Source: Megamonas hypermegale
Lineage (GTDB): Bacteria > Bacillota > Negativicutes > Selenomonadales > Selenomonadaceae
Direction: 5' to 3'
NCBI RefSeq assembly: GCF_900187035.1
Contig: NZ_LT906446.1
Span: forward strand, 248,001-312,000
DNA length: 64,000 nucleotides
Under the pieces are notes generated by a model, which did no database searches, was not told where the DNA came from, and worked only from the letters and a program-made list of their open reading frames with translations. Positions within the stretch are counted from its first letter, which is position 1. Every line of letters starts with the position of its first letter. Below are positions 1 to 64,000 of the stretch, in pieces. The position numbers and the translations under genes were made by a program.

Positions 1-1241
1 TCGCCACCTTTTGCCCAAGCTTCAGAAATACTAACAGATGCGCCCATGCTTTCGCAAAGAGTTTTGAGTTCTTGTAATTCGTTTTCTGTATCTGTAGGAA
101 ATGCATTGATAGCAACTACGATTGGTAAACCGAATTTATGAATGTTTTCAATGTGTTTAGCGAGGTTTGTCATACCTTTTTTGAGTGCTTCAATATTTTC
201 TGTGCCAAGTTCAGTTTTAGCAAGTCCGCCGTGCATTTTTAAAGCGCGAATTGTTGCTACGATAACGACAGCATTTGGTTTAAAGCCAGTGAAGCGGCAT
301 TTGATATCGAGGAATTTTTCAGCACCAAGGTCAGCACCGAAGCCTGCTTCTGTTACAGTGTAATCAGCCATTTTCAAAGCGTATTTTGTAGCCATTACGC
401 TGTTGCAACCATGAGCGATATTAGCAAAAGGGCCACCATGAATGAGCGCAGGAGTACCTTCAAGTGTTTGTACAAGGTTTGGTTTGATTGCGTCTTTAAA
501 TAATAATGTGAGTGCACCAGTTACGTTTAATTCTTTAGCACGAACAATACGGCCAGAACGTGTATAACCAATGATGATGTTGCCGAGGCGTTTTTTCATG
601 TCTTCAAGGTCAGAAGTTAAGCATAAAATTGCCATCATTTCAGATGCAACAGTGATATCGAAACCAGTTTCACGAGGTACACCGTGTGCTTTACCGCCAA
701 GACCACAGATAATATTGCGAAGTGCGCGGTCATTTAAGTCGAGAACGCGTTTCCAAGTGATACGGCGAACATCAAGGTCAAGTGCGTTACCTTGTTGAAT
801 GTGATTGTCAATAACAGCTGCTAAAAGGTTATGAGCTGTAGTGATAGCATGGAAATCACCAGTGAAATGAAGGTTGATATCTTCCATAGGTACTACTTGA
901 GAATATCCGCCACCAGCTGCACCGCCTTTAAGACCAAAGCAAGGACCAAGAGAAGGTTCACGAAGGGCAATTGTAGTTTTTTTGCCGAGTTTGTGAAGAG
1001 CATCACCAAGTCCAATGCTTGTTGTTGTTTTGCCTTCACCTGCTGGTGTAGGGTTAATAGCAGTAACGAGGATTAATTTACCATTTGGTCTGTTTTTTAA
1101 TGTATTCCAGTAATCAAGGGAAATTTTAGCTTTATATTTTCCATATAATTCAAGGTCATCTTCAGGGATTTCAAGGTGTTTAGCAATTTCAGTTATAGGC
1201 TGCATGACAGCTTCTTGAGCAATTTCAACATCTGTTTTCAT
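1..1241 (-). CDS. fhs: Formate--tetrahydrofolate ligase, 3' end cut by window edge
   Basis: The enzyme makes 10-formyl-tetrahydrofolate from formate, THF and ATP, the entry of formate into C1 and purine metabolism in the cytoplasm. My translation from ATG 1241 reads [21 protein letters not shown], with the nucleotide-binding [10 protein letters not shown] at about residues 65-74, then [24 protein letters not shown]-type blocks and [20 protein letters not shown], all diagnostic of Fhs. The reading frame stays open to base 3. About 413 residues are present; the family is about 556 aa, so roughly 140 C-terminal residues lie outside the window. An SD (GGAGG) lies about 6 nt before the ATG. It lies downstream of folD, which acts in the same pathway, but is separated from it by a ZTP riboswitch and terminator, so it can be controlled on its own. 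Confidence 0.96.
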
Positions 1242-1297
1242 TTGGGTAATTACCTCCAATTTGTTTTATATTACTATTATCTCATATCTCAGGACAT

Positions 1298-1401
1298 AAA
1301 AAAACGCCTGAGCATATGATTTTATGCCCAGACGGTCGACTTTTTTGTAAATAGTACGGTTCACGTGGTTAATTCCACTTAAAATCCGTCAGTTCCGTAC
1401 C
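1298..1401 (-). promoter_or_regulatory. ZTP (pfl) riboswitch with intrinsic terminator, upstream of fhs
   Basis: On the minus strand, immediately after the folD stop, the RNA carries the ZTP landmarks in order: GGAACUGACGGA (1385-1396), GUGGAAUUAACCAC, then CCGUCUGGGCA. GACGG can pair with CCGUC, giving the expected pseudoknot, and the pair differs by covariation from the GGCG/CGCC form I remember for Fusobacterium. The 3' part of the aptamer overlaps a terminator: stem 1305-1315/1324-1334 followed by seven U (1298-1304). Binding of ZTP/AICAR derivatives, which build up when 10-formyl-THF is short, should stop the terminator forming and turn fhs on. Known association: pfl RNAs precede fhs, folD and purH genes. 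Assigned by eye, not by a covariance-model search. Confidence 0.85.
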
Positions 1402-1403
1402 GT

Positions 1404-2303
1404 TTATGAATTTATGTCTTTATTATAACAAAGTGCATATTGATTAGCAAGTTGCATTTTTAATGCTGTAACAGTATTTTGCATTAGCATAGCGATTGTC
1501 AAAAGACCTACGCCACCAGGTACAGGTGTGATAGCTCCAGCAACGTTTACGGCATTTTCAAAATCGACATCACCGACAAGTTTTTTTGGTGCAATGCGGT
1601 TAATGCCAACATCGATTACTGTAGCACCAGGTTTTATCATATCTGCTGTGATAAATTTTGGCTTACCAATAGCTGCAACTATAATATCTGCACTTTTACA
1701 TATTTCTTTTAAATTTTTTGTATGGGAATGGCAGATAGTAACTGTAGCATTTTTAGATAATAATAAATGTGCCATCGGTTTACCAACGATATTGCTGCGG
1801 CCGATTACAACGGCATGAGCGCCATCGATGTTTATATTGCTAGCTTCGAGCATTTTTAAGCAACCGTGTGGAGTACAAGGGATTAAAGCTTCTTGTCCAG
1901 TGACGAGCTTGCCTACATTGATAGGATGAAAACCATCTACATCTTTAAATGGATTTATTTCATTTAAAATTTCTTCTTCATGTTGCGCAATAGCTTTTGG
2001 CAATGGTAATTGTACTAAAATACCATGAATTTCTTTGCGAAAATTTAATTCATCGATTTTGCGAATTAATTCTTCTTTTGTAGTAGTTTCAGGCATTTCA
2101 ATGACTTCGGAATAAATGCCTATTTCTTCGCAAGCTTTATGTTTATTGCGTACATATACTTTAGAAGCAGGATTTTCGCCTACGATGATAACGGCTAAAC
2201 CAGGTGTTACGCCGTATTCTTGTTTAATGTTTAAAATTTCTTTTTTTGCTTCTTCTTTAAATTGAGTGGCGAAAACTTTGCCAGATAGGATTGTTGCAGT
2301 CAA
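1404..2303 (-). CDS. folD: Bifunctional methylene-THF dehydrogenase / methenyl-THF cyclohydrolase
   Basis: Interconverts 5,10-methylene-THF and 10-formyl-THF using NADP. The S-x-x-Y-V-x-x-K active-site block is seen as SKVYVRNKHKACEEIGI, the Rossmann segment as VVIGRSNIVGKPMAHLLL, and the C-terminal signature as PVPGGVGLLTIAMLMQNT. I choose TTG 2303 as start (MTATILSGK..., 299 aa), because the SD GGAGG (2312-2316) lies 8 nt upstream; a longer frame from GTG 2312 would overlap that SD. The ubiA stop lies 16 nt upstream, so folD is probably cotranscribed with ubiD-ubiA. The fhs riboswitch begins right after its stop codon. Confidence 0.95.
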   Translation of the reverse strand: MTATILSGKVFATQFKEEAKKEILNIKQEYGVTPGLAVIIVGENPASKVYVRNKHKACEEIGIYSEVIEMPETTTKEELIRKIDELNFRKEIHGILVQLPLPKAIAQHEEEILNEINPFKDVDGFHPINVGKLVTGQEALIPCTPHGCLKMLEASNINIDGAHAVVIGRSNIVGKPMAHLLLSKNATVTICHSHTKNLKEICKSADIIVAAIGKPKFITADMIKPGATVIDVGINRIAPKKLVGDVDFENAVNVAGAITPVPGGVGLLTIAMLMQNTVTALKMQLANQYALCYNKDINS

Positions 2304-2319
2304 AATAAGCACCTCCGCT

Positions 2320-3165
2320 TTAAATTAAATCTATTAATGTAAATATAAAGATAACAATAGATACAATGCCGTTGCGCATGAAATAAACTTGCGTTAGGCG
2401 ATGAAAATCATTTGGTGAAATTATATTGTGTTGATAAATTAAAGTTACAATAGCAATTAAAACGCCAATGTAATAAATCCAAGATAAATCAAAATAAATT
2501 CCAGTTAAAATAAAGCATAATATTGATACGCAGTGAAGATAAGCGGCAATGCGATGAGCTTTAGCAACGCCAAATTTTGTCGCTAAAGAATGCAAATGAT
2601 GCTTTAAATCAAATTCACGGTCTTGACTGCCGTAAATTGCATCAAAACTACCTATCCAAAGGCAAACACCGCCACTTAAAAATATTATACCGAGTGGAAG
2701 TTGTCCTGTCACAGCCATATATCCGCCCGCTGGTGCCATGGCAAGAGCTACGCCAAGGAAATAATGGCAAAGAAATGTAAATCTTTTTGTATATGGATAA
2801 AATAACAAAAAGAATAAACAGATAGGTGTAAGCTTTAAGCAGATTGGTGCAAGTTGAGCGGCAGAAAATAAAAATATGGCTAAACTTATGATGATTAAAA
2901 CGAAGACTTCAATTGGTTTTATGGTGCCAGCTACAAGCGGGCGTTTTTTCATGCGGGGTTGAACTTTATCAAATTTTAAGTCAACAATATTGTCCATAGC
3001 AAGTGCAGAACTTCTAGCACCTACCATAGCAAGTGTAACCCAGATAAAATCGTGAAAAGTGGGAATACCCTTTGCCGCAAGGAACAATCCCATATAAGCA
3101 AAGGGCAGAGCAAATACTGTATGATGAAGGGCAATATTATTGATATGAGCGGAGAGCTTACTCAA
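2320..3165 (-). CDS. UbiA-family membrane prenyltransferase (MqnP-like)
   Basis: A polytopic membrane protein of 281 aa with about eight hydrophobic segments. It shows both Asp-rich UbiA motifs: DNIVDLKFDKVQPRMKKRPL (about residues 58-77) and DAIYGSQDREFD (about 174-185), which bind the Mg-prenyl diphosphate. It should prenylate an aromatic acid. With UbiD overlapping it by 8 nt and UbiX at 60.7 kb, the set fits the late futalosine-type menaquinone steps (MqnP, MqnL, MqnM). The menaquinone reading is inference: no mqnA-E genes lie in the window, and 4-hydroxybenzoate octaprenyltransferase is the usual automatic label for this family. Confidence 0.85.
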   Translation of the reverse strand: MSKLSAHINNIALHHTVFALPFAYMGLFLAAKGIPTFHDFIWVTLAMVGARSSALAMDNIVDLKFDKVQPRMKKRPLVAGTIKPIEVFVLIIISLAIFLFSAAQLAPICLKLTPICLFFLLFYPYTKRFTFLCHYFLGVALAMAPAGGYMAVTGQLPLGIIFLSGGVCLWIGSFDAIYGSQDREFDLKHHLHSLATKFGVAKAHRIAAYLHCVSILCFILTGIYFDLSWIYYIGVLIAIVTLIYQHNIISPNDFHRLTQVYFMRNGIVSIVIFIFTLIDLI

Positions 3166-4618
3166 GACCGAGTTCCGCCCATTTTTTATCTACTACTTTT
3201 TTGATGTCATCAGACATTACTATTTCATCAGGCCATTCACGACTATGACCTTCTTCTACCCAAGTTTTTGTAGCATCAATGCCGATTTTTGTACCCCATT
3301 TAGCCATTGGTGAAGAGTGGTCGAGAGCATCTAATGGGCCATCTACCATGACTAAATCTTGTTTAGCATCAATATTATTGTAAACACGCCACCAAACTTC
3401 TTTTTCATTTTGTACATCAACATGTTCATCAACTACGATGATTAATTTTGTGAACATCATTTGACCCATGCCCCAAAGAGCGTGCATGACTTTTTTAGCT
3501 TGCTGTGGATATGTTTTTTTGATGGATACCATTACACAATCGTGGAAAACGCCTTCAAGTGGGAAGTTGATATCGCGAATTTCAGGAATAGCTTGCTGTA
3601 AAAGTGGCAAGAAAATGCGTTCTGTAGCTTTAGCGAGATAGCAGTCTTCCATTGGTGGTTTACCTACGATAGTTGCCGCATAAATAGGATTTTTGCGATG
3701 TGTGATACAAGTGATATGGAATACTGGATAGTCATCAGCGAGAGAATAATATCCTGTATGGTCACCGAATGGGCCTTCACGGCGAGTTTCACCGATATTT
3801 ACATAACCTTCTAAAACGATTTCGCTTGTAGCAGGAACTTCAACATCGACAGTTTTACATTTAACCATTTCTACGGATTTTTTACGCAAAAAGCCTGCAA
3901 ATACCATTTCATCAATATCGCGTGGCAATGGAGCAGTAGCAGAATAAGTAACGACTGGGTCTGTTCCGATTGCTACAGCCACTTCGATTTTGTCTACGCC
4001 CATTTCTTTATAAGCACGGTAATTGCTAGCGCCATCTTTATGCAAATGCCAATGCATACCAGTTGTTTGACTATCATATTTTTGTAAGCGGTACATACCT
4101 ACATTGCGTTTACCCGTTTTAGGATTGCGTGTAAATACAAGTGGTAAAGTGATGAATGGGCCACCATCTTGAGGCCAACATTTTAAAATAGGAAATTTGT
4201 CCAAGCTTGGATTGTCTGTGATGACAACTTCTTGACATGGTGCTTTTTTTACGTATTTAGGGAAATTTATAGCTCTTTTTGCAGTAGGAATGATATGCAG
4301 TAAATCCATTTTGTGTTGCAAAGAGATATACGGTAATTTTAAAATTTCTCTGAGTTCATTAGGGATTTCTTCAATATCATCAACGCCAAAAGCAAGTGCT
4401 AAACGTTCTTTACTGCCAAAAGCGTTCATAAGAACAGGCATATCATAACCGATAACATTTTCGAATAAAAGGGCTACGTTTTTATCCCCTTCCATTTTAG
4501 ATACGCGGTCAGTAATTTCTGTGATTTCTAAGTTGCAATCAACAGGTGTTTTTATGCGCTTAAGCCAGCCATGCTGTTCTAAAGCTTTAATATATTCTCG
4601 TAAGTCATAGAAAGCCAA
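3158..4618 (-). CDS. UbiD-family prenyl-FMN-dependent decarboxylase (MqnL-like)
   Basis: Removes the ring carboxylate from a prenylated aromatic acid using prenylated FMN made by UbiX. The fold is seen in the MHWHLHKDGASNYRAY segment and in RREGPFGDHTGYYS, which holds the Arg-Glu pair of the active site and metal site. Length is about 486 aa, typical of the family. The frame is open to GTG 4627, but AAGGAG directly abuts that codon. TTG 4618, about 8 nt after the SD, gives MAFYDLREYIKALEQHGWLKRI, which aligns with the usual UbiD N-terminus, so I prefer it. The 8-nt overlap with ubiA suggests translational coupling. Confidence 0.93.
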   Translation of the reverse strand: MAFYDLREYIKALEQHGWLKRIKTPVDCNLEITEITDRVSKMEGDKNVALLFENVIGYDMPVLMNAFGSKERLALAFGVDDIEEIPNELREILKLPYISLQHKMDLLHIIPTAKRAINFPKYVKKAPCQEVVITDNPSLDKFPILKCWPQDGGPFITLPLVFTRNPKTGKRNVGMYRLQKYDSQTTGMHWHLHKDGASNYRAYKEMGVDKIEVAVAIGTDPVVTYSATAPLPRDIDEMVFAGFLRKKSVEMVKCKTVDVEVPATSEIVLEGYVNIGETRREGPFGDHTGYYSLADDYPVFHITCITHRKNPIYAATIVGKPPMEDCYLAKATERIFLPLLQQAIPEIRDINFPLEGVFHDCVMVSIKKTYPQQAKKVMHALWGMGQMMFTKLIIVVDEHVDVQNEKEVWWRVYNNIDAKQDLVMVDGPLDALDHSSPMAKWGTKIGIDATKTWVEEGHSREWPDEIVMSDDIKKVVDKKWAELGLE

Positions 4619-4772
4619 GAAATTCACTCCTTAATTAAATTTATTTTGCATTGAATATTATAGCATAATATAGGCTGTTTTTCTTTGAGATGATGATAAA
4701 AAAGGTTTAAAGCATATCTTTTTTATTATTTATAATGGAGCTTCAAGGTAGTTTAAATTTTACAGTATATAG

Positions 4773-4778
4773 TATAAT
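4773..4778 (+). promoter_or_regulatory. Possible -10 box before the decarboxylase-tmk operon
   Basis: A perfect TATAAT lies 42 nt before the start codon in an AT-rich gap between divergent genes. No convincing -35 is found 16-18 nt upstream (only TAGTTT), so this is a weak call resting on position and the -10 alone. Confidence 0.35.
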
Positions 4779-4819
4779 ATTTATTGAATTTAATTATATG
4801 AAATAAGGAAGGTTTATTG

Positions 4820-6280
4820 ATGGAGCAAAACAAAACACCATTGTTTACAGCAATGAAGAATTATATTGCGGATAAAGCGATGGCTTTTCATACGCCGGGG
4901 CATAAACAAGGTAAAGGTATTCCCGATGAAATGCGTGAGATTATAATGCCTGATGGTTTAAAAATGGAAGTTTCCTTGATGGAAGAATTAGATGATATAC
5001 ATGGTGCAACTGGCTGTATAAAAGAAGCACAGGATTTAGCGGCTGATTTATATGGCGCGGATGAAAGCAGATTTTTTATCAATGGAACGACGGGAGCAAT
5101 TCATGCAATGTTGCTTACGGCATTAAATCCAGGCGATAAAGTCATTGTGCCACGCAATGCTCATCGAAGTGTATTAGGTGGTTTAGTGCTTGTAGGTGCG
5201 ACACCTGTATTCATTCAACCTGAAATAGATGAAAAATTGGGTATTGCTATGAGTATAACGCCAAATGAAGTGCAAAAAGTGATAAGTGAAAATCCAGAAG
5301 CTAAAGCGCTCGTCATGGTTTATCCTACATATTACGGCGTGGCTGGTGATATAAAAAAAATAGCTAAAATTGTACATGAAAATGATATGGTATTGCTCGT
5401 TGATGAAGCGCATGGACCCCATTTGCTCTTTTCTGATAGATTGCCAGTGCAGGCATTAGATGCAGGAGCAGATATTGTAGCGCAAAGCACACATAAAATT
5501 TTAGGTTCAATGACACAAACTTCGCTGTTGCATATGAAAAAAAATCGTGTAGATGTAGAGCGTTTTAATAAGATGTGTAGCCTTGTGCAATCCACTAGCC
5601 CGAATTATTTATTGATGGCTTCACTTGATACAGCTAGAAAACAAATGGCGACAAATGGTCGTGAACTCGTAGAAAAAGCAGTGGATTTAGCAGAAGATTT
5701 ACGCTGCAGAATAAATGAAATAGATGGATTGTATTGCTTTGGCAAAGAATATATGAATAGCGCTGGTAAATTTGCTTTAGATGTTACGAAATTGACTGTA
5801 AGCGTGCGTGAATTGGGCATAAGTGGCGCGCAGGCAGAACATATTTTGCGTCATAAGTATAAAATTCAATGTGAATTATCCGATTTTTATAATCTGTTGT
5901 TCATAATTTCATACGCAGATGGACAATATGAGTGTGATTATCTCTACAATGCTTTAAAAAGTTTAGCAGGAGAATTCATTGGAAAAAAACAAAAAGAACT
6001 TGTACAGATAAAATTGCCGTCTTTGCCTGAATATGTATTATCACCGCGCGAAGCGATGTTTAAAGAAACGAAAAAAGTAGAATTTAAGCAAAGTGCAGGT
6101 AAAATAGCAGGTGAAATGATAACATTTTATCCACCGGGAATACCGATAATTTATCCAGGTGAAAAAATAAGTAAAGAGATTATAGATTATGTAGATTTGC
6201 AAAAAAATAATGGCGGCAATGTAATTGGCCCAGAAGATGCTAATTTAAATACAATTAGAGTGGTGGTAGATGAAAAATGA
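4820..6280 (+). CDS. PLP-dependent Orn/Lys/Arg decarboxylase family protein (YaaO/SpeA-like)
   Basis: A fold-type I PLP enzyme of 486 aa, in the short Bacillus YaaO-like branch that lacks the N-terminal wing domain. The N-terminus AFHTPGHKQGKG, the substrate/PLP loop FFINGTTGAIHA, the PLP-ring Asp in VDEAHGPH, and the Schiff-base lysine in STHKILGSMTQTS (about residue 226) are all visible. The substrate (arginine, lysine or ornithine) cannot be decided from sequence. ATG 4820 follows AAGGAAGG; the TTG just before it is less likely. It overlaps tmk by 4 nt (ATGA), as in the yaaO-tmk pair of Bacillus. Confidence 0.92.
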   Translation: MEQNKTPLFTAMKNYIADKAMAFHTPGHKQGKGIPDEMREIIMPDGLKMEVSLMEELDDIHGATGCIKEAQDLAADLYGADESRFFINGTTGAIHAMLLTALNPGDKVIVPRNAHRSVLGGLVLVGATPVFIQPEIDEKLGIAMSITPNEVQKVISENPEAKALVMVYPTYYGVAGDIKKIAKIVHENDMVLLVDEAHGPHLLFSDRLPVQALDAGADIVAQSTHKILGSMTQTSLLHMKKNRVDVERFNKMCSLVQSTSPNYLLMASLDTARKQMATNGRELVEKAVDLAEDLRCRINEIDGLYCFGKEYMNSAGKFALDVTKLTVSVRELGISGAQAEHILRHKYKIQCELSDFYNLLFIISYADGQYECDYLYNALKSLAGEFIGKKQKELVQIKLPSLPEYVLSPREAMFKETKKVEFKQSAGKIAGEMITFYPPGIPIIYPGEKISKEIIDYVDLQKNNGGNVIGPEDANLNTIRVVVDEK

Positions 6281-6945
6281 AAGGAAAATTGATAATTATT
6301 GAAGCTGGCGATGGTTCGGGTAAAGCTACGCAGACAAAATTATTATATGATAGATTAGTGCGCATGGGAAAAAGCGTAATGAAAGTGGAATATCCAGATT
6401 ATGAAAGTGAAGCGTGTGCCCCTGTTAAGATGTATCTTAGAGGTGAATTTGGCGGTCATGCTGATGATGTAAATGCGTATGCGGCATCACTGTTTTTTGC
6501 TGTAGATAGATATGCATCATATCGTAAAAAATGGAAAAAAGCATATGAAGAAGGCACTATCATTTTAGCTGATAGATATACGACTTCTAATATGGTACAT
6601 CAAGCGGTAAAAATCAAAGATGAAACAGAGCAAGAAAATTTCTTGCATTGGCTTTGGGATACAGAGTTTACAAAAATGGGATTACCTGTGCCAGATAAAG
6701 TGATTTTCTTGAATATGCCACCATATTTGAGTGATAAATTGATTGAAAATAGAGCTAAGAAGACAAATACCGCCAAAGATATTCATGAAAAAGATACGGC
6801 ATATTTGGCAAGATGTCATATGGTTTATGAACAGATGGCACAAAAATACGATTGGGATATTGTAGATTGTGCTAAAGATGGAGCATTGCGTTCGATTGAA
6901 GATATACATGAAGATGTTTTCAGTGCTATTAAAATGTATTTATAA
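6277..6945 (+). CDS. tmk: Thymidylate kinase family protein
   Basis: Phosphorylates dTMP to dTDP. The P-loop reads EAGDGSGKATQTK (about residues 9-21), the DR(Y/S) base-binding segment is ILADRYTTSNMVHQ, and the LID-like part is ENRAKKTNTAKDIHEKD. The P-loop has Ala where Thr or Ser usually follows the catalytic Lys (GKAT rather than GKTT/GKST); the next Thr could serve for Mg. The family is normally about 205-215 aa; this one is 222. The gene overlaps the preceding decarboxylase by 4 nt, so they are translationally coupled. The family member could be a divergent dTMP kinase paralogue. Confidence 0.85.
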   Translation: MKGKLIIIEAGDGSGKATQTKLLYDRLVRMGKSVMKVEYPDYESEACAPVKMYLRGEFGGHADDVNAYAASLFFAVDRYASYRKKWKKAYEEGTIILADRYTTSNMVHQAVKIKDETEQENFLHWLWDTEFTKMGLPVPDKVIFLNMPPYLSDKLIENRAKKTNTAKDIHEKDTAYLARCHMVYEQMAQKYDWDIVDCAKDGALRSIEDIHEDVFSAIKMYL

Positions 6946-7047
6946 ATCAATTTGTTTATGATATACTAATTTCAGTTATATATGTGATGATATGCGTTGT
7001 GCTAGTAGGAATTTTTATTTTAAATTAGCCTAGAATGTAATATTATT

Positions 7048-7076
7048 TTGAAATATTTGCTAGCGCAAAGTATGAA
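7048..7076 (+). promoter_or_regulatory. Candidate sigma-A promoter before yaaR-holB block
   Basis: TTGAAA (7048-7053), a 17-nt spacer and TATGAA (7071-7076) lie 36 nt before the yaaR-like gene, in a 166-nt gap after tmk. Seen only as a consensus match, so it is a moderate-to-low call. Confidence 0.4.
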
Positions 7077-7111
7077 TATTTATTTTTGTATTAATCTAGG
7101 AGAATTTCAAT

Positions 7112-7447
7112 ATGAGAGAATTTGTAGTATCTGATGTAAATGCTCAAAAACAAAAAATATTAACAGAAGCTAAATCACTAGTACAAAATCCTACGGTAGA
7201 AAATATGCAAGCATATCAAATTACGATAAAAGATTTTGTATCATCTGCTGTAGCGCAGTTGTATATGACAGCAATAAAATCTGCTTGGGAAAATAAACCA
7301 CAGGAAAATTTTTATCTTCAAATAAGTGAAGTAGATAATATGCTTCAAAAAATCAGTCAATCTGTAGATGAAGGCAACACGGAAAATTTAATAAATCAAT
7401 GCGGACAATTAAATGAACTATTAGAAAGATTGTTCTGGTATAACTGA
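7112..7447 (+). CDS. YaaR-like DUF327 protein
   Basis: A small soluble helical protein (111 aa) of unknown function. The segment SLVQNPTVENMQAYQITIKDFVSSAV and the C-terminal VDNMLQKISQSVDEGNTENLINQCGQLNELLERLFW resemble the conserved part of Bacillus YaaR, and the gene holds the same place between tmk and holB. It is shorter than Bacillus YaaR (about 146 aa) and lacks its N-terminal extension. An AGGAG SD lies 9-13 nt before ATG 7112. holB follows after one base, so the two are coupled. Confidence 0.7.
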   Translation: MREFVVSDVNAQKQKILTEAKSLVQNPTVENMQAYQITIKDFVSSAVAQLYMTAIKSAWENKPQENFYLQISEVDNMLQKISQSVDEGNTENLINQCGQLNELLERLFWYN

Positions 7448-7448
7448 A

Positions 7449-8435
7449 ATGAATGATTGGTCTAGTATACAAGGACATGAACAGATAAAAAACGATTTGC
7501 GGCAACTTTTGGCAGAAAAAAGGTTGCCGCATGCGTTGCTTTTTACAGGGATTGAAGGTATTGGTAAAAATTTAACGGCTAACGTTTTGGCAAAAGTTCT
7601 TTTTTGTAGTGGTGAAAAAGAAAAACCGTGCAATAATTGTTCATCTTGTAGGGCTTTTGATGCTAAAAATCATCCCGATTTTTATTGTTTAGAGCCTGAG
7701 GGAAAGGCTAATAATATAAAGATTGAACAGATTAGGCAAATGCAGTCACAAATCGCTTTATCGCCGTATTTAGCTGATAAGCGAGTTGTAATAATCAATG
7801 ATGCTGAAACTATGAATGAAGCGGCAGAAAATAGCTTGCTTAAGACTTTAGAAGAGCCAACAGGTGATGTTGTTTTTATTTTAGTGACGGCAAATAAGGA
7901 TTTATTATTGCCTACAATTTTATCGCGTTGTATGAAATTGTATTTTGCGCCTCTTTCAGAAGATGAAATAAAAATTATTTTAAAGAGTAAATATGCTGTT
8001 AATGAGGATAAGGCTACAGTGATTGCTAAATTATCTGGTGGCAGTATGAAAAGAGCAATATCTTTTCTCGATGATGATAATTTTAATTTGTGTCAAAATG
8101 CAATGGATTTTTTGTCTAAGGATTTAAATGCAAAAGATATATGGCAAATAAGCGATGAATTTTCTGCTATGGATAAGGCTAAAATTAAGCAATGGGCAGA
8201 TTTTTTGCAAATGATAATAAGGGATTTATTATTATTACAAGCAGGCGCAGATGATAATCTTTTATATAATAGAGATAAAAAAGATGTACTAGATAAACTT
8301 ATAGTAAATTTTTCATTAAATCGATTGTTTAATTGTCAAAATTTGATAGAAAATCTTGTAAAACGTTTAAGTTCTAATGCAGATTTAAAACTTATGATGC
8401 AGGATTTTATGTTGAGTTGGCGAGAACAAAAGTAG
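7449..8435 (+). CDS. holB: DNA polymerase III delta' subunit
   Basis: Clamp-loader delta' subunit, 328 aa. The N-terminus WSSIQGHEQIKNDLRQLLAEKRLPHALLFTGIEGIGKN carries a Walker-A-like loop. The zinc module is seen as CSGEKEKPCNNCSSC, followed by NPDF-type HPDFYCLEPEG, and the AAA signature as ENSLLKTLEEPTGDVVFILVT with the SRC sensor (TILSRCMKL). The C-terminal third (about 210-328) is the helical collar domain, weakly conserved as usual. ATG 7449 has no strong SD and almost touches the yaaR stop, which fits translational coupling. The holB-ricT-trmN6-rsmI order matches Bacillus. Confidence 0.94.
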   Translation: MNDWSSIQGHEQIKNDLRQLLAEKRLPHALLFTGIEGIGKNLTANVLAKVLFCSGEKEKPCNNCSSCRAFDAKNHPDFYCLEPEGKANNIKIEQIRQMQSQIALSPYLADKRVVIINDAETMNEAAENSLLKTLEEPTGDVVFILVTANKDLLLPTILSRCMKLYFAPLSEDEIKIILKSKYAVNEDKATVIAKLSGGSMKRAISFLDDDNFNLCQNAMDFLSKDLNAKDIWQISDEFSAMDKAKIKQWADFLQMIIRDLLLLQAGADDNLLYNRDKKDVLDKLIVNFSLNRLFNCQNLIENLVKRLSSNADLKLMMQDFMLSWREQK

Positions 8436-8445
8436 GAGGTTAAAT

Positions 8446-9273
8446 GTGCAAACCGTTGTAGGTGTAAGATTTAAAAAAGCATGTAAAATATATTATTTTA
8501 GTCCTGGTGAACTTGTATTAGAACAAGGCGATGGCGTTGTAGTAAAAACAGCTCGTGGTGTGGAATTTGGGACAGTAGTAATTGGCCCTAGAGATGTTTT
8601 AGATTCTGAAGTGGTGCAGCCACTTAAAGAAGTACAGCGCAAAGCGACTGATGAAGATAGAGCTAAATTAGCAGAAAATAATATAAAAGAACAAGAAGCT
8701 TATAAAATTTGTGAAGAAAAAATTCAAAATAGACAATTACCAATGAAATTAATCAGTGTAGAATATACACTTGATGTGAATAAAATCATATTCTATTTCA
8801 CAGCTGATGGACGCATTGATTTCCGCGAACTTGTTAAGGATTTGGCGGCTATTTTTCATACTCGTATTGAATTACGTCAAATTGGCGTGCGCGATGAAGC
8901 AAAATTATTAGGTGGTATCGGCTGTTGTGGTAGACCGCTTTGTTGTGCGACTTTTCTTGGTGATTTTGAACCAGTGTCTATACGCATGGCTAAAGACCAA
9001 AGTTTATCATTAAATCCTACAAAGATTTCCGGTATTTGTGGTCGTTTAATGTGTTGCTTAAAATATGAAAATGACTTATATCAAGGTTGCAATAAACATA
9101 ATAGTATTGTAACACCACCTAAACAGGGAAGTCGTGTCGTATCTATAGAAGGGGAAGGCAAGGCGATTTCTATAAACACACAAAAACGTACAGTAACTGT
9201 TTTGTTGGATACGAAGAAAACGATAGTAGCTTCTTGGGAAGACGTTATAGAAAAAGATGAAGATGACATTTAA
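8446..9273 (+). CDS. ricT: PSP1-domain protein RicT (YaaT)
   Basis: A 275-aa PSP1 family protein. In Bacillus it forms the Y-complex with YlbF and YmcA, binds Fe-S clusters, and affects RNA maturation and development. The conserved Cys clusters are plain: GGIGCCGRPLCCATFL (about residues 161-176) and GICGRLMCCLKYE (about 194-206). Start is GTG 8446, 6 nt after AGGAGG. The 3' end overlaps the methyltransferase gene by 17 nt. YlbF and YmcA are not in this window, so the complex is inferred from the family only. Confidence 0.93.
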   Translation: MQTVVGVRFKKACKIYYFSPGELVLEQGDGVVVKTARGVEFGTVVIGPRDVLDSEVVQPLKEVQRKATDEDRAKLAENNIKEQEAYKICEEKIQNRQLPMKLISVEYTLDVNKIIFYFTADGRIDFRELVKDLAAIFHTRIELRQIGVRDEAKLLGGIGCCGRPLCCATFLGDFEPVSIRMAKDQSLSLNPTKISGICGRLMCCLKYENDLYQGCNKHNSIVTPPKQGSRVVSIEGEGKAISINTQKRTVTVLLDTKKTIVASWEDVIEKDEDDI

Positions 9274-10006
9274 TTTAAATGAAAATGAACGCATTGATGA
9301 TTTGCTAGCTGGCGGACTTAAAATAATTCAAAATAATACTGAATTTTGTTTTTCTATTGATGCAGTACTATTAGCTCATTTTGCTACAGTGCGAAAAAAT
9401 TATTGTGGTTTGGATTTGGGAACAGGAACAGGTGTTATTCCTCTTTTATTATCGCCTCATATCAAGCATGTGGATGCTTTAGAAATAAATCCTGTTACAG
9501 CTGAAATTGCGGAACGAAATGTGCAGCTCAATAAATTAGAAGATAAAATTTGTATTAAGCAAGGCGATTTATGCCAGATTGAGCAGTATTATAAGCCTAA
9601 AAGTATGGATTTTGTTGTATCTAATCCGCCGTATCGTCAAATAAATCAAGGTCATATAAATCTTTTAGATGGTGTAGCAAGAGCTAGACATGAAATTACT
9701 GCTAAATTAGATGATGTAGTAAGAGCGGCGAGTTATGTATTGAAATATCACGGTCGTTTCGCCATGGTGCATTTGCCAGAACGTTTAGGTGAAATAATGG
9801 TAGCTTTTCATAAATATAAAATAGAAGCAAAGCGACTTCGTTTAGTTCAGCCTAAGCGCGATAAATCACCTAATATTGTTCTGATTGAAGGCGTAAAAGA
9901 GGGTATGCCTGGTGGACTTACGGTTGAGCCGACGCTTATTGTGCATGAAGATAATGGCGATTATACGCGAGAACTACTCAAATATTATTATCCAGACAGA
10001 TTATGA
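9257..10006 (+). CDS. tRNA1(Val) adenine-37 N6-methyltransferase family protein (YabB/TrmN6)
   Basis: A 249-aa SAM-dependent small-domain methyltransferase. The N-terminus ERIDDLLAGGLKIIQNNTEFCFSIDAVLLAHFA is the typical YabB/TrmN6 lead-in, motif I is GLDLGTGTGVIPLLL, the acidic motif II is VDALEINP, and the amino-MTase catalytic motif is NPPY (VVSNPPYRQ). The family modifies A37 of tRNA-Val in E. coli; the exact tRNA target here is inferred. ATG 9257 or 9263 is possible; both lie inside the 3' end of ricT, suggesting coupled translation. Confidence 0.9.
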   Translation: MKMTFNLNENERIDDLLAGGLKIIQNNTEFCFSIDAVLLAHFATVRKNYCGLDLGTGTGVIPLLLSPHIKHVDALEINPVTAEIAERNVQLNKLEDKICIKQGDLCQIEQYYKPKSMDFVVSNPPYRQINQGHINLLDGVARARHEITAKLDDVVRAASYVLKYHGRFAMVHLPERLGEIMVAFHKYKIEAKRLRLVQPKRDKSPNIVLIEGVKEGMPGGLTVEPTLIVHEDNGDYTRELLKYYYPDRL

Positions 10007-10021
10007 AAGGTTGGGGAATAA

Positions 10022-10879
10022 ATGATAAGTGAACAGGAAAAAGGCTGTTTATATTTAGTAGCCACGCCTATCGGTAATTTGGAGGATATGACATATCGTG
10101 GCGTAAGAATATTAAATGAAGTTGATTTAATTGCCGCAGAGGATACGCGAAATACGCGAAAATTATTATCACATTACGATATCCATACTTTGCTTACTAG
10201 TTATCATGAACATAATAAATTCACAAAGGGACCACAGCTTATTGAAAAATTAAATGAAGGCATGAATATTGCTGTAGTAAGTGATGCGGGACTTCCGGGA
10301 GTTGCCGACCCAGGTACGCATATAGCACAACTAGCAATAGCAGAAGGCATAAGAGTCGTGCCAATTCCTGGAGCTAATGCTGCATTATCAGCGCTTATTT
10401 GTTCAGGGCTTGATACAGTTAAATTCACATTCATTGGATTTTTGCCGAAAACATCTAAAAAAAGACGCGAATTATTATTAGAGATAAAAAATCGCATGGA
10501 AACATTGATTTTTTATGAAACACCGTATCATTTAAAAGATATGTTAAAAGAATTAATAGATGTTCTAGGTGAAGATAGACAGGCTGCGACTTGTCGCGAA
10601 CTCACTAAGAAATTTGAAGAATTTAAGCGGGGAACACTTGGGCAGTTAAGAGATTATTTTGCTGAAAATGAACCGCGCGGTGAATTTGTAGTAGTCGTTT
10701 CAGGTTGCAAAGAAGATTTTGTAGAAAAAGAGCAAGAAGCTGTTTTGACACCTGTTGAATATGTAAAAAAATTAGTAGATGAAGGCAATACTAAAAAAGA
10801 AGCTATGAAAATAGTAGCTAAGAAATTGAATATGAGTCGTCGAGATGTTTATCAAGCTGTTTTAGCAGACGAAAAATAA
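10022..10879 (+). CDS. rsmI: 16S rRNA (cytidine-1402 2'-O)-methyltransferase
   Basis: A 285-aa tetrapyrrole-methylase-fold enzyme that 2'-O-methylates C1402 in the 16S decoding centre. The signature GCLYLVATPIGNLEDMTYRGVRILNEVDLIAAEDTRNTRKLL is near-consensus, followed by SDAGLPGVADPGTHI and RELTKKFEEFKRGTLGQL. The C-terminal 50 residues (VKKLVDEGNTKKEAMKIVAKKLNMSRRDVYQAV) form the small helical HTH_65-type tail. ATG 10022 lies after a weak GGTTGGGG SD. It is the last gene of the block, closed by a terminator. Confidence 0.95.
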   Translation: MISEQEKGCLYLVATPIGNLEDMTYRGVRILNEVDLIAAEDTRNTRKLLSHYDIHTLLTSYHEHNKFTKGPQLIEKLNEGMNIAVVSDAGLPGVADPGTHIAQLAIAEGIRVVPIPGANAALSALICSGLDTVKFTFIGFLPKTSKKRRELLLEIKNRMETLIFYETPYHLKDMLKELIDVLGEDRQAATCRELTKKFEEFKRGTLGQLRDYFAENEPRGEFVVVVSGCKEDFVEKEQEAVLTPVEYVKKLVDEGNTKKEAMKIVAKKLNMSRRDVYQAVLADEK

Positions 10880-10880
10880 A

Positions 10881-10917
10881 AAAATGCACTTTGATTTATT
10901 CAAAGTGCATTTTGCAT
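10881..10917. terminator. Bidirectional intrinsic terminator
   Basis: A 14-bp perfect stem (10881-10894 with 10900-10913) with loop TTTAT, A-rich on the left and T-rich on the right, lies between the convergent rsmI and the secreted-protein gene and can serve both strands. Confidence 0.88.
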
Positions 10918-10918
10918 T

Positions 10919-12004
10919 TTATTTATCATTACCTAAAACTTCTAGAGTTGGCAAACTATCAGTAGCAGTATCAACAGTTAATATGTCTGTTGTATCAGTT
11001 GCTTCGCCGATTTTTTCAATTTTTGGTGGTGCTATAGCACTGTCTTTGACTTCTTGGGGAACGGTTTCAACTGGCGAAGTATTAAATTTAGATAATTGTA
11101 TTGTCATGTTAAATTTACTGCGTTCTAAATAATTTTTTATGATATTGCGCACAGTTGCACCGTTGATAGGCGAACCGTTAACAGATAATTTTTCATCAGA
11201 AATATTATTTAAAATATCTGTACCTAATTCATAAATTACAGGAGATAAATCAGCATTTACAGAAGTTATGCGCATATTTTTTTTATCAATTGTGATTTCA
11301 TAAGATAATTCGCGCTGTTTTGTCAAAGCTTCTTTTAATTGTTTATTTTCATTTATTTTTTGATAAAATTCATTTACTTCTTGCATCTCTTTACTATTTA
11401 AATCGGAAATGCTCAAAGCTTGATTTAATTTATCTTCATCTAATAAAGCTTTGTTATATGTTACATATATTTTAGTCGTATTTTTATTAGCATCGTACAT
11501 GAAGATATTTTTGATATCTTTATCGATGCCATCGACGTTGTTATTCATTTCTTTTTTATAATTCTGGATAAAATCCTCTGGTATTTTAATTGATTGTACA
11601 TACCATTGGTCGGATTTTATGCCTGAATTATCATTGTCTAATTTAGGTTCTGTTTGAGTTTTGAAATACTGTTTGTAAACATTGCCGTCTAATTCAGTAT
11701 AATACTGTGTATTTGCTTTAAAAGAAGTATCAACTATCCATAAATTTAATAGAAGCGACATATCGCCATTTGTAAATACAGGATAAGCGTAATTTCCGTT
11801 TAATTTGATATTACAATCAGCGAGAGGCCCAGTCATAGAGAGGTCAATACTGTAAGCGGCATTTTGTGTATTTACAGTATTTTGCGTTGCCTGCTTTAAG
11901 AATTCAATTGCTTCTGTCTTGGCATTATTGGCAAATGCTACAGAACACAGGCACAAGGTAAAAATAATACTACATAATAAGGTAAATATGGATTTTGATT
12001 TCAT
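10919..12004 (-). CDS. Secreted protein of unknown function, LppX/DUF6612-like
   Basis: I do not recognise a firm family. The 361-aa product starts with a clear Sec signal peptide (MKSKSIFTLLCSIIFTLCLCSVAFA, cleavage likely after AFA). The body alternates beta-rich segments (AYSIDLSMTGPLADCNIKLNGNYAY) with a helical middle (about 200-240, KEMQEVNEFYQKINENKQLKEAL), a layout reminiscent of outer-membrane lipid-carrier-like folds (LolA/LppX, DUF6612), but there is no lipobox. The start follows GAAGGGGG. In this diderm context it should be periplasmic. Transcribed alone between two terminators. Confidence 0.75.
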   Translation of the reverse strand: MKSKSIFTLLCSIIFTLCLCSVAFANNAKTEAIEFLKQATQNTVNTQNAAYSIDLSMTGPLADCNIKLNGNYAYPVFTNGDMSLLLNLWIVDTSFKANTQYYTELDGNVYKQYFKTQTEPKLDNDNSGIKSDQWYVQSIKIPEDFIQNYKKEMNNNVDGIDKDIKNIFMYDANKNTTKIYVTYNKALLDEDKLNQALSISDLNSKEMQEVNEFYQKINENKQLKEALTKQRELSYEITIDKKNMRITSVNADLSPVIYELGTDILNNISDEKLSVNGSPINGATVRNIIKNYLERSKFNMTIQLSKFNTSPVETVPQEVKDSAIAPPKIEKIGEATDTTDILTVDTATDSLPTLEVLGNDK

Positions 12005-12061
12005 GGCATTGTCGCCCCCTTCATTATATGTATATTCTAATTATATCATAACAATAAAAGA

Positions 12062-12095
12062 AAAGCTCATTCTTGTTTATGAAAGAATGAGCTTT
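12062..12095 (-). terminator. Intrinsic terminator after the lipid kinase gene
   Basis: A 13-bp perfect stem (12062-12074 with 12083-12095) with an 8-nt loop is followed on the minus strand by a U-rich run (TTTTCTTTTATT). It ends the murJ-like/dagK transcript. Confidence 0.85.
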
Positions 12096-12117
12096 ATATA
12101 TTGCTTTTTTAGTGATT

Positions 12118-12999
12118 TTAAAGTATAAACATCTTTAATTTATGGGAAACTGTTTCAACTGTAATCGGAAGACCAGGACCGATTTCACCATCTAAATCAC
12201 TTTCTATATTATCAGGGCAACTAAATTTGAAATATGTTGCTTGTTTATGGATTATATTTTTGTTATCGAGTACATTTTTTCCAGCGATAATATCGGTAGC
12301 TATTTTCATGAGTTCTGGAAAATTGCATTGACGTAAAATTATCATATCTAATTTGCCATCGTCGATTTTTGCATCAGCGATATTTTTAAAACTAGCTACG
12401 ACTGGAGAATTAATGACGAGGATAAAAAATATTTTTTCATGAAATGTTTCACCATCAGCTTCAATAGTGAAATCAAGAGCACGCAGTTTTGGTAATTCAC
12501 CGATACCGCGTACATAATAAGCAAGTTTGCCAAAGGTATTTTTCAGGCGAGTATTTACTTCATGTGCAACACTTGTCATCATACCAGCACTTGCCACATT
12601 GATGAAATATTCATCACCGATAGAACCAACATCAACGTATTTTGATTTGCCTGTACAGATATTTTCGAGATACTGTTCAAAATTATCTTCAATTACGAGA
12701 TATGAAGCGAAATCATTAGAAGTGCCACTAGGAATTATGCCGACAGGAATGTCCAAATTTTCTTTTAACATCATATTGATTATTTTGTGAAGCGTTCCGT
12801 CTCCTCCAGCGGCAATAACGCCATCGGCTTTCAGTTCATGTATACAAGCAGCAAAATATGGGTCAAATTTTTCTTTTTTTGTGCGATACGGTATGATTAT
12901 GCAATCACGACTTTGAAACTGGTTTATGATGTCGTCAAGTTTTTTCTTGAACATAGCATCGCCAGAAACGGGATTATAAGCTAAAAGAAATTTTTTCAT
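12118..12999 (-). CDS. Diacylglycerol/lipid kinase family protein (YegS/BmrU type)
   Basis: A 293-aa soluble ATP-dependent lipid kinase. The N-terminus FLLAYNPVSGDAMFKKKL and the GGDGT motif (VIAAGGDGTLHKIINMM, about residues 61-77) define the DAGK catalytic domain; IGIIPSGTSNDFASYL follows. The C-terminal domain includes DDGKLDMIILRQCNFPELM. Likely substrates are diacylglycerol or a related lipid, used to recycle phospholipid head-group turnover products. It starts at ATG after AGGAGG and lies 19 nt after the flippase gene stop, so the two form an operon. Confidence 0.9.
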   Translation of the reverse strand: MKKFLLAYNPVSGDAMFKKKLDDIINQFQSRDCIIIPYRTKKEKFDPYFAACIHELKADGVIAAGGDGTLHKIINMMLKENLDIPVGIIPSGTSNDFASYLVIEDNFEQYLENICTGKSKYVDVGSIGDEYFINVASAGMMTSVAHEVNTRLKNTFGKLAYYVRGIGELPKLRALDFTIEADGETFHEKIFFILVINSPVVASFKNIADAKIDDGKLDMIILRQCNFPELMKIATDIIAGKNVLDNKNIIHKQATYFKFSCPDNIESDLDGEIGPGLPITVETVSHKLKMFIL

Positions 13000-13018
13000 T
13001 ATACCTCCTGATAGATTA

Positions 13019-14674
13019 TTAATGTTTCAATATACCTAATTTCTTAAATAAACGAATACTTGGAGCACCAATCATAGGAATGCGTTCAATATCTGCTTCC
13101 ATGATACCACCGATTAAAATAAGAACGACGATATAAACAAACATACCAACGAATAAAGAACCAAATGTAGCAAGGGCATTGCTACCGATTTCAAGCATTA
13201 AAAATTCATAACCAAAATGGATTACAGCCGCCATTATAGCAGCAGCACCGATGGTTTTTAAGAGCTGACCTATTTCCATTTTATAATTTATGTATTTATA
13301 AAGGAAATATAAATTAATGATGGCAGCGATACCGATATCAGCGACAGTAGCCCAAGCTGCGCCCATGATACCGAGTGATGGTTGAGCTGTCAATGTCCAG
13401 TTTAAAATAACTTTAGCGACAGCAGCGATAACCATGTTAATCATTGGAATTGTTGGATGACCTAACCCTTGTAATACGCCTGTTGTAACTTGATGAAGTC
13501 CCAAAAGAACAATGCTAAAAGATGATACCCAAACAGCAGGGCCAGCACCTGGAGCGTTGTAAATCAATGAAGAAATTGGAACAGCAAGCATTAGTACTGT
13601 TACAAAAGCAGGGAAACAAATAAAGTTAGAAATACGCATAGCAGCCGCTGTTTGATTGAAACAACGTTTTGTATCTTTAAGTGTACGAGCTTCAGAGATG
13701 GCTGGAACGATACTTACAGCAAGAGAAGCCGTGAGTATTGTTGATAAATTGACAAGTGGAACAGCCATACCTGTTAAGTAACCGAAAAGTTCTGTTGCTT
13801 CGTGGACACTATAGCCTGCAACTTCCAGACGAGATGGAACGATGATGAGGTCAAGGTTAGAAACGATAGGTAACATTATACTTGCAGCAGAAACTGGCAA
13901 AGCTAAGACGAAAATACGACGAATGATTTTCCAAACCGATGAGGTAGATGAATCCACCACAGGTTTTAATTCATTGCCATACGTTTTAGCAATATCTCTA
14001 TCTAATTTCCAATGGAAATAAACGAGAACGATGACACCTGTTACAGCACCAGCGAGAGCACCGAGTGAAGCACCAGCAGCAGCAAATTCAAGCCCATATG
14101 GCAAGAGTAATTGCGCAAATAAAATCATGGTGATTACGCGGAAAATCTGTTCTACAATCTGGGAAACAGCTGTTGGAGTCATGCGCTGCCAACCTTGTAA
14201 GTAACCGCGAGAACTAGCTAAAATCGTAACGAAGAAAACGGCTGGAGCCAAAGCTACGATAGAATAATAAGCACGTGGGTCGCGGACGAATTGCCAGTCA
14301 ATCAGCCATTGAGCACCAAAATAAGTGAGAAGACTGAAAAACAATCCTGTGCAGAACATGAAGCACATAGATATGCGGAAAATACGTCTAGCACCAAGGA
14401 TATCTTTAAGAGCTACGCGTTCTGCTGTTATGATTGAGATAGCAACAGGAACGCCGGCAGAAGATACGGTAAGTGCCAAAAAGTAAATTGGAAAAGCCAT
14501 TTGATAAAGGCCAATACCTTCCCCGCCAAGTACGCGGGATACAAAAATCCAGTTGAGTGAACCGATTACCTTTACAACTAGACTGGCTACAGTTAAAATA
14601 AATGTTCCCTTGAGAAAACTTTCGGCTTTATGCGATTTTTTTGGAGAATTTTCTTGTGCGTTAATGGAAAACAC
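13019..14674 (-). CDS. Polysaccharide/lipid II flippase-like protein (SpoVB/MurJ superfamily)
   Basis: A 551-aa integral membrane protein of the MOP exporter superfamily, with about 14 hydrophobic helices. The start GTFILTVASLVVKVIGSLNWIFVSRVLGGEGIGLYQMAFPIYFLALTVSSAGVPVAIS is the SpoVB-type signature. It probably moves undecaprenyl-linked cell-wall precursors across the inner membrane. Non-sporulating Negativicutes also carry such genes, so the SpoVB label does not prove sporulation. The start is uncertain: GTG 14674 has only an SD-like AGCAGG almost touching it, and no ATG follows before helix 1. It leads a two-gene operon with the lipid kinase. Confidence 0.9.
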   Translation of the reverse strand: MFSINAQENSPKKSHKAESFLKGTFILTVASLVVKVIGSLNWIFVSRVLGGEGIGLYQMAFPIYFLALTVSSAGVPVAISIITAERVALKDILGARRIFRISMCFMFCTGLFFSLLTYFGAQWLIDWQFVRDPRAYYSIVALAPAVFFVTILASSRGYLQGWQRMTPTAVSQIVEQIFRVITMILFAQLLLPYGLEFAAAGASLGALAGAVTGVIVLVYFHWKLDRDIAKTYGNELKPVVDSSTSSVWKIIRRIFVLALPVSAASIMLPIVSNLDLIIVPSRLEVAGYSVHEATELFGYLTGMAVPLVNLSTILTASLAVSIVPAISEARTLKDTKRCFNQTAAAMRISNFICFPAFVTVLMLAVPISSLIYNAPGAGPAVWVSSFSIVLLGLHQVTTGVLQGLGHPTIPMINMVIAAVAKVILNWTLTAQPSLGIMGAAWATVADIGIAAIINLYFLYKYINYKMEIGQLLKTIGAAAIMAAVIHFGYEFLMLEIGSNALATFGSLFVGMFVYIVVLILIGGIMEADIERIPMIGAPSIRLFKKLGILKH

Positions 14675-14837
14675 CTGCTTTAAAACATCATTTTCTTTTG
14701 ACTTAAAAGGCTGTATAATAATAAATACAGTGCTTAGATAAATTTCATACTAGAAAATTATAGCATTTATCGCTTAACTATGCTAGTATTTTGTTAGCTT
14801 GTACTAGAATGTGAATTTTTCAGAAAGGAATATCTTC

Positions 14838-15611
14838 ATGGAATACAATTATCTTGGATTTGATATCAACATAGGAAAAACGAAGCCAGAAAATATTATT
14901 CATAAAGATGCTGCTTGTCCGTTTTGTGATGTAAAAAACTTGAAAAATATCATTGATACACAAGACGATATGATACTTTTGGAAAATAAATATCAGGTAT
15001 TGCAAGATGCTTATCAATTGCTTATTATCGAAGGTAGTAAATGTGATGCTGATATTCCAGATTATACATTAGAACATATGTGTGCTTTAATGCGCTTTAG
15101 TATAAAACATTGGCTTAATGTAATTGAAAGCAAAAAATATAAGACAGTATTGTTCTTTAAAAATCATGGGCCTTTTTCTGGTGGAACGATGCGTCATCCA
15201 CATATGCAAATTGTAGGATTGAAAAATTTGAGTTCAAAAAATATGTGGGATAAACGCCAATTTGAAGGTGAAGAAATTGCTCGTGAAAATAAAGTTGTGA
15301 TGAATTTATCGACAAAACCACGCGTTGGCTTCACTGAAATAAATGTGATTATGCAAGGTTTAGATGATATAGACATATTGGCAAAATATTTACAAATAGG
15401 TGTAGATTATATTAGAAATTATTTTAGTGCAAGATGTAACAGTTATAATTTATTTTTCTATTTAGTAGATGATTGTATCTATGTTAAAATTATGCCACGA
15501 TTTGCAACATCACCACTATTTATCGGTTATAACATCGAACTTATTCCTAATAATTTAAATGAAATTGCGGCACAGATAAAGCGAATTTACTTTGGCGAAA
15601 AAAACGACTAA
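14838..15611 (+). CDS. DUF4931 HIT/GalT-like protein
   Basis: A 257-aa cytoplasmic protein. The N-terminal CPFCDVKNL motif resembles the zinc/Cys part of galactose-1-phosphate uridylyltransferases, and HPHMQIVG (in GGTMRHPHMQIVGL) is the histidine-triad-like nucleotide-binding centre, preceded by FKNHGPFSGGT. This fits the DUF4931 family of HIT-superfamily nucleotidyltransferase-like proteins; the substrate is unknown. ATG 14838, 8 nt after AGAAAGGA, is preferred to the in-frame GTG 14811, which lacks an SD. Monocistronic, with a terminator starting inside its stop region. Confidence 0.8.
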   Translation: MEYNYLGFDINIGKTKPENIIHKDAACPFCDVKNLKNIIDTQDDMILLENKYQVLQDAYQLLIIEGSKCDADIPDYTLEHMCALMRFSIKHWLNVIESKKYKTVLFFKNHGPFSGGTMRHPHMQIVGLKNLSSKNMWDKRQFEGEEIARENKVVMNLSTKPRVGFTEINVIMQGLDDIDILAKYLQIGVDYIRNYFSARCNSYNLFFYLVDDCIYVKIMPRFATSPLFIGYNIELIPNNLNEIAAQIKRIYFGEKND

Positions 15612-15635
15612 GCTATTTTGCATAGTCGTTTTTTT
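15604..15635 (+). terminator. Intrinsic terminator overlapping a stop codon
   Basis: Stem ACGACTA (15604-15610)/TAGTCGT (15623-15629) followed by seven T. The left arm includes part of the TAA stop of the DUF4931 gene. Confidence 0.8.
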
Positions 15636-15741
15636 AGTATAAATACTAGTTGCATATATTTCATAAATATATTATAAATAGTAGTGTAAGAGTTATATTA
15701 TATTTTATAGATTAAACATACTATAATAAAGGAGTGTTTTA

Positions 15742-15969
15742 GTGGAAAACAATAATTTAAATGAATTGGTTTTAGACAAATTGACAAAAGTTTGCATCTG
15801 CAAGAGCATAAATAGAGCTGCAATAAAAAAAGCCATTGCCAGCGGTGCAAAAACTGTCATTGAAGTGAAGAAAATAACTGGTGCAGGCAATGGTTCATGC
15901 CATGGTCGTCGTTGCACACCTAAAATACAAGAAATTTTAGATAGTGAATTAGCAAAACAAGATAATTAA
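15742..15969 (+). CDS. Bacterioferritin-associated-ferredoxin-like (2Fe-2S)-binding protein
   Basis: A 75-aa protein with the BFD-domain cysteine pattern: VCICKS near residue 17-22 (C-x-C) and GAGNGSCHGRRC near residue 49-60 (C-x4-C), so four Cys for a 2Fe-2S cluster, around a helix-turn SINRAAIKKAIASGAKTVIEVKKITGA. As a stand-alone small protein it probably serves in iron handling or as an electron carrier; its partner is not in the window. GTG 15742 is chosen because AAGGAG lies 8 nt upstream. A strong terminator follows. Confidence 0.85.
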   Translation: MENNNLNELVLDKLTKVCICKSINRAAIKKAIASGAKTVIEVKKITGAGNGSCHGRRCTPKIQEILDSELAKQDN

Positions 15970-15986
15970 ATTTAAATAGATAAAAT

Positions 15987-16022
15987 AAAGCCCTTAAAAG
16001 TAATAACTTTTAGGGGCTTTCG
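15987..16022. terminator. Bidirectional intrinsic terminator
   Basis: Arms AAAGCCCTTAAAAG (15987-16000) and CTTTTAGGGGCTTT (16007-16020) form a nearly perfect stem between the convergent BFD-like gene and prfC; A- and T-runs flank both sides. Confidence 0.85.
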
Positions 16023-16034
16023 TATTTTTAAAAA

Positions 16035-17663
16035 TTATTTCATATCTTCTTCAGCGTCTTCTTTTTCTGGTGGAACGTGGAAAAGTTCGAGGTCTGGATT
16101 ATTATCTTGTATCCAGCCAAGTGCCCATTCATTGCTTACGAGGAGAACAGGGCGTTCTTTCATATCATAAACAAACATACCTCTATCAGCACCGCGAAGT
16201 GCTTCTGGAGTTACAGGGCGATTGTCTTTGAAGCGAAGCCAACGAGCAACTTCAAATGGTTGCATGTTCATGACAATTTCTGTATTGTATTCGCTTTTTA
16301 AACGGTATTCGAGTACATCAAACTGCAATTGACCTACTGTGCCGACAATATAGGATTCCATGCCTGCGCCTGCTTGCTGGAATAATTGTACAGCGCCTTC
16401 TTGTGTGAGTTGCATAATACCTTTTACGAATTGTTTGCGTTTCATTGTATCTTTTGCGGATACACGAGCAAATCTTTCTGGCGGGAATACAGGGAAATCA
16501 GCGAATTTAAATTTATGAGAAGGCATACAAAGTGTATCGCCGATGCCGAAAATACCTGGGTCAAATAAGCCTACGATATCGCCTGGATAAGCTGTATCTA
16601 TAATTTGGCGGTCTTGTGCCAAAAATTGCTGTGGTTGAGCAAGTTTTACGGATTTACCACCTTGCATATGATATACGCTCATACCGCGTTCAAATTTACC
16701 GGAGCAAATTCTAATGAAGGATAAGCGGTCATGATGTGCAGGGTTCATATTAGCTTGGATTTTGAAAACGAAGCCAGAGAATTTTTCATCATCTGGTTGA
16801 ATTAGTCCATCAGAGCTCATACGTGGCTGTGGTGGTGGTGCAAGGCGGAGATATTCTTCTAAGAAACCGCGTACACCGAAGTTAGTCATGGCACTACCGA
16901 AGAACATCGGTGTGAGTTCACCTTTATTAACTTTTTCCATAGACCATTCTTCACCAGCAACATCGAGTAAGTCGATATCATCTAAGAGTGCTTGATAGAT
17001 ATCTTCACCGATAGTTTCTTTAGCTTTTGGGTCATTTAAATCGTAAATGATGGATTCACGTTCTTCTTGACCGTGGGAAGTATCTTCACTGAAAAGTTCG
17101 ACTTTGCCTGTTTCGCGGTGATAAATACCTTTATAATGTCCATCTGTACCGATTGGCCAATTCATAGGATAAGAGCGAATGCCTAAAACGTCTTCAATTT
17201 CTTCCATAAGTTCGAGTGGTGCTTTACCGTAGCGGTCAAGTTTGTTTACGAAAGTGAAAATTGGAATATGGCGTTGTTTGCAGACTTTAAATAATTTTTT
17301 AGTCTGAGCTTCGACACCTTTGGCAACGTCGATAATCATTACAGCGCTATCAACAGCCATCAATGTACGATACGTATCTTCACTGAAGTCTTGGTGACCT
17401 GGTGTGTCTAAGATGTTGACACGGCAACCAGCATAATCGAATTGCAATACACTGGAAGTTACAGAGATACCACGCTGTTTTTCAATTTCCATCCAGTCGG
17501 ATACAGCATGGCGCTGAGTTTTACGAGATTTTATAGAACCTGCTAAATGGATAGCTCCTCCATAGAGCAGTAATTTTTCCGTCAATGTGGTTTTACCAGC
17601 ATCTGGGTGAGAGATAATCGCAAAAGTACGTCGTTTTTGAATTTCAGTTTGTAATTCCGACAA
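16035..17663 (-). CDS. prfC: Peptide chain release factor 3
   Basis: A translational GTPase that removes RF1/RF2 from the ribosome after termination. 542 aa, family-typical. G1 is SHPDAGKTTLTEKLL, the switch region RGISVTSSVLQFDY, G3 DTPGHQDFSEDT and G4 NKLDRYGK. RF3-specific features include SIKSRKTQRHAVSDWMEIEKQRG near the N-terminus and QLQFDVLEYRLKSEYNTEI near the C-terminus. Start is TTG 17663, 8 nt after AGGAGG. It is flanked by independent transcripts. Confidence 0.96.
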   Translation of the reverse strand: MSELQTEIQKRRTFAIISHPDAGKTTLTEKLLLYGGAIHLAGSIKSRKTQRHAVSDWMEIEKQRGISVTSSVLQFDYAGCRVNILDTPGHQDFSEDTYRTLMAVDSAVMIIDVAKGVEAQTKKLFKVCKQRHIPIFTFVNKLDRYGKAPLELMEEIEDVLGIRSYPMNWPIGTDGHYKGIYHRETGKVELFSEDTSHGQEERESIIYDLNDPKAKETIGEDIYQALLDDIDLLDVAGEEWSMEKVNKGELTPMFFGSAMTNFGVRGFLEEYLRLAPPPQPRMSSDGLIQPDDEKFSGFVFKIQANMNPAHHDRLSFIRICSGKFERGMSVYHMQGGKSVKLAQPQQFLAQDRQIIDTAYPGDIVGLFDPGIFGIGDTLCMPSHKFKFADFPVFPPERFARVSAKDTMKRKQFVKGIMQLTQEGAVQLFQQAGAGMESYIVGTVGQLQFDVLEYRLKSEYNTEIVMNMQPFEVARWLRFKDNRPVTPEALRGADRGMFVYDMKERPVLLVSNEWALGWIQDNNPDLELFHVPPEKEDAEEDMK

Positions 17664-17760
17664 TTTAAATCCTCCTACTTAATAACATCGTTTATTATTT
17701 TATCACGCTTTACGTTATTAAATAAAGAGCTTTATTAAAAATTAAGCATTAATAGCAATT

Positions 17761-18876
17761 TTAGATTTCCCACCATTTATCAAATTGTTGTTTTTTATCA
17801 TCTAAGTAAATTACTTCTCCGATTTTAGGAGTTAGCAATTTATAATTTTTATTCATGCTGGCTTTTTGTATGCGAATGAAAGGGTCTTTCCAAGTATGAG
17901 GGCTTAGAGCAAATTTTCCGCAGTGAACAGGCAGTACATTTCGCGCTTTTATTTCCATGGAAGCTTGTGCCATTTCTTCAGGCATCATATGTACTTGTGC
18001 CCAGCTTGTGTTGTATTGACCGTTTTCCATTATGGCAAAGTCAAAGCCGTTAAACATTTCACCGATGCGTTTAAAATGATTGCCATAGCCACCATCACCA
18101 CTATAAAAGATTTTCTTATTTGGGGAAATGATAGCAAAAGAAGACCAAAGTGTCTGATTTTTTTCTGTGAGTCTGCCCGAAAAATGGCGTGATGGCAAGA
18201 TATGAAATTGCCAATTATCGGGAAGTTCGATTTTACTTGACCAATCACCTTCGTGAATTATGGAAGGAGAAAATCCCCAATATTCAAGATGTGCACTGAC
18301 GCCTAATGGACAGATGATATTTTTTATTTTAGGTTTTAATGCCATGATGGTAGCGTAATCTAAATGGTCCCAATGGTCATGTGAAATTACTAAAAAATCT
18401 ATATCAGGCATATCGTTTGGTGCATAGATATTTGTGCCTGGAAATGTTTTATTGATAAAAAATACAGGTGAAGCATAATTGCTGAAGACAGGGTCAACGA
18501 GAATGTTTTTACCGTCAATTTGCATGAAAAAACTGGAATGACCAAACCAGATATAAAAATTTTCGTTTTTAGGTAGCGATTTTATATCTGTTTTTATGGT
18601 AGGCAGTGGTTTATCTGGAAAGACAGTGCCTTTAGGTGGCAGTAAAATATCTTTCATACTGCTTAAAAAATCGCTATCCATAGAGGTAGGCATGATGGAC
18701 TCAAAATTTCTAAACTCTCCATTAATATAATGAGGGGAATGGATTACTTTTTCTTTGAGTATGTTTTTTGTGCCAGCACCGACTTTTGGCTGTTTCATGA
18801 AGGTTATGCCACCGAGTGCGACTAAAATGGCAGTTATGCCAGCTGTTTTTAAAAATTTACGTCGTGTATATGTCAT
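17761..18876 (-). CDS. Tat-exported MBL-fold metallohydrolase
   Basis: A 371-aa protein that starts MTYTRRKFLKTAGITAILVALGGI, a twin-arginine signal with the RRxFLK box, so it should be folded and exported to the periplasm. The catalytic MBL motif is SHDHWDHLDY (H-x-H-x-D-H), with later metal ligands in FHILPSRHFSGR, YSGDGGYG and LPVHCGKF. It resembles the UlaG / NAPE-phospholipase-D-like branch; the substrate cannot be named. An AGAGGT SD lies close to the ATG. It is transcribed divergently from the aldo/keto reductase, from a matching 19-bp-spacer promoter. Confidence 0.9.
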   Translation of the reverse strand: MTYTRRKFLKTAGITAILVALGGITFMKQPKVGAGTKNILKEKVIHSPHYINGEFRNFESIMPTSMDSDFLSSMKDILLPPKGTVFPDKPLPTIKTDIKSLPKNENFYIWFGHSSFFMQIDGKNILVDPVFSNYASPVFFINKTFPGTNIYAPNDMPDIDFLVISHDHWDHLDYATIMALKPKIKNIICPLGVSAHLEYWGFSPSIIHEGDWSSKIELPDNWQFHILPSRHFSGRLTEKNQTLWSSFAIISPNKKIFYSGDGGYGNHFKRIGEMFNGFDFAIMENGQYNTSWAQVHMMPEEMAQASMEIKARNVLPVHCGKFALSPHTWKDPFIRIQKASMNKNYKLLTPKIGEVIYLDDKKQQFDKWWEI

Positions 18877-18913
18877 AGTTTTTACCTCTAAATTAAAATA
18901 CTTCTATATAATA

Positions 18914-18944
18914 ATTATAAAGGTTGAAGTGAGCTATAAGTCAA
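18914..18944 (-). promoter_or_regulatory. Promoter with 19-bp spacer and MerR-like dyad, for the MBL-fold gene
   Basis: On the minus strand TTGACT (18939-18944) and TATAAT (18914-18919) are 19 nt apart, too far for ordinary sigma-A use. The spacer holds CTTnnAGCnnACTnnAAC. Overlong spacers with a dyad between the boxes are the hallmark of MerR-family activators, which untwist the DNA. No merR gene lies in the window. Confidence 0.65.
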
Positions 18945-18950
18945 ACGATA

Positions 18951-18981
18951 TTGACTTGTAGTTTACTTAAAGGTGTATATT
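18951..18981 (+). promoter_or_regulatory. Promoter with 19-bp spacer and MerR-like dyad, for the aldo/keto reductase gene
   Basis: TTGACT (18951-18956) and TATATT (18976-18981) are separated by 19 nt containing the imperfect palindrome CTTnnAGTnnACTnnAAG. It is back-to-back with the MBL-fold promoter; the two -35 boxes are only 6 nt apart. Reading TGTATA as a -10 at 17 nt is the alternative. Confidence 0.6.
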
Positions 18982-19020
18982 AATATATATTGGAAGTTTT
19001 AAGGAAAAGGAGGTTCTTTT

Positions 19021-19386
19021 ATGAGCTATTTAGGTGAGAATATAAAAAAACTCGGTTTTGGTTTAATGCGTTTGCCACAAAAAGATGGGGCAATTGATAT
19101 CGAGCAAGTGAAAATAATGGTGGATAAATTTTTGGCGGCAGGTTTCACTTATTTTGATACTGCTTGGGCATATCCAGGAAGTGAAGAAGCAATTCATAAA
19201 GCTTTAGTGGAAAGATATCCGCGTGAAAAATATCAATTAGCGACAAAAAATGCTGCTTGGATTAATTGCAAGACAAAAGAAGAAGCGATTAATCAATTTG
19301 AAACTTCACTAAAACAAACTGGTGCAGGTTATTTTGATTTTTATTTGTTGCATAATTTAGGCGAAAGTCGCACACAGTTTTTTGAT
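19021..19386 (+). CDS. 4Fe-4S aldo/keto reductase, exon 1 (interrupted by IStron)
   Basis: First 122 codons of an aldo/keto reductase of the ferredoxin-fused type. It carries the whole catalytic tetrad region: Asp and Tyr in YFDTAWAYPGSEEA, Lys in LATKNAAW, and His in DFYLLHNLG. Start ATG 19021 follows AAGGAGG. The coding frame runs into the inserted element after GAT (Asp122) and would end at TAG 19450-19452 if unspliced. Exon 2 is at 21229-21984; joining them gives ...RTQFFD-EFDMWSFVQ..., a normal AKR sequence of 373 aa. NAD(P)H-linked reduction of an aldehyde, ketone or quinone is likely; the substrate is unknown. Confidence 0.93.
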
Positions 19387-19860
19387 TATTGTGAGCCGCA
19401 CACTTGTGATTTTAATCATGAGTTAGGCGAACAAAATAGTCAGCGTATATAGAAATATGTACGTAGAGATAGACTAAGATCTATCCAATACTGTTTGAAT
19501 TGCTGGAAAGCCCTAAAGATATCTGAACTACAACGTAAACATGAAATAAAGTTAAACGTGAATGTGGCGAAAGCAGAAAAAATCAGATATATAGCATAAG
19601 GTTAAATCCTAAGTGTTGAAAAATGGACAATCAGCAGCGAAGCTCCGAATAGGAGAACGTTCAACGACTATTCCTCTTGAGGGAAGTACTCAGTAAGCTA
19701 TTGACTGAGGAAGTGGACAGACTCTAACAGGTAAAGCTGAGGGATAAGATATAGTCTGTGCCGTTACGAAAGTAACGGAAGTTCATAAGAGAACTGTATA
19801 GAAAGTAGCGTTTCTATATGAACGAGACCTCATAATACGACTAAAGAAGAACCTACAGTT
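19387..19860 (+). ncRNA. Group I intron catalytic core (5' part of IStron 1)
   Basis: The order of group I elements is clear: P (AATTGCTGGAAA, 19498-19509), Q (AATCAGCAGC, 19629-19638), R (GTTCAACGACTA, 19659-19670), a P8 hairpin TTCCTC/GAGGGAA (19671-19685) and S (AAGATATAGTC, 19746-19756). The internal guide GTCAG (19439-19443) pairs with TTGAT of the 5' exon with a U-G wobble at the splice site, and AATA just before it pairs with the first intron bases TATT. The intron's last base is G (21228). Splicing activity is inferred from these features. Confidence 0.9.
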
Positions 19861-21146
19861 CTTGTATATGTTATTTAAAATAGGCAGTTAATATATAAAC
19901 ACTTGTTATATTGCTATACATATGTCATGATTATATTAGATGATAGTATGGAAGTAATACGTGGGATATATTTATTCATTAATTAGAAGAAAGCGTAAGT
20001 GTTTATTATGGAAAAAGCTTATAAATTTAGGATATACCCCAATAAAACACAAGAAAGTTTACTTCAAAAAACTTTTGGCTGTGTACGTTTTATATATAAT
20101 CACTTTTTAGATAGAAGAATTAAAGCATATGAACAAAATAAGAAAAATATAGGTTATAATGAATGCTCAAAAGAGCTTACTCAATTAAAAAAAGAAAAAA
20201 AGTGGCTTAAAGAACCAGATAAATCCTCTTTACAAAATGCTTTAAAGAATTTAGATACAGCTTATAAAAACTTTTTTAATAGACAAAAAGCAGGCTTTCC
20301 TAAATTTAAATCTAAAAAGAATCGGTATAAATCGTATAAAACAAATATGACAAATAACAACATTGTATTTTTAGGAAATAAAATAAAATTACCTAAAATA
20401 GGTAAGATAAAAATAAGAGATAAATATTGCCAAATAGAAGGTAGGATTTTAAGTGTGACAGTATCACAGACTCCTAGTGGAAAATATTACGTTGCACTAT
20501 GTTGTACAGACCTGCCTCAACCTGAATTCATAAAAACGAATAAATATGTCGGTTTGGATTTAGGAATAAAGGATTTTGTCATAACCTCAGATGCAGTAAA
20601 ATATAGCAATCCTAAATACTTGCAGAAATCATTGACTAGATTAGCTAAGCTTCAAAGAGAGCTTTCTCGAAAAACAAAAGGAAGTTCAAATTGGGAAAAG
20701 GCTAGAGTAAAAGTAGCTAAATTGCATGATAGAATTGCCAATCAAAGACGTAATTTACTACATCAAGTGACATGTCAACTTATCAGAAACTACGATGTAA
20801 TCTGTCTTGAAGATTTGCAAGTTGAAAATATGATGAAAAATCATAAATTAGCAAGAAATATAGCTGATGTCAGTTGGTCAGAGTTTATGAGACAACTAAC
20901 ATATAAAGCCAAATGGTTTGGCAGGGTTATTGTCAAAATAAATAAATTTTATCCTTCAAGCCAATTATGTCATATTTGTGGGTATAAAAATACTGAAGTA
21001 AAAAACTTAAATGTTAGAAAGTGGAACTGTCCTGAATGTAAAACACATCACGATAGAGATGTAAATGCAGCTATAAATATTAGAGATGAAGGGTTAAGAA
21101 TATTAAACATAGCTTAATCTTGAATAACATATACAAGAACCGTAGG
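19852..21146 (+). repeat. 24-nt long-range inverted repeat flanking tnpB (IStron 1)
   Basis: 19852-19875 is the reverse complement of 21123-21146 at 23 of 24 positions. In the RNA this would form one long stem that loops out the whole tnpB ORF and brings the 3' splice site region next to the intron core. The same pair occurs in copy 2 (35579-35602 and 36855-36878). Confidence 0.85.
20008..21117 (+). CDS. tnpB: TnpB RNA-guided nuclease, IStron copy 1
   Basis: A 369-aa IS605-type TnpB. The N-terminal [34 protein letters not shown] is canonical; the RuvC residues appear intact: Asp in [17 protein letters not shown], Glu in [13 protein letters not shown], and Asp in [12 protein letters not shown]. 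The zinc finger is [11 protein letters not shown]...[10 protein letters not shown]. Known role of the family: omega-RNA-guided DNA cleavage at empty donor sites next to a TAM, which helps keep the element; the TAM here should be TTGAT. ATG 20008 is preferred to GTG 19999. Both copies look functional. Confidence 0.95.
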
Positions 21147-21228
21147 AACTATGGGGATAGCTCGGAGATACTGTATTCGTTAGAATACTTGACCGAGAAC
21201 CCCGCGACTTTAGTCGTGGGAGGTTCAG
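21118..21228 (+). ncRNA. IS605-like right end / probable omega-RNA 3' scaffold (IStron 1)
   Basis: After the tnpB stop the RNA can form a hairpin CTCGG...GTATTC/GAATAC...CCGAG (21161-21197) and then CCCGCGACT/AGTCGTGGG (21201-21220), followed by AGGTTCAG at the element end. This is the usual 3' layout of TnpB omega-RNAs, in which the guide is the host sequence beginning at the next base (21229). The same bases form the 3' end of the intron, so splicing and omega-RNA use compete for them. Confidence 0.75.
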
Positions 21229-21984
21229 GAATTCGATATGTGGAGTTTTGTACAGGAGAAAAAACAACAAGGGTTGATAAAACACGTTGGTTTTTCATTC
21301 CATTCTACGCCAGAAGAACTTGAAGAAATCTTGCAAAAACACCCAGAAATGGAATTTGTACAGTTACAGATAAATTATGCTGATTGGGAAAATCCAGCAG
21401 TGCAGTCGAGAGCTTGTTATGAAGTAGCACGCAAATACAATAAACCTGTAATCATAATGGAACCTGTAAAAGGTGGTATGTTGGCTACTCCACCAAGTAG
21501 CGTAGTTGATGTATTTAAAAAGGCAAATCTTGAAAAATCCGTAGCTTCGTGGGCAATTCATTTTGCTGCTGATTTAGAAGGAATAATAACAGTTCTTTCA
21601 GGTATGAGCAATATTGAACAGATTGAAGACAATATTGCCAATATGAAAGATTTTAAACACCTTACAGAAGATGAAAGAGCAGTCATAAAACAAGCGCAAG
21701 CAGAACTTAATAAAATAGATTTAATTCCGTGTACAACGTGTAATTATTGTGCAAAAGTTTGCCCAAATAATATTGGAATATCTGGCTCATTTACAGCTAT
21801 GAATTATTTAACTTTGTACAAAAATAAAGATGCAGCACTTCATCAAGAAAATTGGCTTGTTAAAGGTCATGGCAAAAAACGTGCCGATGAATGTATAAAA
21901 TGCGGAAAATGTGAACAAATTTGTCCACAACATATAGCTATAAGAGATAATTTAGAAAAAGTAACAAAAAAATTATTAAATTGA
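21229..21984 (+). CDS. 4Fe-4S aldo/keto reductase, exon 2
   Basis: The last 251 codons of the split gene plus stop. It begins EFDMWSFVQEKKQQGLIKHVGFSFHSTPEEL, the barrel continuation expected after the catalytic His, and ends with two ferredoxin-type clusters, CTTCNYCAKVCP and CIKCGKCEQICP, for 4Fe-4S binding. It is in phase 0 with exon 1. Without splicing it could at best be made from an internal start such as ATG 21238 and would lack the catalytic residues. A terminator follows. Confidence 0.93.
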   Translation, partial: EFDMWSFVQEKKQQGLIKHVGFSFHSTPEELEEILQKHPEMEFVQLQINYADWENPAVQSRACYEVARKYNKPVIIMEPVKGGMLATPPSSVVDVFKKANLEKSVASWAIHFAADLEGIITVLSGMSNIEQIEDNIANMKDFKHLTEDERAVIKQAQAELNKIDLIPCTTCNYCAKVCPNNIGISGSFTAMNYLTLYKNKDAALHQENWLVKGHGKKRADECIKCGKCEQICPQHIAIRDNLEKVTKKLLN

Positions 21985-21997
21985 AAAATAAAATGAT

Positions 21998-22040
21998 AAA
22001 TACTTCTATCTATCTATATTAAGATGGAAGTATTTTTTTG
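21998..22040 (+). terminator. Intrinsic terminator after the aldo/keto reductase
   Basis: Arms AAATACTTCTATC (21998-22010) and GATGGAAGTATTT (22023-22035) pair along their length apart from G-U, then an eight-base T tract. Confidence 0.85.
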
Positions 22041-22085
22041 TCTAAATATATCATATTTTATCTCTTAATAAAAAATAAAAAACTA

Positions 22086-22114
22086 TTGACTGATGTAAAC
22101 TTGTAAATTATAAT
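22086..22114 (+). promoter_or_regulatory. Strong sigma-A-type promoter of livJ
   Basis: TTGACT (22086-22091), a 17-nt spacer and a perfect TATAAT (22109-22114), 87 nt before the livJ start. Confidence 0.8.
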
Positions 22115-22200
22115 AAGATACATCAACACAATAGGCAGTTGAAGAAATTATTTTAATGTCTTTAAATTCTTTATGAATTTATTGTTGGGGAGGAATTATA

Positions 22201-23385
22201 ATGAATTTTAGTAAAAAACGTCTCCGCATTGCAGGACTGCTTTTGGGTATTACTATGCTCGGCAGTGTAGTTGCAGGTTGTGGTGGAGACCAAGCAGCAA
22301 ACGACGATACTATTAAAGTCGGCGCAAACTTTGAAATTACAGGTAATGTTGCTAACTATGGTACAACAGCTAGGGACGGATTTAATCTTGCTATCAAAGA
22401 AGCAAATGAAGCTGGTGGCATTAACGGCAAAAAAATTACTGTTATTGAAGCCGATAACAAATCAGACCCAGCAGAATCTGCAAACGCAGCTACAAAACTT
22501 ATCTCTGATGATAAAGTTGTCGCTATTGTAGGTCCAGCTACTTCTGGTGCTGTACAGGCTGAATCTCAGATTGCAACTGAAAATAAAATTCCAATCATTG
22601 CACCATGTGCAACAAGCCCAGATATTACTGTAGAAAATGGACAAGTTAAACCATATGTATTCCGTGGTTGCTTCATTGACCCATTACAGAGTAATACAAT
22701 GGCAAACTTTGCAGCTAATGAATTAAAAGCAAAAACTGCTGTTATTTATTTAGACTCCAGTACAGATTATTCTAAGAGCTTAGCTGAAGTATTCAAAAAT
22801 AAATTTGAAGCTTTAGGCGGTAAAGTTGTTATGGAAGAAGCTTTCGTAGCTAAAGACCAAGACTTTAAAGCAACTCTTACAAATATCAAAACAGCAAACG
22901 CTGATGTAATTTATATTCCAGCTTACTATGAAGAAGTTGGTAAAATCGTAAAACAAGCTCGTGAACTTGGTATCACACAGCCAATCTTAGGTACTGATGG
23001 TTGGGACGATACAAAAGTAGTAGATATCGCTGGTGCAGATGCACTTAACAATACTTACTATGTTACTCATTATATTGATACTGACCCAGATGCTAAAGCA
23101 TTTGTTGATGCATTCACAAAAGAATATGGTCATGCTCCTGGCGTATTTGCCGCTCTTGGTTATGATGCAGGTAAAATGCTCGTAGATGCTATTAAACGCG
23201 CTGGCAGCACAGACCCTGAAGCAATTCAGAAAGCACTTGCAGAAACTAAAGATTTGCAAGTTGGTACTGGTAAACTTACAGTTGATGAAAATCATAACTT
23301 GATTAAAAATGCGTTTATCATTGAAATGAAAGATGGCGTAAAAACTCTTAAAGAAAGAGTAACACCAACAACCGCAGAAGGTTGA
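22201..23385 (+). CDS. livJ: Branched-chain amino acid ABC transporter, substrate-binding lipoprotein
   Basis: A 394-aa type I periplasmic binding protein. The signal peptide ends in a lipobox, MLGSVVAGCGGDQ, so Cys28 should be lipid-anchored. The mature part begins TIKVGANFEITGNVANYGTTARDGFNLAIKEANEAGGINGKKI, the LivJ hallmark, with AVVGPATSGA-like VAIVGPATSGAV and LGTDGWDD later. It delivers Leu/Ile/Val or a related ligand to LivHMGF. Its codon use is richer in strongly expressed codons than its neighbours, and a hairpin after the stop separates it from livH, consistent with excess binding protein. Confidence 0.94.
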   Translation: MNFSKKRLRIAGLLLGITMLGSVVAGCGGDQAANDDTIKVGANFEITGNVANYGTTARDGFNLAIKEANEAGGINGKKITVIEADNKSDPAESANAATKLISDDKVVAIVGPATSGAVQAESQIATENKIPIIAPCATSPDITVENGQVKPYVFRGCFIDPLQSNTMANFAANELKAKTAVIYLDSSTDYSKSLAEVFKNKFEALGGKVVMEEAFVAKDQDFKATLTNIKTANADVIYIPAYYEEVGKIVKQARELGITQPILGTDGWDDTKVVDIAGADALNNTYYVTHYIDTDPDAKAFVDAFTKEYGHAPGVFAALGYDAGKMLVDAIKRAGSTDPEAIQKALAETKDLQVGTGKLTVDENHNLIKNAFIIEMKDGVKTLKERVTPTTAEG

Positions 23386-23407
23386 TTGATTACTAGGTAA
23401 ATGCAAA

Positions 23408-23432
23408 GAAGCCGCAGAAATGCGGCTTTTTT
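23408..23432 (+). terminator. Hairpin between livJ and livH (partial terminator)
   Basis: AAGCCGCA (23408-23415), loop GAAA, TGCGGCTT (23420-23427) and a T tract. It lies just before the livH SD; likely it lowers downstream expression and protects the livJ mRNA 3' end. Confidence 0.82.
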
Positions 23433-23450
23433 TGTGAAGGAGGAACGAAG

Positions 23451-24338
23451 ATGGATTTTTTTCAGCAATTTATACAACAGCTGATAAACGGTATTTCCTT
23501 GGGAAGTATTTATGCACTTATCGCCCTGGGTTATACAATGGTTTACGGTATTATTAAATTAATTAACTTCGCTCATGGCGATATTTACATGGTAGGCGCT
23601 TATATTGGTTTCTTCTCTGTTAGCATAGCGCACTTTTCTATCATTCCATCATTGATTATTTCCATGGTGGTTACAGCTGTTTTAGGTATGTTAGTAGAAC
23701 GCATTGCATATAAGCCATTGCGTAAAGCACCACGTCTTTCACTGCTCATTACAGCGATTGGTGTATCATTCTTCTTAGAATATACTAGTATGTATTTCGT
23801 ATCACCAACACCACGTACATTCCCAAATGTTGTAGACATACCAGCTATTAACATTGGCTCATTTATAATTAATGGACAACAGTTGATGATTTTTGCGATA
23901 ACTATAGTATTAATGATTATCTTAACGTATATCGTACAAAAAACTAAAATGGGTAAAGCAATGCGTGCCGTTTCTTTTGATACAGAAACAGCTCAGCTCA
24001 TGGGCATCAATGCTGACCGCATTATTTCATTTACATTCGGTATCGGTTCAGCACTTGCAGCTGCAGGTGGTGTACTTGTAGGTGTTTATTATAACTCTAT
24101 TGACCCACTCATGGGTATTATGCCAGGTCTTAAAGCTTTCGTTGCAGCCGTTCTCGGTGGTATTGGTAGTATCCCAGGCGCTATGACTGGTGGTATTGTA
24201 CTTGGTGTAGTTGAAGCACTCGTTTCTGGTTTTATTTCCTCAACATTCCGTGATGCAGCAGCTTTTGCTATTTTGATTTTAGTATTATTATTTAAACCAT
24301 CTGGTATTTTCGGTAAGAATACTAACGAGAAAGTGTAG
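23451..24338 (+). CDS. livH: Branched-chain amino acid ABC transporter permease LivH
   Basis: A 295-aa inner-membrane permease with about eight helices. The sequence QLINGISLGSIYALIALGYTMVYGIIKLINFAHGDIYMVGAY is the LivH N-terminal signature, and AFVAAVLGGIGSIPGAMTGGIVLGVVEAL is the EAA-like loop that meets the ATPases. ATG 23451 follows GGAGG. livM starts about 10 nt after its stop. Confidence 0.95.
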   Translation: MDFFQQFIQQLINGISLGSIYALIALGYTMVYGIIKLINFAHGDIYMVGAYIGFFSVSIAHFSIIPSLIISMVVTAVLGMLVERIAYKPLRKAPRLSLLITAIGVSFFLEYTSMYFVSPTPRTFPNVVDIPAINIGSFIINGQQLMIFAITIVLMIILTYIVQKTKMGKAMRAVSFDTETAQLMGINADRIISFTFGIGSALAAAGGVLVGVYYNSIDPLMGIMPGLKAFVAAVLGGIGSIPGAMTGGIVLGVVEALVSGFISSTFRDAAAFAILILVLLFKPSGIFGKNTNEKV

Positions 24339-24347
24339 GTGGTAAAA

Positions 24348-25295
24348 GTGAATTCATTGAGAAAAAGAGATTTAATAACATTAATATTATCTTTGGTATT
24401 ATTTGGTGTTTTATATTTTTTGATGGAAACAGGTATTATCGGTTCTTTTTGGGAATTGAATATTTTTCTTATCTGTATCAATATTATAATGGCAGTAAGC
24501 TTGAACTTGATTAATGGTTATACGGGACAATTTTCACTGGGACATGCTGGTTTTATGGCTGTCGGTGCATATGTTGGTGTAGTATGTACAGTTAATTTTC
24601 ACGTTCCATTTGGCTTGGCTTTAATACTTGGTGGTTTAGCTGCTGGTGTTTTAGGATGCTTAATCGGTCTTCCTACACTTCGCTTAAAAGGCGACTATTT
24701 AGCTATTGCTACATTGGGACTTGGTGAAATCATTCGTATTGTCATAATGAATATTGAATATGTTGGCGGTGCAGCAGGTTTTAAAGGTATTCCGCATTAT
24801 ACAACTTTTCCATGGGTATTTTTAGTAATGCTATTTACATTGTTTTTCATTAAAAACTTTGTTAATTCCAGATATGGTCGCTCTTGTATAGCTGTACGTG
24901 AAAATGAAATAGCAGCAGAAGCTATGGGCGTAAATACTACAAAATATAAAGTTATGGCATTCACTATCGGCGCAATATTTGCTGGTATTGGTGGCGGTTT
25001 ATTTGCACATTGCTTCTATATTATTAATCCATCATCATTCACATTCATGGCATCATTTAACTTCTTAATCATGGTTGTACTTGGTGGTTTAGGTTCTATT
25101 ACAGGTTCTATCGCTGGTGCTTTCGTTGTAACATTCGTTTCTGCCGCTTTGGCTAGCTGGCCAGAATTCCGTATGATTATATACGCAATCGTATTGATTT
25201 TATTGATGTTCTATCGTCCACAAGGTCTTTTTGGCTACAAAGAAATTACTAATATGAAATTTTTTCAACGTTTCAAAGGAGGCCATAAAGCATGA
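24348..25295 (+). CDS. livM: Branched-chain amino acid ABC transporter permease LivM
   Basis: A 315-aa permease. NLINGYTGQFSLGHAGFMAVGAYVGV and VVLGGLGSITGSIAGAFVVTF are the LivM signatures. I choose GTG 24348 as start because AGGTGG lies 5 nt upstream; the GTG at 24339 directly after the livH stop overlaps that SD. It overlaps livG by 4 nt. Confidence 0.94.
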   Translation: MNSLRKRDLITLILSLVLFGVLYFLMETGIIGSFWELNIFLICINIIMAVSLNLINGYTGQFSLGHAGFMAVGAYVGVVCTVNFHVPFGLALILGGLAAGVLGCLIGLPTLRLKGDYLAIATLGLGEIIRIVIMNIEYVGGAAGFKGIPHYTTFPWVFLVMLFTLFFIKNFVNSRYGRSCIAVRENEIAAEAMGVNTTKYKVMAFTIGAIFAGIGGGLFAHCFYIINPSSFTFMASFNFLIMVVLGGLGSITGSIAGAFVVTFVSAALASWPEFRMIIYAIVLILLMFYRPQGLFGYKEITNMKFFQRFKGGHKA

Positions 25296-26059
25296 GTGAA
25301 TTATTAAAAACAAGTGGCGTATCTAAGGTCTTTGGTGGTCTTAAAGCTGTATCAAATTTTGACATGGAGATAAATGAAGGCGAGCTTATTGGCTTGATTG
25401 GGCCAAATGGTGCAGGTAAAACAACAGCATTTAACTTGCTTACTGGTGTATATCAACCTACAACAGGAACGATTGATTTTAATGGAAAAAGTATTATTGG
25501 TTTAAAACCATATGAAATAACAGGCAGAGGCATTGCGCGTACATTCCAAAATATTCGTTTGTTTTCTGAACTTACTGTACTTGATAATGTAAAAATCGCT
25601 TATGATATTCATGCTAATTGCAGTTTAATAGAATCAGTATTGCGTGTTGGTCGTTATCTTAAAGAAGAAAAAGATATTGAACAGAAAAGTTTAGATTTGC
25701 TCAAGATTTTTAAATTAGATGATAAAGCATATGAAGTAGCCAAAAATTTGCCATATGGTGCACAACGTCGTCTGGAAATTGCTCGTGCTTTAGCGACAAA
25801 ACCAAAACTTTTATTGCTTGATGAACCAGCAGCTGGCATGAACCCGCAAGAAACACAAGAACTTATGAATATGATACGCTGGATACGTAAAGAATTTGGT
25901 CTTACTATTTTGCTCATCGAACATGATATGAGTCTTGTTATGGGAATTTGTGAACGCATCTATGTACTTGAATACGGTAGCATTATCGCTAGTGGTACAC
26001 CTGATGAAATTAAGACCAATCCGGAAGTAATCAAAGCATATTTAGGCGGGGAGGCGTAA
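25292..26059 (+). CDS. livG: Branched-chain amino acid ABC transporter ATPase LivG
   Basis: A 255-aa ATPase. Walker A is GPNGAGKTTAFNLLTG, the Q-loop segment is ARTFQNIRLFSELTVLDNV, the signature is LPYGAQRRLEIARAL (LivG-type, replacing LSGGQ), Walker B is LLLLDEPAAGMNPQE, and the switch His is in LLIEHDMSLVM. The start ATG 25292 lies after AAAGGAGG and overlaps livM by 4 nt. Works as a heterodimer with LivF on the LivHM permease. Confidence 0.96.
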   Translation: MSELLKTSGVSKVFGGLKAVSNFDMEINEGELIGLIGPNGAGKTTAFNLLTGVYQPTTGTIDFNGKSIIGLKPYEITGRGIARTFQNIRLFSELTVLDNVKIAYDIHANCSLIESVLRVGRYLKEEKDIEQKSLDLLKIFKLDDKAYEVAKNLPYGAQRRLEIARALATKPKLLLLDEPAAGMNPQETQELMNMIRWIRKEFGLTILLIEHDMSLVMGICERIYVLEYGSIIASGTPDEIKTNPEVIKAYLGGEA

Positions 26060-26062
26060 ATA

Positions 26063-26776
26063 ATGGCAGCATTATTAAAGATAAATGATATAAATGTATA
26101 TTATGGTGCAATTCATGCGATAAAAGGTATCAGTTTAGAAGTAAATGAAGGCGAAATTGTTACACTTATCGGTGCTAATGGTGCTGGTAAATCCACGACA
26201 TTGCGTACGATTTCTGGACTTTTAAAACCTAAAACAGGCTCTATTGAATTTGAAGGTAAAAATATTGCAGGAGTAGCTGCTCAAAATATCGTAAAAGCAG
26301 GTATTTCACAAGTTCCAGAAGGTCGTCGCGTTTTCGCTGAAATGACAGTTATGGAAAACCTGGAGCTCGGTGCATTTATTCGTAAAGATAAAGATGGCAT
26401 AGCTAAAGATTTAAAAATGGTATTTGAACGTTTTCCACGTCTTGAAGAAAGAATAAATCAACAAGCAGGGACTTTATCTGGTGGGGAACAACAGATGCTC
26501 GCTATGGGGCGAGCTTTGATGAGTCGTCCGCGTCTGTTGTTATTAGATGAACCATCAATGGGTCTTGCACCTTTATTGATAAAAGAAATTTTTTCGATAA
26601 TACAAGATATCAATAAAGCAGGAACGACTGTTTTATTAGTAGAACAAAATGCTAATATGGCACTTTCAATAGCTAATCGTGCTTATGTTTTGGAAACAGG
26701 TCGCATTACACTTTCTGGTGATGCTAAAGAACTTGCTGCTAGTGAAGATGTACGTAAAGCATATTTAGGTGGCTAA
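26063..26776 (+). CDS. livF: Branched-chain amino acid ABC transporter ATPase LivF
   Basis: A 237-aa ATPase that completes the transporter. Walker A is GANGAGKSTTLRTISG, the signature is LSGGEQQMLAMGRAL, Walker B is LLLLDEPSMGLAPLL and the switch His position is replaced by the LivF-typical VEQNANMAL. It lies 3 nt after livG with its SD GGGGAGG inside the livG end. A strong terminator follows the stop. Confidence 0.96.
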   Translation: MAALLKINDINVYYGAIHAIKGISLEVNEGEIVTLIGANGAGKSTTLRTISGLLKPKTGSIEFEGKNIAGVAAQNIVKAGISQVPEGRRVFAEMTVMENLELGAFIRKDKDGIAKDLKMVFERFPRLEERINQQAGTLSGGEQQMLAMGRALMSRPRLLLLDEPSMGLAPLLIKEIFSIIQDINKAGTTVLLVEQNANMALSIANRAYVLETGRITLSGDAKELAASEDVRKAYLGG

Positions 26777-26800
26777 TTTAAAGCATTTGTAAATTTTTGC

Positions 26801-26834
26801 AGGGATTTGCTGCGGTTGCAGCGAATCCTTTTTT
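26801..26834 (+). terminator. Intrinsic terminator of the liv operon
   Basis: AGGGATTTGCTGC (26801-26813) pairs with GCAGCGAATCCTT (26818-26830) over loop GGTT, then a T run. Confidence 0.9.
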
Positions 26835-26864
26835 ATAGAAAAAATTGTACGAGGTGAAAATATT

Positions 26865-27509
26865 ATGTTCGTTATTAATAGAATGACAAAAAATCCTATG
26901 ACAGTAACAGCTGATACTAAAGTTGACGAAGTAGCTTATTTAATGAAAAAACATAATTTTCGTCGTTTACCTGTTGTAGAAGATGGTAAATTAGTAGGAT
27001 TTTTAAGTGACAGTGATATAATACGAGTATCACCATCACCTGCAACTACATTATCTAGATATGAAATAAATTCACTACTCGCTAAAATGTGCGTTCGAGA
27101 TATCATGAAAAAAGATGTAATTTCTGTCAATGTAGATGCTACAATTGAAGAAGCAGCTCTTTTAATGTACAAAAATAAAATTGGCGGTATGCCAGTTGTA
27201 AGCAATGTCGGTGCGGTAGTCGGCGTTATCACTGAAACAGATATTTTTAAAACATTTGTTGATGTAATGGGCTTATTAGACAGTAAAACACGTATTACAT
27301 TAGAAGTATCAGATAAAATTGGTGTAGTTAAAGATATCGCTACAATTTTTGGCGATGAAGGCGTAAGTATTGATAGCTTGATAACTTGTAAAAAAGATGA
27401 TGGCAAATATGAAATCGTTATTCGTGCAGATATCAATGATGTGAATAATATAAAAACAAAATTGGAAGAAAAAGGATATAAAGTAATTCATACCGTTAAA
27501 ATCGGTTGA
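26865..27509 (+). CDS. CBS-pair plus ACT domain regulatory protein (AcuB-like)
   Basis: A 214-aa soluble protein. Two CBS motifs occupy about residues 1-135 (MTKNPMTVTADTKVDEVAYLMKKHNFRRLPVVEDGKLVGFLSDSDI and MKKDVISVNVDATIEEAALLMYKNKIGGMPVV), followed by an ACT domain from about 145 (RITLEVSDKIGVVKDIATIFGDEGVSIDSL). This architecture senses adenine nucleotides and probably an amino acid. Placed after the liv operon, a role in sensing branched-chain amino acids is possible, but that is only a guess from position. It has its own SD (GAGGTG) and lies between terminators. Confidence 0.88.
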   Translation: MFVINRMTKNPMTVTADTKVDEVAYLMKKHNFRRLPVVEDGKLVGFLSDSDIIRVSPSPATTLSRYEINSLLAKMCVRDIMKKDVISVNVDATIEEAALLMYKNKIGGMPVVSNVGAVVGVITETDIFKTFVDVMGLLDSKTRITLEVSDKIGVVKDIATIFGDEGVSIDSLITCKKDDGKYEIVIRADINDVNNIKTKLEEKGYKVIHTVKIG

Positions 27510-27515
27510 TTTTTT

Positions 27516-27557
27516 GGCTGTAACAATAGATTTTTATTTATTTTGTTACAGCCATTT
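27516..27557 (+). terminator. Probable terminator after the CBS-ACT gene
   Basis: GGCTGTAACA (27516-27525) and TGTTACAGCC (27544-27553) form a perfect 10-bp stem, with a long AT loop and only a short T run after it. Confidence 0.6.
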
Positions 27558-27631
27558 TATTTATAATAAAGTGAAGACATATGCTATCAAAATAATTTAT
27601 AATATAAATAGAAGGTATTATATGCTAATAT

Positions 27632-27661
27632 TTGACAGATAATATATTTTTATGATAGTAT
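27632..27661 (+). promoter_or_regulatory. Promoter of the pyr operon
   Basis: TTGACA (27632-27637), an 18-nt spacer and TAGTAT (27656-27661) lie just upstream of the PyrR-binding loop, so transcription would start about 10 nt before that structure. Confidence 0.65.
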
Positions 27662-27677
27662 GAGTAATAAAAATATA

Positions 27678-27710
27678 GCCCTTTAAAAAAATCCAGCGAG
27701 GTTAAAAGGG
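27678..27710 (+). promoter_or_regulatory. PyrR-binding RNA loop (pyr attenuator)
   Basis: The leader RNA forms CCCTTTAA...TTAAAAGGG with the loop AATCCAGCGAGGTT, matching the conserved PyrR-binding pattern (TCCAGAGAGGYT in Bacillus, here with C in place of the central A). With UMP bound, PyrR would hold this anti-antiterminator and let the terminator at 27743 form. pyrR itself is not in the window. Confidence 0.85.
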
Positions 27711-27742
27711 AGCACTATATATCTTTATATTGCGCTATCACT

Positions 27743-27777
27743 AGCTTTCTTATGCCTTCGCATAGGAAAGCTTTTTT
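27743..27777 (+). terminator. Attenuator terminator in the pyrB leader
   Basis: AGCTTTCTTATGC (27743-27755) and GCATAGGAAAGCT (27760-27772) pair over loop CTTC, followed by six T. It lies 37 nt before the pyrB start and is the expected regulated terminator of the PyrR system. Confidence 0.88.
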
Positions 27778-27814
27778 GATTTTTGGGTTTCATTTAAGGT
27801 GCGAAGGAGTGAAT

Positions 27815-28777
27815 ATGTTGAGTAGAAACAACGTTTCCTTACGTGGCAAGAATATTCTCGGATTAGAATATTTTTCCGCAGAAGAAATCAATTTAGTGTT
27901 GGACACAGCAAAAGAAATGAAAAATATCATTCATCGTGATATTAAAAAATTACCAACACTGAGAGGTAAATCAGTTGTAACTTTATTTTATGAACCAAGT
28001 ACAAGAACTCGTACTTCATTTGAGTTAGCTGGTAAGTATTTGAGTGCAGATGTTGTAAATATCACATCAAGCACTAGTAGTATCGTAAAAGGTGAAAGCC
28101 TTAGAGATACATTGTTGACTCTCGAAGATATGGGTGTAGATGCAATCATCATGCGTCACAGTGCTGAAGGTGCAGCTGAATATGCCACTAAAGTAGTAAG
28201 CCCAGTTATCATCAATGCAGGAGATGGAGCACACGCTCATCCATCTCAGGGATTATTAAACTTATTTACAATTAGACAGCATAAAGGTAAATTAGCTGGT
28301 CTTAAAGTAGCAATTATCGGCGATATTGCACATAGCCGTGTTGCTCGCAGTGATATTTGGGGCATGCGTAAAATGGGTATAGAAGTTCATTTAGCAGGAC
28401 CTAAGACATTACTTCCAAGATTTTTACAGGAAGAACCAGGTATTTTTGTACATGACCGTGTTGAAGATGCTATTAAAGACGCTGATGTAATCAACGTTCT
28501 TAGAATACAGCTTGAACGTATGAAATCTGGTTTATTCCCATCATTGCGTGAATACGCACGCATTTTTGGCTTGAATAAACAGCGTTTAGCTTTAGCTAAA
28601 AAAGATGTATTAATTCTTCATCCAGGTCCAATGAATAAAGGTGTAGAAATTTCACCAGAAATTGCTTATGGTTTAAATTCTGCAATTCAAGACCAAGTAC
28701 AAAACGGTGTAGCTGTACGCATGGCTTTATTAACTCTAACTTTAACAGGAGGAAAAAACAATGAAATTACTGATTAA
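27815..28777 (+). CDS. pyrB: Aspartate carbamoyltransferase catalytic subunit
   Basis: Makes carbamoyl-aspartate, step 2 of UMP synthesis. The carbamoyl-phosphate site is FYEPSTRTRTSFE, then SSTSSIVKGES and HPSQGLLNLFTIRQHKG (normally HPTQ-AL). 320 aa, typical of the class without fused regulatory chain. ATG 27815 is right because AAGGAG lies 8 nt before; a longer frame from 27752 would start inside the attenuator hairpin. No pyrI is seen. It overlaps pyrC by 17 nt. Confidence 0.95.
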   Translation: MLSRNNVSLRGKNILGLEYFSAEEINLVLDTAKEMKNIIHRDIKKLPTLRGKSVVTLFYEPSTRTRTSFELAGKYLSADVVNITSSTSSIVKGESLRDTLLTLEDMGVDAIIMRHSAEGAAEYATKVVSPVIINAGDGAHAHPSQGLLNLFTIRQHKGKLAGLKVAIIGDIAHSRVARSDIWGMRKMGIEVHLAGPKTLLPRFLQEEPGIFVHDRVEDAIKDADVINVLRIQLERMKSGLFPSLREYARIFGLNKQRLALAKKDVLILHPGPMNKGVEISPEIAYGLNSAIQDQVQNGVAVRMALLTLTLTGGKNNEITD

Positions 28778-30053
28778 AGGCGGACGAGTTATAAATCCTG
28801 GCAAAAATTTTGATGCTGTCAGTGATGTTCTTATAGAAGATGGAAAAATTGCAGCTATTGGTGAAAATTTAGCAGATAGCGAAGCTAAAGTAATAGATGC
28901 TACAGGCAAAGTTGTTTCTCCAGGTTTTATTGATATGCACACTCATTTGCGTGAACCTGGTCAAGAAGCAAAAGAAGATTTTGCTTCAGGTTCTAGAGCG
29001 GCAGCAGCAGGCGGATTTACAACAGTAGCAACAATGCCAAACACTACACCAGTAGTAGATAATGCAATTTTAGTAAATGGTTTAAAACAGCGTGCTAAAG
29101 ATGAAGGTGTTGTGCATATTGAAATTATCGGTGCGCTCACAAAAGGTCAAGAAGGTAAAGAACTCGCAGAAGTTGGCGATATGACACAAGCTGGTGCAGT
29201 TGCTTTTTCTGATGATGGCCATTTTGATAATAATTGCAAATTAATGCTCAATGCTATGGATTATTTGCGTACTTTCCATAAAGCAATTATGTCACACGCT
29301 GAAGAAACAAGTCTTGTAGCTGAAGGCGTAATGAATGAAGGTCATCGCTCTGCAATGCTCGGTATGAAAGGCAGACCTACTGTAGCAGAAGATATTGCTG
29401 TTATGCGCGAAATTTTATTAGCAGAATATGCTGATGCATGGGTACACATTTCTCATATCAGTTCTAAAAATGCAGTGGATATGGTTCGTCAAGCTAAAAA
29501 ACGCGGTGTAAAGGTTACGGCAGAAGCTACACCACATCACTTGACAATGACAGATGAAATGGTAAATCCAATTGATTCTTCAACTAAAGTAAATCCACCA
29601 CTTAGAAGTCAAGCTGATATTGAAGCTGTTTTAGCTGGTGTTAATGATGGTACAATTGATATAATAGCTACAGACCATTCACCACATGCACAAGAAGAAA
29701 AAGACCGTGAATATAAATTTGCTCCAAGTGGTTTCCCTGGTCTTGAAACAGCACTTGGCGTGCTTTTAACTGATTTATATCATAAAGGTTTAATAACACT
29801 TGATACACTTGTTAGTAGAATGAGTTATATGCCTGGCAAACTTTTCTTTGATGGCAAACGCGGTATCTTAGAAGAAGGCGCTATGGCAGATATCACGATT
29901 TTTGACCCAGAAAAAGAATGGACTGTAGATAAAGATAAATTCTATACTAAAGGTTCTCATAGCCCATTTGTGGGTCGCACATTAAAAGGTAAAGCCGTTA
30001 TGACCATTGTTGAAGGAAAAATCGTGATGAATGACGGCGAAGTTTTGGCTTAA
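28761..30053 (+). CDS. pyrC: Dihydroorotase (class I)
   Basis: A 430-aa amidohydrolase that cyclises carbamoyl-aspartate. The first metal site is DMHTHLREPGQEAKEDFASG; later metal and substrate residues are in SDDGHFDNN, HAEETSL, HISHISSKNAVDMVR and the catalytic-Asp block IATDHSPHAQEEK. The start ATG 28761 has SD AGGAGG within the pyrB end, so the two are coupled. Confidence 0.96.
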   Translation: MKLLIKGGRVINPGKNFDAVSDVLIEDGKIAAIGENLADSEAKVIDATGKVVSPGFIDMHTHLREPGQEAKEDFASGSRAAAAGGFTTVATMPNTTPVVDNAILVNGLKQRAKDEGVVHIEIIGALTKGQEGKELAEVGDMTQAGAVAFSDDGHFDNNCKLMLNAMDYLRTFHKAIMSHAEETSLVAEGVMNEGHRSAMLGMKGRPTVAEDIAVMREILLAEYADAWVHISHISSKNAVDMVRQAKKRGVKVTAEATPHHLTMTDEMVNPIDSSTKVNPPLRSQADIEAVLAGVNDGTIDIIATDHSPHAQEEKDREYKFAPSGFPGLETALGVLLTDLYHKGLITLDTLVSRMSYMPGKLFFDGKRGILEEGAMADITIFDPEKEWTVDKDKFYTKGSHSPFVGRTLKGKAVMTIVEGKIVMNDGEVLA

Positions 30054-30072
30054 ATAATTTGGAGGTGCTCTT

Positions 30073-31140
30073 TTGAAAGGGAAGTTAATCTTAGAAGACG
30101 GAGCAGTTTTTCATGGCGATATGCTCGATGAAAGACCTGTTCTTGGCGAAGTTGTATTTAATACTGGTATGACTGGTTATCAGGAAATTTTGACTGACCC
30201 GTCTTATTGCAGTCAAATCGTAACATTGACTTATCCGCTCATCGGTAACTACGGTGCAGCGAAAAAGTTCAATCAGTCTCGTAAATGCTTTTTCAATGGC
30301 TTTATTGTAGGCGAACTTTGCGATATTGGTAGCAACTGGCAAAAAGAAGAAGAATTGACAGATTTCTTAAAAGCACAGGATATTCCTTGCTTATACAATG
30401 TAGATACTCGTGCAATTACACGTCATATCCGTTCTTTAGGTGCTATGAAAGGCGTGCTTGTACCAGAAGGAACATCACAAGAACAAATCGATGCTTTAAT
30501 GCAAGGTGAAATTCCTCGTGATGTAGTAAAAATCGTTACAACACCAGAAGTTTATCGCATGGAAAATGCAGGTGGTCCTCATGTTGTAGTTATGGATTTC
30601 GGTATTAAACAGCATATTTTAGAGTCCTTACATGGTATCGGCTGTGATTTAACTATTGTTCCAGCTTATACAAAAGCAGAAGAAATCATGGCATTAAATC
30701 CAGACGGTATTTTCTTATCTAACGGCCCTGGAGACCCTAAAGATTTACCAGAAATCATTGAAGTTGTACGTGAAATCGCAGGTAAAAAACCAACATTCGG
30801 TATTTGCCTTGGACATCAACTTTTATCCTTGGCTTTCGGTGCTGATACGTATAAATTAAAATTTGGTCATCGTGGTTCTAACCAACCAGTTAAAAACTTG
30901 CTCACAGGCAGAGTGCATATCACTTCACAAAACCATGGCTATGCAGTAGATGAAGAATCTTTAAAAGGCTTGCCACTTGAAGTTACACATAGAGCTGTAA
31001 ATGATGGTACAGTTGAAGGTATTCGCCATAAAGAATTACCTATTTTCTCAGTACAGTATCATCCAGAAGCATCGCCAGGTCCAGATGACAATAGATATTT
31101 ATTTGACCAATTTTGGGCAATGCTTCAGAAAGGGGAATAA
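30073..31140 (+). CDS. carA: Carbamoyl-phosphate synthase small subunit
   Basis: A 355-aa glutamine amidotransferase subunit. The N-terminal CPSase_sm domain is LILEDGAVFHGDMLDERPVLGEVVFNTGMTGYQEILTDPSYCSQIV, and the GATase domain holds the nucleophile Cys in TFGICLGHQLLSLAFG and the His-Glu pair in VQYHPEASPGP. Start TTG 30073, 5 nt after GGAGGTG. It supplies ammonia to CarB. Confidence 0.96.
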   Translation: MKGKLILEDGAVFHGDMLDERPVLGEVVFNTGMTGYQEILTDPSYCSQIVTLTYPLIGNYGAAKKFNQSRKCFFNGFIVGELCDIGSNWQKEEELTDFLKAQDIPCLYNVDTRAITRHIRSLGAMKGVLVPEGTSQEQIDALMQGEIPRDVVKIVTTPEVYRMENAGGPHVVVMDFGIKQHILESLHGIGCDLTIVPAYTKAEEIMALNPDGIFLSNGPGDPKDLPEIIEVVREIAGKKPTFGICLGHQLLSLAFGADTYKLKFGHRGSNQPVKNLLTGRVHITSQNHGYAVDEESLKGLPLEVTHRAVNDGTVEGIRHKELPIFSVQYHPEASPGPDDNRYLFDQFWAMLQKGE

Positions 31141-31144
31141 TTAA

Positions 31145-34100
31145 GTGCCAAAGAAACAAAATCTGAAAAAAGTAATGGTTATCGGTTCTGGTCCGATTAT
31201 TATCGGTCAGGCAGCAGAATTTGACTATGCAGGTACACAGGCTTGTCGTGCTCTTAAAGAAGAAGGACTTGAAGTAGTACTCGTAAACAGCAACCCTGCT
31301 ACTATCATGACAGATAAGGACATTGCAGACCGTGTATATATTGAACCTTTAACAGTAGAATTTTTAGATGAAATCTTGTCTAAAGAACGTCCAGACGGCT
31401 TGTTGGCAACTCTCGGTGGACAGGCTGGTTTGAACCTCGCTGTTAAATTAGCTGAATCCGGTATTTTAGCTAAATACAATGTTGAACTTCTTGGTACTTC
31501 ACTTAAAGCCATCGAACGAGCTGAAGACCGCGAATTGTTTAAAGAAACAATGCAGAAAATCGGTGAACCAATTCCAGAAAGTACAATCGTTGATGATGTA
31601 GCATCTGCTGTAGAATTTGCAAATCAAATCGGTTATCCTATCATCGTTCGCCCTGCTTATACACTTGGTGGTACAGGTGGCGGTATTGCGGAAAATGAAG
31701 AAGAACTCATCGAAATCGTTATCCGTGGTCTTAAATACAGTATGATTGGTCAAGTTCTCATCGAACGCAGTGTAGCAGGCTGGAAAGAAATCGAATACGA
31801 AGTTATGCGCGATGCTAATGATAACTGTATTGTAGTCTGCAACATGGAAAACCTTGACCCTGTTGGTGTTCATACTGGTGATAGTATCGTAGTAGCACCA
31901 TCTCAGACACTAACAGACCATGAATATCAAATGCTCCGTAGTGCTTCACTTCGCATCATCCGCGAACTCGGCATCGAAGGCGGTTGCAATGCGCAATTTG
32001 CTCTCGATACAAAAACAAATCAGTATTATGTAATTGAAGTAAATCCACGTGTAAGCCGTTCTAGTGCGCTCGCATCTAAAGCTACTGGTTATCCAATCGC
32101 TAAAGTTTCAGCTAAAATCGCTATCGGTTATACACTCGATGAAATCACTAATGCTGTTACAAAGAAAACAAAAGCTTGCTTTGAACCATCTCTTGACTAC
32201 TGTGTAGTTAAATTCCCACGTTGGCCATTCGATAAATTCGTATATGCTGACCGTACACTCGGTACACAGATGAAGGCAACTGGTGAAGTAATGTCTATCG
32301 ACCGCAACTTTGAAGGTGCATTGTTAAAAGCTGTTCGTTCCCTCGAAATCGGCGTAAATCGCTTGCATCTCGATAAAGTTGATAGCTGGAGCGATGAAGA
32401 AGTTAAATCTCATCTTTCTCGTATCAATGATGAACGTTTATTTATCATTGCAGAAGCTTTCCGTCGTGGTATCTCTACAATTGATGAAGTAAATGCCATC
32501 ACTAAAATAGATAAATGGTTCTTACGTAAGATTAAAAATATCACAGATACAGAACTTGCACTCATGAAAGACGGCTTGACAGAAGAAACTTTACGCCGTG
32601 CAAAACGCTATGGTTTAGCTGACCGTTCTATCGGCGAAATCGTTGGCAAAGACATGATTGAAGTTCGCAATATGCGTAAAGCAATTAACTTATTACCTTG
32701 TTATAAAATGGTTGATACTTGTGCTGCTGAATTTGAAGCTGCTACACCATATTACTATTCAACATTCCATGCTCAAGAAGATGAAGTACAAGTAAACCAT
32801 AAGAAAAAAGTAATCGTTCTTGGTTCTGGCCCTATTCGTATCGGTCAGGGTGTAGAATTCGACTACTGCTCCGTTCATTCTGTATGGGCACTTCGTAAAA
32901 TGGGTATTGAAGCAATCATCATCAACAATAACCCAGAAACAGTAAGTACAGACTTTGATATTTCTGACAGACTCTATTTTGAACCACTCACAACAGAAGA
33001 TGTTTTAAATATCATTGATAAAGAACAGCCAGATGGCGTTATCGTTCAGTTCGGTGGACAGACTGCTATCAACCTTGCTGCTTCCTTAAAAGCTGCTGGC
33101 GTTAAAATCTTCGGTACTTCCGTTGATGATATTGACCGCGCTGAAGACCGTGAACGTTTTGATGAAGTATTGGAACAGACTAATATTGCTAGACCACAAG
33201 GTGCTAGTGTAACTAACGTTGAAGACGCTGTAAAAGCTGCTGAAAAAATCGGCTATCCTTCTATGGTTCGTCCTTCTTACGTACTCGGCGGTCGTGCAAT
33301 GGAAATCGTTTATAACGAAAACGAATTGCGCGATTACATGCAACGTGCTGTAAAAGTTACACCAGACCATCCTGTACTCATCGACCATTATATGCAGGGT
33401 ACAGAAGTTGAAGTTGACGCTATCGCTGATGGCGAAACAGTAGTAATTCCTGGTATCATGGAACATATTGAACGTGCAGGCGTTCACTCTGGTGATAGTA
33501 TTGCAGTATATCCACCACAGACATTATCTTCTAAAGTAATTTTTACAATTATTGACTATACAAAACGTCTTGGTTTAAATCTTAACGTAAAAGGTTTGCT
33601 CAATATCCAATACGTTGTATTGCATGATAATGTATATGTAATCGAAGTAAATCCTCGTTCTAGCCGTACAGTGCCATTCCTCAGCAAAGTAACAGATATC
33701 AATATGGTTGAACTCGCTACTCGCGTTGCACTTGGTCAGAGCCTTTCTAAAGACTTCGGTTTCAAATCTGGCTTAATTGAACCAAAACCATATGTTGCAC
33801 TTAAAGCACCTGTATTCTCCTTTGCTAAGATGCAAGACGTAGATATTTCCCTCGGACCTGAAATGAAATCTACAGGTGAAGTTATGGGTATCGACTACCA
33901 TTACGCACGTGCGCTTTATAAAGCAATCACTGGTGCTGGTATGAATATCCCAACAGAAGGTACAATCCTCTTCACTGTAGCAAATAAAGATAAAGATGAA
34001 ATGAAACAACTTGGTCGTGCATTTGCAGACCTTGGTTTCAAAATCGCAGCAACAGAAGGTACAGCAAAAGCTTTGAAAGAAGTTGGCGTTGATGCTTCTA

Positions 34101-34399
34101 TCGTGTATAAAGTACATGAACGTGGTCAAAATGTTAAGAGCGACCGTAGCAGCGATATTATCAAAATGATTAAAGCTGGTGGCATTAATATGGTCATCAC
34201 TACTCAGACTCCAGGTCAAAAATTTGCTAAAGACGGTTTCAGAATTCGTCGTGCAACAGTTGAACATGGCATCGCATGCCTTACTTCACTCGATACAGCT
34301 TGGGAAGTATTGCGCGTGTTGAGCTTCATTCGTGAACGTCGTCTTGTTTACTCCTTAGCACTTCAGGATTATATTGGACGCGGCGATGAACTAGCATAA
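31145..34399 (+). CDS. carB: Carbamoyl-phosphate synthase large subunit
   Basis: A 1084-aa synthetase with the standard internal duplication: two ATP-grasp halves ([29 protein letters not shown] and [26 protein letters not shown] mark their starts at about residues 8 and 557), an oligomerisation domain between, and a C-terminal MGS allosteric domain from about 940 ([24 protein letters not shown]). The start is GTG 31145 after AGGGGAA. Uses bicarbonate, ATP and ammonia from CarA. Confidence 0.97.
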
Positions 34400-34415
34400 T
34401 TTAACGTAAAATTTG

Positions 34416-34448
34416 TACGCCGATAGGATTTCTTATCGGCGTATATTT
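34416..34448 (+). terminator. Hairpin after carB, probably a weak terminator
   Basis: TACGCCGATA (34416-34425) and TATCGGCGTA (34434-34443) make a perfect 10-bp stem, but the following run (TATTTGT) is a poor T tract, so read-through into pyrF is likely. Confidence 0.5.
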
Positions 34449-34463
34449 GTAAAAATACACATT

Positions 34464-34492
34464 TTGATAATGCAATATCGATTTTATACGAT
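34464..34492 (+). promoter_or_regulatory. Possible internal promoter before pyrF
   Basis: TTGATA (34464-34469), a 17-nt spacer and TACGAT (34487-34492) lie in the 138-nt carB-pyrF gap. The stretch also holds a dyad AATGCAAT...ATTGCATT (about 34469-34506). This would give pyrF-pyrE partly separate expression. Confidence 0.35.
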
Positions 34493-34537
34493 TAGATAAT
34501 TGCATTAAACTCAATTAAATGATAACGAGGTATTTTT

Positions 34538-35113
34538 ATGGTAAAAGATAAATTAATCGTTGCTCTTGATTTCCATACAAAAGAAGACGCACTCGCTTTA
34601 GTAGATAAATTAGGCGACAGTGTTGTTTTCTACAAAGTAGGAATGGAATTATTTTATAGAGTAGGTTCATCTATTATTGAAGAATTGAAAAAACGCAATA
34701 AAAAAATCTTTTTGGATTTAAAATTGCATGACATTCCAAATACAGTAGCACAAGGTTTATGCTCACTTTTATATCAGGGTGTAGATATCATGAATGTACA
34801 CGCTTCAGGTGGCTACACTATGATGAAAACAGCAGCAGATACAGTGCGTGCTGAAGCTAAAAAAATGGGCATTGAAGCACCAAAAATTATTGCTGTAACA
34901 ATTTTGACAAGTATTAATGAAGCTGATTGGGAAGGACTCGGTCAAACTGTTTCCATAAAAGACCAAGTAATTCGCTTAGCGAAACTTACTAAGGAAGCTG
35001 GGCTTGATGGCGTAGTAGCTTCACCGCAAGAAGCAAAATTCATTCGTGAAGCTTGTGGAGAAGATTTCCTCATCATAACTCCAGGTGTGCGTCCTGCTGG
35101 TGCTTCTATTGAT
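34538..35113 (+). CDS. pyrF: Orotidine-5'-phosphate decarboxylase, exon 1 (interrupted by IStron)
   Basis: First 192 codons of PyrF, the last enzyme of UMP synthesis. IVALDFHTKEDAL and the catalytic K-x-D-x-K-x-x-D array in KKIFLDLKLHDIPNTV are present, as is IITPGVRPAGASID near the exon end. ATG 34538 follows AACGAGG. If unspliced the frame adds 21 intron-coded residues and stops at TAG 35177-35179, losing the phosphate-binding GRPI loop. Exon 2 is at 36961-37098; the joined product is 237 aa, normal for PyrF. Confidence 0.95.
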
Positions 35114-35587
35114 TATTGTGAGCCGCACACTTGTGATTTTAATCATGAGTTAGGCGAACAAAATAGTCAGCGTATATAGAAATATGTACGTAGAGATAGA
35201 CTAAGATCTATCCAATACTGTTTGAATTGCTGGAAAGCCCTAAAGATATCTGAACTACAACGTAAACATGAAATAAAGTTAAACGTGAATGTGGCGAAAG
35301 CAGAAAAAATCAGATATATAGCATAAGGTTAAATCCTAAGTGTTGAAAAATGGACAATCAGCAGCGAAGCTCCGAATAGGAGAACGTTCAACGACTATTC
35401 CTCTTGAGGGAAGTACTCAGTAAGCTATTGACTGAGGAAGTGGACAGACTCTAACAGGTAAAGCTGAGGGATAAGATATAGTCTGTGCCGTTACGAAAGT
35501 AACGGAAGTTCATAAGAGAACTGTATAGAAAGTAGCGTTTCTATATGAACGAGACCTCATAATACGACTAAAGCAGAACCTACAGTT
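35114..35587 (+). ncRNA. Group I intron catalytic core (5' part of IStron 2)
   Basis: Same element order and pairing potential as the first copy, shifted by 15727 nt, with almost no substitutions in the core (for example GAAGAACC to GCAGAACC beyond the core). Conservation of the core while tnpB has several amino-acid changes suggests that splicing is kept functional. Confidence 0.88.
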
Positions 35588-35739
35588 CTTGTATATGTTA
35601 TTTAAAATAGGCAGTTAATATATAAACACTTGTTATATTGCTATACATATGTCATGATTATATTAGATGATAGTATGGAAGTAATACGTGGTAAAGGATA
35701 TATTTATTCATTAATTAGAAGAAAGCGTAAGTGTTTATT

Positions 35740-36849
35740 ATGGAAAAAGCTTATAAATTTAGGATATACCCCAATAAAACACAAGAAAGTTTACTTCAAA
35801 AAACTTTTGGCTGTGTACGTTTTATATATAATCACTTTTTAGATAGAAGAATTAAAGCATATGAACAAAATAAGAAAAATATAGGTTATAATGAATGCTC
35901 AAAAGAGCTTACTCAATTAAAAAAAGAAAAAAAGTGGCTTAAAGAACCAGATAAATCCTCTTTACAAAATGCTTTAAAGAATTTAGATACAGCTTATAAA
36001 AACTTTTTTAATAGACAAAAAGTAGGCTTTCCAAAATTCAAATCTAAAAAGAATCGGTATAAATCGTACAAAACAAATATGACAAATAACAACATTGTAT
36101 TTTTAGGAAATAAAATAAAATTACCTAAAATAGGTAAGATAAAAACAAGAGATAAATATTGCCAAATAGAAGGTAGGATTTTAAGTGCGACAGTATCACA
36201 GACTCCTAGTGGAAAATATTACGTTGCACTATGTTGTACAGAACTGCCTCAACCTGAATTCATCAAAACGAATAAATATGTCGGCTTAGATTTAGGAATA
36301 AAAGATTTTGTCATAACCTCAGATGCAGTAAAATATAGTAATCCTAAATACTTGCAGAAATCATTGACTAGATTAGCTAAACTCCAAAGAGAGCTTTCTC
36401 GAAAAACAAAAGGAAGTTCAAATTGGGAAAAGGCTAGAGTAAAAGTAGCTAAATTGCATGATAGAATTGCCAATCAAAGACGCAATTTACTACATCAAGT
36501 GACATGTCAACTTATCAGAAATTACGATGTAATCTGTCTTGAAGATTTGCAAGTTGAAAACATGATGAAAAATCATAAATTAGCAAGAAATATAGCTGAT
36601 GTCAGCTGGGCAGAGTTTATGAGACAACTAACATATAAAGCCAAATGGTTTGGCAGGGTTATTGTCAAAATAGATAAATTTTATCCTTCAAGCCAATTAT
36701 GTCATGTTTGTGGGTATAAAAATACTGAAGTAAAAGACTTAAATGTTAGAAATTGGAACTGTCCTAAATGTAAAACACATCACGATAGAGATGTAAATGC
36801 AGCTATAAATATTAGAGATGAAGGGTTAAGAATATTAAACATAGCTTAA
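35740..36849 (+). CDS. tnpB: TnpB RNA-guided nuclease, IStron copy 2
   Basis: A 369-aa protein differing from copy 1 at a handful of residues (for example V/A near residue 93, CHVCGYKN for [18 protein letters not shown] for [10 protein letters not shown]). All RuvC acidic residues ([24 protein letters not shown]) and the four zinc Cys are kept. Upstream, copy 2 has 5 extra nt that keep open a short frame reading [19 protein letters not shown], possibly the remnant of another ORF; copy 1 has lost this frame. Confidence 0.94.
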
Positions 36850-36960
36850 TCTTGAATAACATATACAAGAACCGTAGGAACTATGGGGATAGCTCGGAGA
36901 TACTGTATTCGTTAGAATACTTGACCGAGAACCCTGCGACTTTAGTCGTGGGAGGTTCAG
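36850..36960 (+). ncRNA. Right end / probable omega-RNA scaffold (IStron 2)
   Basis: Same two hairpins as in copy 1. In the final stem one C is T here, still able to pair with G, so the fold is preserved. The predicted guide is the pyrF exon 2 sequence from 36961. Confidence 0.72.
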
Positions 36961-37098
36961 GACCAAAGCAGAATTGCAACTCCAGCTAAAGCTTTAGCTG
37001 ATGGTGCTACTCATCTTGTTGTAGGCAGACCGATAAGAGCAGCTCAAAATCCAGTAGAAGCTGCTGAAAATATATTAAAAGAAATGGAGAATGCTTAA
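36961..37098 (+). CDS. pyrF: Orotidine-5'-phosphate decarboxylase, exon 2
   Basis: The last 45 codons plus stop: DQSRIATPAKALADGATHLVVGRPIRAAQNPVEAAENILKEMENA. It contains the phosphate-binding loop (VVGRPI) that every active OMP decarboxylase needs, so exon 1 alone should be inactive. There is no usable start codon or SD of its own, so it depends on splicing for expression. pyrE starts 3 nt after its stop. Confidence 0.94.
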   Translation, partial: DQSRIATPAKALADGATHLVVGRPIRAAQNPVEAAENILKEMENA

Positions 37099-37100
37099 TT

Positions 37101-37676
37101 ATGACTGAACAAGAAGTAAAAGATTTATTGATTAAAACAAATGCAATCATGGAAGGCCATTTCCTTTTGACTTCTGGACTTCACAGCCCAATGTATGTAG
37201 AAAAATTCAACGTATTACAGCAACCAAAATACACAGAACAACTCTGTAAAGCACTCGCTGAATATTTCGCTGACAAAAATATCGATACAGTAGTAGGCCC
37301 AATGACTGGCGGTATTTTACTTGCACATGAAGTTGGTAAAGCACTTGGAACAAGAGCTATTTTCACAGAACGCGTTGATGGAAAAATGACATTCCGCCGT
37401 GGCTTTAGCTTAAAACCAGGTGAAAGAGTTGCTATCGTTGAAGATATCGTTACTACTGGTGGTTCTGTACGCGAAGTTATCGATGTAGTAAAAGCAGAAG
37501 GCGCAATTCCTGTAGGTGTAGGTTTACTTGTAGACCGTAGTGGCGGTAAAGCTACATTTGAAGATGTACCAGCTCATGCACTTTTACATCTTGATGTTAC
37601 AACTTATAAACCAGAAGAATGCCCACTTTGCCATGATGGTGTTCCAATGACAAAACGTGGCCGTACTGGTAAATAA
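37101..37676 (+). CDS. pyrE: Orotate phosphoribosyltransferase
   Basis: A 191-aa enzyme making OMP from orotate and PRPP, the substrate of PyrF. HFLLTSGLHSPMYVEKF, VGPMTGGILLAHEVGKAL, FRRGFSLKPGERVAIVEDIVTTGGSVREV (PRPP-binding) are all typical. A C-terminal CPLCHDGVPMTKRG adds a CxxC found in this subgroup. It directly follows pyrF exon 2; its SD (GGAG) lies inside that exon, so pyrE translation may also feel the IStron. Confidence 0.95.
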   Translation: MTEQEVKDLLIKTNAIMEGHFLLTSGLHSPMYVEKFNVLQQPKYTEQLCKALAEYFADKNIDTVVGPMTGGILLAHEVGKALGTRAIFTERVDGKMTFRRGFSLKPGERVAIVEDIVTTGGSVREVIDVVKAEGAIPVGVGLLVDRSGGKATFEDVPAHALLHLDVTTYKPEECPLCHDGVPMTKRGRTGK

Positions 37677-37681
37677 TCATA

Positions 37682-38356
37682 ATGAAAAAAGAACAATTAG
37701 AAAAAGTCCAAGCTGAAGTATCAGCTTGGACTTATTTAAATAAATTATCGCCAGTAGAAAAAAACTTTAAATTAAAGATGTTAATGCAAGAAATTGGCGA
37801 TACTTTTCAGATATACAGCTATGAAAATGAAGAATTAAAGCGCAAAGTCATGATTTATTATCATGAAGAAACAAAAGAATATAAATTAATGGTTACAATA
37901 GGACTTACAGAATTTTGCGCTATAGAATATATTTCTGCCAACTTAGAGCAATTAGAAAAAATCTTGAATGAACGTTTTGATACTTTATTGGGGGATATAT
38001 CTTCATTTAATGAAGAACATATTAGTATTATAATTAAAGAAAAAAAGATTATGCAGTGGGATTATATTGAGCAGTTACCGCAGGAAATTTGCGGTTTTAA
38101 ATTATTTATAAATCCTAAAGAACCTGTAAAAGTAATTAATGGTTCGTATATTATAATTGATTATTGCGATTTTGCTGCTGAAAGTAATTTCATTATTTAT
38201 TACAATGTATTTCGAGATGAATTCTTCGGTGAAGCAAAAATACATCGCATACCAGAAATAACGTATGAATACGATTCATCAGAATTAAAAGATTTAAAAA
38301 TAAAATTAGAAAATAAATTAGAAAATACCTTAAAACAACTTCGAGAAAGAATATAA
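37682..38356 (+). CDS. Hypothetical protein, unknown
   Basis: A 224-aa soluble, charged protein that I do not recognise. It has no signal peptide or membrane segment. The N-terminal half has a helix (residues 1-50) and a beta stretch (KRKVMIYYHEETKEYKLMVTIGLTEFCAIEYI); the last 30 residues (SSELKDLKIKLENKLENTLKQLRERI) look like a coiled coil. It starts 5 nt after the pyrE stop and ends 21 nt before the permease gene, so it may be cotranscribed with both. There is no evidence for a pyrimidine role beyond position. Confidence 0.7.
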   Translation: MKKEQLEKVQAEVSAWTYLNKLSPVEKNFKLKMLMQEIGDTFQIYSYENEELKRKVMIYYHEETKEYKLMVTIGLTEFCAIEYISANLEQLEKILNERFDTLLGDISSFNEEHISIIIKEKKIMQWDYIEQLPQEICGFKLFINPKEPVKVINGSYIIIDYCDFAAESNFIIYYNVFRDEFFGEAKIHRIPEITYEYDSSELKDLKIKLENKLENTLKQLRERI

Positions 38357-38377
38357 TTTAATAAAGGGGGAGAACCC

Positions 38378-39643
38378 GTGGATCCTGCAGTAATAACTTT
38401 ATGTGTCCTAGCTGTAGCAGCTTTTTGTTTTGCAACAGAAATAATTCCATTAGCAGTCACGGCTATAGGAGCCTCTATTGCTTTAGGGCTTTTAGGTGTA
38501 CTTACACCGTCCCAAGTATTTTTGGGTTTATCTAATTCCACAGTAGTTTTATTTGCTGGTATGTTTGTAATCGGTGCAGCTATGTTCCAAACAGGGCTAG
38601 CACAGCAAATCGGTATCAGAGTAGTAAAAAGTGCTGGTCGTGATGAAAAAAAATTAATGGCAGCTTTGATGATTATAACAGTAGTGTTATCATCAATTTC
38701 TTCAAACACAGCGACAGTTGCTTGTTTGATGCCAGTGGTAATCCAAATTTGTGCAGCAGCGAAAATACCTGTTTCACGCCAATTGATGGCACTGGCGATA
38801 GCCGCTAATGTTGGGGGTACTATCACGATGATTGGTACACCACCTAATATTTTAATGAGTGCTACACTTCATGCCACTGGTCTTAGACCGTTTGGATTTT
38901 TTGAATTTGCATTTATCGGTATTCCATTATCCATTGCAGGTATAATTTATATGCTCACTATTGGTAAGAATTTATGTCCTAGTGGTAAGGTTGATGTACT
39001 AACTGAAGAAGAAACGACAGATATACCAAAAGATTATAAAAAAATGATAATCTGTGCAATAATCTTAATCGTAGTTGTCATTTGCATGGCACTGGAAAGT
39101 ACAATCGGCATACCTATGCAGACTGTGGCAGTAATGGGTGCACTGGCATGCGTATTGACTGGTTGCCTCACAGAAAAACAGGCATATCAAGGCATTGACT
39201 GGGTAACAATTTTCTTGTTTGCTGGTATGCTTCCGCTCGCAGAAGCAATGGATAGATCAGGTGCAGGAAAACTCATAGCAGATTTTGTGGTTAACCTTAT
39301 GGGCGATAATCCATCACCGATGATTATTGTAATAGCTATGTTTATATTATCTTGTGGACTCACGCAATTTATGTCTAATACTGCAGCGGCTGCATTACTA
39401 GCGCCTATAGGTATATCCATCGCACATTCAATTGGTGCTTCGCCATACCCTGTACTTATGGCAATCGGCATTGCAGCATCTTGTGCATTTACAACACCAG
39501 TTGCTACACCGCCTAATACCTTAATACTCGTACCAGGTAGATTTAAATTTATGGATTACGTAAAAGTCGGCGTACCGCTCGTGTTCGTTTCACTTATTGT
39601 CTGCTGTATCGTAATTCCGTTTTTCTGGCCGTTTTATCCGTGA
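38378..39643 (+). CDS. SLC13/DASS-family anion permease
   Basis: A 421-aa inner-membrane transporter with about 11-12 helices. The two SNT signatures that bind sodium and carboxylate in the DASS family are present: SSISSNTATVACLMPV (about residue 106-121) and QFMSNTAAAALLAPI (about 331-345), each followed by a helix with GTPPN or TPPNT-type turns. It likely carries a di- or tricarboxylate or sulfate with Na+. GTG 38378 follows AAAGGGGGAG. Given the sodium pump genes downstream, a sodium-driven dicarboxylate import role is plausible, but this is inference. Confidence 0.88.
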   Translation: MDPAVITLCVLAVAAFCFATEIIPLAVTAIGASIALGLLGVLTPSQVFLGLSNSTVVLFAGMFVIGAAMFQTGLAQQIGIRVVKSAGRDEKKLMAALMIITVVLSSISSNTATVACLMPVVIQICAAAKIPVSRQLMALAIAANVGGTITMIGTPPNILMSATLHATGLRPFGFFEFAFIGIPLSIAGIIYMLTIGKNLCPSGKVDVLTEEETTDIPKDYKKMIICAIILIVVVICMALESTIGIPMQTVAVMGALACVLTGCLTEKQAYQGIDWVTIFLFAGMLPLAEAMDRSGAGKLIADFVVNLMGDNPSPMIIVIAMFILSCGLTQFMSNTAAAALLAPIGISIAHSIGASPYPVLMAIGIAASCAFTTPVATPPNTLILVPGRFKFMDYVKVGVPLVFVSLIVCCIVIPFFWPFYP

Positions 39644-39990
39644 TAATAATATGTTGAGATATTATCTGCTGTGTTGGTAAAGCATTGAGATTATAGCTAG
39701 CAGTATAATACTTTATATTCGTTGATGTTTTGTCACTTAATCTCACTAAATATAAAGTGTTATACTGCTTTAGAAAATCAATTAGCACAATAGATAATCT
39801 TGAAAGAAAACTCACTGCATTTTCGTGGTGAGTTTTTGTTTTTTATAACCGAATTGCATAGTTTAAATAAAATGTGGTAATAATATTTCAGTAATTTAAA
39901 ATTTTTTTGAAAATTTTTTAGCGATTGGCAGGATTTATATTTTTTTTCAAGAAGTTATAATGTATCAAATTTCAGAAGGGTGGCATAGAT
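39644..39990 (+). other. Intergenic region with a long inverted repeat and a terminator
   Basis: No gene seen. It holds a 21-bp inverted repeat (39699-39719 / 39749-39769, one G-U) around a 29-nt loop, then a terminator-like hairpin AAAACTCAC/GTGAGTTTT (39807-39836) with a T-rich tail. The rest is AT-rich leader of the OadG-like gene. Confidence 0.7.
39807..39847 (+). terminator. Intrinsic terminator before the OadG-OadB genes
   Basis: AAAACTCAC (39807-39815) and GTGAGTTTT (39828-39836) pair over a 12-nt loop; the tail TTGTTTTTTAT completes a normal terminator. Confidence 0.75.
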
Positions 39991-40284
39991 ATGGATGCAC
40001 CAAATCCTATTTTAATTACAGTAATAAATATGGTAATTGTTTTTGCGGTTTTGTATGTGTTGGGCTTACTTATAAAATTCATACATTATATCGACCCGAC
40101 CAAGAGCAAGAGCAAAAAACCGGTGAAAGTGGGCAAAGTAATAACGAAAAAGCCGAAACCGGTAAAACCGGTGCAATCAGCGGCGGATGTTATAGCGGAA
40201 AAAACACTGATAGCAGTTATAACTACATCTTTAATGGCTTACGGCTGCCGTGATTTTGAAATCAAATCTATAAAGAAATTATAA
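39991..40284 (+). CDS. OadG/MmdD-like small subunit of a sodium-pumping decarboxylase
   Basis: A 97-aa protein with one N-terminal membrane helix (ILITVINMVIVFAVLYVLGLLIKFIHYI), a Lys/Pro-rich linker (SKSKKPVKVGKVITKKPKPVKPVQ), and a C-terminal tail AVITTSLMAYGCRDFEIKSIKKL that resembles the AYGY-IRSI end of OadG and of Veillonella MmdD. These subunits assemble the membrane decarboxylase. AGAAGGGTGG precedes the ATG by 9 nt. The gene is followed by oadB after 32 nt. Confidence 0.8.
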   Translation: MDAPNPILITVINMVIVFAVLYVLGLLIKFIHYIDPTKSKSKKPVKVGKVITKKPKPVKPVQSAADVIAEKTLIAVITTSLMAYGCRDFEIKSIKKL

Positions 40285-40316
40285 GTAAAATACATAAATG
40301 ATTGGAGGCATTGTTT

Positions 40317-41435
40317 ATGGAGGCTTTTTTAGTTGCATTACAGTCCGTTTGGTTCGATAGTGGATATAGCGTACTGAACATTGGCAATATAATAATGATT
40401 TTAGTAGGAATTATTTTATTGTATTTAGCAATAGGTAGAGGATATGAACCTTTGTTATTATCCCCGATAGCATTTGGTTGCGTACTTGCAAACTTTCCAA
40501 ACACTGGTTTTGATGAAGGTTTGATGTGGGCAATCGGTGAAGGTATCAAGATGGAAATTTTCCCACCACTTATTTTCCTCGGTGTTGGCGCTATGACAGA
40601 CTTTGGTCCATTGATTGCTAATCCGAAGACCTTAATGTTAGGTGCAGCAGCTCAATTTGGTGTATTTATCGCACTTGGCGGTGCAATGCTCTTAGGTTTT
40701 AATGTCAATGAAGCAGCATCTATCGGTATCATCGGCGGTGCTGATGGCCCTACAGCTATTTATCTTACAACGAAATTAGCACCAGACCTTCTCGGTGCGA
40801 TTGCAGTAGCGGCATATTCATATATGTCACTCGTTCCGCTCATTCAACCACCTATTATGCGTTTTTTGACTACGAAAAAGGAACGCGCTATCAAAATGGG
40901 CCAGCTTAGAACAGTTACAAAATTTGAACGCATTGTATTCCCTATCATGTGTACAATCGTTATTAGTTTACTTTTACCACCAATTGCTTCCCTTATTGGC
41001 ATGCTTATGCTCGGTAACTTATTCCGTGAATCAGGCGTTACAGACCGCCTTTCCGATACAGCACAGAATGCACTTTGTAATATCGTAACGATTTTCTTAG
41101 CACTCGGTACTGGCCTTACAATGTCAGCTGATAGTTTCTTACGTTTACAGACTATTGAAATTATCTTCTTAGGCTTAGTTGCATTTGCTGGCGGTACAGC
41201 AGCAGGTGTATTATTTGGTAAACTCATGTGTAAACTCAGTGGTGGCAAAATTAATCCACTTATCGGTTCAGCTGGTGTATCTGCCGTTCCAATGGCAGCG
41301 CGTGTATCTCAGATTGAAGGTCAAAAAGCAAATCCTAGCAACTATTTATTAATGCACGCTATGGGACCAAATGTTGCTGGTGTAATTGGTACAGCCGTTG
41401 CAGCTGGTACAATGCTTGCTATGTTTGGTGGCTGA
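40317..41435 (+). CDS. oadB: Sodium-translocating decarboxylase beta subunit
   Basis: A 372-aa inner-membrane subunit that couples biotin-dependent decarboxylation of oxaloacetate, methylmalonyl-CoA or glutaconyl-CoA to Na+ export. The sodium-site motif [15 protein letters not shown] (about residues 140-154) with its conserved Asp, [17 protein letters not shown] and the C-terminal [19 protein letters not shown] are all family hallmarks. ATG 40317 is chosen: GGAGG lies 8 nt upstream. Neither the carboxyltransferase alpha subunit nor a complete biotin carrier is adjacent, so the substrate cannot be stated. Confidence 0.94.
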
Positions 41436-41475
41436 TAAATAACTATAATATATTTAATAGAAGGATTTGATTTTA

Positions 41476-41643
41476 ATGCAAACAAAAAGATATAGAGTTG
41501 TCGTAAGTGGTACAGAGTTTTTTCTTGATGTAGTGCAAACTGGTGGTTCAACAGATGTACCGATGATATGCAGACAAGACCATAGAGAAATATGGAATCA
41601 CTCAAGCAAAGAACGTATGATGCATAATGCACATCAAAAATAA
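41476..41643 (+). CDS. 55-aa ORF after oadB, start resembles a biotin-carrier subunit
   Basis: ATG 41476 follows AGAAGG at a good distance and the frame of 55 codons stays open to TAA 41643. The first 20 residues (TKRYRVVVSGTEFFLDVVQTG) look like the first beta strands of OadA/MmdC biotin-carrier proteins (KYRVVVNG-x-Y-x-V-x-V), but the rest lacks any carrier domain or the AMKM biotin site. Veillonella methylmalonyl-CoA decarboxylase has a 55-aa epsilon subunit, but the sequence here does not resemble it as I remember it. It may be a real small subunit or the stump of a lost gamma subunit. Confidence 0.6.
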   Translation: MQTKRYRVVVSGTEFFLDVVQTGGSTDVPMICRQDHREIWNHSSKERMMHNAHQK

Positions 41644-41664
41644 ATAAATGTTAAAATAAAATTT

Positions 41665-41704
41665 AAAGGATGAATTTTGCTAGAAACAGAATTTATCCTT
41701 TAAT
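41665..41704 (+). terminator. Possible terminator after the oad genes
   Basis: AAAGGATGAATTTT (41665-41678) and AGAATTTATCCTTT (41688-41701) form an imperfect stem; the T run after it is short. Confidence 0.5.
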
Positions 41705-42415
41705 AAACATTATAGGTATATTAAAGTTTATTGCGATTTTATAAAAAATCAAATGAATTGCATATTAATGCTTATTTTTTTATTTATTAGTATATTTTTG
41801 ATATAATAATTAAAAAATAAGGACTATTAATCCTAATATTATTATTGACAATGCTAGTAATATCAAGGATTTTAATATTAAATAATATTTTTTTATATAA
41901 ATAAGTTTATATAATTAGTTGAATTTCTAAATTTATTGTTATAAATGAGAAAAAAATATATTATTTCTTAAAATTTTATATAGAGTTTATTTAACAAAAT
42001 AGAAAATTTTATATGAATTTCTTATGATTTTTATGAAATTTGTAATTTTTATATTTGCTACAATCCTTATTTATCAAGTGTTTTCTGGATAATAGAAAAT
42101 TTTTTCTTAGAAGTAGAAAATTTTGGGGAACATTTGCAAAAAGGGCTATTTCGTGATAAAATTAGCTCATAAAAATTAATAGGACTTAATAATTGTCTAT
42201 TTGGATTTATAGATTTATTAGTTATATGCAGTACTTACATAAATTACTTATTTAAAGCAGGAAAATAAGTTATTCAGATAGAATAGCTTTATAATAGACA
42301 ATGTTTTAGTCTAAAATTTTTACTATTTGGCAAAGACAGTCATTTTGATGATATAAAGCAGATGACCTAAATTTGTGAGCTGGATTAAAGTCAAAATAGT
42401 AAAACTTTTTATTCA

Positions 42416-42615
42416 AAAGGAGGACAAATTCACAATATAAGGTCGTCTGGAGTAAGAAAAGTGTCAATATGTCACTGTAAAACTTGTTTTTTGTTCATAG
42501 CAACAAGAACAAAGTAGAACATCTGAAAATAGTATTTGCAGATGTATTGCTGCACTTATTGTAGTGGTTTTAAATTTTTAGTGCATAGTGAGTCAATTTG
42601 ACTTGTGCAATAAAG
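42416..42615 (+). pseudogene. Decayed duplicate of the adhesin 5' end (SD, ESPR, signal peptide)
   Basis: The stretch aligns by eye with the functional adhesin start 803 bp downstream. AAAAGGAGG matches the SD region; GTCGTCTGGAGTAAG (42442-42456) matches GTCATATGGAGTAAG (43245-43259); CATAGCAAC, AACATCTGAAAATAGTATT and ATTGCTGCACTT match CATAGTAAC, GACATCTAGAAATAGCATT and ATTGCTGCACTT in the same order and almost the same spacing (127 versus 126 nt). The start codon is lost and there are in-frame stops. It is the relic of a duplicated trimeric autotransporter N-terminus. Confidence 0.8.
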
Positions 42616-43130
42616 AAAAAATAGCTACTTGATGTTGCATATAATTATAACAGTTAAGATAGTAATTAGGGTATATTTACCACTTTTTAGGGGTGGGACG
42701 GATAAAGACCAAATATTATTAAATAAGTGATGTTAAAGTATATGTAGCATTATGGTAGTTAGTGCATTGATAGTTTAATCTTTAAAATAAGATAATAATA
42801 AACTAGAAATTACAATGTACAAAGGATTAATAACAGTAGTAGTTATAAGATATTTAGCACCTTTTTAGGGGTGGGATGCTAACCATTGTTATCAGATAGG
42901 CAATACTAGAGCATTTGGTATTATAATGATTTTTATATTTTAATGCATTTCTAGTTTAACCTTTGTAGTAAAAAATAATAAATTAAAAGCTACAACTGTA
43001 ACAATTAATAATAGTTATGAGATATCTGACACTTTTTAGGGGTGGGATGCTATAAAATATTATTAAATGGGAACCAAGACCTTTGAAGGTATTTTAAATA
43101 TAACCGTAATTGTATTTACGTAAGTGCTAG
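42590..43130 (+). repeat. Three diverged direct repeats of about 170-177 bp
   Basis: The near-identical block TTTTTAGGGGTGGGA occurs around 42683-42698, 42862-42876 and 43032-43047, each time preceded by CAC and, upstream, by AAYAGTTAnGATA-like bases, and followed by ATTnTTAnnnnnG-like bases. In two copies ATGCT follows the block. The period is about 171-177 bp. G-rich blocks stand out in this AT-rich DNA, so they are likely functional (protein- or RNA-level regulation) rather than drift. Confidence 0.75.
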
Positions 43131-43226
43131 CAAGTAAAAATTACGATGAAGATAATTTTAATAATATCTTCAAATCAAATCGCAAGAAAAAACAGTGAAG
43201 GATTTTACTCAAGGGAGGGTAAACTT

Positions 43227-44387
43227 ATGAATAAGATTTATAAAGTCATATGGAGTAAGGTAAAACATCAATACGTTGTTGTTTCAGAACTTGCCCATAG
43301 TAACGGAAAACAGAGTAGGACATCTAGAAATAGCATTCGCAGTCGCATTGCTGCACTTGTAGTATGTGGTGCTATAGCAGCTTTTGGTGTTTTTGGTGCA
43401 GTGCCAAATTCAGTATTTGCAGCAGGAGCAGGAGCTATAACAAAACCAGGTCAATATATAGCTGTAGCAGTTGATCCAGATAGTCAAAACGATAGGTATT
43501 ATCAAAATGGTTGGCATTATTATAAAGAAGGTGACACTAGAACATTTGCAGATGCTCAAGGTAATACGCATAATTATACTTTTGTAAATGTTGGTGGCAA
43601 AAATTATTGGGTACGTGAAGGTTATACGATTACTATTGAAGAAGGAAGTAGATTTACAGCATATAATCAATCAGGAGATGTAATAGCTCCTGAAGATGGT
43701 AGTTTTATTATAGATAGCCAAAAAAGTCCTGATGCAGATGATGCGGGTTTAATATCTTCAAGTGAAGTTGTGTTAGCAGAAAATGAACATCGTCAAACTA
43801 ATTCTGGGGCATTAGTAGATGTATCTGCTGGTATTTATGGTGGAGCTGTCAATAGTGGTGGAACAGAAGTAAAATCAAGATATAATTATTATATTAATGA
43901 TAATAATAGTGGCTGGAAAGATGTTGGTAATAAAGAAAATATTTCAGGTATGGGAAATTATTTTAGGCAAGTATTTCGACAATCTGATGGCACATATAGG
44001 ACTGCAACAGGAATAACAGTATCTACTGATAATTTATATGTAATAGATGGTAAATTAGGTGCATTTTTTAATAGCAATAACAGTGTTTATACAGGAAATG
44101 TCTATGGTCTTCATAATGAAGTTTTAATGACTGGTGTAGATAGCGTTAATGGCAATTATTATAGCTATTGGGGAACGAAAATAAATGATCCTAATATGTC
44201 TATGTCTAATATGACTATAGGTGACCATGATAAAATTGTTACAGGTTTGCAGACTAATATTGACCATGTAAATGGTGATATTGTTCAAGAAATAAAATTA
44301 GATGGCAATACAGCTGGACAAGGTGGTACTTATCAAGATGGTAAAGGCGGTACTATTAATTTAGAACGTCGTGGCTATTGGAATTGA
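43227..44387 (+). CDS. Trimeric autotransporter adhesin, 5' part (ESPR, signal peptide, head) up to a frameshift
   Basis: A 386-residue fragment. ATG 43227 follows AAGGGAGGG. MNKIYKVIWSKVKHQYVVVSELAHSNGK is a clear ESPR (extended signal peptide region of type V systems), followed by the hydrophobic core IAALVVCGAIAAFGVFGAV and a cleavage site NSVFA-AGAG. The following 330 residues are a Gly/Asn/Tyr-rich head-like passenger that I cannot assign. The frame ends at TGA 44385 after NLERRGYWN. The continuing adhesin frame is +1 (from 44365 on); removing one base near 44374-44378 would join them as ...NLERRGIGIDENDKNKISV.... Full gene 43227-54144 would code for about 3638 aa. Confidence 0.88.
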   Translation: MNKIYKVIWSKVKHQYVVVSELAHSNGKQSRTSRNSIRSRIAALVVCGAIAAFGVFGAVPNSVFAAGAGAITKPGQYIAVAVDPDSQNDRYYQNGWHYYKEGDTRTFADAQGNTHNYTFVNVGGKNYWVREGYTITIEEGSRFTAYNQSGDVIAPEDGSFIIDSQKSPDADDAGLISSSEVVLAENEHRQTNSGALVDVSAGIYGGAVNSGGTEVKSRYNYYINDNNSGWKDVGNKENISGMGNYFRQVFRQSDGTYRTATGITVSTDNLYVIDGKLGAFFNSNNSVYTGNVYGLHNEVLMTGVDSVNGNYYSYWGTKINDPNMSMSNMTIGDHDKIVTGLQTNIDHVNGDIVQEIKLDGNTAGQGGTYQDGKGGTINLERRGYWN

Positions 44388-47300
44388 TGAAAATGATAAA
44401 AATAAAATATCAGTTGTTACAGGAAATGGTCTTGGCATAGAAGATGGAAAAGTTGTAGCAAAAGCAGGAACTAATGTAACAATAGATGAAAATGGAATTA
44501 ATGCAAAAGATACAACATTAGTAGGTGGAGAAATAACACCAACAACATCTGAAGACGGATATGAAAATACGTATGAAATAAAAGATACAGATGAAAATAA
44601 AGCAATACTTAAAGATGTAGCAAGTGCAACAAAATTAAGTAGTGTAGATAGTAAAGTAGGAGATACAAATTATAGTTCTAATAACTATATCAATGATGGA
44701 GATAGTTTAACTGAAGCTGCTAGTGATTTAGATACTGCTATAAAAACAACAGCTAATAAAGTAGATGCAGGCTGGAAAGCAACAGCTGGTGAAACTAGTA
44801 TTGATGTAAAACCAACAGAAGATGGTGTAGTACCTACATTAAATTTTGCTGGAGATAATAATATTAGTGTAACAGCAGATAAAGCAAGCAGTACAATTAA
44901 TGTAAAATTAGATCCAACACTTGAAGTTGAAAGTGTAACAGCTACAGGAAGTGTAAATGCTGGAGGAACAACAATTAGTTCAACAGGACTTGCAGTTGGA
45001 GGAAAAACATATGTAAGTTCAAATGGAATTAATGCACAAGGTCAAAAAATAACAAATGTAGCTAATGGCACAGATAAAAATGATGCAGTAAATTATGGTC
45101 AATTAGAAAGTTATGTAAGTGGTAATGCAACATATACAGAAGGCGATGGTATCAATATAAATAATAAAGTAATAAGTGTTGATACAGGAAAAGGCCTTGG
45201 CATAGAAGATGGAAAAGTTGTAGCAAAAGCAGGAACTAATGTAACAATAGATGAAAATGGAATTAATGCAAAAGATACAACATTAGTAGGTGGAGAAATA
45301 ACACCAACAACATCTGAAGACGGATATGAAAATACGTATGAAATAAAAGATACAGATGAAAATAAAGCAATACTTAAAGATGTAGCAAGTGCAACAAAAT
45401 TAAGTAGTGTAGATAGTAAAGTAGGAGACACAAATTATAGTTCTAATAACTATATCAATGATGGAGATAGTTTAACTGAAGCTGCTAGTGATTTAGATAC
45501 TGCTATAAAAACAACAGCTAATAAAGTAGATGCAGGCTGGAAAGCAACAGCTGGTGAAACTAGTATTGATGTAAAACCAACAGAAGATGGTGTAGTACCT
45601 ACATTAAATTTTGCTGGAGATAATAATATTAGTGTAACAGCAGATAAAGCAAGCAGTACAATTAATGTAAAATTAGATCCAACACTTGAAGTTGAAAGTG
45701 TAACAGCTACAGGAAGTGTAAATGCTGGAGGAACAACAATTAGTTCAACAGGACTTGCAGTTGGAGGAAAAACATATGTAAGTTCAAATGGAATTAATGC
45801 ACAAGGTCAAAAAATAACAAATGTAGCTAATGGCACAGATAAAAATGATGCAGTAAATTATGGTCAATTAGAAAGTTATGTAAGTGGTAATGCAACATAT
45901 ACAGAAGGCGATGGTATCAATATAAATAATAAAGTAATAAGTGTTGATACAGGAAAAGGCCTTGGCATAGAAGATGGAAAAGTTGTAGCAAAAGCAGGAA
46001 CTAATGTAACAATAGATGAAAATGGAATTAATGCAAAAGATACAACATTAGTAGGTGGAGAAATAACACCAACAACATCTGAAGACGGATATGAAAATAC
46101 GTATGAAATAAAAGATACAGATGAAAATAAAGCAATACTTAAAGATGTAGCAAGTGCAACAAAATTAAGTAGTGTAGATAGTAAAGTAGGAGACACAAAT
46201 TATAGTTCTAATAACTATATCAATGATGGAGATAGTTTAACTGAAGCTGCTAGTGATTTAGATACTGCTATAAAAACAACAGCTAATAAAGTAGATGCAG
46301 GCTGGAAAGCAACAGCTGGTGAAACTAGTATTGATGTAAAACCAACAGAAGATGGTGTAGTACCTACATTAAATTTTGCTGGAGATAATAATATTAATGT
46401 AACAGCAGATAAAGCAAGCAGTACAATTAATGTAAAATTAGATCCAACACTTGAAGTTGAAAGTGTAACAGCTACAGGAAGTGTAAATGCTGGAGGAACA
46501 ACAATTAGTTCAACAGGACTTGCAGTTGGAGGAAAAACATATGTAAGTTCAAATGGAATTAATGCACAAGGTCAAAAAATAACAAATGTAGCTAATGGCA
46601 CAGATAAAAATGATGCAGTAAATTATGGTCAATTAGAAAGTTATGTAAGTGGTAATGCAACATATACAGAAGGCGATGGTATCAATATAAATAATAAAGT
46701 AATAAGTGTTGATACAGGAAAAGGCCTTGGCATAGAAGATGGAAAAGTTGTAGCAAAAGCAGGAACTAATGTAACAATAGATGAAAATGGAATTAATGCA
46801 AAAGATACAACATTAGTAGGTGGAGAAATAACACCAACAACATCTGAAGACGGATATGAAAATACGTATGAAATAAAAGATACAGATGAAAATAAAGCAA
46901 TACTTAAAGATGTAGCAAGTGCAACAAAATTAAGTAGTGTAGATAGTAAAGTAGGAGACACAAATTATAGTTCTAATAACTATATCAATGATGGAGATAG
47001 TTTAACTGTAGCTGCTGGTGACTTAGATACTGCTATAAAAGCGACAGCTGATAAAGTAGATGCAGGCTGGTCGTTGTATTCAAACGGTAAAGAAGTTAAA
47101 AATGTAAAACCAGGTAATAATTGGATAAGTATTGATTCCGGTGATAATGTATCTATCACTAAAAATGAAGATGGCAACGGTATTAAGATTTCTGCTGATT
47201 TAAAAGACTTAGATGTAGAAGATACAAATGCTGTTCTGTATGATAATGAAGGCAAAACTTCCGTAACTCTCGGCGGCACAGGTCATGAAGCTGTTAAACT

Positions 47301-50300
47301 TACCAATGTAGCGGCTGGTGCATTAACTGAAACATCTACCGATGCTGTAAACGGTAGCCAGTTATTTGAAACCAATACTAAAGTAGATGCAGGCTGGTCG
47401 TTGTATTCAAACGGTAAAGAAGTTAAAAATGTAAAACCAGGTAATAATTGGATAAGTATTGATTCCGGTGATAATGTATCTATCACTAAAAATGAAGATG
47501 GCAACGGTATTAAGATTTCTGCTGATTTAAAAGACTTAGATGTAGAAGATACGAATGCTGTTCTGTATGATGATGAAGGTAAAACTACTGTAACACTCGG
47601 TGGCGAAGGTCATGAAGCTGTTAAACTTATAAACGTAGCAGCTGGTACAGTAGATGCTACATCTACAGATGCAATAAACGGTAGTCAGCTTTATAAAGTT
47701 CAGCAGCAGGCTGGAAAACATACCGAAATAACGGTTAACGGTGGAGTAGCTGCACCAGATGACGGCACATATACGCATGACGAACAAGGTCATTTAGATG
47801 GCAATTTGTTGTTAAAACAAAGTGAAGGTACAAATGGTCAAACGGTATATGATTTAAAACTAAATCCAGATATTACGTTACAGAGTGAAGATGACAAACT
47901 TGAAACACAGGATAATAGAGTTGAATTAAGCGGTTCAAATGGTACTATCATGGCAACGACTGATTTCAATGACATGAGCGCAACAACAACAATCAACGGT
48001 GGTAACGTTTATGTAGGAAATAGTGTATCCGTTGGTGATAAAGTTGTTATGACCAATGAAGATATCACCGGATTGTCCAATACTAATTGGGATGGAACAA
48101 CGGATAATGTAAGCAGAGCAGCAACAGAAGGTCAGTTAAAAACTGTATCCGACAATGTAAATGCAGGCTGGATTGCAACAGATAATAACGGTAACCAAAT
48201 TACTGTAAATCCAACAGATAATACGTTGAACTTCTCTAGTGATGAAAATGTTACAGTAGCAGCAAATAAAGATACCGGCTCAATTGATGTATCGTTGAAC
48301 AATGATATTGTATTAAATGGTGAAGGTGAAGCTGAAGATACCAAGAATAATAGGGTTACATTAAGCGGAACAAACGGTACAATTATGGCAACAACTGACT
48401 TCAATGATATGAGTGCTACAACAACTATTAATGGTGGTAATGTTTATGCAGGAAGCAGTGTATCTGTTGGTGATAAAGTAGTAATAACGGATAAAGATAT
48501 TACTGGATTGTCCAATACTACTTGGGATGGTACAACTGATAATGTAAGCAGAGCAGCAACAGAAGGTCAGTTAAAAACTGTATCCGATAATGTAAATGCA
48601 GGCTGGATTGCAACAGATAATAACGGTAACCAAATTACTGTAAATCCAACAGATAATACGTTGAACTTCTCTGGTGATGAAAATGTTACAGTAGCAGCAA
48701 ATAAAGATACCGGCTCAATTGATGTATCGTTGAACAATGATATTGTATTAAATGGTGAAGGTGAAGCTGAAGATACCAAGAATAATAGGGTTACATTAAG
48801 CGGAACAAACGGTACAATTATGGCAACAACTGACTTCAATGATATGAGTGCTACAACAACTATTAATGGTGGTAATGTTTATGCAGGAAGCAGTGTATCT
48901 GTTGGTGATAAAGTAGTAATAACGGATAAAGATATTACTGGATTGTCCAATACTACTTGGGATGGTACAACTGATGATGTAAGCAGAGCAGCAACAGAAG
49001 GTCAGTTAAAAGCTGTATCCGACAATGTAAATGCAGGCTGGATTGCAACGGATAATAACGGAAACCAAATCACTGTAAATCCAGATGATAATACGTTGAA
49101 CTTCTCTGGTGATGAAAATGTTACAGTAGCAGCAAATAAAGATACCGGCTCAATTGATGTATCGTTGAACAATGATATTGTATTAAATGGTGAAGGTGAA
49201 GCTGAAGATACCAAGAATAATAGGGTTACATTAAGCGGAACAAACGGTACAATTATGGCAACAACTGACTTCAATGATATGAGTGCTACAACAACTATTA
49301 ATGGTGGTAATGTTTATGCAGGAAGCAGTGTATCTGTCGGTGATAAAGTAGTAATAACGGATAAAGATATTACTGGATTGTCCAATACTACTTGGGATGG
49401 TACAACTGATAATGTAAGCAGAGCAGCAACAGAAGGTCAGTTAAAAACTGTATCCGACAATGTAAATGCAGGCTGGATTGCAACAGATAATAACGGTAAC
49501 CAAATTACTGTAAATCCAACAGATAATACGTTGAACTTCTCTGGTGATGAAAATGTTACAGTAGCAGCAAATAAAGATACCGGCTCAATTGATGTATCGT
49601 TGAACAATGATATTGTATTAAATGGTGAAGGTGAAGCTGAAGATACCAAGAATAATAGGGTTACATTAAGCGGAACAAACGGTACAATTATGGCAACAAC
49701 TGACTTCAATGATATGAGTGCTACAACAACTATTAATGGTGGTAATGTTTATGCAGGAAGCAGTGTATCTGTTGGTGATAAAGTAGTAATAACGGATAAA
49801 GATATTACTGGATTGTCCAATACTACTTGGGATGGTACAACTGATGATGTAAGCAGAGCAGCAACAGAAGGTCAGTTAAAAGCTGTATCCGACAATGTAA
49901 ATGCAGGCTGGATTGCAACGGATAATAACGGAAACCAAATCACTGTAAATCCAGATGATAATACGTTGAACTTCTCTGGTGATGAAAATGTTACAGTAGC
50001 AGCAAATAAAGATACCGGCTCAATTGATGTATCGTTGAACAATGATATTGTATTAAATGGTGAAGGTGAAGCTGAAGATACCAAGAATAATAGGGTTACA
50101 TTAAGCGGAACAAACGGTACAATTATGGCAACAACTGACTTCAATGATATGAGTGCTACAACAACTATTAATGGTGGTAATGTTTATGCAGGAAGCAGTG
50201 TATCTGTCGGTGATAAAGTAGTAATAACGGATAAAGATATTACTGGATTGTCCAATACTACTTGGGATGGTACAACTGATAATGTAAGCAGAGCAGCAAC

Positions 50301-53300
50301 AGAAGGTCAGTTAAAAACTGTATCCGACAATGTAAATGCAGGCTGGATTGCAACAGATAATAACGGTAACCAAATTACTGTAAATCCAACAGATAATACG
50401 TTGAACTTCTCTGGTGATGAAAATGTTACAGTAGCAGCAAATAAAGATACCGGCTCAATTGATGTATCGTTGAACAATGATATTGTATTAAATGGTGAAG
50501 GTGAAGCTGAAGATACCAAGAATAATAGGGTTACATTAAGCGGAACAAACGGTACAATTATGGCAACAACTGACTTCAATGATATGAGTGCTACAACAAC
50601 TATTAATGGTGGTAATGTTTATGCAGGAAGCAGTGTATCTGTTGGTGATAAAGTAGTAATAACGGATAAAGATATTACAGGACTTTCTAATACTACTTGG
50701 GATGGCAGTACTAATGATATAAGTAGAGCAGCAACAGAAGGTCAGTTACAAATGGTATCTGATAAAGTAACTGCTGGATGGACTGCAACAGATGATGCTG
50801 GTAATAAGATTAATGTAAATCCAGAAACTCGTCCAACATTGAATTTTGCTAGTGGTAAAAATATAACTGTAAGTGCAAATGAAGATAGTGGTGAAGTTGA
50901 AGTATCATTAAATGACAATATTAATCTAAACAATAGAGTTTATATCAATGGAGATCCAGAAGAAGGAAATAATACAATTGTTGATATAAAATCTAGTGAT
51001 ACATCTAAAGAAGAATCTATATTTGCTGTAGAAGATAAAGGAAATGGTTCTATAAGCATTGGTGGCATCGATATAACAAATGTTGATGGTCCATATTTAG
51101 CTGTAGGCGATGGCAAATTAAAATTCTATAAAGATGGTGGTCTTTCTACTGGTAATGCAACAGGTACATTTAGCGTTAGACCAGATGGCGATTTAGAAAT
51201 AAATGGAAAGAATAGTTCATTTAATGTAGATGCTGAAACTGGTAATGTAAATGCTATAAATAATAGTGGTTCTGCTATTATGATGAATGATGATAGTGTA
51301 GCTTTAAATGCTAGTGGAAATGGTGTAGCAATATCTGATGAAGGAATTACATTAAATACTAATGGAAGTGCAGTAACTGTAGATAGATTTAATGGAGCAA
51401 CATTTACTAATACTAATACAACAGAGTCTACAAATATAAATGGTGCTAATATCACAGCAGGTGAAGGAGAAAACCAAATTAAGATCAATGGTGCTCCAAA
51501 AGCTGATGATCCAGCATTGAGTGTAGGTACTGATAAATTTGTAGTAGGACAAGATGGTAGCTTATCAGTAAGTGATAAATTTAATGTAGACGCTGAAACT
51601 GGTAATATAAATGCTGTGAATAGTAATGGTTCAGCTATTATGATGAATGATGATAGTGTAGCTTTAAATGCTAGTGGAAATGGTGTAGCAATATCTAATG
51701 AAGGAATTACATTAAATGCTAATGGAAGTGCAGTAACTGTAGATAGATTTAATGGAGCAACATTTACTAATACAAATACTGGTGAAACTACAAATATTAA
51801 TGGTGATATTATTACAACAGATACAGTTAAAGGTCTTTCTAATACTACTTGGGATGATGAACTTGCAACACAAGTAGCAAATAGTGAAGAGCTTCAGGGT
51901 ACCGCTGCAACTCAAGGTCAATTACAACAAGCAGTTAGTGCAGTGGCAACTGAAGCTGCTAAACAACATACTACAGTATCTGGCGATGATAACTTAACAG
52001 TAAAATCATCAGTAAATGAAAATGGTGGAACAAATTATCAAGTAACATTGGATGATGATATTACTTTAGGTAATCCAAAAGCTGGTAATACTGAAGGTGA
52101 AAGAAGCTTTACAATCAATACTACTGCTCCAGAGGGATATGTTCCAGATTCATATAAAGAAGAAAACAGTAGTGGTGCAGAATTCATAAAAGAAAATGGT
52201 GGATTTATGCTCTTTGCAACAGATACCCAAGGTCATGGTATATTTGGTGTAACAGCAAAAGGTTCAGCATGGGCTAAAGATTTTAAAACTTATACTACTG
52301 ATATTTATGGTAATAATACACAGTATAGCTTAAATGATGTTGGCGATGCTGTAGCACAAATGTCTTCTTATTATAATAAAGAAAATGGAAAATCTTATAC
52401 TGTATTCTCTCGTTATCATAATGAAGCAGAGAAGGATAATCCATTTGAAACTGTAGATGGTGCAACTCGTGATATCCCATTAGCTCTTCGTGATGACGGT
52501 GCAGTGCTTATTGGTGCTACTATTGAAGGTGAAGGCTTCACTGATAATGGTATTAGAATTAATGCTGAAATTGATGATGATGGTAATAATAAGGCAACAA
52601 TCACTGGCTTAGAAAATACAGAATGGAAACCACCTACACCAGTAGCTACTTTAGCAGCAAATGATGGAAGTGCAACTGTAACAAGTAGAGCTGCAACAGA
52701 ATCTCAGTTAAATGATTTATATAGTGCAGTAGCTGCTTATGATGTTAATGTAGATGGTACTATTGATTATAGTCATATTGCTTTAGCAGGTGCACCTTAT
52801 GGAGCTTCTAGAGCTGGTAATGGAACACCTACAGGTGGTACAAGTATTACTAATGTAGCATATGCTTCTGGTACTGATGGTAGTGAAGCTGTAAACGTTG
52901 ATTACCTCAAAGATACTATTAATAAAGCTGTTGAAGCTGGTGGCTCTATTTCTAATAGTGATAAACATCTTGTTGCTAATACAGCAGAAGGTTCTAACGG
53001 TGTATATAAACCAAATGCTGAAGGTAATGTAAACTTAATTGTTTCTGATGAAAAAGGTAATAGTAGTACTGTAACTATTGGCGACGTTGCAAGTAAAACT
53101 GAACTTGATAGTTTGAAAACTAATGTTGGTGATCTTAACTATGACAAAGTAACTGGCGATAAACTTATAAATGGCGATAGCGTAACTACTGCTATTGGTA
53201 AACTTGATAACAAGATTGAAAATATCAGTGGTACAGCAACAGATGCAGCTAATAACACTGTAACTGGTGGTACTATTAAAGATGACGGTACAATTTCCTT

Positions 53301-54144
53301 AACGCAAAAAGACGGCGGTACAGTAGCTTTAGATGGCAAACTTACAGATAGTGGCGTTGTTCAGGATGGTACTAAATTTGATGGAGAAACTGGTACTTTA
53401 ACAATTACAAGTCAAGACAAATATAACAAAGGAACAAGCTCTGTAACTGTAAGTGGCATTGCAAGTAAAAATGATATCGGAACTGTTAAAGATACTATCG
53501 GTGCTACAAGCAAAGAAGATCTTAAAGATGCTTATAAAGATGCTGATAAAGATGGCAATGCAACTACTGAATATATCACTGATTCTGAAACTATGGTTGA
53601 TGCAGACGTTGCTCTTGACCATGCAGTTCAAGATGTTGCAAATACTAGCTATGCTAATGATATGATTTTAAGCAATCGTATTGATAACGTTGAAAGTCGT
53701 TTAGGCGATGTTGAAGAACGTATTGATAAAGTAGGTGCTATGGCTGCAGCTATCGCAAACCTCAGAACTATGGGATATGACCCAGAAGCTCCAACTGAAG
53801 TTGCTGTTGGCGTTGGTCAGTATAAGAGCGAAACAGGTATTGCTCTTGGTATCTTCCATTATCCAAACCAAGACTTCATGCTCAGTGCAAGTATCTCTAC
53901 TTCCGGCGATGAAGTAATGGGCGGTATCGGTGCTACTTGGAGAATTGGTCGTAAAACTGCTGAAGAAAAAGCTAAAGACGAAGAAGAACGTATTCTCGCT
54001 AAAGCTGAAGAAATTAAACAGGCAGCAAAACGCGCTGAAGTAAAAGAACAAGCAGAAAGACATGCTAAACTCTTAGCTGAAAGAGAAGCAAAAGGCGAAC
54101 CAATTGTACCGGTTGAAGAAAGCGCAGAACAAGCACAAGCTTGA
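44371..54144 (+). CDS. Trimeric autotransporter adhesin, passenger repeats and YadA anchor (frameshifted from its signal region)
   Basis: About 3257 codons, open from the frameshift to the stop; no credible start codon or SD. The order is 765-bp repeats (GLGIEDGKVVAKAGTNVTIDENGINAKDTTL...), two 327-bp repeats (AGWSLYSNGKEVKNV...), six 435-bp repeats (NAGWIATDNNGNQITV...), then unique head/stalk blocks with Hia/BpaA-type SRAATEGQL and GSQL neck-like motifs. The C-terminus has the coiled coil ILSNRIDNVESRLGDVEERIDKVGAMAAAIANL and the YadA_anchor barrel (VAVGVGQYKSETGIALGIFHYPNQDFMLSASISTSGDEVMGGIGATWRIGRK). A 62-residue charged tail follows the barrel. Surface adhesion is the family role. Confidence 0.9.
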   Translation: MAIGIDENDKNKISVVTGNGLGIEDGKVVAKAGTNVTIDENGINAKDTTLVGGEITPTTSEDGYENTYEIKDTDENKAILKDVASATKLSSVDSKVGDTNYSSNNYINDGDSLTEAASDLDTAIKTTANKVDAGWKATAGETSIDVKPTEDGVVPTLNFAGDNNISVTADKASSTINVKLDPTLEVESVTATGSVNAGGTTISSTGLAVGGKTYVSSNGINAQGQKITNVANGTDKNDAVNYGQLESYVSGNATYTEGDGININNKVISVDTGKGLGIEDGKVVAKAGTNVTIDENGINAKDTTLVGGEITPTTSEDGYENTYEIKDTDENKAILKDVASATKLSSVDSKVGDTNYSSNNYINDGDSLTEAASDLDTAIKTTANKVDAGWKATAGETSIDVKPTEDGVVPTLNFAGDNNISVTADKASSTINVKLDPTLEVESVTATGSVNAGGTTISSTGLAVGGKTYVSSNGINAQGQKITNVANGTDKNDAVNYGQLESYVSGNATYTEGDGININNKVISVDTGKGLGIEDGKVVAKAGTNVTIDENGINAKDTTLVGGEITPTTSEDGYENTYEIKDTDENKAILKDVASATKLSSVDSKVGDTNYSSNNYINDGDSLTEAASDLDTAIKTTANKVDAGWKATAGETSIDVKPTEDGVVPTLNFAGDNNINVTADKASSTINVKLDPTLEVESVTATGSVNAGGTTISSTGLAVGGKTYVSSNGINAQGQKITNVANGTDKNDAVNYGQLESYVSGNATYTEGDGININNKVISVDTGKGLGIEDGKVVAKAGTNVTIDENGINAKDTTLVGGEITPTTSEDGYENTYEIKDTDENKAILKDVASATKLSSVDSKVGDTNYSSNNYINDGDSLTVAAGDLDTAIKATADKVDAGWSLYSNGKEVKNVKPGNNWISIDSGDNVSITKNEDGNGIKISADLKDLDVEDTNAVLYDNEGKTSVTLGGTGHEAVKLTNVAAGALTETSTDAVNGSQLFETNTKVDAGWSLYSNGKEVKNVKPGNNWISIDSGDNVSITKNEDGNGIKISADLKDLDVEDTNAVLYDDEGKTTVTLGGEGHEAVKLINVAAGTVDATSTDAINGSQLYKVQQQAGKHTEITVNGGVAAPDDGTYTHDEQGHLDGNLLLKQSEGTNGQTVYDLKLNPDITLQSEDDKLETQDNRVELSGSNGTIMATTDFNDMSATTTINGGNVYVGNSVSVGDKVVMTNEDITGLSNTNWDGTTDNVSRAATEGQLKTVSDNVNAGWIATDNNGNQITVNPTDNTLNFSSDENVTVAANKDTGSIDVSLNNDIVLNGEGEAEDTKNNRVTLSGTNGTIMATTDFNDMSATTTINGGNVYAGSSVSVGDKVVITDKDITGLSNTTWDGTTDNVSRAATEGQLKTVSDNVNAGWIATDNNGNQITVNPTDNTLNFSGDENVTVAANKDTGSIDVSLNNDIVLNGEGEAEDTKNNRVTLSGTNGTIMATTDFNDMSATTTINGGNVYAGSSVSVGDKVVITDKDITGLSNTTWDGTTDDVSRAATEGQLKAVSDNVNAGWIATDNNGNQITVNPDDNTLNFSGDENVTVAANKDTGSIDVSLNNDIVLNGEGEAEDTKNNRVTLSGTNGTIMATTDFNDMSATTTINGGNVYAGSSVSVGDKVVITDKDITGLSNTTWDGTTDNVSRAATEGQLKTVSDNVNAGWIATDNNGNQITVNPTDNTLNFSGDENVTVAANKDTGSIDVSLNNDIVLNGEGEAEDTKNNRVTLSGTNGTIMATTDFNDMSATTTINGGNVYAGSSVSVGDKVVITDKDITGLSNTTWDGTTDDVSRAATEGQLKAVSDNVNAGWIATDNNGNQITVNPDDNTLNFSGDENVTVAANKDTGSIDVSLNNDIVLNGEGEAEDTKNNRVTLSGTNGTIMATTDFNDMSATTTINGGNVYAGSSVSVGDKVVITDKDITGLSNTTWDGTTDNVSRAATEGQLKTVSDNVNAGWIATDNNGNQITVNPTDNTLNFSGDENVTVAANKDTGSIDVSLNNDIVLNGEGEAEDTKNNRVTLSGTNGTIMATTDFNDMSATTTINGGNVYAGSSVSVGDKVVITDKDITGLSNTTWDGSTNDISRAATEGQLQMVSDKVTAGWTATDDAGNKINVNPETRPTLNFASGKNITVSANEDSGEVEVSLNDNINLNNRVYINGDPEEGNNTIVDIKSSDTSKEESIFAVEDKGNGSISIGGIDITNVDGPYLAVGDGKLKFYKDGGLSTGNATGTFSVRPDGDLEINGKNSSFNVDAETGNVNAINNSGSAIMMNDDSVALNASGNGVAISDEGITLNTNGSAVTVDRFNGATFTNTNTTESTNINGANITAGEGENQIKINGAPKADDPALSVGTDKFVVGQDGSLSVSDKFNVDAETGNINAVNSNGSAIMMNDDSVALNASGNGVAISNEGITLNANGSAVTVDRFNGATFTNTNTGETTNINGDIITTDTVKGLSNTTWDDELATQVANSEELQGTAATQGQLQQAVSAVATEAAKQHTTVSGDDNLTVKSSVNENGGTNYQVTLDDDITLGNPKAGNTEGERSFTINTTAPEGYVPDSYKEENSSGAEFIKENGGFMLFATDTQGHGIFGVTAKGSAWAKDFKTYTTDIYGNNTQYSLNDVGDAVAQMSSYYNKENGKSYTVFSRYHNEAEKDNPFETVDGATRDIPLALRDDGAVLIGATIEGEGFTDNGIRINAEIDDDGNNKATITGLENTEWKPPTPVATLAANDGSATVTSRAATESQLNDLYSAVAAYDVNVDGTIDYSHIALAGAPYGASRAGNGTPTGGTSITNVAYASGTDGSEAVNVDYLKDTINKAVEAGGSISNSDKHLVANTAEGSNGVYKPNAEGNVNLIVSDEKGNSSTVTIGDVASKTELDSLKTNVGDLNYDKVTGDKLINGDSVTTAIGKLDNKIENISGTATDAANNTVTGGTIKDDGTISLTQKDGGTVALDGKLTDSGVVQDGTKFDGETGTLTITSQDKYNKGTSSVTVSGIASKNDIGTVKDTIGATSKEDLKDAYKDADKDGNATTEYITDSETMVDADVALDHAVQDVANTSYANDMILSNRIDNVESRLGDVEERIDKVGAMAAAIANLRTMGYDPEAPTEVAVGVGQYKSETGIALGIFHYPNQDFMLSASISTSGDEVMGGIGATWRIGRKTAEEKAKDEEERILAKAEEIKQAAKRAEVKEQAERHAKLLAEREAKGEPIVPVEESAEQAQA
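44431..47000 (+). repeat. 765-bp tandem repeat, 3 full copies plus a partial fourth
   Basis: Copies start at 44431, 45196, 45961 and 46726 (CTTGGCATAG phase), exactly 765 bp (255 codons) apart. They are almost identical at DNA level; I see single changes such as GGAGATAC/GGAGACAC and AATATTAGTG/AATATTAATG in copy 3. The fourth copy diverges from about 46996. The period is a multiple of three, so copy-number change keeps the frame. Confidence 0.95.
47053..47700 (+). repeat. 327-bp tandem repeat, 2 copies
   Basis: AAAGTAGATGCAGGCTGGTCG starts copies at 47053 and 47380. The first 200 bp are virtually identical; the ends (ALTETSTDAVNGSQLFETN versus TVDATSTDAINGSQLYKVQ) have diverged. 327 bp is 109 codons. 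Confidence 0.9.
48157..50766 (+). repeat. 435-bp tandem repeat, 6 copies with alternating types
   Basis: Copies start at 48157, 48592, 49027, 49462, 49897 and 50332, each 435 bp (145 codons). Copies at 49027 and 49897 share a variant (GGAAACCAAATCACT, CCAGATGAT, preceded by GATGATGTAAGC and AAAGCTGTATCC), the others the alternative form. So a 870-bp dimer has itself been duplicated. A diverged seventh unit starts at 50767. Confidence 0.95.
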
Positions 54145-54171
54145 TTAAAAATTTAATCTAATAAGTAATAG

Positions 54172-54200
54172 GCGGCAAATTAATATTTGCCGCTTATGCT
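54172..54200 (+). terminator. Probable terminator after the adhesin
   Basis: GCGGCAAAT (54172-54180) and ATTTGCCGC (54185-54193) form a 9-bp stem with a short loop; the T tract after it is interrupted. Confidence 0.65.
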
Positions 54201-54233
54201 TTAATATTTAAAAATAGAGTAAAGGTGATTAAA

Positions 54234-54656
54234 ATGAAAAAGATTATATGTATATTGGTAGCAACTATGATGATGGCTTTTGGAAGCATTTGTAATGCAT
54301 CAGATAGTAGTGACTTAAGTAGTGAACAAAAAACGGCACAGCTCTTTATAGACGCGTTTAAAGGGGAAAAAGTACCAGCATATGATGTTTTAAGTCGTAA
54401 TTTTTCTGATGGATTGAAAAATCAGTTTAAAGAAGCTAATTACAGTGGCTTACAGAGAAATATAAAAAATACATTTGGTACATTAACAGAAGATAAATTT
54501 TATATTTATCAGCGTCAAGAACAAAATGATATAGTTGCATATAATGTTACTTTTGACAGCAATAAACAAGCTCAATTAATTTTTGTATTTGATAAAGACC
54601 AAAAACTCGTTAATGTTGCTGTACAACCTATAAATACACAACAACAGAGTGAATAA
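54234..54656 (+). CDS. Small secreted protein, DUF3887-like
   Basis: A 140-aa product with a Sec signal peptide (MKKIICILVATMMMAFGSICNA). The mature part begins SDSSDLSSEQKTAQLFIDAFKGEKVPAYDVLSRNFSDGLKNQF and has the alpha-beta outline of DUF3887/NTF2-like proteins; I am not certain. ATG 54234 follows AAAGGTG. It lies between the adhesin and another secreted protein, so a periplasmic helper role for the adhesin is possible, though nothing in the sequence proves it. Confidence 0.72.
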   Translation: MKKIICILVATMMMAFGSICNASDSSDLSSEQKTAQLFIDAFKGEKVPAYDVLSRNFSDGLKNQFKEANYSGLQRNIKNTFGTLTEDKFYIYQRQEQNDIVAYNVTFDSNKQAQLIFVFDKDQKLVNVAVQPINTQQQSE

Positions 54657-54664
54657 GATAAATT

Positions 54665-55144
54665 ATGAAAAAATATATTCTTATAGTAATGGGTTTATTG
54701 ATGGGAGTCTGTGGTATGACATATGGAGTTGGTTCAAATAATGTAGCAGAGGCAGCTACAGAGCAAAGAATTGGAAATAGTGATTATGGCATTATGTATA
54801 TATATCCAGATACAGTAGAAGCTGTTAAAAAGGATGGGAGATATTATGTCGTTGTTTCGGCAGAAGACCGTTATACTGATAAAAAGTTTTTAGCAGAACT
54901 TCGCCAGGGTGAAAATATGCAAAATGTTGTAAGTACTCTTTGTCTATATATGTTTACTAATGATGGTAGATTTTACTGTATGCCACAGAGATATCTTATT
55001 GATAATGAAGGCAAAGTATGTGTTGATTTAGGTAGCGATATGCAATTTAGAGGCATTGATGAAAAAATCTTGACACAGGTATATACTGCATCTTTGAAAG
55101 TATTAGAATCAAAACAACGCTTTCAAAATATGATGAAAAGATAA
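54665..55144 (+). CDS. Small secreted protein, unknown
   Basis: A 159-aa protein I do not recognise. The signal peptide is MKKYILIVMGLLMGVCGMTYGVGSNNVAEA with cleavage likely after AEA. The mature domain is beta-rich (GIMYIYPDTVEAVKKDGRYYVVVSAEDRYTDKKFLAELR), with two Cys in LCLYMFTNDGRFYCMP, and ends in a helix. It follows the DUF3887-like gene by 8 nt, so the two are one transcript. Confidence 0.75.
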   Translation: MKKYILIVMGLLMGVCGMTYGVGSNNVAEAATEQRIGNSDYGIMYIYPDTVEAVKKDGRYYVVVSAEDRYTDKKFLAELRQGENMQNVVSTLCLYMFTNDGRFYCMPQRYLIDNEGKVCVDLGSDMQFRGIDEKILTQVYTASLKVLESKQRFQNMMKR

Positions 55145-55258
55145 AGAATACTTATTTATTTTTAATTAAATATAAAAAAGACCTACAATAATTACTAAAA
55201 TGTGAACTGCACCCCAAAAGTTGGACAAAAAAACAACTTTTGGAGGTGCAGCTTTTTT

Positions 55259-55765
55259 ATGACTAAATACTCAAATGAATTTAAAGTTAAAGCAATTAAA
55301 ATGGTTTTAAAAGGAGATTCTATTTCTCATGTATCTAAAATTCTAAACATGCCAAATACAGCTTCTCTTTGTAGATGGATATCTCATTATGAACATGATG
55401 GCATTTCACAACTTCTTCATAAAAATCGTAAATATACTCCTATCTTTAAGCAAAAAGTTATTGAATATAAATGGCTACATCATTTATCATTAAATCAAAC
55501 AGCAGCCAAATTTTCCATTCCTAATACTGGTACAATTTCTACATGGGAAAAATTGTATAGCTCTTATGGATTTTCTGGCTTAGTTTCTAAGAAACGAGGT
55601 AGACCATCTATGAAAAAATCTAAAAACAAAGTTAACAAACCTAAAAAAGAACTTTCTTATGTTGAAAAATTGGAACAAGAAGTTTATCAATTAAGGATGG
55701 AAAATGACCTATTAAAAAAGTGGCATGCCTTAATGAAGCAATGGGAAAAGGAAGGAAGACACTAG
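55259..55765 (+). CDS. IS3-family transposase OrfA
   Basis: A 168-aa DNA-binding product with two helix-turn-helix segments (EFKVKAIKMVLKGDSISHVSKILNMPNTASLCRWI and YKWLHHLSLNQTAAKFSIPNTGTISTWEKLY) and a C-terminal leucine zipper (LSYVEKLEQEVYQLRMENDLLKK). ATG 55259 follows GGAGGTG. The slippery heptamer A AAA AAG (55714-55720) lies in the zipper end and would shift ribosomes -1 to make the OrfAB fusion. Confidence 0.93.
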   Translation: MTKYSNEFKVKAIKMVLKGDSISHVSKILNMPNTASLCRWISHYEHDGISQLLHKNRKYTPIFKQKVIEYKWLHHLSLNQTAAKFSIPNTGTISTWEKLYSSYGFSGLVSKKRGRPSMKKSKNKVNKPKKELSYVEKLEQEVYQLRMENDLLKKWHALMKQWEKEGRH

Positions 55766-56613
55766 TTTTAGTAATTGCTAAATTAAGGAAAAAATATACT
55801 CTAAAAGCCCTATTAAACTATACAAAATTAGCTAAAAGCACATATTATGATGCATTAAAAAAATTATCAAAAGAAGACAAATATAAAGGATTAAAAACAT
55901 TAATTCATAATATTTGTAATAAAAATCATGGAAGATATGGATATAGAAGAGTAACTTTGCAACTGCATAAACAAGGAATAAAAGTCAATCATAAAGTAGT
56001 TATGAGATTAATGAAAGAAGAAAATTTAACATGTAAAGTAAGAGCAAAGAAATATAAATCTTATAGAGGGCAAGAAGGGAAAATAGCTAAAAATATATTA
56101 AATAGAAATTTCAAAGCATCAAAACCAAACGAAAAATGGGCAACGGATGTAACAGAATTTGCATTATGTAATGAAAAAATATACTTATCACCAATAATAG
56201 ATTTATATAACGGAGAAATAATAAGTTATAAAATATCGAAAAGACCAATACTAAAGCAAGTATTAGATATGGTAGAAGATGCAACAAGAAAGATAAAAGA
56301 AACGAAAGGAATAATTCTACATTCAGACCAAGGATGGCAGTATCAGAATAAAAGATATCAGGAGTTATTAAAAGAAAAAGGCATTATCCAAAGCATGAGC
56401 CGAAAAGGAAATTGCTTAGATAATGCCGTAATAGAAAATTTCTTTGGTTTATTAAAAAGCGAATTGTTCTATTTAAAAAAATTCAAATCCGTTGAAGATT
56501 TTATAAAAGAGTTAAAATCTTATATAAAATATTATAATACAAAACGGATAAAGATAAAACTAAAAGGACTTAGTCCCGTAGAATATAGAACTAAGTCTCA
56601 ATTAGTAGCTTAA
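55720..56613 (+). CDS. IS3-family transposase OrfB (DDE domain)
   Basis: The -1-frame partner, about 297 codons. It has an HTH_21 lead (GRYGYRRVTLQLHKQGIKVNHKVVMRLMKEENL) and the rve integrase core with the DDE residues: Asp in NEKWATDVTEFAL, Asp in ILHSDQGWQYQ, and Glu in NCLDNAVIENFFGLLKSE. The real product is the OrfAB fusion through the slippery site; the GTG at 55720 is simply the first start-like codon in frame. Confidence 0.94.
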   Translation: MACLNEAMGKGRKTLVLVIAKLRKKYTLKALLNYTKLAKSTYYDALKKLSKEDKYKGLKTLIHNICNKNHGRYGYRRVTLQLHKQGIKVNHKVVMRLMKEENLTCKVRAKKYKSYRGQEGKIAKNILNRNFKASKPNEKWATDVTEFALCNEKIYLSPIIDLYNGEIISYKISKRPILKQVLDMVEDATRKIKETKGIILHSDQGWQYQNKRYQELLKEKGIIQSMSRKGNCLDNAVIENFFGLLKSELFYLKKFKSVEDFIKELKSYIKYYNTKRIKIKLKGLSPVEYRTKSQLVA

Positions 56614-56685
56614 TTAATATGTCCAATATTTTGGGTGCATATCATAAAGGTAGTCTTTCTTTTTTGTTAAATAAATATGATGAAT

Positions 56686-56718
56686 AAAAAAGCTAAGCCC
56701 TTAGTTAAGGACTTAGCT
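56686..56718 (-). terminator. Intrinsic terminator after guaA
   Basis: AGCTAAGcCCTT (56691-56702) pairs with AAGG-ACTTAGCT (to 56718); on the minus strand it is followed by U residues. Confidence 0.8.
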
Positions 56719-56730
56719 ATATTTTTTATC

Positions 56731-58269
56731 TTATTCCCATTCGATTGTAGCTGGTGGTTTAGAAGTTATATCATACACAACTCTGTTTACGCCAGGTACT
56801 TCGTTTACAATGCGACGGGATACTTTGTCTAATACTTCATATGGAATTCTAGCCCATTCAGAAGTCATTGCATCGCTACTTGTTACAGCACGGAGTGCAA
56901 TAGTATGGCAATAAGTACGGCTATCGCCCATAACGCCTACAGAGCGGATATTTGGCAAGCAAGCGAAATACTGCCAGATTTTTTCAGAAAGACCAGCTTT
57001 AGCTACTTCATCGCGGAAGATAGCATCTGCTTCACGAACTACAGCGAGTTTATCTTCAGTGATTTCACCGAGTACGCGGATAGCAAGACCAGGACCTGGG
57101 AATGGTTGACGCCATACGAGGTCATGAGGAATGCCTAATTCTTCACCTACAGCGCGTACTTCATCTTTAAATAATTCGCGCAATGGTTCGATAAGGTCAA
57201 ATTGAATGTCTTCTGGTAAACCACCTACATTGTGATGGCTTTTGATAGTAGCAGATGTTTTTGTACCACTTTCAACAACGTCTGGATAAATTGTACCTTG
57301 TACAAGGTAATCGATTTTTCCGAGTTTGTTAGCTTCTGCTTCAAATACACGAATGAATTCTTCACCGATGATTTTGCGTTTACGTTCTGGGTCAGATACG
57401 CCAGCGAGTTTGCCTAAGAAACGGTCTTTGGCATTTACGCGAATGAGGTTCATGTCGAATTGTTTACGGAAAACGTGTTCAACTTGGTCACCTTCGTCTT
57501 TACGTAAAAGACCATGGTCAACGAATACGCAAGTTAATTGTTTGCCTACAGCTTTATGAACGAGTACAGCTGCAACGGAGGAGTCAACGCCGCCACTCAA
57601 TGCACATAAAACTTTTTTATCGCCTACGATTTTTTTGATTTCAGCAATTTTTGTTTGAGCGAAAGAGCTCATTGTCCAGTCGCCTTTTAAGCCACAGATT
57701 TTAAACAAGAAGTTCTGTATCATTTTTTGACCAAATGGTGTATGTTCAACTTCTGGGTGGAATTGTACACCGTATAATTTGCGGCTATCATCGCACATAG
57801 CAGCTACAGGTGTATGTTCTGTAAATGCGATTGTCTTAAATCCTTGAGGAACTTTTTCTACATAATCTCTATGGCTCATCCAGCAAATTTCATCGTGGGA
57901 AATGCCAGAGAATAAATCAGATGTTACATCTAATTTAATATTCATTTTGCCATATTCGCCAGCTTCAGCATGAGCTACTTTACCGCCGAGATTATGTGCC
58001 ATGAATTGATGTCCATAGCAGATACCGAGTACAGGAATGCCAAGTTCAAAGATTTTTGGGTCAGCCTGTGGAGTATTATCAGCATAAACGCTACTAGGGC
58101 CACCTGTAAAAATAATAGCCTGTGGATTTTTAGCTTTGATTTTTTCGATTGTATAATCATAAGGGACAATTTCGCAATATACACCGCATTCACGTACACG
58201 GCGTGCGATTAATTGATTGTATTGTCCGCCAAAATCAATAACAAGAACCATTTCATGATTTGTATTCAA
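56731..58269 (-). CDS. guaA: GMP synthase (glutamine-hydrolysing)
   Basis: Converts XMP to GMP. 512 aa. The N-terminal GATase has [24 protein letters not shown], the nucleophile in [14 protein letters not shown] and the His/Glu in [13 protein letters not shown]. The ATP-pyrophosphatase loop is [17 protein letters not shown], and the C-terminal dimerisation domain ends [20 protein letters not shown] 58269 is the start, as AGGAGG lies 7 nt upstream; the longer frame to 58347 runs through a terminator hairpin and is not real. Confidence 0.96.
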
Positions 58270-58286
58270 TGTTTTACCTCCTAGAT

Positions 58287-58349
58287 AAAAAATGCTCTCT
58301 TTACAAAAATAGTTTACTATACAGTAGTTTTTCTGTAAAGAGAGCATTT
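58287..58349 (-). terminator. Terminator between fba and guaA
   Basis: A 15-bp stem (58290-58304 with 58335-58349) with a 30-nt loop that can fold further; six U follow on the minus strand, only about 10 nt before the guaA SD. It probably ends fba transcripts; a role in guaA leader control cannot be excluded. Confidence 0.75.
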
Positions 58350-58380
58350 ATACTATAGCCAAATTTAATTTTTAAACTAA

Positions 58381-59346
58381 TTAAGCTTTGCCATTGCAAC
58401 CGAGAACGTCTTTGATTTTATGAGCAACTAAAGCTTTGATGTTAGCTCTACCGTCAGCTACATATTGACGTGGGTCGAAATGATCTGGATGTTCATTGAA
58501 ATGTTTACGGATACCAGCAGTCATTGCAAGGCGTAAGTCGGAGTCAATGTTGATTTTGCAAACAGCCATAGAAGCAGCTTTGCGGAGTTGGTCTTCAGGA
58601 ACACCAACAGCATCTGGCATATGTCCGCCATTTTCGTTGATAATTTTAACAAATTCCTGTGGAACGGAAGAAGCACCGTGTAAAACGATTGGGAAGTTAG
58701 GAAGACGTTTAGCAACTTCTTCAAGGATATCAAAACGAAGTGGAGGTGGAACTAAGATGCCATCTTCATTTCTTGTGCACTGGTCTGGAGTGAATTTGTA
58801 AGCACCATGGCTAGTACCGATAGCGATTGCTAAGGAGTCTACACCAGTTTTTGTTACGAATTCTTCAACTTCAGCTGGGTCAGTGTAATGAGCTTCATGA
58901 GCAGCTACTTTAACATCATCTTCAATACCAGCGAGCTGGCCAAGTTCAGCTTCTACTACTACGCCATGAGCGTGAGCATATTCTACAACTTGTTTAGTTT
59001 TTTCGATGTTTTCTTTGAAATCATAGTGGGAACCGTCGAACATAACGGAAGTGAAACCACCGTCGATGCAAGATTTGCAAGTTTCGAAATCAGCACCATG
59101 GTCAAGATGTAAAGCGATTGGAAGACCAGTATCTTCGATAGCAGCTTGTACAAGATGAACAAGGTATTCGTGTTTAGCGTATTTTCTAGCACCAGCGGAG
59201 CACTGGAGAATTAAAGGAGCGTTTAATTCTTTAGCAGCTTCAGTGATACCCTGAACGATTTCCATATTGTTTACGTTAAAAGCACCAATTGCATAGCCGC
59301 CTTCGTACGCTTTTTTAAACATTTCTTTAGTTGTTACTAATGGCAT
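58381..59346 (-). CDS. fba: Fructose-bisphosphate aldolase, class II
   Basis: A 321-aa zinc-dependent aldolase of glycolysis and gluconeogenesis. PLVTTKEMFKKAYEGGYAIGAFNVNN opens the domain; Zn ligands and catalytic residues lie in LPIALHLDHGADFE, VEAELGQLAGIEDD, LAIAIGTSHGAYKF and IVLHGASSVP. ATG 59346, 8 nt after GGAGG, is right (MPLVTTKEMF); an upstream in-frame ATG at 59367 has no SD. Codon use is strongly biased, in line with high expression. Confidence 0.96.
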   Translation of the reverse strand: MPLVTTKEMFKKAYEGGYAIGAFNVNNMEIVQGITEAAKELNAPLILQCSAGARKYAKHEYLVHLVQAAIEDTGLPIALHLDHGADFETCKSCIDGGFTSVMFDGSHYDFKENIEKTKQVVEYAHAHGVVVEAELGQLAGIEDDVKVAAHEAHYTDPAEVEEFVTKTGVDSLAIAIGTSHGAYKFTPDQCTRNEDGILVPPPLRFDILEEVAKRLPNFPIVLHGASSVPQEFVKIINENGGHMPDAVGVPEDQLRKAASMAVCKINIDSDLRLAMTAGIRKHFNEHPDHFDPRQYVADGRANIKALVAHKIKDVLGCNGKA

Positions 59347-59574
59347 GTAAAAGACCTCCATAATCAAAAATTAAATTTCAAAGATATTATATCATAAATT
59401 CTGTCAATTTGTATATCAAAATCGGAAAATTATTTAAGTTTGAGTATATTTATTTTTAAATAATGTAAATTTATATCCGTAAAGAAAAAAGATGTATGAT
59501 ATAATTTTATAGATAAAAAATAATAAAAATATTTGATTTAATGTGTAAGATAATTAACAATAGTAGGTGAAAAA

Positions 59575-60348
59575 ATGGATATAGAAAATTTATCGATAAA
59601 AGACATAAAAAATTTAATTATTACAACGAAAGATGAAGATAAGAAAGAGCTTTGGCAAGCAATAAAAAATGATGCGCGCAAAGGTGTGCAGGCTCTATTA
59701 AAAGCACATGAACGCGAAGAAAAAGAACGCTTGCGAGTAGCAGCATTATATAAATATGAAGATGAATGCAGAACGCGTGGACATAAGTTTGTTGCTGGTG
59801 TAGATGAAGTTGGCCGTGGACCACTTGCTGGCCCTGTAGTTGTTTCAGCTGTTATATTACCACCTGATTTTTTTATTCCTAAATTAAATGATTCTAAAAA
59901 ATTATCAGAAAGTACACGTGAAAAATTGTATGATATTATCTTGGAAAATGCCGTAGCGGTGAATACTGCTGTGATAGATGAAAAGACGATAGACCGCATA
60001 AATATTTATCAAGCAGCTATGAATGGAATGTATCAAGCGATATACGGTTTAGCAGTAAAACCTGATGAAGTTTTAATTGATGCGATGCCACTTGATAGTC
60101 TAGAAATACCGCATCAATCTATAATCAAAGGCGATGCAAAATCTGCTTCTATTGCAGCGGCTTCTATAGTGGCTAAGGTTACGCGTGATAGAATGATGAA
60201 CGATTTTGATAAGATTTACCCGCAATATGGTTTTGCGCAAAATAAAGGTTATGGTACAAAAGAGCATATTGAAGCATTGCGAAAATATGGCCCATGTAAA
60301 ATACATCGCTGTTCTTTTGAACCGATAAAATCAATGGTAAATTTTTAA
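59575..60348 (+). CDS. rnhB: Ribonuclease HII
   Basis: Removes ribonucleotides and RNA-DNA hybrids. 257 aa. The N-terminal 70 residues are a helical extension seen in many Firmicute RnhB proteins (LSIKDIKNLIITTKDEDKKELWQAIKNDARKGVQALLKAHEREEKER). The catalytic core is VAGVDEVGRGPLAGPVV (D-E), then DSKKLSE and the Asp in VLIDAMPL, and ASIVAKVTRDRMM. A SD-like AGTAGGTG precedes ATG 59575. It starts a plus-strand operon with yraN, ubiX, comM and aroE, all closely packed. Confidence 0.95.
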   Translation: MDIENLSIKDIKNLIITTKDEDKKELWQAIKNDARKGVQALLKAHEREEKERLRVAALYKYEDECRTRGHKFVAGVDEVGRGPLAGPVVVSAVILPPDFFIPKLNDSKKLSESTREKLYDIILENAVAVNTAVIDEKTIDRINIYQAAMNGMYQAIYGLAVKPDEVLIDAMPLDSLEIPHQSIIKGDAKSASIAAASIVAKVTRDRMMNDFDKIYPQYGFAQNKGYGTKEHIEALRKYGPCKIHRCSFEPIKSMVNF

Positions 60349-60359
60349 AGGGGTATATA

Positions 60360-60719
60360 ATGGTGAAAAATAATATGGGTGTAAGGGGTGAAGATGCGGC
60401 TGTAGAGTATTTAAAAGATAAGGGATATACTATATTAAATCGCAATTTTCACAGTCGATTTGGTGAAATAGATATTATTGCTAAAATAAAAAATATAATT
60501 TGTTTTATTGAAGTGAAAACGAGAAAAAATAATTGTTATGGAAGACCGGCGGAAGCCGTAAACTATAGTAAAAGACAGAAAATAATTCAGACAGCAGAAC
60601 AGTATTTATCCTGTAACTTTAGTGAAAATTTTATGTATAGATTTGATATTATTGAGGTATTTTACTATGATAGTTATATTTTTTCATTTAACCATTTGAA
60701 AGGGGCGTTTGAGGTTTGA
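60360..60719 (+). CDS. UPF0102 (YraN) family endonuclease-like protein
   Basis: A 119-aa protein with the restriction-endonuclease-like core RGEDAAVEYLKDKGYTILNRNFHSRFGEIDIIAKIKNIICFIEVKTRK (E...D...E-x-K). Function unproven; the neighbourhood rnhB-yraN-comM is conserved across Firmicutes and proteobacteria and hints at DNA repair or uptake. It overlaps ubiX by 4 nt. Confidence 0.88.
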   Translation: MVKNNMGVRGEDAAVEYLKDKGYTILNRNFHSRFGEIDIIAKIKNIICFIEVKTRKNNCYGRPAEAVNYSKRQKIIQTAEQYLSCNFSENFMYRFDIIEVFYYDSYIFSFNHLKGAFEV

Positions 60720-61303
60720 TTTTAAAGGATTTTTCAGAAAAAAAACGAATTGTAGTCGGTGTATCAGGTGCTAGTGGGGGAATTTATGCTTATCGTTTAG
60801 TGCAAGTCCTTGCAGATTGCGGGATTGAGGTGCATTTTGTAGCTTCAGATGCTGGCTGGCAAGTGCTTGATTATGAGTGCGGTGTAGGGCGCGAACAGTT
60901 GACAAAATTAGTGCACAAGGTCTATGATGTGAAGCGTATTGATAGTGCTATCGCAAGCGGCTCTTTTCCCTGTGATGCTATGGTCATTGTACCATGTTCA
61001 ATGAAAACCTTGGGGTGTTTAGCAGGGGGAATTGCCGATAATTTATTGACTCGTAGTGCTGATGTAACTTTAAAAGAAGGTAGAAAATTAATATTAGTAG
61101 TGCGAGAAACCCCCGTCCATGCTATACATTTGGAAAATATGCTTAAATTAGCACATGCAGGCGCGCGCATACTGCCAGCTTGTCCAGGCTTTTATCACAA
61201 ACCGCAGACTATTGATGATATAGTGGATATGCTTGTAGGCAAAATTTGTGATGCTTTAGGTGTGAAAACCAATTTATTTAAACGCTGGACGGGTGAAGAA
61301 TAA
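60716..61303 (+). CDS. ubiX: UbiX flavin prenyltransferase
   Basis: A 195-aa enzyme that joins dimethylallyl phosphate to FMN to make prenyl-FMN for UbiD decarboxylases. RIVVGVSGASGGIYAYRLVQVLADCGIEVHFVASDAGWQVL, CSMKTLGCLAGGIADNLLTRSADVTLKEGRKLILVVRETP and ILPACPGFYHKPQTIDDIVDMLVGKICDALG are all diagnostic. The start is TTG 60716, coupled to yraN. It should serve the UbiD at 3.2-4.6 kb. It is an unusual guest within an rnhB-yraN-comM block. Confidence 0.94.
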   Translation: MILKDFSEKKRIVVGVSGASGGIYAYRLVQVLADCGIEVHFVASDAGWQVLDYECGVGREQLTKLVHKVYDVKRIDSAIASGSFPCDAMVIVPCSMKTLGCLAGGIADNLLTRSADVTLKEGRKLILVVRETPVHAIHLENMLKLAHAGARILPACPGFYHKPQTIDDIVDMLVGKICDALGVKTNLFKRWTGEE

Positions 61304-61329
61304 TAATAAAGCCCCAAGATAGGGGTGAT

Positions 61330-62862
61330 ATGATGTTTGCTAAGACATTTGGCGCAACGACTTTGGGTATAGATGGTATGCTCATAGAAGTTGAAGCTGA
61401 TGTTACAAATGGATTACCTAAGTTTGAAATCGTAGGATTAGCCGATATGGCTGTAAGAGAAGCTAAAGAACGCGTTCGCGCTGCTATACGAAATGCAGGT
61501 GTGAGTTTGATGCCTAAGCGGATAACGATAAATTTAGCACCAGCAGATTTAAAGAAAAATGGTTCAATGCTCGATTTGCCGATTGCAATTGCATTATTGC
61601 AAGCATACGGTTATCTCGATAAAGCAAAATGTATGGATAGTATGTTTGTCGCTGAATTATCGCTCGAAGGTCAGGTTCGTACAGTGGCTGGTGTTTTGCC
61701 CATGGCAATTTTATGCAGAAAGCTCAATATAAAGCGATTTTTTGTTGCTAAGGGTAATGAACAAGAAGCTTTGCTCGTTGATGGCATTGAAGTCTATGCT
61801 GTAGATGAATTATCTGAACTGATTGCTTTTTTGGAAGGCAGAAAAAAATTAAAACCTGCTGTACGTATAGAGCAAAAATCGGAAGAAAATAATTTTGTAG
61901 ATGATTTTGCTGATGTACAAGGACAATTTATGGCGAAAAAGGCATTAGAAGTGGCAGCGGCTGGCGGTCATAATTTATTGATGGTAGGTTCACCTGGTAC
62001 AGGTAAGACAATGCTTGCTCGCAGATTGCCATCGATATTGCCGAAGATGTCGTATCAAGAAGCGTTAGAAGTAACAAAGATTTATAGTATTGCTGGTTTA
62101 TTATCGCGCAATGGAGGTTTAATCACACAAAGACCGTTTCGCAGTCCACATCACACTGTTTCTAGTATTGGCATAATCGGCGGAGGTAGTATACCAAAGC
62201 CGGGAGAAGTAACACTAAGTCATAATGGTGTGTTGTTTCTCGATGAACTACCTGAATTTAGTAAAACGGCTTTAGAAGCTTTAAGACAACCTCTTGAAGA
62301 TGGTGAAGTTTTAATCACTAGAGTAAATGCTTCACTGAAATTTCCGTCGCGCATGATTTTAGTAGCGTCAATGAATCCATGTCCATGTGGTTATAAAGAT
62401 GACAAATTGCGTGAATGTACTTGCAGTGATTATGAAATAAAACGCTATACGCGGAAGATTTCAGGACCATTGTTAGATAGAATAGATATTCAAATTCAAG
62501 TGCCACGAGTTCGTTATCAAGATTTTGCTACAAATGAGAAAGCTGAAACATCGAAGATAATTCGGCAGAGAGTGGAAAAAGCAAGACAATTACAATTAAC
62601 GCGCTTTGAAAATTGCCATATATTTTGTAATGCACAGATGTCGCATGCTATGATTAAAGAATTTTGTCACCTAACTGATGAAGCTAAACAAATGTTGAAA
62701 TTAGTTTTTGAACAAATGCGTTTAAGTGCCCGCGCTTATGATAGAATAATAAAAGTAGCGCAAACTATTGCTGATTTAAATAACAGTACTGATATTGAAG
62801 GCAGTCATATTGCTCAAGCAGTACAATTTCGCAATAATTTAGCGTTAACGGAAAAATTTTAG
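61330..62862 (+). CDS. comM: YifB/ComM-family Mg-chelatase-like AAA+ ATPase
   Basis: A 510-aa hexameric-helicase-like AAA+ protein. The N-terminal ChlI-like domain is MFAKTFGATTLGIDGMLIEVEADVTNGLPKFEIVGLADMAVREAKERVRAAI. Walker A is GSPGTGKTMLARRLPSILP, Walker B GVLFLDELPEF, and the Cys-rich insert MNPCPCGYKDDKLRECTCS is typical. ComM drives branch migration in natural transformation in gamma-proteobacteria; in this lineage the role is inferred. Start ATG 61330 (or 61333) after GGGGTG. Confidence 0.93.
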   Translation: MMFAKTFGATTLGIDGMLIEVEADVTNGLPKFEIVGLADMAVREAKERVRAAIRNAGVSLMPKRITINLAPADLKKNGSMLDLPIAIALLQAYGYLDKAKCMDSMFVAELSLEGQVRTVAGVLPMAILCRKLNIKRFFVAKGNEQEALLVDGIEVYAVDELSELIAFLEGRKKLKPAVRIEQKSEENNFVDDFADVQGQFMAKKALEVAAAGGHNLLMVGSPGTGKTMLARRLPSILPKMSYQEALEVTKIYSIAGLLSRNGGLITQRPFRSPHHTVSSIGIIGGGSIPKPGEVTLSHNGVLFLDELPEFSKTALEALRQPLEDGEVLITRVNASLKFPSRMILVASMNPCPCGYKDDKLRECTCSDYEIKRYTRKISGPLLDRIDIQIQVPRVRYQDFATNEKAETSKIIRQRVEKARQLQLTRFENCHIFCNAQMSHAMIKEFCHLTDEAKQMLKLVFEQMRLSARAYDRIIKVAQTIADLNNSTDIEGSHIAQAVQFRNNLALTEKF

Positions 62863-62876
62863 AAAGTGGGTATGAA

Positions 62877-63734
62877 ATGTATACTGGAAAGACGAAAAAT
62901 CTAGGCGTAATCGGTTATCCGATAAAACATTCTTTATCACCAGTAATTCAAAATGCAGCAATTGCAAAAGCTGGTCTTGATTATACGTACATCGCTATGC
63001 CTATAGCACCAGAAGATTTAAAAGTAGCTGTAGAAGGATTAAAAGCTATTAATTTTAGTGGTTTTAATGTGACAATACCGCACAAATTGGCAATCATGCA
63101 ATATTTAGATGAAATTGATGATACAGCTAAATTCATTGGTGCTGTTAATACTGTAAAAATAGATAATGGCAAATTATACGGTTATAATACTGATGTAATT
63201 GGCTTTATCAATCCATTATTAAAAGAAGGCTTTGATTTAAAAGATAAAACAGCTGTAATCTTAGGTGCTGGCGGAGCTTCACGCGCTATTATTTGTGGAC
63301 TAATAAAACATGGTGTAAAACGCATTGTAATAGGTGTTCGCAATCAAGCTAAAGGGGCAAAATTAGCTGAAGGATTTGCTGATTTAGTTTCTATTGAAGC
63401 TTTTGAATGGCATGATGAGAAGTTCGTTTCTTGGTTGATGAAGGCTGATTTACTTGTAAATACAACTCCTTTGGGAATGTTTCCTAATGTTGATAATATG
63501 CCTCCTGTCGATTGGGATAAAGTAAATAAAAATGCTTTTGTTTACGATATAATTTATACTCCAGCTGAAACACGTTTTTTACAAGAGGCAAAAAAACATG
63601 GTCATAAAATCTTAAATGGTGAACGAATGTTAGCTGAGCAAGGTGCAGCTTCATTGCGTTATTGGACTGGTGCTGATGTTGATGTCGATATCATGGTAAA
63701 GACATTGCGTGAATATTTAGCTACAAATAAATAA
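62877..63734 (+). CDS. aroE: Shikimate dehydrogenase
   Basis: A 285-aa NADP-dependent enzyme of the shikimate pathway. The substrate motif is GVIGYPIKHSLSPVIQNAA, the catalytic Lys-Asp pair lies in NVTIPHKLAIMQYLDEID and NTDVIGF, and the Rossmann loop is AVILGAGGASRAII. It ends WTGADVDVDIMVKTLREYL. ATG 62877 is chosen with weak SD AAAGTGGG. It closes the operon; a terminator follows. Confidence 0.96.
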   Translation: MYTGKTKNLGVIGYPIKHSLSPVIQNAAIAKAGLDYTYIAMPIAPEDLKVAVEGLKAINFSGFNVTIPHKLAIMQYLDEIDDTAKFIGAVNTVKIDNGKLYGYNTDVIGFINPLLKEGFDLKDKTAVILGAGGASRAIICGLIKHGVKRIVIGVRNQAKGAKLAEGFADLVSIEAFEWHDEKFVSWLMKADLLVNTTPLGMFPNVDNMPPVDWDKVNKNAFVYDIIYTPAETRFLQEAKKHGHKILNGERMLAEQGAASLRYWTGADVDVDIMVKTLREYLATNK

Positions 63735-63771
63735 TTATAGTTAGTCTGCAAAATTCAGACCGTAATATCAT

Positions 63772-63810
63772 AGATGTATAGGTGATAATAAGGCCTATAC
63801 ATCTTTTTTT
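63772..63810 (+). terminator. Intrinsic terminator after aroE
   Basis: AGATGTATAGG (63772-63782) and CCTATACATCT (63794-63804) pair perfectly, with seven T after the stem. Confidence 0.9.
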
Positions 63811-63834
63811 ATCTTTATAATGCAGGTGATGTAT

Positions 63835-64000
63835 TTGCTTGAAAATTTACAAAACGATTTAGATGAAAGCATAGCCAAGATTAAAGAAAATTTGCAGATA
63901 AATACTCGCAATAGTTTTTTGCAGGGAAGTTTATCTAAATCACCTATAAATAAGTTGGCGGATTTGATAATCGATTATGCTGTTAAAATGTGTGCAAGTG
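63835..64000 (+). CDS. N-terminus of a probable GspE/PilB-type secretion ATPase (cut by window edge)
   Basis: The frame from TTG 63835 (AGGTG about 6 nt upstream; an in-frame ATG at 63829 is the alternative) stays open to the window end, 55 codons. The last visible part, SPINKLADLIIDYAVKMCAS, matches the GspE/PilB lead PV-x-x-x-VDLII-x-x-A-x-x-x-x-ASDIH just before its DIH motif. Only this short match supports the call, so type II secretion or type IV pilus assembly is tentative. Confidence 0.5.
   Translation, partial: MLENLQNDLDESIAKIKENLQINTRNSFLQGSLSKSPINKLADLIIDYAVKMCAS

Follow-up and report, generated by a model that had tools for sequence, protein, structure and literature searches.

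Three diverged tandem repeats with a conserved G-rich block in the leader of a trimeric autotransporter adhesin gene of Megamonas hypermegale

Introduction

The leader of a trimeric autotransporter adhesin gene in Megamonas hypermegale carries three diverged repeat units, each holding the same G-rich word. Why has this word been kept while the sequence around it drifted, and does it act in RNA, in DNA, or not at all? The array lies in a 64-kb window (the whole stretch of DNA analysed here) of a genome that consists of a single contig of 2.23 Mb. The local repeat is real and its shared word conserved; among the genomes searched, it is present in one. The reading that we prefer, with a probability of about 35%, sees the block as a cis-acting site working in the transcript, perhaps in a Shine-Dalgarno-like manner. 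If the block were such a working RNA site, it would give an outer-membrane-bearing Firmicute an added way to control a very large surface adhesin. For now the array is a curiosity of one genome, its local signal of conservation being clear and comparative support absent, and not yet a discovery.

The adhesin locus and its repeat units

The features of the locus are listed in Table 1. The leader belongs to an AT-rich stretch from about 41.64 to 43.2 kb, with 24% GC over 41661-43226. The adhesin itself is read in two open reading frames, which lie in different frames and overlap at 44371-44387, where either a real break or a sequencing error is possible. Further downstream is a transposase pair with HTH and integrase-core domains (55202-56613), IS3-like by our reading.

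Table 1. Coordinates, in the window, of the features discussed in the text
Feature	Position	Strand	Evidence or remark
ZTP riboswitch	1319-1406	-	Rfam, 61.6 bits
Oxaloacetate decarboxylase beta subunit gene	40302-41435		precedes the AT-rich stretch
Short unnamed reading frame	from 41477		precedes the AT-rich stretch
Decayed second copy of the adhesin ribosome-binding site and ESPR start	42411-42563	+	just upstream of the units
Repeat unit 1	42574-42724 (ends approximate)	+	alignments and shuffles
Predicted long sense-strand hairpin, block 1 at its tip	42622-42761	+	52 pairs, imperfect; shuffle test of 42615-42770
Conserved block, copy 1	42684-42698	+	exact match; ACG directly after
Repeat unit 2	42755-42897 (ends approximate)	+	alignments and shuffles
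Conserved block, copy 2	42862-42876	+	exact match; ATG directly after, then a 7-codon frame
Repeat unit 3	42937-43069 (ends approximate)	+	alignments and shuffles
Predicted core stem of unit 3	43005-43066 (43005-43013 with 43058-43066)	+	9 pairs, no mismatch
Conserved block, copy 3	43033-43047	+	exact match; ATG directly after, then a 2-codon frame
Adhesin Shine-Dalgarno AAGGGAGGG	43211-43219	+	pairs best with the 16S tail within 41640-43300 (-12.3 kcal/mol)
N-terminal ORF of the trimeric autotransporter adhesin, with ESPR signal region	43227-44387	+	Pfam ESPR, E 6.1e-15
Adhesin stalk and anchor ORF, in another frame	44371-54144	+	Pfam YadA_stalk, YadA_anchor

The units are related to each other outside the word that they share. 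With the block left out, the alignment scores of their bodies were reached by none of 500 shuffles for units 1 and 3 and for units 2 and 3, and by 9 of 500 for the pair 1 and 2. When the window was searched with a profile built from the units, these three were recovered, the next matches having E values of 2.4 and 7.3. Pairwise identities outside the block are 55, 61, and 68%, and 46% of the 155 ungapped columns there are invariant. The boundaries are rough, being our reading of the alignments. This alignment evidence establishes tandem homology, and we read the units as products of old tandem duplication within an AT-rich adhesin leader.

The conserved block

The word TTTTTAGGGGTGGGA stands exactly at 42684, 42862, and 43033 on the forward strand. 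The first-pass annotation had described one G-rich block kept across three diverged units of 171-177 bp; both the block and the three diverged units are confirmed, and the start-to-start spacing is corrected to 178 and 171. Elsewhere in the window there is no site within two mismatches of the block (mean of 100 shuffles, 0.07). Its core decamer AGGGGTGGGA occurs three times forward and never in reverse in the 2.23-Mb genome, all three times in the array; the exact complement of the decamer being absent genome-wide, no antisense partner was found elsewhere.

Inside the block all seven G columns are invariant, against four of the 48 G-holding columns outside it (Fisher 1.6e-6), and the longest invariant run across the units, of 18 ungapped columns, was reached in 12 of 100,000 column permutations, both p-values being optimistic, since it was its conservation that singled the block out. 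Comparison of the units thus suggests that the block, picked post hoc, is under constraint against a drifting AT-rich background; the constraint asserted at first reading is likely, though short of proven.

A coding role was considered and rejected. Ten frames of at least 20 codons overlap 42400-43230, and none is common to the units. Nor is there a conserved frame behind the blocks: since the ATG opens only 7 and 2 codons at blocks 2 and 3 and block 1 is followed by ACG, the blocks share no leader peptide.

Predicted RNA structure of the leader

On the sense strand 42570-43230 is predicted to fold at -146 kcal/mol, where shuffles give -120 (z -4.44, 0 of 100 as good), and on the antisense strand with a z of -1.38 (12 of 100). 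Much of this excess stability sits in unit 1, where the span 42615-42770 gives a sense z of -4.43 (0 of 400 shuffles) and an antisense z of +0.25 (244 of 400). The outer helix of the hairpin predicted there joins 42622-42643 to 42739-42761 by 22 pairs (13 A-U, 4 G-C, and 5 G-U, with one bulge).

When centred on their blocks, units 2 and 3 show no such excess: 194 and 59 of 400 shuffles folded as well. Longer spans gave 27 of 400 in sense and 3 of 400 in antisense for unit 2 (the antisense value for 42780-42960), and 108 of 400 in sense for unit 3. In a scan with 150-nt windows an antisense window at 42815 reached a z of -4.2, and strong sense windows at 41640-41665 probably reflect a terminator belonging to the genes before the leader; a modest gain in stability over shuffles was also seen in other upstream stretches, on both strands. 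The outer arms of units 2 and 3 show no pairing with each other (416 and 451 of 500 shuffles as good); the pairing of arm 3 with the 3' arm of unit 1 was equalled by 3 of 500 shuffles.

Around the block, core stems similar to that of unit 3 can be drawn in unit 1, with two mismatches, and in unit 2, with one; there is one two-sided change among the units. The consensus fold of the three cores was not significant (104 of 1000 column shuffles), three sequences giving little power, and single cores with the block fixed and the flanks shuffled were matched in 45, 157, and 7 of 1000 cases. The fold predictions thus make a structured leader possible, best supported at unit 1 and not for the whole array. 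The tandem structured RNA leader put forward in the first-pass annotation finds some backing in the sense fold of unit 1 (0 of 400) and none in units 2 and 3 (194 and 59 of 400) or in the consensus (104 of 1000).

Predicted pairing of the blocks with the 16S tail

Each copy of the block is predicted to pair with the tail of the 16S rRNA (the 15 bases used, present at five places in the genome) at -10.0 kcal/mol, and the best five sites for the tail in 41640-43300 are the adhesin's own (-12.3), that of the decayed copy (-12.2), and the three blocks, followed only at -6.8 by the next; at 16 gene starts of the window the values lie between -1.1 and -15.0. The strength of this pairing is partly due to G-richness: 16% of permuted blocks pair as well, and 5 of 100 shuffled leaders hold three such sites. 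The predicted accessibility of the blocks (0.42, 0.24, and 0.40) is no higher than the leader average of 0.37.

The closest parallel is STAB-SD, which the excerpts of PMC4113751 describe as a 5' mRNA stabiliser of cry3A, in which RNase J is halted by a 30S subunit sitting a long way from the start codon. According to the same excerpts, STAB-SD resembles a Shine-Dalgarno sequence, lies well upstream in a long leader, as the block does, and is not required to direct translation; it is complementary to the 16S tail, with which the blocks are predicted to pair, and RNase J is encoded in the present genome (670 bits, above the cut-off). STAB-SD differs in being a single copy against three here; our blocks, known from sequence alone, are predicted to lie in stem-loops with an accessibility not above the leader average, and their complementarity is partly explained by G content. 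For standby sites no matching literature was found.

Under the preferred reading of the block as a cis-acting RNA site, the leader would be co-transcribed with the adhesin and the block would be read as RNA. It might then be a Shine-Dalgarno-like site that binds the 30S subunit with no proper gene behind it, and whether it is exposed or masked in a stem-loop would determine how stable, or how well translated, the very long mRNA of the adhesin is, much as STAB-SD acts on cry3A. This specific mechanism, a stem-loop-gated 30S site tuning the adhesin mRNA, is a guess that we consider rather improbable in such detail. More improbable still is its fullest version, a lineage-specific leader device in which three stem-loops each present a Shine-Dalgarno-like word that no true gene follows, and which would act as tandem 30S landing or roadblock sites protecting or gating an adhesin mRNA of about 11 kb.

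The RNA reading as such gains from the conservation of the block on a drifting background, from the sense-only fold of unit 1, and from the place of the blocks among the best sites for the 16S tail. It is weakened by the lack of excess folding in units 2 and 3, the antisense signals elsewhere, the null consensus fold, the G-richness, the average accessibility, and the absence of the array from the relatives searched.

Search for the array in other genomes

Our search for ESPR regions gave 33 matches in 17 of the 189 genomes of the family, 30 of which, including the window's own, were taken as loci; one of the 29 other leaders measures only 157 nt, and two of these matches start inside the signal region, so that what lies upstream of them does not correspond exactly to the leader. 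The block within two mismatches was present at 0 of the 29 other ESPR matches (out of 32 listed besides the window's own), and four of the 29 loci have one single match with three mismatches. The other species of the genus has no ESPR match. The genome of the window encodes a second ESPR adhesin (1088800-1092500 of the contig, with an open frame of 2469 codons), whose signal start is 85% identical to that of the window adhesin; the leader of this second adhesin is different and unrelated, with no block within three mismatches.

Wider searches gave the same picture. With one mismatch allowed, the 15-mer has 20 scattered single matches in the family's 188 other genomes, where the reversed pattern used as a control has more (about 74, counted by hand), and BLAST of 42560-43235 against 101 genomes drawn from the 189 (own genome included) returned, besides the window, two short AT-rich matches of 26 and 49 bases. 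A covariance model of the cores, run on the 189 family genomes with E values up to 1, found the three units and three other places (E 9.1e-4, 0.57, and 0.63). The first, in genome G075, lies inside a coding frame and was judged a chance match; the other two were taken as noise. With stricter filters and E up to 0.01, the same model found in the 380 genomes of the class, besides our own, only G075 again. An exact pair of decamers at the matching distance exists in one of these 380 genomes, the present one. The exact block pair at the matching distance was found in no viral contig, and phage records gave no match; the viral and genome contig collections may omit records of the window's own genome. 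Its sole genome-contig match was rejected as an unrelated Bacteroidetes tandem repeat, a metagenome contig (positions 100-600) with a GGGGTGGGAATAAATTCCCACCC-like palindrome in tandem every 90-100 bases or so, unrelated to the window.

By these comparisons, and as far as could be searched, the array appears to be an orphan of a single genome, set against 379 other genomes of the class. A search for the motif before other adhesins of this class had been proposed at first reading; it is absent (within two mismatches) from all 29 other ESPR matches, among them the second adhesin of the same genome, and this absence speaks against a leader common to the adhesins and against their loci recombining with each other. 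The pattern named at the outset as speaking against a role was a motif missing before related adhesins and scattered at random elsewhere: the first half is what we found, and the second is not, the decamer being confined in this genome to the array.

In the literature we found nothing that joins trimeric autotransporters, untranslated regions, and riboswitches; the excerpts of PMC7549365, a paper that mentions both Negativicutes and trimeric autotransporters, do not deal with the repeats or the leaders of adhesin genes.

Alternative explanations

Almost as likely as the RNA site, and like it held only tentatively, is neutral decay: a piece of the leader would have been tandemly duplicated during a rearrangement of the adhesin locus, and its copies would be eroding without function, the block being kept by chance or by partial homogenisation. 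That this locus was duplicated and decayed earlier is indicated by the eroded second ESPR start just upstream of the units, which matches the adhesin start by 80% over 56 bases (offset 801) and by 86% over 21 (offset 803), with 0 of 200 shuffles aligning as well; judged from this alignment, it is the remnant of an earlier tandem adhesin start. The leader 5' of this relic has no detectable kinship with the newer leader (110 of 200 shuffles). We also compared the units with the adhesin start, which shuffles matched in 181, 91, and 10 of 200 cases for units 1, 2, and 3, the last being marginal; the heads of the units as further ESPR relics were rejected as not significant (180, 44, and 95 of 500). 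Decay would agree as well with the absence of array-like sequence from the relatives searched, with a structure not kept from unit to unit, and with the lack of a conserved coding frame. What it explains poorly is the block itself, whose 18-column run and G columns, post hoc as the choice was, are a strong signal in sequence that is AT-rich and drifting.

Tandem DNA operators, also suggested at first reading, or promoter elements are a second close rival, more doubtful than decay. Here a transcription factor would occupy all three copies of the block, ahead of the adhesin promoter, which suits a short, non-palindromic conserved word, fairly regularly spaced, before a surface gene. Yet with the decamer restricted to the array such a factor would serve one gene; promoter-like sites show no clear excess (20 against 14.9 expected, sd 4.3), and the sense-only fold of unit 1 would not be expected of a DNA site. 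A terminator scan gave a single short hairpin, within the ESPR relic and present on both strands.

That the array is a divergent form of some known leader RNA, for example a tandem T-box or c-di-GMP riboswitch, is very unlikely. The block contains GGGTGGGA, compatible with the T-box core GGGUGGNA, and c-di-GMP riboswitches stand upstream of adhesin genes in some Firmicutes; tandem riboswitches and T-box leaders likewise consist of tandem leader units with a conserved G-rich core. Unlike them, the array has no fold common to its three units, and the covariance models of Rfam 15, run on both strands of 42000-43300 with permissive filters, gave no match up to E 5, in line with the first-pass judgement that no known riboswitch class fits. 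At gathering level Rfam reports in the whole window two group I introns and the ZTP riboswitch, none of them at the array. Repeats of another kind, such as the TAAA tract of nadA, drive phase variation from before trimeric autotransporter genes. Like these tracts, the array precedes an adhesin of this secretion class; its units differ in being about 130-150 bp long and strongly diverged, so that slippage is not expected.

Recombination sites exchanging leaders between adhesin loci, also proposed at first reading, are the least credible of all: the adhesin start does occur twice, decayed and intact, and the second adhesin has its closely similar ESPR start, but with no block before that adhesin and no decamer elsewhere in the genome such an exchange lacks a second site.

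Other elements in the window

The window also holds two elements of about 1.85 kb, at 19382-21230 and 35109-36962, which are 98.3% identical. Each consists of a group I intron (19439-19778 and 35166-35505) followed by an IS605 OrfB/TnpB gene, and from this composition they look like IStrons. They sit after the starts of genes for an aldo/keto reductase and an orotidine phosphate decarboxylase.
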